A stretch of DNA of 64,000 nt, from the NCBI RefSeq assembly GCF_964204865.1, contig NC_135252.1:7151383-7215382 (forward strand). Reading direction: 5' to 3'. The notes below the pieces were generated by a model that saw nothing but the letters and a program-made list of their open reading frames with translations, made no database searches and was not told where the DNA came from. The position numbers and the translations under genes are program-made. Position 1 is the stretch's first letter. The number at the start of each line of letters is the position of its first letter. Positions 1 through 64,000 of this stretch are shown piece by piece. This stretch comes from Styela clava. Its lineage: Eukaryota > Chordata > Ascidiacea > Stolidobranchia > Styelidae.

Positions 1-748
1 TCGAAGTGTATTGAACAATGATCTGTGGTCTTTACCATTGATATTTAAGAAAGCCTCTCTGTTCGGAGTGTTGTAAAAATATTATGAATATCGTAAATGT
101 TGTCATCATAACTCGATTTGAAACTCAAGTTTTTTCCAAGTTATCGCAAGATTTTTGTTTTACAACGATACATTCAATAGATATGAAGTCTGTTGAGTGA
201 TAATGGGAGTCAGCTATGCGACCTCTCAAGATATTGGTATCCATTACATCGGGGTTACCATTACATCGTAACAGAAATCTAGTAGCCATTAGGATTTTTA
301 GGTAGAAGATTAAAACGTTATTCATAACGCATACGATACAGCAGACACAATTAAGTAACCACATAATAGTAGACAAATATTTCTTTTCAAAATGTTTTTG
401 AAAAACTTTAGTTATGTAGAAGATCATTTTGACTTACAAGTTTCGTCAGACGTCATGATTCTGTATGTTGTCAGTAACTTTTGGTATTTCGTGGTTTGCC
501 CATAACCTTGCTCAGTGATACCTTGTTATACTCCGTCACCGTGATCTTGTTAGGATCAAATTCTCATAAAAAGACACCATTAATAGGGTTAGTTTGCTCA
601 CTTCTTCCAGTTGGATTCGTTCGAACGCTAAATAACACCCAACTGTGTTATTAACTTTTGAATTTAAAATTTGCAGAATATTATTGGTTTCATCATAAAA
701 TAATCTCATTTTTTTAATATATTATTCTATTTTCTATGTATACCATAG
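1..748. other. STAT intron or upstream sequence, nothing recognised
   Basis: No exon, RNA gene or repeat could be supported here. It precedes the first recognisable STAT exon (749) and is probably intronic, because the STAT coiled-coil and the first part of its DNA-binding domain must lie further left, outside the window. An open frame on the minus strand at 125-427 has no protein-like character. Confidence 0.5.
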
Positions 749-841
749 ACATTATCTTTACCTGTCGTTGTAATTGTACATGGAAATCAAGAAGCAAATG
801 CAGCGGCCAGTATTTTATGGGACAATGCATTCGCAGAACAG
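749..841 (+). other. STAT alternative exon A (His version)
   Basis: The 93-nt exon is in phase 0 at both ends, with acceptor AG at 747-748 and donor GT at 842-843. It encodes 31 residues ending in [10 protein letters not shown] and contains VVVIVHGNQ, the DNA-contacting loop as found in STAT5/6. Only 56 nt separate it from exon B, which is very short for an intron. Confidence 0.85.
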
Positions 842-3800
842 GTGACTCCTATTATCATTTATTTTAACAATTTAACATTATGAATTTTTTTCTGCAGCCG
901 TTGGCCATCTCCCTACCAATAGTAGTAATCGTTAACGTCAGTCAAGAATGCAATGCAAAAGGCACGATTCTGTGGGATAACGCTTTTGCAAAGGAGGTAC
1001 CACCAGTCGCTGTGTGCCTAATCAAATCTAATTGCACACGTCTATAATTTTTTTACCTAATTTACCACAAGTTGTGGTTAGAACTTCTAGTGTAATTTCC
1101 TGTCAGATAAACTCAAGTTGGCATCTTAGTTTTTTCTAATCAAATTATCCTGTTTTACATCATAATCAGCCATTAATAAATGAGGCATAAATTATGTTTC
1201 AGTAACTTCGGTCCATGCATAATTGATAATAATTTTTAACTGTGATAAAAACTATTTAGAGTTAATTTTAGGTTGGCTCAAAATTGGGAGGTATTATTTA
1301 AGCATGTGCCATGTATGGTATCATGTAAATGAACCTTTATTTAATTTATAAATAGAATAAAATGACATAATCTAGTAGTGAGGTGTTGCATGCCTGAATT
1401 TAATTTTGTTTGTTGAGATAATTTGTCCTAATCTAATTATAATTACCACATTTAATTTGTTAATTACCTAATCAGTAGGCGTTTTATGACATAATTTTAC
1501 CTGAACGTGAGGAGAATTGAATAATTATTATTTTGCTGCTATATTTACATTCCAGAAATAGTCTGAATGTTATGTAAAATAATAAGAGTGTGAAATAATT
1601 TTGAGTTCGAATCTTAAATCTAGAAATTTCCGAGATTTCTGATAAATAAGTGATATTGCGCAATTTGGTATTGCTTTTGAGATTAAACAAATAATACACT
1701 GGTATTTTATTTTTGCAATGAATTAGACCCGGAAACATAAAGTAGATTTTTTGGGGTGCCAATTCGAAAATGTTTAGTTGGATATTGTGGTGTAGGAACA
1801 CTTCCAATGTGGAAAGTCCATGCACCTTAAAGAAATAACTGAATATTTATTCCATTGTTGGAGAAACCCATCATTTGCTCAACAAAATTCTATGGTATGA
1901 TATTTCTCATCTTAGTATTGTGATGATCCAAGTTCCATACTTTAAAAATGTACGGTGTTTGTAATATGAGCAAATTTGAGATAAGGTACTAAAAATAAAA
2001 TTTTGGACTTCATTGATTGGGGAAACTCTCTTATGCTAATACCAACTGATACTAGTGTTAAAGCTTCTTTCTTACTGTTGATCTAATTCACATTAATAGG
2101 GTCGAATTCCATTTCAAGTACCGGACAAAGTACCCTGGTGTAAACTTATTGAATCTCTCGATCACAAATGGAAACACGAAACTCGCAGTCCACGTGGTCT
2201 CACTATGCAGGCTAAACAATATCTCGCCTACAAAGTTTTCAGTGAGTACTATTCCATCTTTTTTTTAACAATTCTGAAATTTTATTGTAGTTTTTTTCGC
2301 ACCTCTGCTCCAAATAAAGCTACAGTCAAGTAGTCACTGATATAAGTTAAAAGTTAATTCATTTAATGGTTGTAATCTTACCATTTCACCACCCTAATTT
2401 CAGACAGCCCACGTGGGGTTGTGGGCATGCTGGGTTATTGGTGTTTTGTTATCGAAGTTCTACCTAAGCATACCAGTTGCTTAGCAACCATCAAAAATGG
2501 CCGGATTAAAATAATTTTAATTACTGGTAAAAAATAGAGTAGTTTTTTGTTTTGTAAAGAATTTTTTTAAATGTGGAGATAAAATAACAAAACTGCTTAT
2601 TATTGGCTTATTAATTGAACTACAGTACTTATACAGTATGTGGTGAACGATATTTTTTAATTCTACTATGAAATCAGAAACCAAACAAACCGCTGTCTTA
2701 CAAAATAAACTAGTTGCGCCTTATGTAGGGATAAAAACTCGATCTATGCAATTTATTGACAGTGTGCCTTATGATTCGTCAAATACAGGAATTGTCTCAT
2801 GTACTATCAGGACAACACTTTTACTGTAATCCATTCGATTGATGACCATAATTACTTATCACTTCCTTCAGGCCTTATGTACACTAGCTTTCAAATTATT
2901 TGTTTTGTTCTCGAATAACGGATCCTTCACATAGCAGGTCATTGTTTACACTTGTGGCAGTTATGACATGTCATAAATAACATTGTCACAAAATTTCTGT
3001 ATATTGCCATTATTGTGTGATGTTGCGAATTATAAATCATGAAGTTATTGGAAAAAAGAATAAACAAGGTCGAATTGCACCTCCTTGACGCAGTCCACTC
3101 TGTTTTTTCTGTAAATAATAGATTAGATCAATTCGAGAACTTTGAGTCCAAATTCAAGATAATCAATCAAATGGACATACCGGTTTATTTTTAGCAGTAG
3201 TGTCAACCGCAAATGCCATGTCTACAAGTTGAATAAATAGTTGGATTAGAAGTTTTGGATAGAAAATTTGATATATTGGCATTGAGTTATGGAAAACTTA
3301 TGGAAACTACCTATATATTTATAAATATGAATTCTTCGTAGACATAAACAATCATAACGCAGCCAAATTTTGATATCAGCTTTTGTACTATGTCACACTA
3401 CTACTGTAATTTTAATATTTAATACCGTTTCATTTGTGGCTCTCTTGGTGGGTAGATAATAAATACATTTTAGGAGGTGGATTGATTTCCATGACACATA
3501 CTTTGGAAATCACAGATCTAGATGATTATAATTGAAATGGATACAAAATGACTACCCTACTACTCATTTTTTTATCTGTCTCCTGCCACACATATTCTTT
3601 TATTATCAGAACAAACAGTGATGCCAAACTCAGAGAAACTCATTTCATGGGCTCAATTCAACAGAGAACCATTACCAAAACGTAACTTCACTTTCTGGCA
3701 ATGGTATAACGGTGTCATGGAGTTAACTAAAAGTAAACACCTTCAAGTACATTGGAATGATGGGTGAGGATTACATCGCTGGATTTTTTTTACTTTTTTT

Positions 3801-6800
3801 TGCTGCCATTGTTGCATCCTATTGTGACTAGATTTCTCTGTGTGAGTGACAGGAGTGAATGAATAGGACTCCTTGCACCACAGGATGGATCATGTACCAA
3901 CTGCTGGTTATGGAGCCTCTTAGGAGGTAGACTATCATTTATGGAGCCCCACAATAGATTTATAAAAATAAAAAACGCATTGTTACTTACTGATTAATGT
4001 TCATGACTTGGATGTGTTGCTGTTTTGTATTAAAAAAAATATCCAATATTTTAACAAGTAAACGAATACCTTGGGAGGCTCTAGATTTCCATTACAGAGC
4101 CCTGGGGCTCTGTATGGAGCACTTTGAGAACCTATGGCTTAGGCTATTAATCAATTATTCGAATATTGTATTGATGATAAAAAATATATAAAATCTAAAT
4201 AACGAAATAAAATGAATGAGTGCCAACTAGAGATCGTGGTTTGCCTATTATTAAGAAACAATTTTCTTATCTCAACAACAGCTGAAAATTTTTCAAATCA
4301 CAATTTGCCACCAACAAATTTTTTGATTTATATTTTCAGAGCCATCATTGGTTTCATTGGTAAAGCTGAATCTCAAGAAAAACTTCTTTCTATGCCAAAT
4401 CGTACTTTCCTGCTGCGCTATTCTGATTCTGAAATTGGTGGACTCACCATTGCTTGGGTGGCAGATGAGAACGGTAGCTATACAAAAGTTTCATAAAATA
4501 TTTGTTTATGGCTCTCATTCATTCAGAGTAGAGTTATAAACGAAATTATTATGATAAAAATTTCATTTTTATTTTCTTTTAGTGGAAATTAGTGTTGCCA
4601 ATCTATAACCCCGACTGTGTTCAGATTAGGAGTTCTCAAACTGGGGGCCGCAAGCCTCTGAAGATTTCTAGGGGCACTTGGATGGTACAGGATGACACAA
4701 AAAACAGAACCCAAGTTGTTTCGAAAATAACTTTTGTGCAACGCGTCCCAGATTACTGAAACTTTTGGGTACAATTATACACAAACAGAAGTTTAAGTGT
4801 TGAATAAGTTACTCATGGGTTCTGTTTTTTTTGTTCACCCTATGATTGAGTTTATCTCCATTCCTCTATTTTATGTGGAGCATGACTTACCCATGTGCAT
4901 GTCTAATACCTGTTCTCAAATTTTGAAAATTATGATGCGTAAAATTATTAAAGGATCGTCAATATATCAGCACTTAATTAAATTGTTTTACAATTTGAGG
5001 GTCCTTGAAGATATGACAATTGGAAATGCCTGGTTTACCTCATATGTTCCATATTCATAACAAAAAATCTGTATATATCACTAATCGAACCAGTGGTACA
5101 GTGGTAAATACAACCTTTCCATCACTGTTTTTTTTACTTTTGTGGAATTTGAAATTACCGATTCATTGAAAATGATTCATAGTCTAGCACAGGGCTACTC
5201 AACTATTTTTATAGAAGATCCGCATACAAAACTTCAAAAATATTTGGATTCTGTGTTTCCAGAAATTATATTTCGGCATCCTTAGACACGCACTTCCTCG
5301 ACCGACAAATGATTATTACTAATCAAGATTGTTTATTATGGCGTTTAAGTTCTTTTCATATATATTTAAATCTATAAAAGTGGTTTTATGAAAGGAAACT
5401 TCCAAAGTGGGGCTAATGATCCAAAATAAAAAATCAGACGCGGCCCGAATCGAATACCCGAAAGGTCCGGGTCCGCCATTTGAGTCGCCCTGGTCTAGCA
5501 GATTGGCAATCGTAATTTTTTTTTTTAATTTTTAATCCCAGATAAAAACCTTTGTGGGAAATTTGTTTTTCATGTTAAATGAAATTGGCAGAGCCAACTC
5601 AAATAGTTAGTGAGATCTACTGGAATTCAATTCTCTCAAATACCGTATATATATGCCTAGTGTCTTCCATTTTTTAATCATTTCTGCAGGTGTACCAAAA
5701 GTATGGAACCTACAGCCACAAACATTGAGAGACTATGGCATCAGATCGTTGGCTGATCGTATCAATGATCTCGGGCAACTCATGTATTTATGCAAAGCAG
5801 ATGACACAACAAAAATGAAAGATGAAGTTTTTGGACAATATTATTGCAAAACGGGAGGAAGTTCTTGTGAGTTTTATTACTTTGTGAGATGATTTTAAAC
5901 GATCACTCTGAACAAGGCCACCTAACACAAAGAATTTTGAAGAGATGTTTCCTTTTATGATGTAGAATGAAATAAATATTCAAATCGATTTGTGTTTGAT
6001 TATTTTTCGTATTTTAAATTCTTCATTTTTAGAAATGTTTTAGAATAATTTTATTTGAAAAATCATCAAATAATCAAATTAACCAAATAAAGCCTCATAA
6101 AATTACCAAAAAATCCTTCATTTAATTTCAGGCAGTTGTAAAAAATAAACAACCAATCAAACCACTGTTATCTTAACTTTATAGTATTTACAAACAAATC
6201 CAGACACATTGAATGTATTTAGAATTCTATATGTTCTTTGCTGACATAACTCAATTTTGAATTTATATTTTAATATATCATATGGTATTTTAATTATTGT
6301 ATTTTATGGACCATAAGGCATACTAGGTTATGTGGCGCACTAATATACTACGGTTTTTAAGAAGTTTAAGACTCAGATTTGTATACAAAACAGAAGTACT
6401 GGTACTGGTTTGAGTGTAGACGATAAAGCATAAAGCTCTACCTGATCCATACATTAGGCGCACCGGATTATAAGGCGCACGATCTATTTAAAAGTAAAAA
6501 ATAGGATTTGGAATAAACATAATGGTCTGTAAAATACAGTAATCCAACTATTTTATTTGGAATAGTAGGTTATGGGCAACCGGCTTCCTGCCTCGGTTTA
6601 AACAAAGAAATGAACAGGACTCGAACAAATATCTTTACCTGGTACTCACGTAGTATGTGAACCAAGATGGTGAACCAGATTGGGGTTAGGCCATAATTTC
6701 AGGTACAAATACTTCGAGAGTCACTTGGCTAGTCCTGAACTTGTAAGAGAACTAAAATAAGGAAAAATGGAATAAAATTATGGCCTCACCCTAACCTGGT

Positions 6801-9800
6801 ACACATACTATGTTCAGTTATCGCCATCTTGGTTCACATACTACGGGAGCGCCCTTTAATTTATGCAATCTGAATTCCATTTCATTTGAGATATTGTGAT
6901 TTATTTTGTCATTTTTTTTTATATTTTAGCGGAACAACCAGATGGATATGTCAGAACAGAACTTATGCAACATATTCCAAGCCAACCTCCCATGTGAGTT
7001 GTGAAGATATATTGTTATGCTATTTATGCTAATATAACACAAATTATATACAGTAGTTCTTCCAGATAACAAAATAATAAATACCTCTCTTTGTCTACTC
7101 AGATCTCAAATGAGCCTCTTCAGTGACACGAGTGCCCCAAGTACACCACAAAGTAACTACGATGCCCAACTTATGCATAATTCACCTCCGCCTTCAAATG
7201 CTCATCCTATACCGTTTGATGTGTAAGTAGTTTTATTCATTTTATGTTTGACACTTGATGTGAATGTTGCAGTGCGTAAGTATAACATTATTGAAGATGT
7301 GCATCTACAAATAGGGATGTTTTTTGAATTTTATCTGAGTTGGAATAGAATTTTTATATTTAATTTGGGAAATAGGAAAGCTGGTAAGATGGCAAAATCA
7401 TATGGCAATCAAATTGCCACAGCCTCTCTTCTGGTTAACAGCCAATTGTGTCTTACATCCTTTTTATCAGATTTCATTGTTTCTCATTGTGCTGTTTTTC
7501 TGTTGGAAACTCTGCATCTTCAATGTCTAGAAGTAGATTTGAATAATATTAATAAATACTAATCATATTGGTACTTGGTTAGCATGAGATATTATGTCCT
7601 GGCCCTAATCTGGTACACATACTCCTGAGTAAAACATCACTTGTCATAGCAGTCATATTTATTTTTTTTCTTTATTAAACCATTTGTTCCAATATTAACA
7701 ATCATTTGCCCGCACTAACATCAGGTCTTTTTTGCCATTTTCTGTTTTGCATGAAACGCATTTGCATGTTTCGCTGCCTGGCTACTGCTGCATTCTATCT
7801 TCCTATCAAATACAGTGGATCACCGCCTGTGCCAAGCTGCCTATATTATGACGGGTGAGCTTGCATTCTTCACAGCAATTTTCGCTTCGAAACAAACCTT
7901 CCAAATATGTTAGATTTGTATTTGGGTAGCTATTTAACAGTGATGTCCAAAGTAATAAAACATTCGAATTTTAGAATCCTTGTTTCAAGAGTAATTCGGA
8001 ATATTTCAGTATAAAGCAAATTCCTGAAATTCTAAAAACGTTTTTTACCAGTCATTATATATATTAAACTTTTTGTTCAACTTTGAGTTTAATTTGTTTA
8101 TATCAAGAGATTTAATTTTTGAACATTATTCTAGTTTGGTGTCCAGCAAACTGTAAGCCGTGGCCCAATCATGGACCATCAATCATTTTCTAGTGGGCCT
8201 CCAATAAATTTCAATTATGGCAGTGATACACAAAAAAAGTTCTAGAAATTCAACTTATAAATTTTATATAAATTTTAAATAAATTTTTTTGCCAAATAGT
8301 TTTGTTCATAAATTTAACTATTATACATTTATTTCAAGCTAAACAAATTAAATGTCCTTTAACTAGTTTATTATGTGGTTAAATTTAAAATTTACAACCA
8401 AATTGTTGGGCCTTATGAAACCTTTTCTTTTTTTACCAGTTGGGCCTCACTTAGAAAACTTTTGCCGACCACTGTTCTAGTGCTATTTCCCATAGCCAAC
8501 CCCATCTTCGCTCATAATTTCTTTATTCTTTACATTTTAGTTTCGTCATTTTTGTTTGTTCATTCTATGAATAATAATGATGTATGAATGATTACGTATC
8601 ATTCATGATCATGCATGACAATGATAAAACTGTACACAAGATATCGTGTAATGAAATCAAGATCAATTTATTTCAGCTGCAAATAAAACATAGTGACAAT
8701 GTTTTTCTGTTTTGCTATTGATTCACAGAAGTTGATCAAAGCAAATCTAGAATTGTAAGGGTTCCTTTTATTCACTCCGCCCATATCTGAAAAGTTGTTA
8801 GCACAAGTTTTGTTTTTTTGCATTTGATTTATTTTTTTTATTCTCATTTAACATCATAATATAAATCAGCTTTATTTTGCATAAATGATAATTTAGTTGT
8901 TATAATATTCAGTTTATTCAAAAGAACACTATTCTGTTTGAGTGGAGTAGTAGTGTACTCAACTACTGCTCCTGTCTTTCTGCATTTGACAGCAAAAATC
9001 AAAACAGCTATTTTGAGTGGTTCAATATTGACCATAGGCCGGTTGAGAACATTACAGATATAAATTTGTGAAATTCTATGGCAAGACTACTGAAACATGC
9101 AACAATATTCTGTATTCTAATAGGGATTTTTCGAATTTTGCTCCAACTTTATGCTTCAATGAAAGTGCTAGTGTAGTCGAGTACTCTAAGATTCGGATGT
9201 TCAAATGCGCTATACAAAGGTATATGTAGAAATCCCCAAAACGAGCCATGAGGCCAGTCCGAATACGAGTCAATCACTAAGTTAAGTCTCCCTAACAGTT
9301 AGTCCACGGTATTTCTATTTATTAAATGAGTCTTGAGTAATTCTGAATCTTTGAGAAATGGCAACTCGCGTTTCCCTGACACTGGCATTCAGTAGTACTA
9401 TGATGATCTTGTAATTTCTTCATGGCTTCTTCTGTATTAGTTTTTCTTACAATGCCTTGAATAATCCAGAAATATTTTTTTGTTTGTTTTGTATTCAATT
9501 TTGATGTTAGCATTTAACACCTCTTAAAATTATAGTCAAATGCTCTGTCGTTTTGTTGTTTAAAATTATGCACTGTAAACTTTGTACTTTAAATTTTTTA
9601 AAAACATCAGTACCATCATTAACCCATGTCAGAGCCAGTTCAACATTATAGAAGTAACATGATGATACCTTAGTATACCTTCACCAATAGTTTATTATCA
9701 CTGTTTAGAAATAAACAATTTCATTCCATAATAACATTAGCTATTATTTTTCAGGCAATCTGAAGCTGGAAGCAACAGCAACTTTGCACCGAATGAAGTC

Positions 9801-9893
9801 GGCTCTGGAATGGAATATGACGAAAGTTTAGGAGATCACTTTGATTCTTCATGCAATATTGACGTTAACGAACTATTAAGTCGCCATATGTGA
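749..9893 (+). CDS. STAT: STAT5/6-like transcription factor, 3' part (5' end off window)
   Basis: Latent cytoplasmic factor that is tyrosine-phosphorylated by JAK kinases, dimerises through SH2-phosphotyrosine contacts and binds DNA in the nucleus. I read exons 749-841 (or alternative 898-996), 2100-2241, 3610-3763, 4340-4473, 5690-5866, 6930-6993, 7103-7222 and 9755-9893, all with GT-AG borders. They join in one frame and give about 340 residues. In order they encode the end of the DNA-binding domain (ILWDNAFAE), the linker ([13 protein letters not shown]), the SH2 domain ([17 protein letters not shown], with the phosphate-binding Arg; [11 protein letters not shown]), and the activation tyrosine in [10 protein letters not shown] Ser/Pro-rich activation tail ends in LLSRHM-stop. 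The WDNAF and SDSEIGG motifs are typical of the STAT5/6 branch, and the linker resembles STAT6. The N-domain and coiled coil are outside the window. An extra 39-nt cassette exon may exist at 7816-7854. Confidence 0.93.
898..996 (+). other. STAT alternative exon B (Asn version)
   Basis: The 99-nt exon is in phase 0 at both ends. A strong pyrimidine tract and AG lie at 896-897 and donor GT at 997-998. It encodes 33 residues homologous to exon A and ends in [10 protein letters not shown]. The loop reads IVVIVNVSQ, resembling STAT1/3 rather than STAT5/6. It is open, conserved and correctly bordered, so it looks like a functional alternative rather than a relic. Confidence 0.82.
3900..4136 (-). 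repeat. hAT-type element fragment, same family as 33310-34280
   Basis: The right edge (about 4090-4136) is the reverse complement of the left edge of the 33310-34280 element, including the self-complementary GAGCCCTGGGGCTC core and the terminal GAGAACCTATG. The other end is not clear, so the left border is approximate. It lies in a STAT intron. Confidence 0.6.
5190..5492. mobile_element. hAT-type MITE
   Basis: The ends CAGGGCTACTCAA and TTGAGTCGCCCTG form terminal inverted repeats. They are flanked by the perfect 8-bp duplication GTCTAGCA at 5182-5189 and 5493-5500. It is 303 bp with no coding capacity and lies in a STAT intron. Confidence 0.85.
6293..6543. mobile_element. Tc1/mariner-like MITE (GGCGCAC type)
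   Basis: About 22-bp imperfect inverted ends: ATTATTGTATTTTATGGACC on the left, with the matching ATTACTGTATTTTACAGACC read from the right. The interior carries the 'ATAAGGCGCAC' motif, which I recall from widespread animal MITEs. It lies in a STAT intron. Confidence 0.65.
6643..6853. mobile_element. Fold-back MITE, GCGCTCCCGTAGTATGTG family
   Basis: Inverted ends: GTAGTATGTGAACCAAGATGG on the left (first 20 bases matched) and its complement near 6825-6845 on the right, followed by GGGAGCGCC. Internal pieces such as TTATGGCCT..CCTAACCTGGTACACATACTA are shared with copies at 21733, 40657, 41845 and 61961. A short related fragment sits at about 7585-7627. Confidence 0.7.
7816..7854 (+). other. 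Possible 39-nt cassette exon of STAT activation tail
   Basis: Acceptor ATACAG at 7810-7815 and donor GTGAGC at 7855-7860 enclose 39 nt. Its phase matches the flanking exons 7103-7222 and 9755-9893 exactly. Inclusion would add 13 residues ([13 protein letters not shown]-like) in a Ser/Pro-rich tail without changing frame. Known only from splice signals and phase; no transcript evidence is available. Confidence 0.4.
8136..8473. mobile_element. hAT-type MITE
   Basis: The left end TTGGTGTCCAGCAAACTGTA and right end TTTTGCCGACCACT are imperfect inverted repeats. Near-identical 8-bp duplications flank them: ATTCTAGT at 8128-8135 and GTTCTAGT at 8474-8481. It is 338 bp, in the last STAT intron. Confidence 0.65.
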
Positions 9894-10640
9894 ATGTTTT
9901 CGAGTGCTTGCAGATAGGGATGTCCATGTCCAAATAGTACGTTGTTCTAAAATCTTGCTCCGCAATTGATTGTCTTTGCTCCAAATCGGTAATACTAAAC
10001 TGTGCGTCGTAACGCACTAAATATCTATCCTAAAAAATTGATATTTATGAGCGTGAAAACATGTTCGCATATCCCATTGTCTTTATCATAATATATTTTT
10101 AGGAAATCAAGTTTTCTCTTCAATGGCTTGCGACCTGCGTTACAGAAAGTGAATGCTTCGTAGGTTTGAGAAGTTTGGCATTTGAAAATCTATATTTTAC
10201 CAAAATATTATGATATTTGTTAATTTTTGCATAATGGCAAATTCAGGGAAATACAGTAATTTTAATTCTTGAATTTCTAATTGAATTACGTTTAATTTCT
10301 ACTTACTTTGCAACTGAATTGGAACCAAATTTTTTGGACATCTCTATACTGCTGTTGTCGGGATTGGATCACAAGAATATGATGTCTTTAAATTCTTTCA
10401 ATGCCAAGAGCATCACATAAAACTCTGAACTCTGGATGAAATTTTACATCACTAACACCCTATATGTGAAAAAACCTCATCTTTATCATATAGCAACTAA
10501 GCTAAAATCCAGTAAGTTTAAATAATACAAGTATAAAAGTGTCGTTTCTGTGTGGATTTCATACACAAAAATTATGGAGCACTCTACATATCACAAAAGG
10601 ATCTTGATTGAAGGCTGCAATGAATAAAAAAAATTTTGAA
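9894..10640 (+). other. STAT 3' untranslated region with poly(A) signal
   Basis: AT-rich sequence after the STAT stop codon. A candidate AATAAA signal at 10623-10628 precedes the next repeat (the SINE at 10741). There is no alternative coding frame of note. Confidence 0.5.
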
Positions 10641-10740
10641 TATTTGAATGTTAATCATGTATGTTGTCTCAACTGAAACTGTATTGTACTGAGATATTGC
10701 ATAATTTCTTTGTAACTGCATCCCATTGCTATAAATTTGC

Positions 10741-10990
10741 GGCCACCGTGAATGGCCTAGTAGCTATAATGTTATATACAACTGTGATAGCTTCGTGTGT
10801 TAAAATCTCGGGTTCGAATTCCATGCACATCACCTGACCCAGGGTGTAATAAATTGGGTGAGCAATGCCGAACCGTAAAGATTTAGGCCCTTTTACACTA
10901 TAGTGGGTGCATTTGCAGAGCCGTGTTCAGAGCCAAAGGCGTTTAAATAGTCATATACAAATATGAAATCGAGATGGATGGATTCTCAAG
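10741..10990 (+). mobile_element. tRNA-derived SINE
   Basis: An RNA polymerase III A-box-like TGGCCTAGTAGC at about 10755-10766 is followed by a B-box-like GGTTCGAATTCC at about 10811-10822, then a tRNA-unrelated body. The body segment GGGTGAGCAATGCCGAACC recurs in diverged form at 53937-53980, which shows that this is a repeat family. Confidence 0.6.
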
Positions 10991-13225
10991 CCTTAACTGA
11001 CTGAATGCCATGTCCTAATGCGCTAATTGCAGCTATTACAATTGTATTTATACCATGTTGACTTAAGCCTAATACCATTTACTGAAGATTTTTTTGCTCT
11101 TTCTGTGAATTACATCTTCTCAACCACATGCTTTTGTTTGTACCTGAATGTTATCATCAGCAATGCGACTTTAAATATGTATTCTCAAAGATTGAACTTC
11201 CATTATTTTGCAATTATTGTTTAATTTTTTTTTTTTTCTATTTTTATTATAACTTGTGCCTTGAATTATTATCACCATCCATGACAGTTTCGTTAGCATA
11301 GATTTTTTTCATGGTCGTCTTTGTTAAATAATACACAGCCAAGTTAGGCCCAAATATACATCTAATATGTTCTGATGAGAATTTTTCTGATGTGTACTAT
11401 TATTAATATTAATTTGATTTCTCGATAACTAAACGTATCCACAAGCCAATCTCAAACACCGTGAAAATTTTTCTATTGTATTTTATGAATTTTTGCCTTA
11501 GTTTATTCTTATAATTCAGTAATGGATGAAATATAAATATGTATTCATCTACCTACCTGGAAGGGCACACTACTTAATATACAAAAATATAGACATTCTT
11601 TTTACAGGGTGTACTAAAACTTCAGATAAGCGCTTTTGAGTTAGTATACTGCTTATAATATGATCATCCGAAACAATTAACTTTTTCAGTGCCCTATATA
11701 TGTCTATGTTTATATTTGGTATATTAATTTTAAGAAATGTTCATAATGAAACATTATTTAAGGCAGCTGTTTCCAAACTTCGCAAAATAATGATTTGCTA
11801 AACAATTCTGATTGCGTGACAAAACATCAGTCCATTTAATAAAAAATACTATCTCGAGAAGTTTTGGTCGTTTATTCGCACAAAACAAGCTTATAATTAA
11901 ATGTGCACGAAACATAAAACTTCCTCGTCATTATTTATTTATTCTTAACAAAGTCAAATTTTCTTTTAAATGCATCTTGGTTTATATCACAGAAAGTAAA
12001 TTTATGTGCCATAAGTTTAAAAAAGTTTTTTGAGTCTTTAATTAAACTAACGTCAATAAGGTTAATGGAGGTAGTCCATATTTTTTACCACCTTTTTTTA
12101 TATTTATGATCTAAAATATAATGCAATTTTTGTTTCAAATTGGTGGTTATGTTCCAAATTCAAGCATACCTTTCAAAGTAACCTTGAAAATATATTCACG
12201 TATGTTTTGGTTCTATGTAGCATTATTATCGTAGCAATAATTTCATTACGCTAGAACATTTTTGGAGGAAATTTTTTGGGGATTATTTGTGGTGGTGCAA
12301 TAAAATAAAATTTGTTGGGTAGAAAGAAAAAGTATTCGTACCCTTAGCATTTTGAATTTTGTCTTGCTATTACTATATTATTGTAATCATAATAATTATG
12401 CAAAGAGCATACATGTAGCAAAGCAAATAAATGGCTGAAAATAATGTATGCAAATTTCATGTAAGCACCCCCATGGTACCATTGTGCTAATTAATTGCTT
12501 TTTTCGTTTTTTTTTTTAACTATTTTTTGGAACTTCCAGAATGTGTGAAATTGTCCAAAATGCATAGTCTTCCACAAACTCATTTTAGGATATTATTTCA
12601 AAAATCAAAAATCAACCACTGAAATAGTGACTTCTTCTTCACTGGTGGCTGAAGAGAGAAAAAAAGAATTTATAATCCAATGTGTGAGGCCTCTGTGATC
12701 TGCACAAATGAAATCAATTTACAATGTCTGACATTAATGCAGAATTGCAGAAAAGCTCATGAAATTATCCAAATCAAAGTGCAATAATTATCAGTAATAT
12801 AAACATAATTCTGCCATCGTTGTTCGTAAGTTTGAAAAGGCATTTTCTCTCTTATTTTATTTTATATTTGTCAATTCTTGTGGATGGCATATTAGTGTAC
12901 AGAAGTTTTACAACAACATTCAAAATGGAATCGGACTATTTATGATGAGTAATACCTGTCTAATTAACAAAATATTAAACATTTTTTAAATATCTGGGAG
13001 TTGTATAGGAATGTGTTTATTCCATCAATATTCATCTATAGTGCCTTCTAGGAAAAAAACGCATTAATTCTTCCATGTTTAAAATGTTGATTATTTTTAC
13101 TAATCATCAATCACGGATTACTTTCTATTTTCACAAATACTTTTCTAAACTTGTGTAGCAGAGTAGCGTGATCAGGACACTTTCACACTAGGAAAGACAT
13201 GAAAAAGTTGTGCCCTATTCCCATG
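10991..13225. other. Intergenic, no gene seen
   Basis: AT-rich sequence with only short, non-protein-like open frames on both strands. A single CAGGGTGT-type transposon end sits near 11607, but no partner end was found. Confidence 0.6.
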
Positions 13226-13233
13226 TACTATAC

Positions 13234-13582
13234 CAGGGGTTCCCAAGATTTTTTCAGGACGACCCCAAAGACAAGTGCCAACGTGAAACTTTAGAGCTTC
13301 TTTCACTGGACTTTTGAAGTTTGATCATGTGGTGGTATTAAGTGAAATAAGCTAAAACCAAACAGTGATGTCACAATAAGCACCTACATTTTCTATAGCA
13401 TGAGCATCGAGCGATGCTTATGGGCCTGTTTTACAGTAAGCCATGGTACAAACTGCTAAATTGAACATGGTTTGTCAAATCTTAGATGTTTTGTACATCC
13501 ATCTTCTACCATACCTCAGCGACCCCACTTATTTATCACTCCACCCAATTTGGGGTCGCGGCCCCTGGTTTGGGAACCCCTG
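13234..13582. mobile_element. hAT-type MITE
   Basis: Inverted ends CAGGGGTTCCCAA and TTGGGAACCCCTG. The perfect 8-bp duplication TACTATAC lies at 13226-13233 and 13583-13590. It is 349 bp, with no transposase. Confidence 0.9.
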
Positions 13583-13590
13583 TACTATAC

Positions 13591-15855
13591 GAACATTGCC
13601 ATAATAAAAGGGGTAAACACATTTGCATACCTGTATATTTTTACAAATCCAGGCAGCATGCCCGGGCCACACAGCAGAACAAATTGAATTACCGTAGTAA
13701 TTTTTCCCATGCCCAATTTGAATTAATAACCAGATGGCAGGCCTTTGTGATTCGTCCTATGAATTTTAAGCCATTGTGCCCTGTCGTCATTGCTCTGGTC
13801 CTTGACTTATGCTATCAATACTTTAGTAATATATTTCTTATAGAATATGATGCCATTTACTGTAGTTCCATTAAATTTAAGCATCATTTTAATGCTAGCT
13901 GGTACTCCTTAACTGAATAATACACTTTAAACTTAAAAATAATCTTTTTTTTTTTTCAAATAATACAATCAGGAGATGGTACGTTCAAGTCATCTGCCAT
14001 TACCGTTCACATAACCTCATTAAAACCCTTTTTGTGTTTATCTATTTTTCGCCAATGAAATGTGTCATGAATGTGATGAATTATCATTTTTTTTCTGTTC
14101 TATAAGGACAACAGGGATCTCTTGGATATATATTTATAATCTAAAATAAAAGAAAGCAAATTGGTTTTCACTCACTCATTCTAGAAATGGCTGCTTTTGC
14201 GTAGCCATGTCTGGAGCAAATGCGTGGAAAATATGTTGACTCAATTTTCAATATTCCCAAAATCATCTTTTTCAAATCTTCTCATTTTCGCTAATAAAAA
14301 AAAATTTCCTGGACGTCCATTGACTATGCTGAACCATGATATTATCATTTACTTTTTACTGATCGAAATGTATCGTTTTTGTTAAATATTTTTGGACTTG
14401 TGCATTACCACTACCAACTTTTTGTCGTTTTTAATACTTTTACTCATTTTTTTTTACATTGCCGCCATTGATATTGTTTCATACAAAATTTATCTTTAGT
14501 TTATTTTAATCAAACATCATTTGGTGTATGATTAAGCTTGATCTAAGATAAATTTTGTGTGTGGATTGTTGTACAGTAATTAAAGATGTAGTCATTTGCA
14601 TCTGTTGTAAAAATCGTAAAACTTGTTGCATACAATACCTTTCTCACTATCATTTCAACTTCCAATGAAAATCATAATTTGTCAATTGCTTCGATTTTAT
14701 TTTACTGAGTTTTGTAAAAGACAGGTCTTACTGCATACGATTTCCAACGATATTTTATACGACACTGAATCTATCAGAGTCAGGTGACGGCACCAATGAC
14801 AAAATTGTCCGCGTTTACCTTCGATATCTCCAACAAGGTTGTGAGATCTGGGAAACATTGCGTTTATACTCCGGCTTCGGATTGGAAAACATTGGCCTGA
14901 CAACTGGTTAAAATGTTTACGCCGACAACATCTCCGGAGTCCCAAGAAAATCAAATTTTATTAACAAAAATTCCATTGGCAAGCCTTACAAGAACGCTAT
15001 AAGTAAACTCGATTTTTTTTGTCATTGTGTTAATAATTATGACCTTTTATCTCCTTTGATAGTCCAGCTCCGGGAATTCACAAATCCGACTCCACAGCCT
15101 TAATTCCAACCCAGCGTTTCCGTGTATTGAACGAATTAAAGTTATAGTTGTCGATTCGATTAACAGTAAGCTATGGGTTCACGAAAAAGGTGGGTTTTTT
15201 TTTGGCGTATCGAACGCGCGATTTGTAACTGCAAATGAGGAGTTGAATATTACTAATATTCATATGGGTTTAATATTAATAAGCCTCTGAATCAAATCAA
15301 GGTTTGTCCAATCCGCGCTGTCCCGTTTTTTTCGTGTATATATATAGTAGTGAAAAAAGCGCTAGTCTCGAACAGCGTAGCCATTGATTGGCTTCTATTG
15401 GCCCCTATCTTTCAGATACTTATCATATGCGAAGAATTTGGTGGGAAACTGTTTAAATTGAATTTGCTTGCATTTTAAATTGAATAAAACTACGTTAATT
15501 TCTTCGACTGGTGACTGTGGATTTTAATTTTATAGCGAATTTAAAACCCAAGATAATGCCATCCGCTCATTTCTGTGACCTGCAAGCCAAAACAATTGCC
15601 CACCTCAACCTGCATAATAAACAAATTAAAGCCTTAATATGACCTCGCTACATCTATCATAATATTAAATAATAAATCCATATAAAATAACGTTACGGAT
15701 GTGTAGCAGAAATGTTTTGATTGTGATTGCTTTCAACGTTGATTGGATGCAATTTGGCTTAAGCGCACGAGCAAAATCGGATTATGGCTATTACACATGA
15801 TCGTAATTAATAATAAATCTATATATCCTACTCAAATATTAAAATTCAATACCTG
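13591..15855. other. Intergenic, one hairpin, no gene seen
   Basis: Apart from the hairpin at 14480-14561, I see no supported gene. Around 14770-14940 several short open frames overlap on both strands and the local base content is less AT-rich. Stops interrupt every frame and I recognise no family. Confidence 0.5.
14480..14561. other. Long imperfect hairpin (pre-miRNA-like or fold-back remnant)
   Basis: ACAAAATTTATCTT at 14483-14496 pairs with AAGATAAATTTTGT ending at 14558. After a small internal loop, TTAATCA pairs with TGATTAA, then ACATCA with TGGTGT (one G-U pair), leaving a very short terminal loop. About 30 pairs in an arm of about 38 nt. Either strand could be transcribed. Confidence 0.45.
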
Positions 15856-15860
15856 TTTTA

Positions 15861-16062
15861 TGTTGAAAATAATCTTTCGACCTCCCCAACCAGCAACAGC
15901 AAAGCACCAAAAAATATAGTAACAGTAAACTTTAATACACAACTCGAACAGAGCGAAAAAACACACGCAGCCTTAAAAGCAGAAACAAAACGGAAGGGGA
16001 AAAAGTAAGCCCAAAAGAGGGTTGCCAGAAATTCCAATTATACGATATACAAAAATATAACA
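15861..16062 (-). repeat. 3' LTR of copia element
   Basis: Begins TGTTGAAAAT and ends ATATAACA on the plus strand. Matches the copy at 19280-19481 over all 202 bases that I compared. Confidence 0.95.
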
Positions 16063-16073
16063 CTCCCACTTAA
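16063..16073 (-). other. Polypurine tract of copia element
   Basis: On the coding (minus) strand AAGTGGGAG lies directly before the 3' LTR, the position from which plus-strand DNA synthesis starts. Confidence 0.7.
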
Positions 16074-16094
16074 TTGAAATTTCTCCGAATTAGG

Positions 16095-16580
16095 CTAAAC
16101 ATTTTTAATGCCCATACAATTACGTAATCTCTCAAAACGATCCCTAGGAAGACTCTTAGTGAATATATCAGCAAGCATATTTTCAGTAGGACAATATTCA
16201 AGTTCAAGAACCCCATTGTCAATTGCCTCCCTAATAAAATGATAACGTATATCAATATGTTTAGTTCTACCATGCGAAACAGGATTCTTTGCAATAGCAA
16301 TTGCCCCCTAGTTGTCTTCCCTAATAATTGTGGGATAATTCTGTACCATTCCAAGTTCAGCAAGCAATTTCCTCAGCCAAATAACTTCTTGTGTGGCAGA
16401 ACTCAATGCAACATATTCTGCCTCTGCAGTTGATAGAGCAACAATGGGTTGTTTCTTGCTGAGCCAACTAATGGCACCACCGGCAAGCATGAAGAGGTTT
16501 CCACTTGTAGAATGTCTATCATCTTGATCACCAGCCCAATCTGCATCTGAATATCCCATTAGATCATTTCCAGATTTCAT
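16095..16580 (-). pseudogene. Copia RNase H remnant
   Basis: After the RT deletion, an RNase H domain is readable ([54 protein letters not shown]), running to a natural stop at 16095-16097. It is out of frame with the upstream gag-pol reading frame. An in-frame TAG at 16308-16310 interrupts it just before GAIAIAKN, where the family normally has Gln, so a single C-to-T change is the simplest cause. Confidence 0.85.
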
Positions 16581-19167
16581 CATAGTCAATGCCATACCTC
16601 TGAGTATATCCCTTAGCGACCAGCCGAGCCTTGAATCTTTCAATTTTGCCATCACTAGTATACTTCGTTTTGAATAGCCAACGACACCCAATAGGTTTTC
16701 TACCGGCTGGTAATTTTACAAGATCCCAAGTTTCATTTTCCATCAAGGATTTGTACTCATTTTCCGCTGCAGTTTTCCATTGTCTTGCACACTCAGAATT
16801 CAACGCATCTTCCAGAGTTTTCGGCTCTGCAATTTGACTAGCATGATACGCAACATAATATGATTTATCGTGCAAGGCAACATCTACATATTCATCATAG
16901 CCAAACCTAATTGGTGGATTCACTTGTCGACTAGATCTCCGAGGCATTTCTTCATTTGATTCGTTGACTCCCACTGCATCAATATCTACTTCTATTTCCC
17001 TTGGTGCAGATTTTTCAGCTTTTGTATCGGAACGTTTTACAGTTGTATCAAATTTTCCTTGACCAAAATCACTTTCATTGAATACAACATCTCTCCGAAT
17101 AAAAACCTTTCCAGTTCCTTCCACCAGTAGTCTGTAACCTTTTGACCGCAAATCGTAGCCAACGAATCTCAATTTTTCAGCTTTTTTATCCAGCTTTTTC
17201 CGCCTACAATCTGGTACATGAGCATAAGCCGCACATCCAAAAACACGAAAATGACTTACATTCGGCTTTCTTCCATACCAAAGTTCGTAAGGCGATCTGT
17301 TTCCCTTGATGGCAGATGTCGGCACCCGATTTCTGATATATGCTGCTGCGTAGACAGCTTCAGCCCATATTCCCTTGTTCATTCCGGCATAGCATATCAT
17401 TGATCTTGCCGACTCCATCAACGTTCTATTCATTCTCTCCGCCACACCATTCTGAGCCGGTGTGTGAGCAACTGACAGTTCATGTTTTATGCCCCCTTTC
17501 CGCAAATATGCTTCAAAATTCTTTGAGACGTATTCACCACCATTATCAGTTCTCAAAGTTCCAATTTTAACACCAGCATTATTTGTCATCAGGGTTTCAA
17601 ATTCTTTGAACTTGTCAAATACCTCATATTTGTGCTCCATGAAATAAACCGCACAAAACCGTGAGTAATCATCAATAAAAGTGACAAAATACCTTCGTCC
17701 GCCAATTGACTCGACTTCCATTGGCCCACAAACGTCACTGTGTATAAGTTGAAGTTTCCGTGTAGACCGAATTTCACCAACCGCCCTAAGCGGCTTTCGT
17801 TGAATTTTTCCCTCTACACAAGCTTCACAAAATGACAGTTTTGCATCATCTGGAATTTTCACATTCAAAACATGGCTTTTCCGTACAGCTTCCTTTAATT
17901 GCTGACCACCAAGATGACCCAATCTTTGATGCCATAAATCCAGAACAGATTTCTTTCCGTCAACCAGCATTCCCTTATGTTCCAGGTTTGGTCGACAATT
18001 TAACTGATACAATTTTCCATTCAATGTTCCCATTCCACGTACAATTCCATTTTCACCGTAGATCCAGCAAGTCGACCGATCAAATTTCAAGATATTTCCT
18101 TTGCTTGCTGCTGAATGTACTGAAAACAGATTACACGCCAGTTTCGGAACATACAGAACGTCATATAAAGTACTTCGCTTCGACTTTTTTCCGTGAAACA
18201 GCATCACAAGGTGAACATTTCCCACACCAAGTGCTTCCACTGTTCTGCCATCTCCAAGTTCCACTTTTTCCGGAACACTGAATTTTCTATAGTTTACCAG
18301 AAATTCATTTTCTTTAGTCATGTGACGCGACGCCCCAGAATCCACCAGCCACTCCGATCCATGGGCACTGTTAGATGAACCGATCATTGCTGAATCATCA
18401 TCTTCACTGGATTCTGGTTCAGGCATGGGAGTCATAGTTTCCGCTTTATGGTATCCAGTGGGCACATACTTTTTCTTCATTTTACGGGGGCAATTTCGCC
18501 GAATATGCCCCTTTCGCCCACATCCATAGCACGTACGTTTCTTGTCGAAACCGACCAAAGCTGACTCGTCTTGATTGCTATTCTTCCCATTTCCAGAGCG
18601 ACCATTCATCTTTTGCTCTTCGTGTAAAAGCGCCTGTTGAACAAATCCTAGGCTAATTCCATCTACACGCGATTCCAGAGCAGTTACCAGAGTTGAATAG
18701 CTCTGTGGAAGACTTCCAAGCAATGTTACAACTTGATCTTCTTCACTGATAGGCGCCCCAATAGCTGCCAGCCTATCTGTAATTTCTTTCATCCGCTTCA
18801 AGTGATCATCCATCCGCATTCCCTTTTCCATCTCCGCACGAAAATACTGCTTCTTTAAAAATAGCTTGTTTGCCAACGTATCCCGTTCAAAATGATTACG
18901 CAATGCATCCCAAGCCGCCTTAGGTTTATCAAAAGAAGTTACCAGGTATAACTGTGACGGATCGATAGACAAAACAATTGTTGACAATGCCTTTTGCGAC
19001 TTTTTGTTGAATTCGAGCACTGCTGCTTCACCAGCGTCTTCAGTAAGCGTAACCGAGCCATCAACATATCTCCACAGCTCCTTTGCAAGCAAAACATGAC
19101 GCACCTGAAATTTCCATGTTGTCCAATTTGACCCATCCAATCTATCAATAGACCATTTGTCCTCCAT
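16564..19167 (-). pseudogene. Copia gag-pol polyprotein, truncated in RT
   Basis: Long open frame of 867 codons. From the N-terminus: copia-type Gag, zinc knuckle CYGCGRKGHIRRNC, aspartic protease WLVDSGASRHMT, GAG-pre-integrase HQRLGHLG, and an integrase core with the expected acidic residues (SDVCGP, RTDNGGEYVS, HTPAQNGVAERMNRTL). The start of reverse transcriptase follows ([18 protein letters not shown]). It then jumps directly into RNase H sequence in another frame and stops within three codons. The catalytic RT motifs are absent, indicating a deletion of the RT core with its junction near 16575. Protease and integrase look intact. Confidence 0.93.
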
Positions 19168-19249
19168 TGAACCCGATTAGAACCAGTCAACGACCGACAA
19201 CAATACCGGAATCAGCAGCAAAAGTCACTGGTTACTTTTCAGTCTTTCA

Positions 19250-19279
19250 GCGCAGCGGAAGCGTGCTGGGCCCATAACC
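19250..19279 (-). other. Primer-binding site complementary to 5' half of initiator tRNA-Met
   Basis: The plus strand here equals nucleotides 10-39 of animal initiator tRNA-Met (GCGCAGCGGAAGCG..TGCTGGGCCCATAACC), recalled from the conserved vertebrate sequence. It abuts the 5' LTR at 19280 with no spacer. On the element's coding strand this is a 30-nt complement to the D-arm and anticodon-stem half of the tRNA. Drosophila copia is primed by an initiator-Met tRNA fragment ending at the same nucleotide, 39. Confidence 0.88.
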
Positions 19280-19481
19280 TGTTGAAAATAATCTTTCGAC
19301 CTCCCCAACCAGCAACAGCAAAGCACCAAAAAATATAGTAACAGTAAACTTTAATACACAACTCGAACAGAGCGAAAAAACACACGCAGCCTTAAAAGCA
19401 GAAACAAAACGGAAGGGGAAAAAGTAAGCCCAAAAGAGGGTTGCCAGAAATTCCAATTATACGATATACAAAAATATAACA
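19280..19481 (-). repeat. 5' LTR of copia element
   Basis: The 202-bp copy matches 15861-16062. It should carry the promoter for the minus-strand element. Confidence 0.95.
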
Positions 19482-20297
19482 TTTTATGCATTTCTATAGT
19501 TAATCTTAGGCCATGTTATAAACGCTACCAGACACCCTCGATCAGATTTTCGTTTTCACAGCCGACCATCCTTAATTCATGGCTAGCCTTTTTCAATATC
19601 TGGTAACACTCGTATAGAGAGCGTTAAAAAGCGACAGCTGCAATGGAATTAATACGGTGATTTCAATCAACGTCAAGAATTGCATTGGTGGCATGGGCCT
19701 CTGTATAATTATGAAACTTTGAGGTAGGTCGTTACTGTAGCAAGCTGGGAGAAATAATATGGTAATATATAGTTATAGAACAATAAGTAGCAATCTTTAG
19801 TACACGTGAGGAACAAAAATAAATTACGGTGTCACTTGTAGTGGATTTGATTAAAGCATTATATGAATGGTATTGACCTAAATAAGCTAAATCAGGATTT
19901 TTGTGAAAAAAATATTCCGGATGGAAACTTATTCAGTTCAGCAAATGAAAAGTACCGATGTTAGTTAATTAATGACAACGAATGCATCCTTTGATAAAAA
20001 AAACTCACTTTTGTCATTTCCAAGCCGAGTCTGACGTAGCCAATGAAGATATCCATCCCACTACGTGAATTATTGAATTATTTTACTTACATATATTTAC
20101 TTAATATAGCAGTTATAGCTAAATATTATGTCAAAATGGCATGCAAGTAACTAAGTACTCAATTAAGAGTCGCATAGCACAAGCGAATCAACAATCAAAC
20201 CATTGACCATGCCTCGGATACGCACGGTTTGTTTCTAGTAATAGAACCCTTCATGAGTTTAATATTTTTTATTTTGTTGGTTAATTAGAATTTGAAC
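19482..20297. other. Spacer between copia element and kelch gene
   Basis: Must contain the kelch-gene 5' UTR and promoter, but no recognisable motif stands out. A weak inverted pair (GTTATAAACGCTACCAGA near 19515 and TCTGGTAACACTCG near 19600) may be a decayed repeat. Confidence 0.45.
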
Positions 20298-23200
20298 ATG
20301 GCAAAGTATAGTAAATCAACACAAACAAGTCACATTGAACAATGTGAGAGCATCGGTCAAGAATGGCTTCTGATGAAAGGAGCACAAGAGCTGAGAGCAA
20401 ACGATATACTGGTTGATGTAGTACTTATCGTGGATGGAGTAAAATTGCAGCCGTGTCACAAGTAATCCCTATTTGCCGCTTTATTTATTTTTTTGTGATT
20501 ATATATATAGGCTACAACTTATATATTACAGACGGCCCATATTTGTCCGATCTTGACTTTAGTTTGAAAACGAAGCGAATTTTGCATCACGTCATGTATA
20601 TATATACGTAGACGTTTCTGCGATTATATACACGTATTAAACTTTGATTATACTGTTAAGAAGTTTTTTAAATTTTTGTTTTAAATTTTCATCCGCCACC
20701 AGGTTCGTTCTTGCCGCAAGTTCGCCCTATTTCAGGGCTATGTTTTCCCATGGAATGGCTGAACAAAATAAAAAGGAAATTGAAATCATGGATGTTGATA
20801 GACGTTCACTTCAACTAGTTCTGGATTACATTTATACTTCGCAAGTATCGATCAGCGATAAAAACGTCCAAGGATTAATGACAACATGTAGCCTTCTTCA
20901 GGTAATTTGAAAAATGATTATAAAAATAAGTAATTAAAAGCATAAACATATAACTGAGACTGCAAGATCACTCAGGTTTATTATACAGCAATATAAAAGC
21001 CGTTTCAAGTATTATGTCGTCATATAGAACTCAAAATACAATCATTGGATGGTAAAATCGACGTATTTTCCAGTATCCTTGGTTTGTTGTATACAAACGC
21101 CTTCAAAATCATAATAATAAAGATTTTTAGAAAAATATTGTTTCTATAATAATCTATTTGCAAATAGATGTTTTCTGATTGAAATAAGGTAAATTTGCTA
21201 AATGATGCGACCATAGAATTGTATGGAGAATTTATTGGTCATTCACGGATGTAATAAGGTTACAGTTCGGTGGTGTGACCCATTTGCATTCGAACTGAGT
21301 TTACTCTGTAGATCTGCTCAAAAATCGTAAAACATGGTGCGATATTTTTCAGATAACGGGATTGTATGGCAAATGCAGAGAATATATGATAAGAAGACTT
21401 GATATCACGAATTGTGTGTCAGTTTATCAATTCGCCCGATCTATGTATTCAACAAAATTAGAAGATGAAGCATTTCGGTTTATTGCGAGAAGATTCAAAG
21501 ACGTTTCCAATATGGAGGAGTTTCTAAGTCTTAGCAAAGATGAATTTATTGATGTCATTTCATCCGACGATGTTTGGGTAAGCTGAATTTCATGCAATCT
21601 TTCATTTGAATTAAAGACTATACATAACTAACGACACGCCTTGGAAATTGCAATTCACAGATCTTTTCCATTGTTTAAATATCCTAATCTTGTCGGATCG
21701 TCCATTTCTATATTTTCTATCATGTTGTTTTTTGGCGCTCCCGTAGTGTGTGAACAAAGATGGCGAACGCCGGAACGTAGTATGTGTACCAGGTTAGGGT
21801 TAGGACACAATTTTATTCTAATTTTCCCTATTTTATTTCTATTACGAGTTCGGGGACTAGCCAAATGACTCACGTAGGATTTATACCTGAAATTATGGCC
21901 TAACCCTAAACTGGTATACATACTAGGTTCCGGTGTCCGCCATTTTGATTTACATGATACATGAGTAGCTGTTTTTCAATTCCGTGTTAATAGATTACAA
22001 AAGAGGAGTATGTTTACGAAGCTGCAATCCGATGGTTAGCGGGAAATATCTCAAGGTGTTGTCATGTTGCAGAAATTTTTTCACACGTTAGATTTGCACT
22101 GCTTGATGAAGATTATTTAGACAGCTGCGTGTTGCAAGTAAGTATGTCATCTAAAGCCAGCGCTAACTATCCGGTTCTCTCATGAAATATATTCCTAATA
22201 TGAATAGTACATTAACATATCAAAATTTGATGGTAGAAAGTGTAGAGAATTTATTTCAATATTAAAATCATGCCCCGAACTGTTTTTGAAGATTATGAAA
22301 AAATCACCATAGTATAATGTGCACGGCATTGGAAAAAACAGTCGTTTATACTTCGATAATTTACATATATAGGATGTCCATAAAGTCCTTTTACAATTTC
22401 AATTTTGTTATGAAGTCAGTTCTTCACATATATTAATCTATATTGTTGTTTTTAAAATCAGTAATTGTTTAAATATTTTTAATTCATTTATTACAACTGT
22501 GAGGGCCAAAACAATTATGGTATCGATGAATTCCCTTTGCAATTTAAAAAAATTTAAGACCTCATGGATACCCTATCAATATGCAGTTTGCTGAATAAAC
22601 TCAGTACATACCAGATATTACATTATGATGAGTAAATAAAAGCAACGAATCTACCATATATATATTGCATTTAATTTTGCTTCATCTGGTCATATTTTAG
22701 GAAGAAATCATCTTGGAATATCCACATCTCCGTTCTCAAGTCGAAGCCGCAAAAACCTACATTACAAAAGCAAAAAACCTTCAAAATAAGAAGAACACAG
22801 AAGAGTTTTATGATCAAACATCATCGGATGTGTCGGAGAACTCGGATGTAGAAAGCCGTTTTCCTTCGTATACTATTTCGATTGAGGGACTAGAAAACAC
22901 AGTCAGGATACCTTTAAATTTAAGACCCAGGGCTGGAATGAACACAAAAGAATATTTGTTATTTACAAATGGCAGGAAAACGTTTGTTATGAATCCAGAC
23001 TGTTCGGCGGAATATTACGGATGTATGGACAATAACCATACTGATATCAACAGCAATCGAGAAGAACGTTCAGCGATTGGTTGGTCACCAAATCTTCCAC
23101 TCATGAAAAACCCTGAGGCTTATGTGGCAACGGATGGAACAACCTTTTTGTTAGGTGGTACGTGGATTTTTCCGTGTAATGAGGTACACTGGTATGTATC

Positions 23201-25371
23201 AAATTGAGGTGGATAAAATATGTTTAAAATTATATTTTAGGTCTCGAAGTAGAAAAGACGATGCCGCCAGACGTACGAACGAGGGTTCACACGCTTGAAC
23301 AAGATGCTCTCAGCTGGACAGCGTGTACGTCGATGCCAATTCCGCGATGTATGGCAGCATACGGTGACGGGTGTGGGCACTTTTACGTATTAGGTAAGCC
23401 TATAAGGGTTGCATTCAGTAGTGGGATTCAGTCGGTTCGCACCGGTTCTATAGAATCGTCTCACGGAATTTTATGAGATCAGCGAACCGGTTAGCATTAC
23501 TAAAAGAAAACATGTAACAGAACCGGCCGAAAAATATGACTTTTGTGATGGAACCGGCTGACAAAAAATTTGAATCCCACCACTGGTCGCATTGTAATAT
23601 ATATATATCGGTATTATTGACTTCAATGAAAGTCAGGTTATTATACTCGCTGACATTTGTGCAAACGGTTGGAATGTCTTCTCGTGATATATTGTTGGCG
23701 CTCATTTGCTTCTTATTATGTGACTGTTTTTTACCCGTTCGACCGCATCCAAAGTAGAATATAAATGTGATCAGTGTAAGAATATCTTAAGGCTTGCAAA
23801 ATATTTACAATTGACGAATATAACTTTCATCGGCTCATCTTTCTGATCATTCCACTAAATTAGCCATGGAATCACATCCATACAAAGAAGGTATTATTTT
23901 CTCTTGCCAGTAAAATTTCTACGATAAATTTTTTTTTCTCAAAAACTTCCGTATTGCAAAATTCCCTTCTGTTTTTAGCTATTTCCTGGAAACGTTGACC
24001 TGAATTATATCAAGTCCCATGTCAACAGCTATCTACTGACATCTGTCATCTTGTTAACAATATTGAAAATATCGATAACCCGTTTGGGAATTAGGTTTTC
24101 ATATGTCACGCAGTGAGATGTTGTATTCCCACAATTAAAATGGCATATGTTTTAAACTTAGAGAATGGCTATTTCATTGTTTTAGGAAATTACACATACG
24201 CAATATAAAACCATGCACCATAGTGAATATTAATTATTTTTTTTCGTTGTAAATTAACATTTCCAGGAGGCAAAGCTCTCGCCCAGGGCGAAGTCGTATC
24301 AACAGTCCACAAATACAGTAGAATTGAAAATGAATGGGAAGAAGTTAACCCAATGCCAATTGCAGTTTATGGCCACGGTTCAGCTTCAATACACGATAAA
24401 ATATACACCATTGGTGGGAAAACTACCGCTAAGGTAACACTCAATTCTTCTGTGTATAAGGAGTCTTTAAAGTATGAAACTCGATTTTTTTTAACTGCTC
24501 TCAAAATTCAGGTTTTACTTTCCAATGTCCATTATCTTGATTGCATCACTCACCAATGGACAGAGATTGAATCGATAACGGTTCCAAGGTTTTTACATGG
24601 AGTTACAGTGAATCGAGAAACAGAGGAATTTATTGTCGTAGGTGGTTCGAGTGAGGAAGGTGTACTAAACAGTGTCGAGGTATTATTTATATTTTTAGCA
24701 TATTTGTTAAATTCTTAAAGACAATATAGATCGCTAATGTGAATGCCAATATAAAGCAAAAACTAATCGATCAATCAACGGCCGACACGACCCAGGCCTA
24801 GGTGTCGCTATACATACCTTATAAGTGCTTCAGTACATATATATACGTTGAATTTGATCGTTTACTTTTTTAGGTATTCAATTTGTTGGAGCGAAGATGG
24901 AAATTCGGCGAAAGTTTCCCCGGAAATCGATGTGCTCAATTCGTAACATATTTCAAGGAAGAGCTGCACGCAGTTGGGGGCTACGTTACAGAAAGGTAAT
25001 TTGTGATTTCATCTATAATATAGGGTCTTTAATTGCGGTATATATAAACCTGAATTAAAAACCTCTCTCACTATATTAGGCTCTAGGTACTTATAACGAA
25101 TGGAAAATACAACCATGACGCGACGAATCTAAAAATTTGACAAATATCTTTATGCCACGTTGCACGATTAATTTACTTATTTTTCCACAAGTTCAGAACT
25201 GATGGTGGTAGATACGAATCAAGAGAAATGCATGATATTTTTGCTTTGGAAGATGAATCAAATCAATGGATAAGAAAAACCAGGAGAGTCAGGGGAACTG
25301 TTGGAGGATCTCTCGCATGTGTCAAAGTGTCATTGAATGTAACGAAGTTACCTCGCGCTAGAACTGCGTAA
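20298..25371 (+). CDS. KLHL: Kelch-like BTB-BACK-kelch protein
   Basis: Probable substrate adaptor of cullin-3 ubiquitin ligases (inferred from domain architecture). Exons: 20298-20461, 20703-20901, 21353-21577, 21994-22137, 22701-23157, 23241-23393, 24267-24433, 24512-24679, 24874-24995 and 25197-25371. All have GT-AG borders and sum to 1974 nt (657 residues plus stop). The BTB domain spans roughly residues 20-120 (DVVLIVDG; FVLAASSPYFRAMFSHGMAE), and the BACK domain roughly 125-250 (ITGLYGKCREYMIRRLD; VYEAAIRWL). After a Ser/Glu-rich linker, kelch repeats fill the C-terminal half (MPIPRCMAAYGDGCGHFYVLGG, first 20 matched; IYTIGGK; FIVVGG; LHAVGGY). The start was chosen as the first ATG of the frame. 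The exact KLHL subfamily cannot be assigned by eye. Confidence 0.9.
21733..21960. mobile_element. Fold-back MITE, GCGCTCCCGTAGTATGTG family
   Basis: Starts GGCGCTCCCGTAGTGTGTGA and ends near CGCCATTTTGATTTACAT. The interior repeats GTACCAGGTTAGGGTTAGG and its complement. It lies in kelch-gene intron 3. Confidence 0.6.
22371..22573. mobile_element. MITE with AGGNTGTCCATAAAGTC ends
   Basis: The left end AGGATGTCCATAAAGTCC and right end GACCTCATGGATACCCT form imperfect inverted repeats about 200 bp apart, in kelch-gene intron 4. The target duplication is unclear. Confidence 0.5.
23416..23585. mobile_element. hAT-type MITE
   Basis: Inverted ends CAGTAGTGGGATTCA and TGAATCCCACCACTG, with inner AACCGGTTC motifs. 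The 8-bp duplications GTTGCATT (23408-23415) and GTCGCATT (23586-23593) differ at one base. It starts 23 nt after a kelch-gene exon end. Confidence 0.8.
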
Positions 25372-26150
25372 TGAAATATTTAAAAATATAATCAATAAAT
25401 ACCAAAAATGGATGGAAACGTGGCCTATTAGATTTTAAAGAGCTGGGTATTTTGAAAAAGGTTTCGGAAAAGTCAAAAATGTTATCTTTAGTCTTAATTT
25501 TTGCATAAAAGAATGAAATATTCACTTGGGTCAAGAATGGATACATTCGCTGCACGATACCTATAAGATACACAATACAAGTAAGCGGTGCTCAAATGTA
25601 TGGACACGAAAGCCAAAACAAAGTAGTATGCAATTTGTCACAGTGGACTACCGGTACAGCAATCTGCACGACTTCGGCTGGTCATGGTCACTAGTTCGCA
25701 AAATTAAAGAAAAGAACATCCGTCACGATGTCATAAAAAGCACAAATAGAAATAAAACAGCGGGATTTTAGATGAATATCAGATCTCATAGAAAATTTAG
25801 AAATAAATAAAAGTAATAGCCTTCTAGCGACATATTTTCAAGCAATTTGTCCAGTAATAAAGGGAGAAAGGCGATTTTTTTCACAAGGGGAAGATGAAAA
25901 TACAAACAACAACATGTAGAATAACACGACATAAAAACAAAACGATCCATCCGCTTCGTGTCCAATAAGATTTAAGCAATTACTGTAGTTTTATTTGTTT
26001 GACTTTATAGTATTAGGTGCTGAGTCACAAGTCGAGTTTGATCGTGTCGAGAATCGCTACAGTTTGATTAATTTGCACCGAAGTTAATAATTGACCAAAC
26101 GAACGCAAATCCACTCCGACTTATTTCTGCTTGAAATAACGACAGCGAAC
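25372..26150. other. Kelch 3' UTR and DECR2-type promoter region
   Basis: AATAAA at 25395-25400 and again near 25805 are candidate poly(A) signals for the kelch gene. The frame upstream of 26151 is open to about 26091 but has no ATG, so the coding region starts at 26151. No promoter motif was recognised. Confidence 0.45.
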
Positions 26151-27026
26151 ATGTCTGCGATACCAAGAAACACAGAGGTTGAACTTGACGAATGTTTGTC
26201 TCACTATAAGTATGTTTTTAACCCAAACCTATTACAAGGTCAGGTTGCATTCATCACTGGAGGGGGGTCAGGAATTGGTTTCAGAATTGCTGAAATTTTT
26301 ATGAGACACGGGTGTGATACAGCAATCGCGAGTCGGCGACTAGAAAAGGTGAAAGAATCGGCGAAGAAATTGGAAAAGGCCACTGGGAAAAGATGTCTTG
26401 CCCTTGCAGTAGACGTGAGGAAACCAAAAGAAATTGAAGAGACAGTGGATGAGGTTTTAAAACATTATAAAAAGATCGACATTCTGGTCAACAACGCTGC
26501 TGGTAACTTCATTTGCGACGCTGAAAATCTTTCGTACAATGCTTTTAAAACGGTTATTGAGATTGATACAATTGGTACATTCAACACAAGCAAAGCTGTT
26601 TTTGCAAAATGGTTCAAACAGAATGGAGGAAATATCGTCAACATCACTGCAACGTTAGCCTACAAAGGAGACGCGTTACAGGTGCATGCCGGGTCTGCGA
26701 AAGCTGCAATCGATGCGATGACGAAACATTTGGCCGTCGAATGGGGTGGAAACGGCGTAAGAATCAATGGTATAGCACCTGGACCCGTTGAAGGTACAGA
26801 GGGATTAAGAAAGCTAGCAGGAGGAATGGCCGATCAAGTCAAAACCGGTATACCCCTACAAAGATTGGCCCAAAAATGTGAAATCGCGGATATGGCCGTG
26901 TTTCTCTCCAGTAATGCAGCAGCTTACATGACTGGGACCGTTTTGGTGGCGGATGGTGGTAACTGGCTGACGTCATTCAATAATTTTAATATGCTTAAAC
27001 AGGTCTTGCCTAAACCTAAAATATAA
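26151..27026 (+). CDS. DECR2: 2,4-dienoyl-CoA reductase, DECR2-type, intronless copy 1
   Basis: Short-chain dehydrogenase that uses NADPH to reduce 2,4-dienoyl-CoA during oxidation of polyunsaturated fatty acids. Single exon of 291 residues, the usual length for DECR2. The Rossmann motif ITGGGSGIG lies near residue 40 and NNAAGNF near 120. The active-site region [20 protein letters not shown] and the motif [17 protein letters not shown] are characteristic of the peroxisomal (DECR2) rather than the mitochondrial enzyme. The start is the first ATG (26151). The C-terminus reads KPKI, which is not a peroxisomal SKL-type signal, so location is uncertain. Vertebrate DECR2 genes have several introns; the lack of any here suggests retroposition or complete intron loss. 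Confidence 0.93.
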
Positions 27027-28981
27027 TTTAATACTGACGTTTAATGACATTGCTATAGTACAAATTTCAAAAATTTATCAATTATTGCATATCGCCGATG
27101 TTTAATCAACATTGAAATTTAATGCAGCCGGCGTTGTTGAACAAGTCTTTCACAATTCACACTGATGTTCTTTCACTGTTCTCAGTAACCAGTGTCCAGA
27201 TCAACACGATGTTTCAGTCTACATCAGGTGAAGCGAGTAACCAGTGGACAGCTGTTATATATATGTTATCCTGTTAAAATGCTACCAAATGATTCATTTA
27301 TTTCAGTGTTTGTTTATAATATGGAGATGATAACAAATTCACGTTACTTTTGTTTCGTAATTTATTTCATAGATTCATTAATTAAGCGAACGTTGTATTT
27401 TTTTCGTGACTGGGAAGGGTTATAATTTACTGGCCATTGTATAATACTTGTCTTGCGTCGAAATGGCATAGCACGATGGTAATGACAGGGAAAAATCACT
27501 GAACCCTGCTATAGACCGAGTCACTGTAAAAACTTAGAAAATTACTATTACAATTTATTTTTATTTGCTAATGTAATTAATAGAAAATCGATTTTTAATA
27601 TTGCGTTATTGAACAAAAAACATACCAATGGAACGATTTGGCAAATCGTTGTCGTGAAAATATCGCATTTCTCTGCAACTGAGGGACCAATCGTTTTCAA
27701 ATTTCCAGTACTTAAAAATGGGGAAGGTCGCTAGAAGGTTCCGACTATGGTTCACAAAATTTAACCCCAATTTTGGCATATATTGAGCCACCACGTGACA
27801 TTCCGCCAGTTTAGTCCATGTAAGGCGATACGGGTGCCGATGTGAATTTTTCAAGATGGTGGTGAAACTTGATTTGAATGGTCACATAACGGAATTATAC
27901 GTTGTTGGCAGTTTGGTCTTCGTTTTCATATCTTTTAGCATTGCTCTCTGTCAGTGTCAGACACAAGAGAAAAACGATTCAATGGTTTGCTATTTACGTA
28001 TAACAGTCTGAGAATAATGTTATTTTTTGTCAATTCCGGAAAGGGTTCAAATATCTGTGGGTGAAATGTATGGAGGTGGATGAACTCCCATAGGTGCAAA
28101 AGGTCCGCGGGTGCAAATGCCTATGGGTGCAATCTGCATGCTGGTGCAAATGTCAGTGGGTGCAAAAGTACGCAGAAGCGAAGTTCACGGAAACAAATAC
28201 GGTTCTAGCTTAGGTAATAGCTGACAGTTGGGCATTTCACGCGCATTGACGTAATTGAAAAAAAAGAAGTTACACATGAAGAACTCCTTCATAACTGTCT
28301 CAACATTGCTACGTTCGCTAAAATGGCGTATTCAAAATGCAGAACCAAGCTACAGCGACTACCCTCGCTAAGATAGAGACGTAACTGCAACTACTAAACG
28401 GTATGCAGAGGCCCATTCACTTTAAATTACTCACTGTATAAGCAACTACTCGAAATTAGTTCACCTACGTATTCGCTTAGAAATGGGCTTTATACAAGCA
28501 ACTAGGCTACTTGAAAGATATGGGTGAAGACAAATACCCAATAGTGTGGGTGTTTTTCGCTATTTAATCTGAACTACTTTTGAACAAGCGACTACTTATG
28601 AAAGTTAGGAATATTCGTCGGCACTCTCGTGCTATCTAAAATAAACTAACCTGGATTATCGAGATTGAGCTTACATCGATGACTCGTGTAAATGGAGACT
28701 ACCGCTTGGGGCTCGCGAATATCAAATTTTACTTTCCCTTCGACATTAGCAAATTAACAATGGTCACACCCAAGCTTGTGTGACCTTCTGTTGTCCTATA
28801 ATAAAAGCTGCTTTTTGTGGAACGTAACATACATTTAACTAAGACAAAGTACATTAGTATAATATATGAATTAAAAAGTTCAGCAGAGCAAATATTTTGT
28901 TTCGTTGATTAAAGTAATTACGAACTAAACTATCGTGCCTTTTCTATCTGGTGCAAGATATTAAAATTTCGCACTGACTGG
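27027..28981. other. Spacer between convergent DECR2-type copies
   Basis: No gene was recognised. It holds a short degenerate tandem repeat (28057-28172) and must include both 3' UTRs. Frames such as the minus-strand one at 27606-27854 show no protein family. Confidence 0.5.
28057..28172. repeat. Degenerate tandem repeat built on GGGTGCAAA
   Basis: At least five units of about 16-20 bp share GGTGCAAA(A/T)G preceded by a variable 7-9 bp, for example TAGGTGCAAAAGG, GGGTGCAAATG and GGGTGCAATCTG. Confidence 0.7.
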
Positions 28982-29852
28982 TTATCTTCTTAAATTCATT
29001 CTGCTGTCGAAGTTGTTACCAGATGCCAACCAACATCCGCCATCCACCACGAAGATCGCACCTGTCGTGTATGCTGAAGCATTGCTAGCTAAAAATACCG
29101 CGGTGTCCGCTATTTCGTATTTTTCTCCCATTCGTTTTAGCGGGATTGTTTCACTTATGGCATCTTCTAATCCGCCGCCGAGTCTCTTGAGACCTTCTGT
29201 TCCTGCAATAGGACCAGGAGCAATGCAGTTAATTCTTACCCCATTGACTCCCCATTCCACAGCCATATGCCTGGTCATGGCGTCAATTGCAGCTTTAGCG
29301 GAACCAGCGTGGAGCTGCAGAGCAGTTCCTTTGTACTGTATCGTGGCTGATATGTTTATTATATTACCGCCATGTTTATTGAACCATTTTGAAAAAACTG
29401 CTTTGCTGACATTGAAGGTTCCGAAAGAGTCGATCTCCATCACCGTTTTAAAAGCATTGTATGAAAGATCTTCAGCAGGACAGAGAAAATTTCCAGCAGC
29501 ATTATTGACAAGAACGTTAATCTTTCCATAATGTTGCAAAATATGATCCACAGCTTTTTCAATTTCCTCTGGTTTTCTGACATCAACAGATAGAGCGATA
29601 GAGCGAGCAACGTCTACCAGTGGCATTTTCTAATTTTTTCGCCGATTCTTCCACTTTTTCTAGACGCCGACTGGCGATTGCAATATCGCATCCATGCCGC
29701 ATAAAAATCTCAGCAATCCGGAAACCAATTCCAGATCCTCCCCCAGTTATGAAGGCTACTTGGCCTTGAAGCAAGTCTGGTGTGAAAACGTAAGTATAAT
29801 TTGTCAAACAATCATCAGTAAAAACCTCCACATTTCTAGGTTTTGTAGCCAT
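28982..29852 (-). pseudogene. 2,4-dienoyl-CoA reductase, DECR2-type, intronless copy 2, frameshifted
   Basis: Clear paralogue of the 26151-27026 gene, convergent with it. The first part (from ATG at 29852: [11 protein letters not shown], then ITGGGSGIG) runs to about ENATGRRC. The frame then breaks, and the rest ([13 protein letters not shown] to [20 protein letters not shown] and the stop at 28982) is in another frame. Compared with copy 1, seven extra bases sit between the RRC codon and the ALSVDV codons. An 8-bp direct repeat, GATAGAGC twice at 29589-29604 on the plus strand, marks the spot. Apart from this one lesion the frame is open and well conserved, so it is either a young pseudogene, an allele, or an assembly error. 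The C-terminus (NLRR) lacks a PTS1 signal. Confidence 0.88.
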
Positions 29853-30813
29853 TATTGTACCATAAAATGAATAACTACCAATATTTATAATGATAACTTG
29901 AATAATAAGGATGTTAGCCACGATAGATAACTTAGAAGTAAACAACCTATTTATTCCAGATCATGATAATGATCAAGAAAAATTCAAGATCGCTGCTCTT
30001 TTTACAGAGGTAGCTTTCCAACAGATTGCTTCATATTATACCAGTTTTTACGCAAAACATGATGACCAAGCATGACATCTATTTAAAACTAACTTGCTAC
30101 TGCATAGTTATGATTAGCGATTTGGTCAGATTATTAGCAGTTTGAATAAGTGCAGGTATTAAATATTAAGACTAAGTTTAAATATCCGCTCTGCTACAAT
30201 CCAACCTATACCAGTAAGCAAACAAGGTAACATGTATGTACTTAGCAAACATTGATCAACAAAGAACTACACAAAAATCATGCTGATTAAACTGTTTGTC
30301 AATATTGCAAAATTGCTTACCAAATACTTTTGGAGTTGAGGGTTCACAGCAATGTCATATTTTTAAGGGTTAAAGGTTAAAAAAGCGCATTCTCTATAAT
30401 TGAAGGTCAAAAGAAGAAATTGAAGGAACTGACTTTGGGATAGTGGGCAACCCAATACATAAAAATGATATCAGCCCAACATTAAAGATAAAGTATAACA
30501 TTTACAGATGGTCAATAAAAATGTTTTTTTGTTTGTTGTTGAGGAAAGATCACAAGTTTGCCAGCAACCAGGTTTCAAACATGACATTCCATACATTAAT
30601 TGGTAATGCAGGGCACAAGATTGACACAAATAATATGAACTTGAGATAAATAAATCACAGCTAAATGACATATTTATTGAAATGTAAAGAAACACAAGTT
30701 GATATATGATCAAACAAGAATGAAACAAGTACAGCTGATCATGATGAGGTAAAAAAAAGTGGCTGTAGATATATAGCATATCAAAAACAAATTGAAAAAT
30801 GCTACAATATTCA
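29853..30813. other. Spacer; SGSH 3' UTR on minus strand
   Basis: TTTATT at 30672-30677 (AATAAA on the minus strand) is a candidate SGSH poly(A) signal. The rest should hold the promoter of the DECR2-type copy 2 gene. No other gene seen. Confidence 0.45.
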
Positions 30814-32340
30814 TCAATGCAAATTGTTTTGGAGTCCCATGCACACAGGATGAGCTTTATAACTTCCAGCATCTTCTAAAACTCCACCTGGTGCACAAAT
30901 GAAAGGATCATGTGTTTGATTTTGCCATTGCATTTGCATCATCCAAAGAGACTGAAAAATGTCTTTATATTTTTCATCAGTTGCTAGATTTTTTATCTCC
31001 AGCGAGTCATTATCTAAATTATACATCTCCCATTCAGGGCGATAATAATACTGATTCAAAGTTTTGAACCAATGAAGATCCTTTCCATCTCTAGTACGAT
31101 TCAGCAGGTCTTGGAAAGATGGAGACAAATAAAAGTCTTGATCAATTGGAAATGGCATAAGATAGTTCAAATTTCTAATTAACCTCCAACTTTTATTTCT
31201 AATTGATCTCATAGGATAATACATTGTGATTTCATGCAATGAGTGGCTGCCAAATACATATCTTCCATGAATATTTGGATCACTAAATATGAGAGACTGT
31301 CCAGTTAAACTAGCACGACGACCGAATATTTTATAACTTGGATATGAAATGTCAAACCATTTTAACACTGTAGGTGTAATATCTAGTGTGGAAATCACTC
31401 CATCACTATGCGTTCCCCAAGATGACTTTTTAAGTGGGTTTGAAACAATAAAGGGTTCTTTAGTGCCTGATTCATAGAGATTTGTTCTTCCATTTGGAAA
31501 TGGGATGCCGTTATCAGAAGTGAATATTACCAAAGTATCATCTGCATGACCTGCATTCTCAAGTTCTTTTAAAATGAGTCCAACTCCTTGATCAAGTCTT
31601 GATATTGTTGTGTATTGTGCACTCAGGTCAGATCTTGCAGCTGGAGTATCTTGAACAAATCCAGGCACAATTACTTTATCGGGCGAATAATAATCAGGTT
31701 TCCAATCTTCTATTATTCCCATTCCTGGTTGACCATTTCCAAATTTTTCACAAAAAACTCCATATTGTGGTTGCGTATGCCCACATCTATGTGGATCATG
31801 GAATCCAATATATAAAAAGAAAGAACCATTACTCTGAGACAAAAACTCTCTGGTTAGCTCTTTCATTCTGGTAATATTTCTCCCGACTTGCATAATTGAA
31901 TTATTTTCTTCTGTCTGAGCATATTCGAATGGATAAACTTCCTCTGGGCCAACATGCTTTTTACCAATGATACCAGTTCGAATACCAGAGTCTTTTAGTA
32001 TGAGAGGAAGACTTTTGACTGCATTGAATGAATCAAAATTATGGTAGCCATTGTGCAATCCATACATGCCATTTTGATGTGGGGGAAGGCCTGTAAGAAT
32101 TGCTGATCTACTGGGCGAGCAACTGCTTACGACAGTGTATGCATTTTTGTACAAAATTCCGCGAGATGCCAATCCATCTATGTTTGGAGTCGATATGACA
32201 CTGTTATTATACGCTCCACATTCGAATCCGTAATCGTCTGCAACTATTACCAGGACATTGCGAGGAATAACAGCCATGCACAAACACAATGACGACAAAC
32301 AAATGAATAAAAAATGAAAATAACGCACCAGATTGAACAT
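30814..32340 (-). CDS. SGSH: N-sulfoglucosamine sulfohydrolase (heparan N-sulfatase)
   Basis: Lysosomal enzyme removing N-linked sulfate from glucosamine at heparan sulfate chain ends. The call rests on close resemblance along the whole length: [110 protein letters not shown]. Cys74 in CSPSR is the residue converted to formylglycine; the Asp-Asp metal site and DNG motif are present. I chose the Met at 32340 because a hydrophobic signal peptide follows at once and 508 residues fits the family. The frame stays open to an earlier ATG at 32442. It is a single exon, whereas vertebrate SGSH has several introns. Confidence 0.95.
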
Positions 32341-33301
32341 CCCTAGACACCCAACCATTGCACTTTTGCAAATTGCAGAGGCTAAGTAATAGGGGGTTTC
32401 CCGTACGACACGATCACATGACGCTGCATGATGTGTGACCAAATGGTAAGACCAGAGCTCTGGCTCTGGTAAGACTACCTGACCGGTTGGTTCATTTGAA
32501 AATTATTAATACAAAAAAAATTGCTGACAACTAAGGCATTCAATTATCGTACAGTTGTCTTGAAGTTAACCGTAAATATATAGTAGTTAACGCTATAGTG
32601 GAGGGATGCGAACAACTCGACCACACGGACAACTCACCAGAGACAACTCGACTACAGTAGTGGATTGTATCTTAAAATCCCGAATCTGGGGTGGAAATTT
32701 TCGACTTTAAATAAAAATAAATCCTAGTAGAATCGGCAAGGAGGGCGTCTCGTGATTATTACTGATAATATTATGATAACATTAGTATATTATGACAGGT
32801 CGAAAAAGTACATTATTGATTTGTGAAATCGTAGTTTATTCAAATTGATATCTAGGATTCTGGATTGACTTTTAAAAGTGGTTTACAGATTCGGGCCGTG
32901 TTTAGAACATGGCACAACTTGCTACCACGAATGGGGAATCCCCTCTAAAGTAGGGTGGATACAAAGTGACAAATTCCAAAACGGGATATTTTATCAAGCA
33001 ACGACCAAGCGTTGTCTCATTTATTTGTTGTTCGTGTGTTCACATTTGATTAGCATTGTTCCATTGCGGTATAGCCTAATCCGAAAGCAAGCAACTCGAT
33101 TAACGGTACCGTACTATTGCCACACGTTGCAACTGTCAATAATATAATATGCGCTACCGGTACGCATTCCATAACTTGTAAGATCGAAGACTAAATAAAT
33201 AAATTATTGTTATTATTTGATGCTACGGTACATACTAGCCTATAGGTAGAAATTCGAGTTCCAAGGAGGTAATATTGAATTTATGTTTGGTATTTACGGT
33301 A
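32341..33301. other. Divergent spacer between SGSH and PRSS16-like gene
   Basis: Likely promoter region for both genes. TCACATGAC at 32414-32422 resembles an E-box or lysosomal (CLEAR-type) element but falls short of consensus. No gene recognised. The right part of the original spacer is interrupted by a hAT element. Confidence 0.4.
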
Positions 33302-33309
33302 CCTTAGAA

Positions 33310-34280
33310 CATAGGTTCTCAAAGTGCTCCGTACGGAGCCCCAGGGCTCCGCGAGAGAAACCCAGGGGCTCCGCGAGCTATTCGATTACTCTGCGAAATA
33401 CTGACCCAAAATTTTGTAACTGTTGAAAGAAGCAATAACAGCGTTGATAAAATCTGACAACAATACAGCCTCGAAATATGGTATATGCGGCTTCGTCGGT
33501 AGTTTCAGAATGGGAAAAAAGGGTACATCGCGCATACAATTGACTGTGTTTCGATTTCGCAGTTACTACGACGAAAACCTAACATAACACCAAATTTTGT
33601 GATTTACAATGTCTATAAAAGCGTTTTCAATCTGAGGTGAGTCTGCTGAAGCCAAACGTGTGATCTTCCATTTTAAGTTTCAGTTTTAATATTTTAGAAT
33701 GCCGTTTTTCAATCAAGAAATTTGAGTTTCGGATTTATCTCTTTATTAATTATAATTTTTAACATTTCGTCGCAGATGACTATTATATGGTAACATGTTT
33801 TTCACATTGAACTCATAATTTCCCACGAGAACAAAAAAGGAATTAACGTCGTCATTGTGTAACAATACATGTATATGCCGAGGGAAATTTTTGATTTAGG
33901 GAGAATAAACACCGGCATAAAGATGTTCAAAACACGCCATGCTGACGAAAAAAATCGGCGATTGTAACAAAATAAAATCGCGCACGTTATTAGCGGCCTG
34001 TTAAGTCTTCTAAAAATGTCAAAAGAGAAAAGATTCGACCCCTAATTTATTAATATGTTCGTCAAGTGTCAAATTTACAGCTTTAGTATAAAATTCAGAT
34101 TCATTTATGGCTTGTGTTAATCCTATTAAAAAAGGTTCAGCATTTTAAATAAGTAAAGTACTTTTAACTTGCCCAGGAATATTAATCTGAAAGTAACAAT
34201 TTTAACATTTATCTTGGGGCTCCGCGAATAATATTCAACTTTTCAAGGGCTCCGCAACACCAAAAGTTTGAGAACCCCTG
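33310..34280. mobile_element. hAT-type non-autonomous element, 971 bp
   Basis: The left end CATAGGTTCTCAAAGTGCTC and right end AAAAGTTTGAGAACCCCTG are inverted repeats. The perfect 8-bp duplication CCTTAGAA is at 33302-33309 and 34281-34288. Internal GGGGCTCCGCG motifs occur near both ends. No transposase frame. It ends 25 bp upstream of the PRSS16-like start codon. Confidence 0.92.
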
Positions 34281-34305
34281 CCTTAGAATACACTAATACA
34301 TAAAT

Positions 34306-37300
34306 ATGTTAAAGATGTTTCTTTCGGTGTGTCATCTTTTGCTTCTCATCTGTTGCATTTCATCTGGTTTTGCAGAAGAACAATGGTTCGAACAAACTCT
34401 TGATCATTTTGATCATGAGGTGAGTGTCTTTCAACACTTGAATAACTCTTTTTGTGTTCTATTTTTCTCAATATTGGTTAGACAAAGGTTTACTGAAACC
34501 ATGGTGATACACAATTTATAAATGTTTCATGACATGCCAAATATGCTGATTCCAAAATTTCTCAAATAGTTATTCAAGAAAATTTATGACTGAAGTCACA
34601 TTTGAATATTCATACCATTCGACTTATTCTGGACTAATATTAGTGATTGTCAAGATCGAATAGCCTGCCTAATGTTCTGAATACATTTTCAACATATTTT
34701 TGAACCAATTTTTATCCTGAATTAAGTCATGTTCAACACATAAGGTCCTTGACTAACAAGATACAAAGTTTTGATACTGGCACACCAATGACACCATGTA
34801 TACTTTTAGAATCACAGAACGTGGAGCCAGAGGTATTTTGTATCGGATAAATACTATACACCAGGTGGACCTGCTTTTTTACAAATTGGTGGAGAAGGAC
34901 CCGCAGGTCCAGTATGGTTGGATCAAGGACATTGGATTGAAATTGCAAAGGAAGTTGGTGCTAAGTGTTTTATTTTAGAACATAGGTGAGTGATTTGGAC
35001 AAAAAGATATAAGTAGGTTTTCACGGTGTGTAGAATCAAGCCTCCTTCCTTGTGCATGTGATCTATTTCCACCATCTTCGCCATATAGACTGAGCCTTTA
35101 TATGAATAGGATAGCGAAAAAATTTAAAACAATAAATTTTGGGTCTCATGTAGTTTCGTACATACTTTTAGTGGACGTAGCATGACAATTTTTTCACGTA
35201 TCAATCCTAACCCCCACCTGACTACACCATCCAAAAATTACGTCAACAGTGATGTAATAGAACCCTTCAAACTATACGACTCGCTATCCAAGAGGCGCAA
35301 ACGAGCACCCGAAATCGAACAGTTATTTCTCTTGTTTTCTCGTCGCAACGATTCCGATAGGAAAGAGATCGATAATGTCTGTCAGTTCTTTATCGTCGGC
35401 GCCAATGCCATTTTGGGCGATTGTACGTTTATTTGTCAAGCTCTATGACGTGATTGTGATGTCGTAGTGACGTAATTTTTGGATGGCGTAGTCAGATGGG
35501 GGTTAGGATTGACATATCAAAAAATTGTTTTGCTACGCCCACTAGAAGTACGTTAGGTACGAAACTACACGAGACCCGAAATTTTAACCCCAAATGATTA
35601 TGCTATCATTTATTATATATTGTTATTGAAATTTCCCATCATGAAGTGAACGAACACACATTATTCATTTAATTTAACAAAGAAAATTATCAATTTATAT
35701 TAAAACAGAAATGTAATGTTTCAAGGTAATATTCTGTGGCAATCATAGATTAATGAATAACGGAGGGGCCATCACCCATCATCGGCATAATTAGTTTTCC
35801 TTTCTATGATTACAGATTGTATAGTTTAAGTCCTGCCTTAACAATATATTCTCATCTAAAATAACTGCTTTAGATTTAAAATGAAGTACAAGCTGGCCAA
35901 CATTTATAATTTCATTTCATATATAAATTTTATTTATAGATTTTATGGGGAAAGTCATCCTACTAATGACACATCTGTTGAGAATCTTCAATTTTTATCA
36001 AGTGAACAAGCCCTCGCTGACATAGCAAGATTTATCACAAATAAAACTGTAACATCAGGCTTGAAGACTTGGATAACATTCGGTGGATCTTATCCTGGAT
36101 CTCTTTCATTGTGGATGAAACTTAAATATCCACATTTAATTAAAGGTACTGATAGCTAGGTAGACTTGTATTGTTAATATGGAAGATTTAAAGGATTTTT
36201 AAGAAGAATTTCTTGAGTGCTCATAAATGGAAATTATTGACACCATATGTTGTTTCTAACCCCCACCTGACTATGTCATTCAAAAATTATGTCACTACTA
36301 CGGCCTTCCAAACTATACTAACTGTCATCCGAGACGCTCAAACGATCACCCGAAATTGAGCAAGTTATTTCTTTCATTTCCTTGTAACGTTCCCGATATG
36401 GGAGAGATCGCTGGTGTTTGTTATCCTTATGTTAGGGAGTTTGTTATCGTTGGTGCGTTCGTAGCTAAACTATGGCAAGCTCTTTGACATGATTGTGAGG
36501 TCATAGTGACATAATCTTTGGATGACAGAGCCAGGTGGGGGTTAGGAATAACCTATTTAAAAATGGTCAGGCCATGCCAAATAGGAGTACTTACGTCGTT
36601 TAGTGAACATACACCCATACTTGTATGCATGATTGGTGAGAATTTACACCCGTCTCCGAGCCATTTAAAAAATAACTCAATCAAGATTTTTTTTTTCCAA
36701 TTTAACTACTATTTTCTAATACACAGGAGCAATGTCTGCAAGTGCACCTCTGCTTGCAAAGATGGATTTTTATGAATATAATGAAGTAGTTAACAGGTAG
36801 TGCATCAATGAAAATATTTTATTGTTTGTATATGTAATGGCTATTACTTGTTCATTGTTAAATTGTAACGCATAACAAAAAATTGTGTTTATGATATTAT
36901 CTAAAACTATTTTTTAAAATATTTGTCAATGAAATCAAATTGAATAAATTTTTTCTGCATATCAATTTCTAATTTGAGTTTGTTGATAATATGATTAATA
37001 AATAGATATAGCAAATAGCAACCATAAATTGGATAGTTTTTATTGCAATAATAATAGTTACACCTAGAACACTCGAAAAACTCTTATATTTTCTGTAAAT
37101 AATAGAAATATTTGCTTTTTATTCATTCTTGTTTTTGCATCGTGTGTAGCCTGCTTGTTATACAGTGTAGGCTGAATTTTTCAACAGTTTTATCATTGTA
37201 TTTACAGGTCTCTCACTAAGTTTGGCTCACCAAAATGCGTTGAAAATATCGCTATAGCAACAAAAGCTGTTGACACAATGTTACAGAGTGACACAGGTCG

Positions 37301-39294
37301 TCAACAACTGATGAAATTATTCAATCTCTGCTCCCCGTTGTCAGCAGATGATTATGAATATTTTCAGAATGCAATTGCAGATTCGATTGCTGATACTGTG
37401 CAATATAACAGGGATAATCGTGCATTCGAAGGTGCTACAGGTAAACTTGATTGTTTGAAGCAGGTTTTCAAACTGGTTTCTCAGCTCTGTTGAAGGCAGC
37501 AAGCAAAGTCCTTCACTGGGTAATATTAGCAATGAATACCAGTATATTAACCTGGAGTGCATCTAAAGGACTGTCTGCATGCTTTTTGTTTATCTTTTTT
37601 ATCACTAAAAGTTGCACATCAAATATCTAATGGAAACTCGTTAGAAACACAACTAGGTTTTTTTGTTGAGAAGTGAAGGTTGCAGAGTATTGTGAGTCTT
37701 TGGAATTTGACTATGAATCATGAAACTTTGATTGCTTGCTAAGCACAGTGCTTTGTTTGGATGGAAGTTGTGAAAAAAATCATTTCATAAAAATCACATC
37801 CAAAAAAAAACTGAACGCTAAGCAATTTCATATCGTTATTTTTTCCATTGCAGATGGGAATGTGACTATATCTGTATTGTGTGATCATATGACTGATCAA
37901 TCATTGGGAAGTGAGATTGAACGTTATGCAACAATCCCTTCCTTATTTGGGAATGCTGTCGACAGGAAGAGAGTGGTACGTTCCTGACTAATCATTAACT
38001 TGTGGAAATCTATTATTACCTATTCTATTGTGGTCATGTTGGAATGTCTGTGCAATGGACAATCATTTGTCATCTAAACTTATTTAATATTGATGAGTTA
38101 AAAAAATTGTCTCCATTTTCACACAATTTTCAATGGCCACATTGAAATGTTTGTGCCTCTTTATAAAATATTTCTGTTTAAATTTATATCTTATTTTTTG
38201 TACATTTATTGATGTACAAGCGCATTCAACTGTAGTATTTTCTGTACGGCATTTCACTATTTCAACATCAACTGTTGTTTTAAATCAAGTAATTAACATA
38301 TTACTTTCCGTTAGTTTTCCAGAAGATATAGAACCTACGGCAATGAAATGGATAAATGTTTTGATGCAAGTTATGCAAATTTTATTCAATCTATGAAAAC
38401 ACCTACGTTTGATGCAGGAAGAACCTGGACTTTTCAGGTTTGTTTTTATCTTTAAATCAAATGTAACCTGAAGTTATTTTTATTGTTGAGCGTAAAGTGT
38501 ACATATGGATCCATATTTGTCTCGTGAGTATATGCTTCACTGATAGAAGTTATTGGTCCCCTCACCCCCTTCCATGAAATGTTGCCTTGTTTCGTTTAGT
38601 TCAAAAATAATACAACAGACTGTGTTCTTCTGAACTTGTTTCTCCACGGAAAGTCTTCAACTTGTGTGGCTGTGAGCTCTCATTCCTTTACCTTATTTTT
38701 ATTTAACTTCCTCGTAGCCCTTTTTACTGATTGTCGGTGTGCAATCCTCAATCACAAGCCCTGCATATCACATGGAGCAGTTTATCAACATTTTGCTCTT
38801 TGTGGGTCAAAGGGAACTTACTTTGCATCCCCCTTTTTCAGACATGCACGGAATTTGGATGGTTTCAATCTACAGACAGTTCTAAGCAGCCATTCCGTGG
38901 ATTTCCTGTCGGTTTGTTCACTGACATATGCATCAAAGTGTTTGGATCATCCTTCAACCCTACAAACATCCAAAACAGCATTATGGAAACCAATGCAAAT
39001 TATGGGGCAAGGGATGTAGCAAGCCAAATTACAAATGCAGTTCTTTTTAATGGCGGGGTTGATCCATGGCATGCAATGTCATACACCACACCAACAGATT
39101 CTTCTCCTTACAGAAAAATAGTTGCCAGATTTGATAAGGCAAATTACACGGATCAAAGCCCGACTTTTCACACTCTTTTCGTACCTAGTTCAGCTCATTG
39201 TGCTATTATGTATCCTGATAAACCAGAGGATCCTCCTGAACTTCGTTATGCTCGAGCACAGGCGTCAAAATATGTAAAATCATGGCTTAAATGA
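34306..39294 (+). CDS. PRSS16: S28-family serine protease, PRSS16-like
   Basis: Endosomal or lysosomal serine exopeptidase family (thymus-specific serine protease and prolylcarboxypeptidase relatives). Exons: 34306-34419, 34810-34985, 35940-36145, 36727-36796, 37208-37440, 37854-37975, 38315-38437 and 38842-39294, totalling 498 residues plus stop. An N-terminal signal peptide (hydrophobic, ending about residue 24) is followed by [12 protein letters not shown]. The nucleophile Ser is in [13 protein letters not shown], the Asp in [10 protein letters not shown] and the His in [10 protein letters not shown], so the triad is complete. [15 protein letters not shown] and LQIGGEGPA are family landmarks. 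For exon 7, only the AG at 38313-38314 keeps the frame; the nearer AG at 38321-38322 would shift it. PRSS16 is closer than the prolylcarboxypeptidases by motif, but this is judged by eye. Confidence 0.92.
35127..35595. repeat. Fold-back element with arms of about 100 bp
   Basis: The left arm (GGGTCTCATGTAGTTTCGTA, AACCCCCACCTGACTACACC, AAAAATTACGTCA) is mirrored by the right arm (TGACGTAATTTTTGGATGG, GTCAGATGGGGGTTAGGATT, GAAACTACACGAGACCC). The loop is about 200 bp. It lies in intron 2 of the PRSS16-like gene. Confidence 0.8.
36241..36600. repeat. Diverged copy of the 35127 fold-back element
   Basis: Shares CTAACCCCCACCTGACTA on the left and CAGGTGGGGGTTAGGA on the right, plus interior matches (ACGCTCAAACGA, CCCGAAAT, GAGATCG). 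Borders are approximate. It is in the next intron of the same gene. Confidence 0.7.
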
Positions 39295-39510
39295 CACTCT
39301 GGTAGTGATGTCACTAGACTTCGAGTAAAAGTTTAAACAAATTTCCATCAGTGGCTTGTTTTTACCTCTTTACAAAATTGTGGCATCCTATTTAACTGCT
39401 CTATGGTATCTGACTTTTGCTACTAATACTTAACAATTTATTATTTTATCAAGTGCAATCATTAGATTTGTCACATTATATTGCCTTCGTACTCTACATT
39501 CTGCTTTATG

Positions 39511-39516
39511 AATAAA
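39511..39516 (+). terminator. Poly(A) signal of PRSS16-like gene
   Basis: AATAAA lies 217 bp after the stop codon, within ATGAATAAACTTTATAG. Confidence 0.6.
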
Positions 39517-40656
39517 CTTTATAGTCTGCTTGATGACTCTTTGGGTCTATGATGGGAGTGATTGAGTTTTATTTGCTTGCCAAATTCCATAACAGCCTAT
39601 TCTTTTCTTCTCAATTACTTCACCGATTGCTTTCAAATATTCAGATGACAGATGGAAGTGCATGCTTTCTTAACCTTGATTTGAAATTTTCTCAAACACT
39701 TCAATGGGGCCAGTCAAATTCATCCATCTTATAAAACTTAATTTAGCGGTTCTCAACCTTTTTCTTGTGAAGTTTGGCTCCAAAACGTGGATTTCACATT
39801 ATTGCATCACAACAACACAAGATCCGGATTTACATAAAAAAAAAAGGATTTACCAGCTAGCCAGATCAGAAGGCACATTTTCTCAGGGCTAATTTGGTTA
39901 TAATCACTGGTTATTTTCGTCATCGTGATATGATTATTTAAATCTATATATCGATTCACAAATCCACCATATCAGTATGTGTTAACATAATAAGTCTTGC
40001 CCCACGGAGACACATACAATTCATTTTCATTATCCGTGAAATTGTTTTTACTATTTGTTTTACTACATGAACATCTTGACGAGGCGTTGAGGAAAATATT
40101 TTACGGATCCGACCCTAGTTTAGTGACCTCTGGACTACAGTATATATTTGGTGTGGCTCATACTGCTAAGCATTGGGCATACGCTCGCCACCGCGTAGGG
40201 TAGTTCAGGTAACCTCCACCATGAAGTCCACGCTTCCGAAAAAACAAATACCTAACTAATCCCATACCCGACTTGGAATGGTAACCGGACGAAAGGCCAT
40301 GGTTCGCCATATGGTTAAGTCGTCTTACTCTCTCACAGGATAAATATGTAAATTCTATCCTATAGCACTAGTAGGCCCTGACCCTATCACTTGGAACAAA
40401 AAAATGAACAATCAATCCAACAAAAACTCTCGATTTATTTGTTGATAATGTTTTGTTCAACTCACGATAGAAAGATACAGAATATTAGTTGTCATCAATA
40501 TTAATGAATGATTCAATAACAGACATTTAAAGAAATAAAACAACAAGAATGATATAAATATTAAGAATAACATAGAATTAAAAAAATCTAAATTTAAACT
40601 ACATAAACTGCTGCATTACTTGCATTCCACACAAAAAGTGAAATTAGGTGGTAAAA

Positions 40657-40862
40657 TGGCGCTCCAAAGTATGTGTACCAATATGGAGGTAACTAATTTT
40701 CTTCGCCTACTTTACATCAAGTTGTGTAAAGGGACTGAAACCTATGGGCAGGGAGTTTATTCACTTGGCTAACACAGACATTCCCAGACTCGTAATAGAA
40801 CTAAAATAGGGAAAATGGTAATGAGATTATGGCCTAACCTGGTACACATACTACGGGAGTAC
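40657..40862. mobile_element. Fold-back MITE, GCGCTCC family
   Basis: Starts TGGCGCTCCAAAGTATGTGT and ends TACACATACTACGGGAGTAC. Shares its interior (CTACTTTACATCAAGTTGTG; CACTTGGCTAACACAGACA) with 41845-42060 and 61961-62162. Confidence 0.8.
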
Positions 40863-41844
40863 TGGTAAAATGATCAATACAAATTTGAGAATATATTAAA
40901 ATTCCTTCGTAATTGTGGCATGCCTCAAAATAGCATTTTAGCATTCTGAATGTTTATGTGACTTTCAACAATTTGTCAGAAAGGAATTTAAAATCATAAT
41001 GCTGTTGTTCTGAGAATGGAAACCGTAGTATAATTTCCCTCCCAAATCAGATAGATCACTTGTAACAACCAGTAAATAATACAAAACAATTTAAAATTGG
41101 AAAAAAGATTACAAATAAACAGAGGAACGGATATAATAAAAATAATCGACACTTTTTGCAGTCACAGGTAAAATTTAGTGACTTCAATTACTGCATCTGG
41201 CAACCTCAGTATTGCAGTCTTACTCTCTTTAAATAAGCCACAAGGAGAATTTTATTGATCAAAAATAATTTTCTTCTTGCCAAGAGTTGTAGGGTTGCCA
41301 TTTTTCAACCAGAAATCGCTTCATATGGAGGTGTTCAAATCAATTTTGACCTGAGATTATGACTGTTACTGCAAAATTTAACTAAAGCAGAATTGTTCCC
41401 ATTCTTTTCAAATAGTTCTAATGCTGCCTTTACAATGTTCAATATGCTGAATGAGTCAGTGCAGTAGTCCACCACCAAGCTTGTACCTTGAGGTAGGTAT
41501 ATGCTCCTTACTAGTATGGATAATGGTTAAATTTGGTTGGTATTCTGCATACCATGTTAGATTGGCCATATAATTAGTAAAATCCTCCATACAAAATTAC
41601 CACCAAGCAAAGCAGAAGCAATTTGTTTTCAAGATGAAAAGTAACTGATAAACAAATTGGATAAAAAAAGAGGACAATATTGTAATTTTGTTCTATTGCA
41701 GAGAAAATGAATGCCTTCAATTAGCCTAATAGCGGGGATGTTAAAACTGAATATTTGCCAATTTGAACTTTTGTGAAACAATGTTTTAAAGCCATCCTCA
41801 AAAAAGGAATTTTTGAAATATTCGTATATTTATAGAACATGAAT

Positions 41845-42060
41845 TGGCGCTCCAGAAGTGTGTGTACCAATAGGAAGGTAACTAATTTTTTTCGCCTACT
41901 TTACATCAAGTTGTGTAAAGGGACAGAAGCCTATGGGCAGAGGGTGTATTCACTTGGCTAGCACAGACAGTCCCCGAACTCGTAATAGAACTGAAATAAG
42001 GAAAATCAGAATAAAATTATGGCCTAACCCCAACCTGGTACACATACTACGGGAGTACCT
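41845..42060. mobile_element. Fold-back MITE, GCGCTCC family
   Basis: Starts GGCGCTCCAGAAGTGTGTGT and ends CACATACTACGGGAGTACC. Closely similar to the 40657 copy, 1.2 kb away and in the same orientation. Confidence 0.8.
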
Positions 42061-42670
42061 GTGAATTAATGATGCAAATATTTGATATAGACCTTGTTTC
42101 ATTTTCTGTTTCTACATATTCACAAATTGAATAAAGACCTAAACATCAGATGTCATATACTCAAATAAGTGATAATTCATTATCTTGGATATCACTAATT
42201 TCAAAATGCGATTCATTCTGGCATCCCCGCAAAATAGAGAGTGAAATTGGATCACGCATTACTATACCCATTTCACATAATGTGCACTTAATACCAAACA
42301 GAAAATATTTTCAAAATAGGGATTGTTGTTGGGATTAGAGTTGTATACCACATACAAAAAAAATTCAAATTTGGAAACATTGTGATAATATAAAGTCAAC
42401 ATCAAAATCAGGTAATTGAGCTCCACTAAAATTATGACAATATCAACCAATGAGTTGTTCTCTATCGGTATATCAATTTGAAATCAAATATAGAAAATCA
42501 GAGATCATTTTGATCGATTTGAACTGACAGATATTACCTGAATAAAGATATTCTAAAACGAATCTACAACTACAATAGTAAATATGATTGATCATTTAAC
42601 TTGTTTGTTTCATTATCATATACCACTTTTAATATTGTGATAATTTGCATTTGAAAAGCACTACTTAAAG

Positions 42671-43007
42671 CAGGGTTTCCCAAACTGGGGTCTGTGATGA
42701 CTGCACAGTCTGATCGATCTTTAATGATTGATTTAAATTAAAAAGCCATTGCATCTTTTTGGTTGAGCGTTGTGGACAAATGTTAATGTCAAAGAGTTTG
42801 CTCATCACAAAATGCTCCGAGAATCGATAAATTGGGTAATGAAAAGCAACCTCATCCATCACTTTAATGTCGTTTGTGTTGTTGTGTTGATGAAACATTA
42901 TCCTTCCTCATTGTTGGGCACAAAAATTGACACAGCATAGGATGGGGGGGCGTCAAAACTAAGATGCACAAATAAGGTCCGCAGCCAAGAAAGTTTGGGA
43001 AACCCTG
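42671..43007. mobile_element. hAT-type MITE
   Basis: Inverted ends CAGGGTTTCCCAAACT and AGTTTGGGAAACCCTG. The perfect 8-bp duplication ACTTAAAG is at 42663-42670 and 43008-43015. It is 337 bp. Confidence 0.92.
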
Positions 43008-43938
43008 ACTTAAAGTGTCAAAATAGTGCGACATTTAAATAAATTGATTTATTGGCCAGGAAGTGGAACTACAAATTATTTCGGTAACTTATTTTGAAAG
43101 AAATTGCTTCTCTTCCCTACTCAAATTTTGAGTATCCCAAGATAGAGAATGCTCAAAGGCTTTACTTGCTTATTTTTGATCAAAAATTTAACATGATTAT
43201 GAAATTTGTAGGCAGTGTAATACATAGACTACAATTCATCCATCAAAACATATTCCAATTTGAAATGAATTGGGTTGCCAAACATATAGGAATGTGATAA
43301 AATATAGGAATGTTTAGTAAAACATTGGCAAAAACAATGAAAGTGCTGTGAAAAGTCGACGGCATACCTGTATCTAGAGCAGAAGTGATGATAATAATCC
43401 CAAAAAGTAGAAATACAATAACATATTTTTGAATATTTCGAAAAAAGCAAAAAATTTGATTACTGCGGCTGCAAAGTAATTTGTTCTTTAAAAATGTATC
43501 AAAACTTTTTCTTACAAAATCGATCATTTTCCCCATAAAACTACATTTCATTTTGTACATTCACTTGTCAGATTTGAACAAAAAAATCATCATAGAACAC
43601 AATGAGGGGCTAAAGTTCTATAAAGGTGGCACAGGCAAGCCATACGTGAAACAATTTTAATGGACATCAGCAACTGAGCATCTATTTGAACAATGAAAAC
43701 TCTAACCATAAAAAGTAAATTTGTTTTTGTTATAGCATAGGAAGATTAATGAAGCAATAAGACTTGAAAAACTTTATCATAAAGTATCATAATATATTTT
43801 GGTTAAGAATTTTCGTCATTGGAACATTTTAATTTCCTCAGTGGTAAAGTTAGGTTATCTAACGATTAAGAAAGACTATAGGTTATTTTTTTTTAAAGTG
43901 CAACTGAAGGAAATTAAAATTCTATACAATAATAAGCA

Positions 43939-46900
43939 TCACAGTATAGTCAAGGATGATGGTTTTTCTTCTGAGATAGTTTTCATAGCTTCCCCAGATT
44001 GTGATATGTTAGCTGGAATTTGACTTTTGGTCAAATCTGAATTTTGAACAAATTCGTTTGAGTTTTTGCTATCACCATTTTTCTTACATGTGAAAAATTC
44101 TATCCCATTTAAAGGTGGATGTTCTTTGCTTGCCGTTGTTATGTTATTGGTAACGTCTGGACAAGATGTTGTAAAGTTACTAGAACTTGAATTGCACGGA
44201 ACCTCCTCACTACCTCTCAGATTATTATTATTAACGTTTTTGCTCTCTGTGACACTCGCTGAAGAAATTGAGTCTTTCTCCTCTGATTTACCTTGTTGCG
44301 AAGATGAGTCTGAACCAGAGCTCAATTCATCTCCTTGACCAGCGAGAGTAGAATCTCTACTCGCATCAGAGCAATTGGAGAGTTTTGAGTCTGATTTTCT
44401 GAGTACATGTTCTTTGATGGGGATTTTAGTGATATCCTCATCACCGATGAGTCCAGAATTGGATCCCGCTTCTCTCAAGTGAGTGAGTATGGTTGCTGCC
44501 TCTTTTTGAGCAGATTTTAGGATGTCGAGATGGCCTCTGATGACGCTACAATTCCACGCAAAATCCCACTCAGCGTTCCCACTGATACTTATTCCAGATG
44601 GTGTACGCTTTTTGTCTTTCTTTTTTTGTTTTTTGGAACTAGGACTTCCAGTTACGCGAGATGGATCAGAGAGAGCACTCGCCGTTACATTTAAAAGTGA
44701 AGGCAAATTCTGAAAAAGATAGTTTCAATGATATTAAAATATTATTACCGATGTTCATAGAAAGATAAATGTCTCACAACTACACCAAACAAGTTTAACT
44801 GACTCAGTATTTAACACGATGGTTTAACCATGTTGAAACAACAGTCCCATCGAGTCTTATTACATCAAGCCCCATTCACAACAAACTCAACAGTGTAATG
44901 AAAAGGGACAGCTTGAAAATCAAGCCCATTTTAACAACGTATTACTTTAAAAAATAACGATTTTTAGGTAAGAAATAAATGGAAAAATCCAAATTCCCAT
45001 TATAAATTTGGCAGTAACCAATGTAAATGGTTAGTTAAATGGACATTCCTATTACTTCACAAGAATTCAGAAAACTTCGCATTTGAAGATAATCAATAAT
45101 ATGAGACCGCATAGGCAGAATAGGCATTTCACATCCGGTACTAGTGATATAAAGGCCCAACTTAGCAGTGAATGTTATAAATAGACCGATTTCCCTAAAC
45201 AGATCAAAGCAAAAATGATCAAATAGATTTGTTAAACAATATTTTTCAACGAGATACACTCAAACAGGAATCGCCAAACTACGACCCGCCTAAGCATTTA
45301 TTGCCACCCCATGCGCTTGTGGAAAAGTGTGAAAATTATTTTTATGAACATAAACTGGTAATGAGTTACTTAGCTTTGTCAAATAAATTTGATATTTTAC
45401 GTGTTAAATTTTAACTGAAGGAATTAAGTGCTTTCCTCAATTGCAAGAAAAACTATATAATGAGATATATGAATGAATGAAAAAATTCTTACTTCATGAT
45501 ATTTGAGAGCTTCTTGATGAATAAGCGACAAAGATTCCTGACATTTGTTTGCATTATCGACAACATATCTGGCATCATTGACTAGGGATTGGAAACCTGC
45601 CAACACCTTTCTCCACATATCACTTGATGAAGGAGGCTGGGTTGCCAGATTATAAATTTCCATTGTGGGGCAGTTATTTTTAAAAACCATTTTAAGTGCA
45701 AATTTCCCTGAAGCATCGGTTTTTAAATTCAGGCTTTCCGACGATCCCCTGCTGGCGATTTTTGAGAAATTATTTTTGTCTCGCATTTTAGGAGTTCCTT
45801 GCGATCCGATTCCATTAACAGGAGAGTATGAGTTTGGATTTTGATCCAAACTCGCTTTTCTCGACAATTTCTTATTGCTGACGTTGTTTTGTTGCGATTC
45901 CAAATTTGCTCGAAGTGCAAGATTTCTGATGCATTGTTTTACTGAACTCAAAGCAGGAAGGCCACAAACCTCCTAAAATAATGAAAAAGGATCAGTTTTT
46001 TAATATTCCAGTATTATATTGGAATATTATATATTTGTTCAAGAGAATATGCTCAAAGCGATGTCACTCACACTGTCATAAAAGATGTCTCATAGCATAA
46101 TTATGGGCATCAATATTGAATTATCAATATATAAAGAAATTACAACAGCAACGACAAAATATACTATTAAATAACGATTACAAGCTCAGTTTGCTTTTAT
46201 ATTGTTACTTTTATTCATAACAATTTTCTTTAAAACTAGGATATTATGAAATTAACATAGACAAACCTTAAAAAAACATAGAGATTGATGTAAATTTTCC
46301 TTCATTTCACCAGCATCCCTGAGTGCAGGTGATGCAGTTTGGAACGTTTCGTCAATTTTTTTGACTCCGACAATTCGCATTGCTGCGGCACGTTCCCTCC
46401 TCGCTTGTTGTTGTTGCTGAGCTTTTTTGTTCTGTTTAAGTAGTGCTCCAGACGACGACGATCGTTTCTTCGATAATTTGAAAGACCCAGTTGAAATAGA
46501 CCCCGTGCTCGATGGTGGCATCGGCCCCGGACTGCTAACGGTATTTGGCATGTTGGGCATAGAATTGGAATGAGATAGTTGCATACTTCCGTCTGTTACT
46601 GCGATGTGAACGAATAATGTTGCATCGTCGAGTGGTTCATCAAATATAGATCGCAAACGTAGATGCCTATACCCAGGCCGTAGACATTCAAATGGAATGG
46701 TATATTGACCTGTTGGAAATAATAATCTGCTGTTTATAAATACATACAAACTATCCACGGTGTTGAAGAAGAATTCAGTTTGAACATAAATAAAAAATAA
46801 TGGAACTTAAGAAATAGAGAAAATAGCTTTTCTAAATTCAATATTTACTACGGTAGTTTAAATGTGAATTTGATTATTCCATAATATACACTTATATTAC

Positions 46901-49900
46901 ATTTTAAAAAACAAAATTTGTTTCATATACCAATTTACTTAAAAGATTTAGAACATTTAGCAATGTATATAAGTTGAATTGAAGTTGGAAATGAGGGAAA
47001 GTTATTAATCAGTTACGAACGTTACGGTTTTTAGAATTTAAATAAAGGCTTTCCGAGTAACACTTCACTTCAATACTTGCACATGAAGAAAATTTCTCAA
47101 ATAAAAATTTTAGATTTGAATATTGAATATAATTAATTCCAGATCGATACAAGTATTCAATTCATTTTTACATCCCAGGTCGCAAGTCATAAATCAAATA
47201 TGAACAGTATTATTTGCAAATGAAAATCCAACAAACGCTTTGGATTTCCGAAAAAGGAGAAATAAATCTTACCTATGAATTCATCCCCGATAAATTCATC
47301 ATCGAGAACGACAAAACGGACAAGAGCCAGATCAGGCACAGTTAAACGAAACTCGAACGATTCATCGAAAAGTGCTGTTGAATTTCCCGATCCACAATCA
47401 TGTGATGTTCTTGTACGCTGCTCGCTGCAATCTCCCATCATCCCGAAAAGTTCGATCAGAACATATGGATCGATTACATGACCTTTGGCACCTAAAACAG
47501 ATAGAAATATTACAACACCTAACTTAGCTACGGGAATGGCCAAAAACAAATAATCTACTTTTTTGAACACATTCTGAGATATTTTCGAATACATTCTAAA
47601 CTGGGTCGTGTTCAGCACAATAAATATATGAGTCAATGCATATTCAATGAGCTTGAATTGGGAATATGGGGAAGGTTGACTATCATACTAGTTTTCAGAA
47701 CTTAGAAGAACATCTTTCAGTCATACTGTGAGAAATTAATGTTTTAAAAAATGATAAATTTGTCTTTAAACTTCTAAATTATCCCTAAATATTCTGGACA
47801 TCTCTAAATTTGGCCAATATGACAATGATTAGATTGATGGATTATCTTGCTTCATTAAGTCCTAAAATATCAAACTAATGTACTAATTAACCTACTAACA
47901 CCAGAATGTAATGATTGATAAGATATTGCTATTCAGTCAACATTGTTAATGTCAGATACCATTTCATTGTATTTCTTTTTCATTATGGTAGACTAACGAG
48001 GTACATTCTATTCAAAATAAGTCACTATTTAATTTCACTAATAAAAAATAAGCAATGACAGTAAATAACATACCACCACCCCTTGGTTTGGGAAATTCTT
48101 GACCACTGATAATTCGTAGATGAAGAATTTTAGGTGCAACACTAGGTATGACATCGTTCTGTTGTGCACTGAAGTATGCGACCTACACATGAAAATAAAA
48201 ACACAAGGTTAAAATAGTTGGATTAGAGTAGTGACTGCTTTAACTTCAGCTCCTTCATTTCTTACTTAGTTTCCAGACCGAAGAGGAATTTAATCGTTCT
48301 AGAGGACGGATTTTTACTTCGCATATATTGGGTGCTCACAATAAACTATACAACCGCACAAATACCAGAATGCGAATTGCACGTTCGACTAATCCATTTA
48401 ATATGGTACAACAACCAAATAATAGAGATTTCATGAATAGCGAAGGTAGAATCAAGAGTTCCGAAATAGGCAAAGAGGGGAATGTTATAAAAAGGTTGTA
48501 AACCACTGTATTAGTAGATCTGTATGCATTGACTGCGAGGATGCTGTAGCATGAATCAAAACACCTACCGTGTTTCCCCGAAAATAAGACCAAGTTTTAT
48601 TTAAATTTTCTTTCGAAAAATAACTCTAGGGCTTATTTTTGGGGGATGTCTTTTATTTTCCTTTATCAAAAACAAAATTACAAAGTAGAGAATTACGAGA
48701 TTTTCAAATAAATAAAAAAGGGAAAACTGATATCCATTTACTATCCATAACACATTTTTATTTGAAATAATCCTTTAAAATGTGTAGGAGAGATTTCTTG
48801 CTATCGACTGGGTTCAGAAAAAATTTGTGTGTGTCGACTAGGTCCTATTTTATGGAAAACACGGTAAATTGAATGTTTCAAAGAATAGCACCACACTTCA
48901 TTTCATTCTATATGATGATGTATTGGTCTTGGCCAGATGAAATGTTGCAGAATCGAATTCATGGAAGTGTGATACAAGACTGTCAAACCCCATGAAATCA
49001 ATATTTATTAATTAACCTATGATAAAAAGTGAAAAAAATCATTACCTCTTCCCTCATTATCGTTGGTTTGAGAACATAACCACAACCACCATTCATTGCA
49101 AATCTGCCATCATTGATGTCCATCATCAAACCTTTAACAATGTGAAATATAACAAAAATGATTCTAGGATCACATGTACCAAATAAATTGAAGCAGATTC
49201 CTGCCCTAATTATTTTTTTTTTTCGTTTTTCATGGCTCTGTATTCTACAATGACTACCGAATGCAGTTCATCTCAATAATGATGTATATATAAACATACA
49301 GGGTGTCTATAAAGGCTCATTACAGTCCTAAAAAGCGCTGTGAAGAAAGAGATTTTCAATCTCAAATATTTATTTTTATCAGCCTAAAACTGTGTTGCTC
49401 AAGTAAGTAGAGTATTGATTCAGAGTATGTTGCCGTTTCAGTTTACAAAATCTTAGATTCAACCGATTTCCATGTATAAATAAAGTTGCACAAACTGAAA
49501 AAAATTCAATCTCCACATAGACCCTTGTTATAGAAGTTTTCGGCTGCTTGTCTAGAACCAATATCCAGAGTGAAGGTGTGCAAGTACCTAATTTAAAAAA
49601 CAAATAAGGATTGCATACCTGGAGTCTGATAATTGAGAGATGCAATTTGAACTCCACAATTCCAATAATCCTGTGGATTGAAATTACTTGAATCAACACG
49701 TACTGCACTTGGATGAACTCTGGTAAGAAATCTGAAAATATGGACAACAGCATTAACACTGAAAAGTATATATATATATATACAATAAATATTGAATATA
49801 AAAGCCACAGATCAGATAATATTGTTAAGTATGGGTTAGTCTGCAAAGTAATGATGCAATCAAAGTCGCAGATTGCGTTTGATTCTACTGTTTTGGGCAT

Positions 49901-52900
49901 TTATGCTACTGTATTTAATAAAAAGTTATAAACTATGCTTCGGTTTAATATATAAAAAAAATTAAGACGGCAATACTTTAGAGACTGAGGATATTTTGGC
50001 CATGTGATTGTGAAGAGAAATACACTTCATGAACCTAATGCGATTATTATTGAGAAAGTGTGCAGTGAATAAGAAAAGTAGTGAGAAACAGAAATAAATT
50101 TTACTTTTTATTGAAGTTGACAAATTCTTCTGGTGAATTATTAGAGAGTTGAGTTGCTGTTCTTTCATGCATAGATGTGATTTCATAGAACCTGTTGAAT
50201 AAAATATTTTTTAACTTTTTAAGGTGTTATCAGACTTTTATCATATTATAAAGCTCCATACCCAGTGTCGGTTTTTCACAGCTACCTATACCAAAGAAAT
50301 CCATTTTTTTCGAACTAATTTCTACATTCTGTATACTGGTTATCGGCCAATCAGCCTTAAAATTGCCGGAGTGCATAAAAACAAGCTCACCTATCACATT
50401 GGTGCTTTTGATACTATGTTAATAAAATAAAACTTTTCCTAGTATAAATGTGTCCAGAGTTTAAAAAGTTTGGGAACACCTGGATAAGGAATACAAGCAA
50501 GTCACATTTCAATAAGATATATGTTTCTCTACAACAATGTTTTCCGTTCAGGAAGGAATTTCTCCCCATGTAGGATAGTTACATGTATCGCAAGCTAATG
50601 TTCCGATAAAGATTGAATAAAAAATGCAAATAAATGAGTTTCATGTACAGTAGGGGAAGGATTAGGAGCTTAAAGATAGGCTAAGGAAGGAATGCATCAA
50701 TGTGGGGAACAATTGCTCTACAATTTAAAATGACAAATCCCCTAGCAAAGAAAACAGCCAATTGTTAAAATATAAATTGTGTCTTCAAGTTTTAATTCTA
50801 GGGTTGAACACTCAGCACCTAACAATAGATTCTTGGAGTAAATAAATGTACACAATTTAGTTAATATTGTGCTATGATTGAGAAAATAGTATGAGATTTC
50901 ACATTTATCCCAAGTAAATGGGAGACGAAAATACCATAAAGACATATGTCTATCTAGTTTAATAGTCTTTCAGGAAGATATTATATATAGGTTCTCTCAG
51001 AACTATCGAATGATTCCAGCATGTATGTATGTTGCCTGTTACACTTAACAATCATGACATCTTGAATGACATGACATCTTGTATGATGTCGAATGATGCT
51101 AGCATGCATGTTGTCTGTTATACCTAACACTCATCCTAAAAAATCCTATCCATGTATAATAATTCAGTTGTATTTTTTCAACAATCAGATCGAAAAGATA
51201 TCATATAAAATGACTTACTTCCTTGATTTACTGTGAACAAATAATAAATCATTGTCAGACATTCGAACACTGACACACAAAGACACAAGATCAGAAAGTT
51301 CTCGACATAATTTTTGTTTGGGTTTGATTTCTTCTTCTTCATCTTCTTCTATTCTCTTCCTACTCAATAAAATTCCAGGTCCGATAGAAAATGGTGATTT
51401 TACAGGTGATGGCGGAACCTAAAAATGAGTGTATGAGTTAGTACATCTTCGGAAAAAGTTTTATATTTTTGCACTGAACAAGGCTAAAAACTAAGATTCA
51501 ACAATTTTGCTATCTCTTACATCAGGTGGAAATAAATCGATAATTGGTCTAGAGCAGGTGTATGCAACATTTTGTGTCGGTGGACCATATAACCAACTTC
51601 AGACATATCTAGCTGGGCCACCCAAAAAAATTGCCAAAATCACAGCACCACAAGAAAGACAAGAGAAACGAATGCGACTATCGCTATCCTTCTGATAATA
51701 GAGGCACCGGGCAAAAAGGTGAAAGATTTAACGCAGGGACAAGAGCAAAAATCATTACGTATTTTTACCCATGCGAGTGCCTTTTTAACAAACTGTCAGA
51801 TTGGGATTTATGCTTGATGGGGAAAAAATCAGAGTGTTGACAAGAGCCACACTAAACGGCTTTTGTGGGCCAAGTTGTAGTCACTTGTAGCCTGTGATCC
51901 GTTTGTTGCACACCCCTGTTCTAAAGACTCTAGTACAGTGGTTCTCAACCTTTCATGAACCCCTTCCAAAGACTGTCAAGACTTGTAGTCCTTATGCGAA
52001 AAGCGGTTTCAACGCAACAACTGGGGGCTCAAATGCTACCCAGAAGCTAACTAGTTTCAAGCCCTTGCGTTGTTGTGCTTCTGATAAATTTATTTCTTTA
52101 AAAAATCTTCGTCTTATACCTTTTCATTTATTTCAGCTCCTTCATCTTCACCACTGACTTCACCTTCATCTCCTTCCAAGTCAGGAGGAAGTTTTTTTCC
52201 TTTTATCAAAAATTTATTCTTCAGCGAATCAGGAGAAGGAAGATAGTCTGTATCACTTGTAGGTGGCTGAAAAAAAAGAAACATGAATAAAAAGATGAAT
52301 ATCTACACTAACACACAAACCAGATCAGATCTTCCATATTTACTTAGTCTTGTTATGTTATGTTGAATTTACAAACCGTTTTCTGGTACGTATCGACTTA
52401 ACTGCTTTAATCAAGATCTGGTACTGAAAAATGCACTGTGATACATCTATATATTTCTGTAGCTTTTAGCGTCTAAGTACGTGCCTGTTACTTTTTTGCT
52501 TTACATCGAAGTGAGCATAACTTTGCTTCAAGCAAATTTTCCATACCAAAATATTTCATGGTCTGGAATTGCATTCTAACAAGATTCAAACACATTTGGA
52601 CAGAATTAGACAGTGAACATCTCTGGAAGTAACAATGAAGCTATTTATGTTCAAAAAATTCAGTTTCACAAAATCTGGGAATCTATTATTTCAACTAGAA
52701 AATGTGCTTTTTAGGAATTCAAATTGCCGAAGATTTTGTTTTTCTCTTTTTTTGCAATTTTCGCTGCAACAATAGGCACAAATCATTATTATGATTGATT
52801 GCAGTAGCCTGCAACAAATAACGTTTCTTTAAGTGTCAGTGTCAGTGATACATTGGCTGCAAGGTTACTGTATCAAGGGTCCAAATGGCTATAAATTAGA

Positions 52901-55900
52901 TCAGATGAAGCATAACAGCAAAAATCTTGTGTTGCAAGACACTCAATAAATCAAATCATTCAATAAATCAAGATGGCGGTGATAACCAAACTGTACAACA
53001 GACATTCATAATACCACACTGTACATATACAATAACTATGATAACAAAATGCAGTATTACCGCTGTATATATTTGGTCACCGAGGATAGATTTCAGGACA
53101 GAGGCCATTACTTTTTGTTGCTCTATTGAACAGTGGTTTTCAATGCAGAGTATGACAGGATACGGAGAATTTTTGAAACTGCATTCTTTAATCGCTTCGA
53201 TTGTCTGCTCGAAACTTATGCTGTGAAAAACAAATGTTAAATTTTTGGAAATGAGACTTAAAAGTGATCAGATAAACATATGTAAAGATGTCCAAAATTG
53301 ATAATCTATACTATTTTAATTTTCGGATAGTATCCAATATATTTAAAATTGGGTCATATTTGAGCAAATAAATGTAAATGCATAGAATAGGAGATTCCGA
53401 TGACCCTTCACACTGCTAACTCCTGATTTTAGGGACTTGTATCCACACTGTCACATTCAAAATATTGTATTGATAAGCAAAAAACTATAAAACTTCCAAT
53501 ATGCAAACTAACCTGTTGGATTGTGTATGACCATGCTTTATGACAGGTCTTCCTTCTGGTCCATCCCAACAATCTAATTCAATACATCTGCAGCACCTGA
53601 AACAGTATTGTAGAAATTATATTATGCAGTTTCAAAAATGCCATCAACTTGGTACAACAACAAAACTGACATTTAAATTGAATAAAATAAAAACAGATAA
53701 ATTAATATAATGTGATGAGCTTGGGATCTGTTCAAATTCGAACACCGGCATGATGGCATAGTCTGCTGGGTGCAGGCCAACCTAATGTCAATTTGTCTCA
53801 CCCAGAGAGTATTAAATTGAGGATGCTCCCGAAGCATTAGTACCGAGATGGCGCACAACCTGAACATAGTATGAGTACCAGGTAAGGATTGTTCAGGTTG
53901 TGCGTCCTCTTGGTATGGATACTTCCGGAGCGTCTAATAGAGTAAGCAATGCAGAACCAGAAAGATTCAGTTTATTCCAAAAGTAGTAGCTTCTTATATA
54001 TATATTTATATATATCCCTGAATGCTTGTATTAAGCATTGCTCAGAACGATGGCGCGACATCAATATCATTGAATAAATGAAAACAAAATAACTTGTTCG
54101 TTAAATATCCTATCGGGTTGAAATAAAACTTTTGCTCCAAAAAACACATCAATCTTATTTCATTACCAAAATGCTTTCAGATACAACCGAAATAACTTTT
54201 GGATGAAAGGAACAATTTGGAATATGCCTAATATATTATTACAAAATAGAAATTGGGCAAAAAATCTGATTTGAACCCTATGGCAAGTGTTTAGAATCGT
54301 TAGTTAGAATAGTTTTGTTCAAAAAAAGTTTATTTTTGAGTAGTTTATGTGAAATATATCACCCAAAAAAGTCTTCATTTAATTGCAATAGATTTAAAAT
54401 TTTGACAACCAATCTTTCCTTATATTATATTTCCTGAATTTCCAAACTCATTGATATACATTGACTTCTATGTGATCCTCGTTAAACACGAGTCAATTAA
54501 GAATATATTCAATATTCCAAATATTATTCGGAATTGCAGATTATTTGAATTTGTTCATCCCATATTTTTCATCTAATAATAGATGTTCTTCACTGACCAA
54601 GTTTCTCATATACAAGCATATTGATATGTGCTTGAATAAAATTCACTGTAATCACCAAGGCTAATAGCCTTACTTAAAACTTATACACGAGTGGAGAAAA
54701 GAACAAACGCATGTTTGTTTATCATAAGATGAATGACGATTACTCAGTCATTTCACGTTCAGCTTAAATGACAGGAAGATATTATAGAGGCCACAGGTCA
54801 TAAATATAAACCAACAACATGAAAGAATTTGGACCCATTTAGGTAGTTTAAGGCTTGAGTCAATGGTGTAACAGGAGGTTATGACATAGGAATATAACAT
54901 CATTAAATAGAAGACTTAACCTTTATTGGTAAGATCAGAGTTGGCAAAAATAAAAGTGCTCCCGAAGTATGTGCACCAAGATGGCACACAACCTGAACAT
55001 AGTATGCGTACCAGGTCAGGGTTATCAGGTTGTGCGCTTTATTGGTGCACAAATAAATAACCTGCTATTTCATACGCATTCAAAATAATATTTTTGAAAA
55101 CACAATATTGAATAGTTATTCTGAATAAGATTTAATATTCAAATAAATTACACATGTAATTTTACACAAGTATCAAATTTTGGAAAGAGAGAAAGTTAAG
55201 ATTAAACCTGGTTTGATTGGTTGTAACACGCCAATTGCTTGAAGTGATAATTTGCAAAATGAAACTATTGATAATTATCCATAAACTCAAGAATTTGAGA
55301 TATTGAATTTTGATCTATTCAAATGTTTGATTCGTTTTGGACAACCCTGATTATGATATTATGATGTCACTATCAAACAAATCTAGCTCTCTTCAATCAG
55401 CAATCCTTTTTGTAATGGAAAAAGAATCTGTAGGGATCTCTTATGTAATGGTATCACATTTGATAAAACGAATGACAATCAGTGACATTTCGTCCTCTTT
55501 TAAACAAATTTTTCAAATGAATTTTTCTATATTCTTTTGACAGGTGACAGGTTTATCTATTATTTATTGTCAGATCAAACATGATTTTGACACAAAAATA
55601 ATGTATATTTCATTGTGAAAGGTTTGAATGCAAAATACTGAGTGAGAAACATGATGAATTATTTATCTCGAATCCATGAACTGGGAACAGGCAGAAGCCC
55701 AAAGAAAGCGCTCCTTTCAAACATGATCCATGGATAAGGCAACACTGTAGTCCACTCTATAATAGTGGCTCATACTTGGGTGTGTAATATAAAGGCAAAT
55801 GTAGATTCAACTCAAACTGTAATTTTTATGTTGATCAAGTATTTTGTATTATCGACTGGGGGAATATATATAAATAAGTTTAGGATAATTTTATGTAAAA

Positions 55901-58900
55901 ACAATTATATAGTGCCCAATAGAGTATGTGACCCACATTTTTACATATTACATAAAATATGGAATTTTGAATCCATATCACGAATGATTGACTATATTCT
56001 ACTACCGATATATAAAAATCTATTTCAAATTTTCCTATAAAATCAATTCTATTGACCCAAGATCAATTTCGATGAAATTTTCCAAAAAGCAACAAATTTT
56101 CCATACCTTAACAATGCACGAATGTAGGCACCGACATTGCTCGGACCAGAAAGTTGGTCTTCCATGAGGTAGGTGTTATGAGACGAAGCAATATAATAAT
56201 GTGAGAGAGGTTGAGTCATGTCTTGACAAACCTGCAGGAAGATAGTGACGCTATTAAAGCTTAGATTAGTGGTTTTCAACAGGGGTTCGGGTGCATCCAC
56301 CCGCCAGTCCAGTCGGGGGGTTCAATACTTTATTGACTTTTCTTGGCCTTATACATACAGAAATGATAAAGTTTCCAATGATACTTGAGTGAAGTTCCTC
56401 GCACGTTTGAACAAAGAGATATGACATTATTTGTGAGGGATAACAAAGGTCGCACAGGAGTCAGGACCATTGGAAAATAAGGTTTAATATGTAAGTGTGA
56501 ACTGAAATGCAAGGTTCGAATAAGAAGAAGTGGTAGGAATTAAAAAAAAGGTAAAGAAATGAACACAAAATAAAGAATAGAAGGGATGAGAGAACTTGAA
56601 AAGGGGAGGAGGGTTGGAGAGAGATGAGAAGTAATGAGAAAAAAATGGAAGGAGACAAAATAAGGAATAAGAGTGGAGAAGGTGGGATGGGGCGAAGATG
56701 GCGTAATAAAGAGTGGAGAAAAGAGAAAAGAACAGGAAAACGAGAAAAAAATAAAACTAATTCAAAGCGCCATCACCGCTACATAAAAATGAACTTACTT
56801 TTGCATGGGCAGGATCGAATATATTGCATTCTCGGGACATTAGATATTTGGTAAATCCATCGATACCAAATGCAGGAATTGCTTTCAATTCTAATGAAGG
56901 TTCGTATCGTTCAATCAGGTCCAAACACACCTCTTTCGTAACATCAGTTAGGCCTAAAATCAGAAAATCAAAATTGGAGAAAAATTCCGTCGGAACAGAA
57001 ATGTTGATTATTCAGGAATGTCTCAAAATCAATTAATATTAATGTGTGGAATACTTGAATTGAAAATAATTTCATTTAAAATCTTATCATTTCACAGTGA
57101 TGAGTATGATCATAATCGACCTTCTGAAACCTAAAAGATCACTGATCATCTTATTAATAACTTCCTGCATTTCTTTGTTGAACATGACCCAATTTAGAAT
57201 ATAATCGATATTCTATATCCGGAAATTTTATTTTAGAATATATTCCTAATAATAGATTATTAGGTTTTGGCCTTAACCTAGAGATACTACGAAAATGAAA
57301 ATGAAATTGTAGAAGTGAATGCTATAATAATTATTCAGAAGATTAGATAATGATAACAAAAACACCCAGAGATTGACAAAATCAAATATTTTACAATTTC
57401 AAATACATGCTTAAATAATAAATTAGATTATGGAATGTCAAATAAATATTCTGACTTGTATGATATTCAACACAGAAATTAGCACTATAGGAATACGATC
57501 AGGGATGGCCAATTCGAATAAAGTATTCGAATGTATTCGAATATCTCGTCATTCGAATATCGGAATTCACGTTCATAAGAATATCGGATATTTGTGTGAC
57601 GTCACACATTTTCGACGCCGCTTTCAAGACGTTTCCGTTGAATGAAAACATTCTCGATAGAAACTTGCGCGTGATTGTTTTCATCACTCATCAGCGTAAC
57701 GTGTTATTTAGGCCCGTAAACGCCTTTACGATTGTGTTATTTTATCTAAACCAAAAATTTTCCACTAATTTGTTCCACGATAACGATAACATTTATTTTA
57801 TTTTTGTTCGGCACGGAATTGTGAATCTGGTAAATACGCTCATCGGCGGCGAGTTTCTAAAGACAACGCAACTTTTTGATTGAAAAGCGGCAATTTAAAA
57901 TACTGAAAATAAAACCGTAAACAACATAAGTTTTATTGAAGCCCGCGAAAATTTGAAAAACGCTTTTCTAGGCAGTGAAAATTGCAAAATTTCGTGTGCC
58001 TCTGGCACACATTATGATTGGTCGGCGTTTAGAAACATATCGTCACGAATTGAGGGCGGGATTTGCCTGATTATCCATTACTTTAAATTGCCGTCGAATA
58101 TTTTCGGGTTAACATGATACAAGGTTTGAAACGCGACTTTTTCTCTGGTTGTGAGGATGCATATAATATAATTAATCTAAAGTATATTCAATCAATTTTA
58201 TTGTGATGAAATAAATTTTACTCTGAGATATTTTACTTTGAGCATTTCGATCGAGCGGAGTCACTGTTAACAAGTACATCTAAATATTTGCCGAATTCGC
58301 AAAATACGGATAAAACAATATTTAATCGGACAGTTTACCTCACGTTTTTATTTTTATGGCCGCGGATTGCAATGGTATATAAGAGTGGTGAGGATTTTAT
58401 TTTGTCGACGCAACCGCAGGTTAAATTGAAGACAATTAAATTAATAAGAGCAAGACATTTTAAATATGCCCGTGTCGGTCACGAAATCATCACTTTGCAC
58501 AACAGAAAAATATATATTCGTTGTTATATTATTTGTTGTAAAAGTCGACTCTTTTAACAGGTGGCATAATCGCGGCGATGAATATGTAGTTTAAATTTAC
58601 TGCTAAACTTTATATGTATATTCATTGTATGAAATGAATTATTCTCTACACTTAACAGGATTTTATATAATTATTTGAGATTTTTCTAACGGCGATAACG
58701 AGTTGTCAAGATTGCAAAAATGCGTATTTAAATTAAATACATCAGGCAGTTTATCTCGTAATTTTAGGTCACAGATTGCCGTGGAACGAATAGTAATGTT
58801 TTTTTTGACGTAAGAAGAAGCAACCGCGAGTTATGTTGGACACATTAAATTAATATATATAGATATTTTAGAATCTCGTAGTTGTCATGGATTGAATATT

Positions 58901-61900
58901 TTACAAAACAGAATGATCATTATACGCTGACAAGAAGACGGCTGTTTTAACGAGCGCGGAATCGCGGTTGGCATTACAGGCGGCAATGAGAATTTCCGAT
59001 TTCGAAAATCCTGGCTGCACGCTGGCAGTGGTGGTCATCTATTCTCTACTAATTTATTTCTAACTACAAACACAACAATATGTTACACATAATAACAATA
59101 TGGTTCACATAAATTTATATACAAATATACTGGTAGGTAGTAGAATACTCTAGGCTTAAATATTAGAATTTTCAAAGGCACAATGGATTTTCGATTGTTG
59201 TTGCCAATAAATTTTATTACTCTCAGAAAATATACACAATTATCTGAATACAAGTGGTATTTTTGTCAATAGACTCGACTATTATCGTAATATCATGGTA
59301 CCAATGATAGAAAGCGTTAGACAACTCCTTGGCTATCTTTTCATAGGGTCATTTGTACAAAGTGAATATTTTAATAAACTGACTGTGTCACAAGTTGCTA
59401 TTATTTTTTATTAATAGCTATAAACTATCAATTACTTTGTGTACATATACTGTTGGTCTGTGGCTTCATTCTGATATTTCTATTGAAGCTTATTTCCTAA
59501 TTTACTGGGTTTTAATCAACTAAAACAAAAATGAGTTATTTTCGATTTTAGAATGTATTCGGAATTCCAGATTCGAAAACATTATTTTAGAATGTATTCA
59601 GAATAGTTTGGTATTCGGAAATGGCCATCCCTGAATACGATATTACAGCAAAGAGGAAAAACTAGACATTGTTTTATCGTTTTTCGTTTTTTTGTTATCG
59701 GTTTATTTTAATAAAGTACGATTGTCTGGGGCTAAATGTTCAAAAGGGAGACCCTAGATACCCCTATTCATGTGTATCACCTTGGTCTGATTCCAAAAAC
59801 AGCATTAGATCATCGACTGACAGCCTGTCGTCTTTGCTTGCATGTCTCGCCAACAAAAAGTAGATTTCTGGCCTTGTTGTCACGTCCTGTTAATCAATAA
59901 TATCGTGTAAACATTCAAACTGAAAATAATGTGACCGGCATATATTGCGGTTGTATTGATTTTTCTTAGCCATATATGTGAATTGTAACTAAAATTTTAG
60001 AACATTGCGTAACCATTTAATAGACCTAAATTTAGAATTTCATTAACCTCAGTAAACTCTGACAAAATAATATTTTAATAAAAAACTGATGAATTTTTTA
60101 TTAGAAATTGTTTTCAATTACCCAAGATTTGAAAAAAACACACAAATTTTAATGAAATCTTATGACAGCTTAATTGAATGGTCATATTTAATGAAATATC
60201 AATATAACTTTATTGCTACTTGCATATACTATTCCCATTGAATAGTGCGCATATATAGAATTTCTCTATTTATTATAGATCAGTTAAAAAATGGATTTTT
60301 TTTATTGTTTGGGAAAGTTCCTCTAAAAATGGTTATTTTGGAATTTTTCACTGGCATTCAATGCAATCAATTTTCTAAATTTCCCTGATTACTTTAAAAC
60401 TGCCCTAATATGGAGTTGAAATTCTTAAAAAGATCAGACAAACTTTTCTCCATCTCAACATCCTGATTTGGACGCTTGTAATTAAAAGTTGTAATATTAC
60501 CTTGAACAATTCAACAAATTCATCTTTCGTAAGTCTTGTCCGATCTCTGTCTTTGAATCTTAAAAATTCTGTGAGTTTTTGTTTGATTCGAGTTTCTCTT
60601 ATTCCGTCACTTAATCTCTGAAAAAGGAGACAAAGAAATTGTATGAACAGTAGAAAATATGAACATTTTCCAGAGTAAATCAAATAATTCAACTTGGTTT
60701 TAAATTTAGTTGCAGTAATCAAAAATTAGTGCCAAAAAGACAAATTAGATTTCCTTTAGGTATTTCGAAATTAGGCTCAAAGAGATTGTTATGAAACATG
60801 TAAAACAGTTTGTAGACACAAAATAAAAAAACACTCTCGAATCAGCATAAAAAATTTGGCGAAAGTAAATTATAGGAAGTATTATTCTGGGGTCAAGGGT
60901 CAAAAGAACCAGTCAACTTGTTTTAACACTAAGACTTTGGTCTCAATGATATATAGCAACATTTACAATCCTTTTTATTTTAACTGCAACATCCAAAGTG
61001 AACTGAATGAGATCGGCTGAATATTCACAATTCTCATTCAATTCAACCTCTGTAACATATAATGATTTGTGAATGTTCCCTAATTAGCGGCTAATATAAA
61101 AATAAACTAAATTATTCCATATTCAGGAAATATTATTTCAAAATGTATTCTGAATAATAAATCACTCAGTTTTGGTTGAATTCGCGGTATACCAGTCCCA
61201 TTATGTTGTTGATATTTTAAATATTACATAAGGAAAAGCTGAACTGGTATTTCACAGATTTTATGAACAGCTGCGTCTTCCTACATCATTAGTATGTTTG
61301 CAAGCACAGTAATCACCTAAGTGTTCTGTTTTGCACGTGTGCGCATAAATAATGATCATATTATCAACCTATTACACACATAGGCTTTGAATTCACATAA
61401 GATGACAGATGTTGAAAATGTTGCGATTTTTGAATACTATAATATTATTATAGAATATTTATTATTTAAAATGTCTGCTTGTAATAATTTGAAGAAATAA
61501 TGAGCAGTGCCCGAATAAATTCATCTAATTATAAATGATGTAACAAATATGATTCACTTTTTTTAAATTTGGCATGCAACTTAATGTTTTAACATCAAAC
61601 ATGGTACAGTGAACAGATGCGAATATTCTAAATAAAATAGTCCTGGATTTGTAAAATGTAAAATGATTATTAATAAGATATATCAATCAGCATTTATGAA
61701 ATCTAAATCAACCAGTTGAGCCCGTTTTCAAAATATGACATAGTTATGTTTAAATGAGTCTAAGTTAAGCAGATAAAAATTCTATTTTCAATTATTGTTA
61801 GTGCAACGATCCAGAAGGCATTTGCTTGATGAGTTTCAACAGGATCTTATCAGAGAGTTAGTTAGAACTGATTTTGATTAAATATATGAGTCAACAATAA

Positions 61901-63205
61901 ATTCAAAACTGCTTAAGCTGGCAGGATTCAAATATATATAATATTTTATACTTTATTATTGGCGCTCAAGAAGTATGTGTAGTTGTGTACTAATATGGAC
62001 CAATATGCAATTTTGTTCAGCTACTTTACATCAAGTTGTGTACAGGGTCGAAAGCCTATGGCTACTTGGCTAACACAGACAGTCCCCGAACTCGTAATAG
62101 AACTAAAATCGAAATAAAATTATGGCCTAACTCTAACCTGGTACAAATACTACGGGAGTACCTTATTATTTTAAGACTGTTAAGATCAGTTATATAAACT
62201 ATGATGAAGACAAAAGACAAGGAATAATTATTTTGAATTCTATTCATTTTGAGCCGTTTGCATAGAGCCCTGGGTACTTTTTGTTATCATGTAATCACTA
62301 ATTATCTGACCAGCTTTTTTTTCTGTTCATTGTATTTAGGGGTAGAATAAGTGCAGTGCATTTTTTTAAGATTGTCAAGATTAATTGTGTAAGGTTTATT
62401 GAATCGAAAAGACAAGGAATAATCATTTTGAATTATGTTAATCTTGGTCTGTCGGCATTAAAGCCCTGGATAATATTTTGTTTTTGTATAATCACTGATT
62501 ATCTGACAAGCTTTCTTTTTTTTTCTGTTCATTGTATTCAAGGTTGTTAAGATAAATTATATAAGCTATGTTGAATCGAAAAGAAATGGAATAATTGTTT
62601 CAAAATCTGTTAATCTTGGGCTGTTTGCATAGAGTCCTGGGTACTTTTTTGTAATTGCGCAATCACCAATTATCTGACCAGCTTTTTTCTGTCCATTGTA
62701 TTTTAGAGTAGGATAAGTTAGAGGTTAGATTATGTTATCACATCACCTTCTAAGTCATCCAATCCAAACTAAGATAAACAGAATCAATGGAAAAATATCG
62801 GAACAAGAATAGGTGTGAATGTATCTTTCAAAGTGTAATGTAATAGCACAAAAGCTCTGCTGTCATCCACATCCCAACAAATAAACCAGAATTCTTCAGA
62901 GAGCACAAAATGCATTAAAAAGGGAGTCAAATTTTTGTAAAAACGTAACTTTTGAGTATTTTCATAAATGAAAAAATACCATTTATAACCATCTTTTAAA
63001 CTCTATCCCAAATAAAACAAGAGCGATAAAACTGTGGTGCCATAAAAAATTCCCACCTTCAACAGTTCCAATGATTCTTCTTCATCTAAATAACCATCTC
63101 CATTGATATCAGCAGATTCAAACACAGAACTCAACCAAACATCTCTTGTGTCAGGACGGGTCTGTAATTCTTCAGGATCTTGACCAGCTAGCAGACAACG
63201 TAAAC
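43939..63205 (-). CDS. PLCL: Phospholipase C-like protein (PLCL/PRIP), 5' end not seen
   Basis: PRIP proteins bind inositol phosphates and scaffold phosphatases and GABA-A receptor traffic in vertebrates. Exons, in transcription order: 63057-63205, 60501-60617, 59781-59886, 56799-56953, 56107-56231, 53513-53596, 53061-53220, 52120-52266, 51219-51418, 50105-50191, 49619-49731, 49046-49131, 48074-48182, 47273-47491, 46267-46709, 45493-45972 and 43939-44709. Together they give 1182 residues in one frame. Domains: EF-hands ([12 protein letters not shown]), X ([39 protein letters not shown]), an acidic X-Y linker, Y ([25 protein letters not shown]), C2 ([29 protein letters not shown]), then a PLCL-type tail with poly-Gln and Lys- and Ser-rich stretches. 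[15 protein letters not shown] and the WDFAWN tail motif point to PLCL rather than PLC-delta. Most catalytic residues are retained (see findings). The PH domain is missing from what I can read. Confidence 0.93.
48566..48866. mobile_element. Tc1/mariner-like MITE
   Basis: Ends ACCGTGTTTCCCCGAAAATA and, inverted, TATTTTATGGAAAACACGGT, with flanking TA. The same terminal motif is widespread in animal MITEs, to my recollection. It lies in a PLCL intron. Confidence 0.75.
51006..51134. repeat. Diverged direct repeat of about 50 bp
   Basis: TCGAATGATTCCAGCATGTA..TTGCCTGTTACACTTAACA is repeated 83 bp downstream as TCGAATGATGCTAGCATGCA..TTGTCTGTTATACCTAACA. It is in a PLCL intron. Confidence 0.6.
51555..51918. 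mobile_element. hAT-type MITE
   Basis: Ends CAGGTGTATGCAACA and TGTTGCACACCCCTG-like inverted repeats. Flanks GTCTAGAG and TTCTAAAG agree at six of eight positions. Directly after it another hAT-like end (CAGTGGTTCTCAACCTTTC, 51936) starts without a visible partner. Confidence 0.65.
53715..53980. mobile_element. SINE copy interrupted by a MITE
   Basis: GTAAGCAATGCAGAACCAGA (from about 53943) matches the 10741 SINE body, and CTCACCCAGAGAGTATTAAATTG (about 53798, first 20 matched) matches the segment that precedes it there. The two parts are separated by the MITE at 53827-53935. Confidence 0.5.
53827..53935. mobile_element. Short fold-back MITE nested in the SINE
   Basis: GCTCCCGAAG..GCGCACAACCTGAACATAGTA on the left folds on GTTCAGGTTGTGCG..CCGGAGCG on the right. 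It is a short variant of the GCGCTCC family, shared with 54957-55055. Confidence 0.65.
54957..55055. mobile_element. Short fold-back MITE, GCGCTCC family
   Basis: GTGCTCCCGAAGTATGTGCA, then CACACAACCTGAACATAGTA, folding on ATCAGGTTGTGCGC. It is nearly the same as the nested copy at 53827. It lies in a PLCL intron. Confidence 0.65.
56500..56770 (+). repeat. Long purine-rich tract
   Basis: The plus strand is overwhelmingly A and G for about 250 bp (for example GGGGAGGAGGGTTGGAGAGA). It is therefore a polypyrimidine tract in the PLCL pre-mRNA, just downstream of the exon ending at 56799. Confidence 0.75.
57500..59633. mobile_element. hAT-type non-autonomous element, 2.1 kb
   Basis: Inverted ends CAGGGATGGCCAATTCG and CGGAAATGGCCATCCCTG. 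The perfect 8-bp duplication AATACGAT is at 57492-57499 and 59634-59641. Many ATTCGAATATT-type motifs lie near the left end. The longest frames are under 100 codons and none resembles a transposase. It fills most of one PLCL intron. Confidence 0.92.
61961..62162. mobile_element. Fold-back MITE, GCGCTCC family
   Basis: Starts GGCGCTCAAGAAGTATGTGT and ends CAAATACTACGGGAGTACC. Interior shared with 40657 and 41845. It is in a PLCL intron. Confidence 0.75.
62173..62708. repeat. Three tandem copies of an intronic repeat of about 175 bp
   Basis: Copies begin near 62173, 62365 and 62542. Shared blocks: ACAAGGAATAATNATTTTGAA, CATAGAGCCCTGGGTACTTT, CACTAATTATCTGACCAGCT and TCTGTTCATTGTATT. They are diverged from each other, so the array is old. 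Confidence 0.8.
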
Positions 63206-64000
63206 CTAAAAATAACAAGGCACATAAGTGAATCCACTAGAAAACTCAGATAAGTGTCCTGTATTGAATTAAAGCAATTGACGGATATATCAAGTCTAAT
63301 GTACAAAACACAGGTGTAGGTGGTAAATCTACAGCAAGACTGACAGACAACATTTCAAATGATTATCGTTGAGAGATATCAAGATAGCATCTATGTGATT
63401 TGGGGCAACCAGTTGGGCATGTTTTCAGCGAGTGACACAGTTATGTTTGAACAAGTTTGAGAGTAACGTAGGTGAAGAAGATGAAAATTAAAATTTCAAA
63501 TATTCTTTATGCAATAATCCATAATCCATGGTCTGAAACCACCGAACCTGAATTTTAATATTTCTATTTTGAGTGAATATTCAGCAATAACAACCTATTT
63601 GCGTGAAAAGCTTTTCTAAAGTGTTTTTAGTTTGCAATGCATAGCAATAATTGCCTGAATATATCCAGTAAGCTTCTAAAAGATAACACTATGAAATCAG
63701 CATTAGTTACCATAACACGGACAACAGTCACATGCAAATCTGAGATAGCCATCGGATACCACCAATAAAAAATAAACTAAAAAAAGTTCCAGAATATTCT
63801 AATAGCAATCTAGTAATTGGTAATATTTCATTCAATAATGAGTTAAAAATAAGTGTACTCAAAAATGCAATATGCCTACTGCTTCAAAAATCATGATCAC
63901 AAATATCATTGTATACGAGTAAATCAGGCTCCCTGTATTGAGAACTCAAACCAGAATAACAAATTTCATAGCATATTTTACGATTTTATAACATACACAT
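63206..64000. other. PLCL upstream intron, nothing recognised
   Basis: The PLCL PH-domain exons should lie to the right. I found no convincing PH-domain exon in this stretch and no repeat with two ends. Confidence 0.5.

Follow-up and report, generated by a model that had tools for sequence, protein, structure and literature searches.

A putative pair of mutually exclusive exons exchanging the DNA-contact loop in a STAT5/6-type gene of the tunicate Styela clava

As a class, tandem exon substitution is already known (PMC9741552), and the text of that study has no whole-word match for transcription factor, STAT or DNA binding. Exclusive exons are on record in the transcription factor FOXP1, whose mutually exclusive exons 18 and 18b change forkhead residues along with the preferred motif, according to the available portion of the report (PMC11701043). 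The criterion for steric exclusion in human, a distance of less than 50 bp between donor and branch point, applies to 57 of 629 clusters in the accessible text of PMC5740500, and a 56-nt intron of HNRNPH1 splices in human cells with SPF45, as given in the part of PMC8363638 at hand. As for the STATs, the excerpted account in PMC5359187 states that His415 of STAT6 contacts DNA directly, that the other STATs, apart from STAT5, have Asn at this position, that the H415N change in STAT6 lowers recognition of N4 and raises that of N3 sites, with N460H in STAT1 acting in the opposite direction, and that STAT5, which has a His too (H471), is without N4 recognition. Hence, the residue alone does not set the N3/N4 spacing, because STAT5 carries the His and fails to recognise N4. 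In the tunicate Ciona, statb groups with STAT5/6 and stata with STAT1-4, and the available portion of that paper mentions no exon pair in either gene (PMC3296744).

We analysed a window of 64,000 nucleotides from the ascidian Styela clava (contig NC_135252.1, positions 7,151,383 to 7,215,382), which opens within a STAT gene and contains two adjacent homologous exons of it, here called A and B (Table 1). We propose, with a probability of about 0.75, that they are a mutually exclusive pair that swaps the DNA-contact loop in a tunicate STAT5/6-type gene. Like exons 18 and 18b of FOXP1, A and B would be exclusive exons altering residues within a DNA-binding domain; unlike them, they lie outside the forkhead class, and the isoforms and the shift in motif that were measured for FOXP1 are deduced here. 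As in the human clusters with steric interference between donor and branch point, the intervening intron is short and the predicted donor-to-branch-point distance is less than 50 bp, with the difference that here the branch point comes from its motif only. No STAT exon pair of this kind appeared among the papers listed in literature searches on alternative exons of STATs and other transcription factors or on tunicate STATs, in a collection where subscription journals are thinly covered. Pending RNA data, the novelty would thus lie in the STAT pair, exclusive exons altering DNA specificity being already known from FOXP1.

The host gene begins upstream of the window with ten further exons, running from an N-terminal ATG (MSLWAKVRELEGEALQQIQSLYG...) to the exon ending in NELVFQVR, which is followed by the donor gtgagt and stops 353 bases before the first base of the window. 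The spliced models are stop-free, with 771 residues via A and 773 via B (the C-terminal end being unclosed), and run through the motif DGYVRTEL, covering what we take to be the N-domain, the coiled coil, the SH2 arginine and the C-terminal tyrosine; the role of the tyrosine in DGYVRTEL is likewise our assumption. Against solved structures, the path through A matches STAT5B at E 1.7e-64 (query residues 1-172 of 175) and STAT6 at 1.3e-50, as against 6e-27 to 7e-24 for STAT1, 2 and 3. The DNA-binding piece built with exon B matches STAT5B at 3.9e-45, STAT6 at 3.9e-29, and STAT1 and STAT3 at 1e-5 or weaker. Judged by these comparisons, the host gene is of the STAT5/6 class, with STAT5B nearest. 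It thus shares a common scaffold with the vertebrate STAT5 and STAT6, and differs from them in that their solved chains have one version of the segment, no alternative exon being seen for them among the matches listed.

Table 1. Features of the window, in window coordinates.
Feature	Position	Strand	Description
Exon A, STAT DNA-binding-domain exon	749..841	+	31 codons, phase 0-0, loop VIVHGNQ (His type)
A-B gap	842..897	+	56 nt, GT...AG, TTAAC motifs at +26/+34, pyrimidine run before cag
Exon B, homologous copy of A	898..996	+	33 codons, phase 0-0, loop VIVNVSQ (Asn type)
Next exon	2100..2241	+	joins in frame to A or B
STAT linker exon	3610..3763	+	from comparison with solved STAT chains
STAT SH2 exon	4340..4473	+	from comparison with solved STAT chains
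Exon following the SH2 exon	5690..5866	+	from the spliced model
Tail exon	6930..6993	+	tyrosine motif DGYVRTEL; from the spliced model
C-terminal tail exon	7103..7222	+	from the spliced model
Likely further tail exon	7816..7854	+	gene model ends here, C terminus left unclosed
Copia-type LTR retrotransposon	16308-19176	-	870-residue frame with gag, integrase and start of reverse transcriptase; additional open frame extends to 16308
BACK-domain gene piece	21299-21586	+	
Short-chain dehydrogenase gene (adh_short), first of two inverted	26091-27026	+	one open frame
Short-chain dehydrogenase gene (adh_short), second of two inverted	28982-29960	-	two overlapping frames
Sulfatase gene	30814-32502	-	one open frame, 562 residues, Pfam Sulfatase and SGSH_C
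Serine carboxypeptidase S28 gene piece	38731-39294	+	
Phosphatidylinositol phospholipase C pieces	52968-53267, 56049-56321	-	X domain in parts spread across about 3 kb

Beyond the modelled STAT exons, the window holds the further genes and gene pieces of Table 1; the inverted dehydrogenase pair presumably resembles peroxisomal 2,4-dienoyl-CoA reductase, and the frames at 22701-23207 (+) and 46252-46806 (-) have no Pfam family match.

A and B are both bordered by AG and GT, and they share their flanking exons, the one ending in FQVR upstream and the one at 2100 downstream. In a search of the 376.6-Mb genome, exon A as query recovers B at E 3.2e-6, and exon B recovers A at 9.8e-7 with a match that extends six bases to the left of A across one TAG; the homology of the two is beyond chance. 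Queries with A and B match A, B and a single exon of another STAT gene (E up to 10), with no third copy. Adjacency, homology, equal phase, similar length (B begins with two additional residues) and common flanking exons, as expected of an exon pair, were thus all found. The initial annotation had described the two as homologous, adjacent, correctly bordered phase-0 exons that each join in frame to position 2100, and here its coordinates proved exact and the genome-search E-values concur.

The divergence of the two exons speaks to the age of B. Over 31 aligned codons, with the first two of B dropped, 19 of 31 residues are identical and 35 of 93 nucleotides differ; the differences fall on 20 of 21.2 silent sites and on 15 of 71.8 replacement sites (Fisher test on rounded counts, p 5e-10). 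As silent sites are saturated while protein change is restrained, the duplication is old, and both copies have been retained under selection for their protein. In a neutral simulation, scored for open copies keeping at least 19 of 31 residues, the pass rate was 19% after 30 hits (mean of 19 nucleotide differences), 0.5% after 50, 0.045% after 60 and 0.005% after 70 hits (mean of 36 differences), with 0 of 20,000 passing after 80. A and B are more diverged than at the 30-hit level, their 35 differences corresponding to a depth of 60-70 hits.

Alignment with solved STATs places the two exons at the same DNA-contact loop, which reads VVIVHGNQ in A, as in STAT6, VVIVHGSQ in STAT5 and VVISNVSQ in STAT1. 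Thus the HGNQ of A is identical to the STAT6 loop and one residue away from the HGSQ of STAT5, and the NVSQ of B is identical to the loop of STAT1, the remainder of B (ILWDNAFA) being STAT5/6-like instead. Within the pair, only A has the His at the contact residue; in B, the adjacent Gly is moreover replaced by Val and several charges are altered. Hence, B most plausibly arose by copying of A and then converged on the STAT1 loop. Acquisition of B from a STAT1-type gene was rejected, its body being STAT5/6-like. The alignment concurs with the earlier proposal of alternative His and Asn versions of one DNA-contact loop. The chemistry given alongside it for STAT6 His415 versus Asn is right, but it omitted STAT5, which also has the His (PMC5359187, in the portion available). 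For this reason the proposed switch between a STAT6-like and a STAT1/3-like mode of DNA binding was overstated: the alternative loops stand, but the scaffold is nearest to that of STAT5, in which the His goes without N4 recognition. Since the scaffold is STAT5-like, any altered DNA reading may concern either N3/N4 spacing or affinity.

A second, divergent STAT gene has its loop exon at G000:C6:4504103-4504192, reading VVISHGKQ (His type). It is nearest to STAT5 in both tested pieces, in the SH2 piece narrowly so (7.6e-11, as against 2.8e-9 for STAT1), and in this the two genes differ from the tunicate STAT pair described in Ciona, with its STAT5/6-like statb and STAT1-4-like stata. A search of the genome with STAT1 for a STAT1-type gene elsewhere found nothing; however, the SH2-exon query of the host gene missed the SH2 exon of the second gene, and a search with the STAT_bind family recovered only two exons of the host gene, so that the empty STAT1 query shows little. 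In the available portion of a comparison of six tunicates, the table row for STAT_binding reads 2 in the first six of nine columns (PMC8122590). If two STAT genes are all there are, exon B would be the only Asn-type loop of the animal. No relatives were confirmed in bacterial/archaeal and viral collections, as expected.

The gap between A and B was set against introns of the same genome. As reference, we aligned six myosin genes in spliced fashion to an intronless one, which called 82 introns, and kept the 64 whose position and phase recur in three or more of the genes, dropping 18; with 14 introns from elsewhere in the STAT gene, each of at least 109 nt, 78 reference introns were available. 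The kept myosin introns have a minimum of 69 and a median of 84 nt, and none of the 78 is as short as the 56-nt gap between A and B. Introns of 73, 78, 81, 90 and 114 nt from genes with I-set or kinase domains, beyond the 78, agree. The dropped calls include all eight that are shorter than 60 nt (26, 33 four times, 42, 56 and 57 nt). The one translated 33-nt call is open in frame; the 42-nt call has a stop and conflicts with the aligned exon ends; the 56-nt call is without a stop and has the donor GTGTCT; and the 57-nt call has stops and the donor GTCTTT. We judge all eight to be artefacts, though one or another may be a genuine intron of very small size. Reading from exon A into the gap meets a stop. 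The TTAAC motifs resembling a branch point lie 26 and 34 nt from the donor of A, whereas a comparable motif, present in 50 of 57 short introns, lies 37-74 nt from the donor, 34 being just outside this range. The earlier suggestion that the 56-nt spacer may be too short to splice out and would thereby enforce exclusion is therefore favoured by a length below 78 of 78 reference introns, and weakened by the human intron of 56 nt that does splice (PMC8363638, available portion).

The donors of both exons are weak. Scored by a matrix built from the 78 reference sites, which biases the comparison against A and B, only 2 of 78 reference donors are as low as that of A and none is as low as that of B (GAG/gtacca); among the acceptors, that of A ranks 14 and that of B, of about median strength, 37 of 78. 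Since constitutive neighbours are also weak (the upstream donor ranks 7 and the acceptor of the exon at 2100 ranks 4 of 78), weakness is not special to A and B. Weak sites fit regulated exons, and the donor of B would equally fit a little-used one. As the lengths of 93 and 99 leave both the joining of A to B and the skipping of both in frame, the reading frame does not enforce exclusivity. Structured RNA governing exon choice was considered and rejected, as there is nothing unusual around A and B (z -0.14) and inverted repeats number only three, of 14-17 nt. A codon-usage scan for short introns scored real and decoy splice pairs alike.

Several observations on the wider genome came from the same searches. 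Myosin heavy chain genes at G000:C16:12.61-12.71 Mb and C13:8.457 Mb have introns at matching positions that are mostly about 70-90 nt long, and 57 of the 64 kept myosin introns (5 of the 64 being from a gene on C18) measure 60-100 nt, a sharp minimum-intron signature. At C5:2.6-4.4 Mb and C10:4.06-4.38 Mb lie many grouped protein-kinase frames whose matched part is intronless among the matches listed; perhaps they are an expanded family or retrocopies. The GH6 family has one match in the genome, with an E of 1.5e-6 that lies over the family cut-off, and its translation resembles, in our reading, the GH6 domain found in cellulose synthase of ascidians. Tunicates being, to our knowledge, the animals that have a GH6 domain, this match points to a tunicate; a mitochondrial COX1 query had no match.

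Several other accounts of the pair have to be weighed. That B is an old copy, now little used or decaying, with A supplying essentially all of the protein, is in keeping with its two-residue insertion and with a donor below all of the reference donors, but the donor of A is likewise among the weakest, and B has retained an open frame, a median acceptor and restrained protein change at a saturated silent distance; we regard this account as unlikely. The same saturation speaks for old copies and thereby against an assembly artefact or a recent haplotype duplication, for which no supporting point was found; as direct repeats of at least 14 nt are also absent from positions 600-2200, this origin is exceedingly improbable. 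Joining of A and B in some or all transcripts, which would yield a repeated segment of the DNA-binding domain, gains from the preserved frame and from the 56-nt intron that splices in human (PMC8363638, in the part available). It is nevertheless very unlikely, as the gap falls below every reference intron, the solved chains of STAT5, STAT6 and STAT1 carry one copy of the segment, and a repeated core strand and loop should disturb the fold.

A different kind of alternative accepts the exclusive pair and disputes what it does: B might alter affinity, dimer geometry or partners, for instance as an attenuated isoform, rather than the choice between N3 and N4 sites. This may hold alongside our preferred explanation as a variant of its functional part, and its chance is appreciable, if somewhat short of even. 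The His of STAT5, which goes without N4 recognition, indicates that spacing is not set by the residue alone (PMC5359187, available portion), and B brings with its Asn the Gly-to-Val change, the altered charges and the two added residues. Conversely, the exact coincidence of NVSQ with the STAT1 loop does not look like an arbitrary loss.

Under the preferred reading, that of a mutually exclusive pair, the donor of the upstream exon ending in FQVR would pick the acceptor of either A or B. Joint use would be sterically blocked, because the donor of A and the predicted branch point of B lie only about 26-34 nt apart, within a gap below the smallest reference intron, and the selected exon would then be spliced to the exon at 2100. 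The two resulting STATs would differ in a stretch of 31 or 33 residues including the DNA-contact loop. The isoform with A would present the STAT5/6-type HGNQ and that with B the NVSQ of STAT1 on the same STAT5-like scaffold, and the weak donors of A and B would leave both open to regulation. We infer the existence of both isoforms, their exclusivity and the steric mechanism; less certain is a difference between the isoforms in the choice of DNA sites or in affinity. More tentatively, mutually exclusive splicing might let a single invertebrate STAT gene yield two DNA readers, one of STAT5/6 type (His) and one of STAT1 type (Asn), with the choice of site made by splicing.

In vertebrates, several genes, whose DNA-contact loops are fixed, share the choice of targets in the JAK-STAT pathway. 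The gene described here seems to carry both types of loop in alternative exons, such that splicing could redirect the pathway. HGN and NVS on one scaffold moreover offer a natural comparison that makes the determinant of N3/N4 spacing testable. If the pair is confirmed, STAT would join those transcription factors, such as FOXP1, in which DNA-contact residues are swapped by exclusive exons. If the gene does yield both kinds of DNA reader, in an animal whose other detected STAT gene has a His as well, the Asn-type recognition for which vertebrates use separate STAT genes would come from exon B alone, the choice of site would be under the control of splicing, and the STAT1 loop would have evolved independently in this gene.
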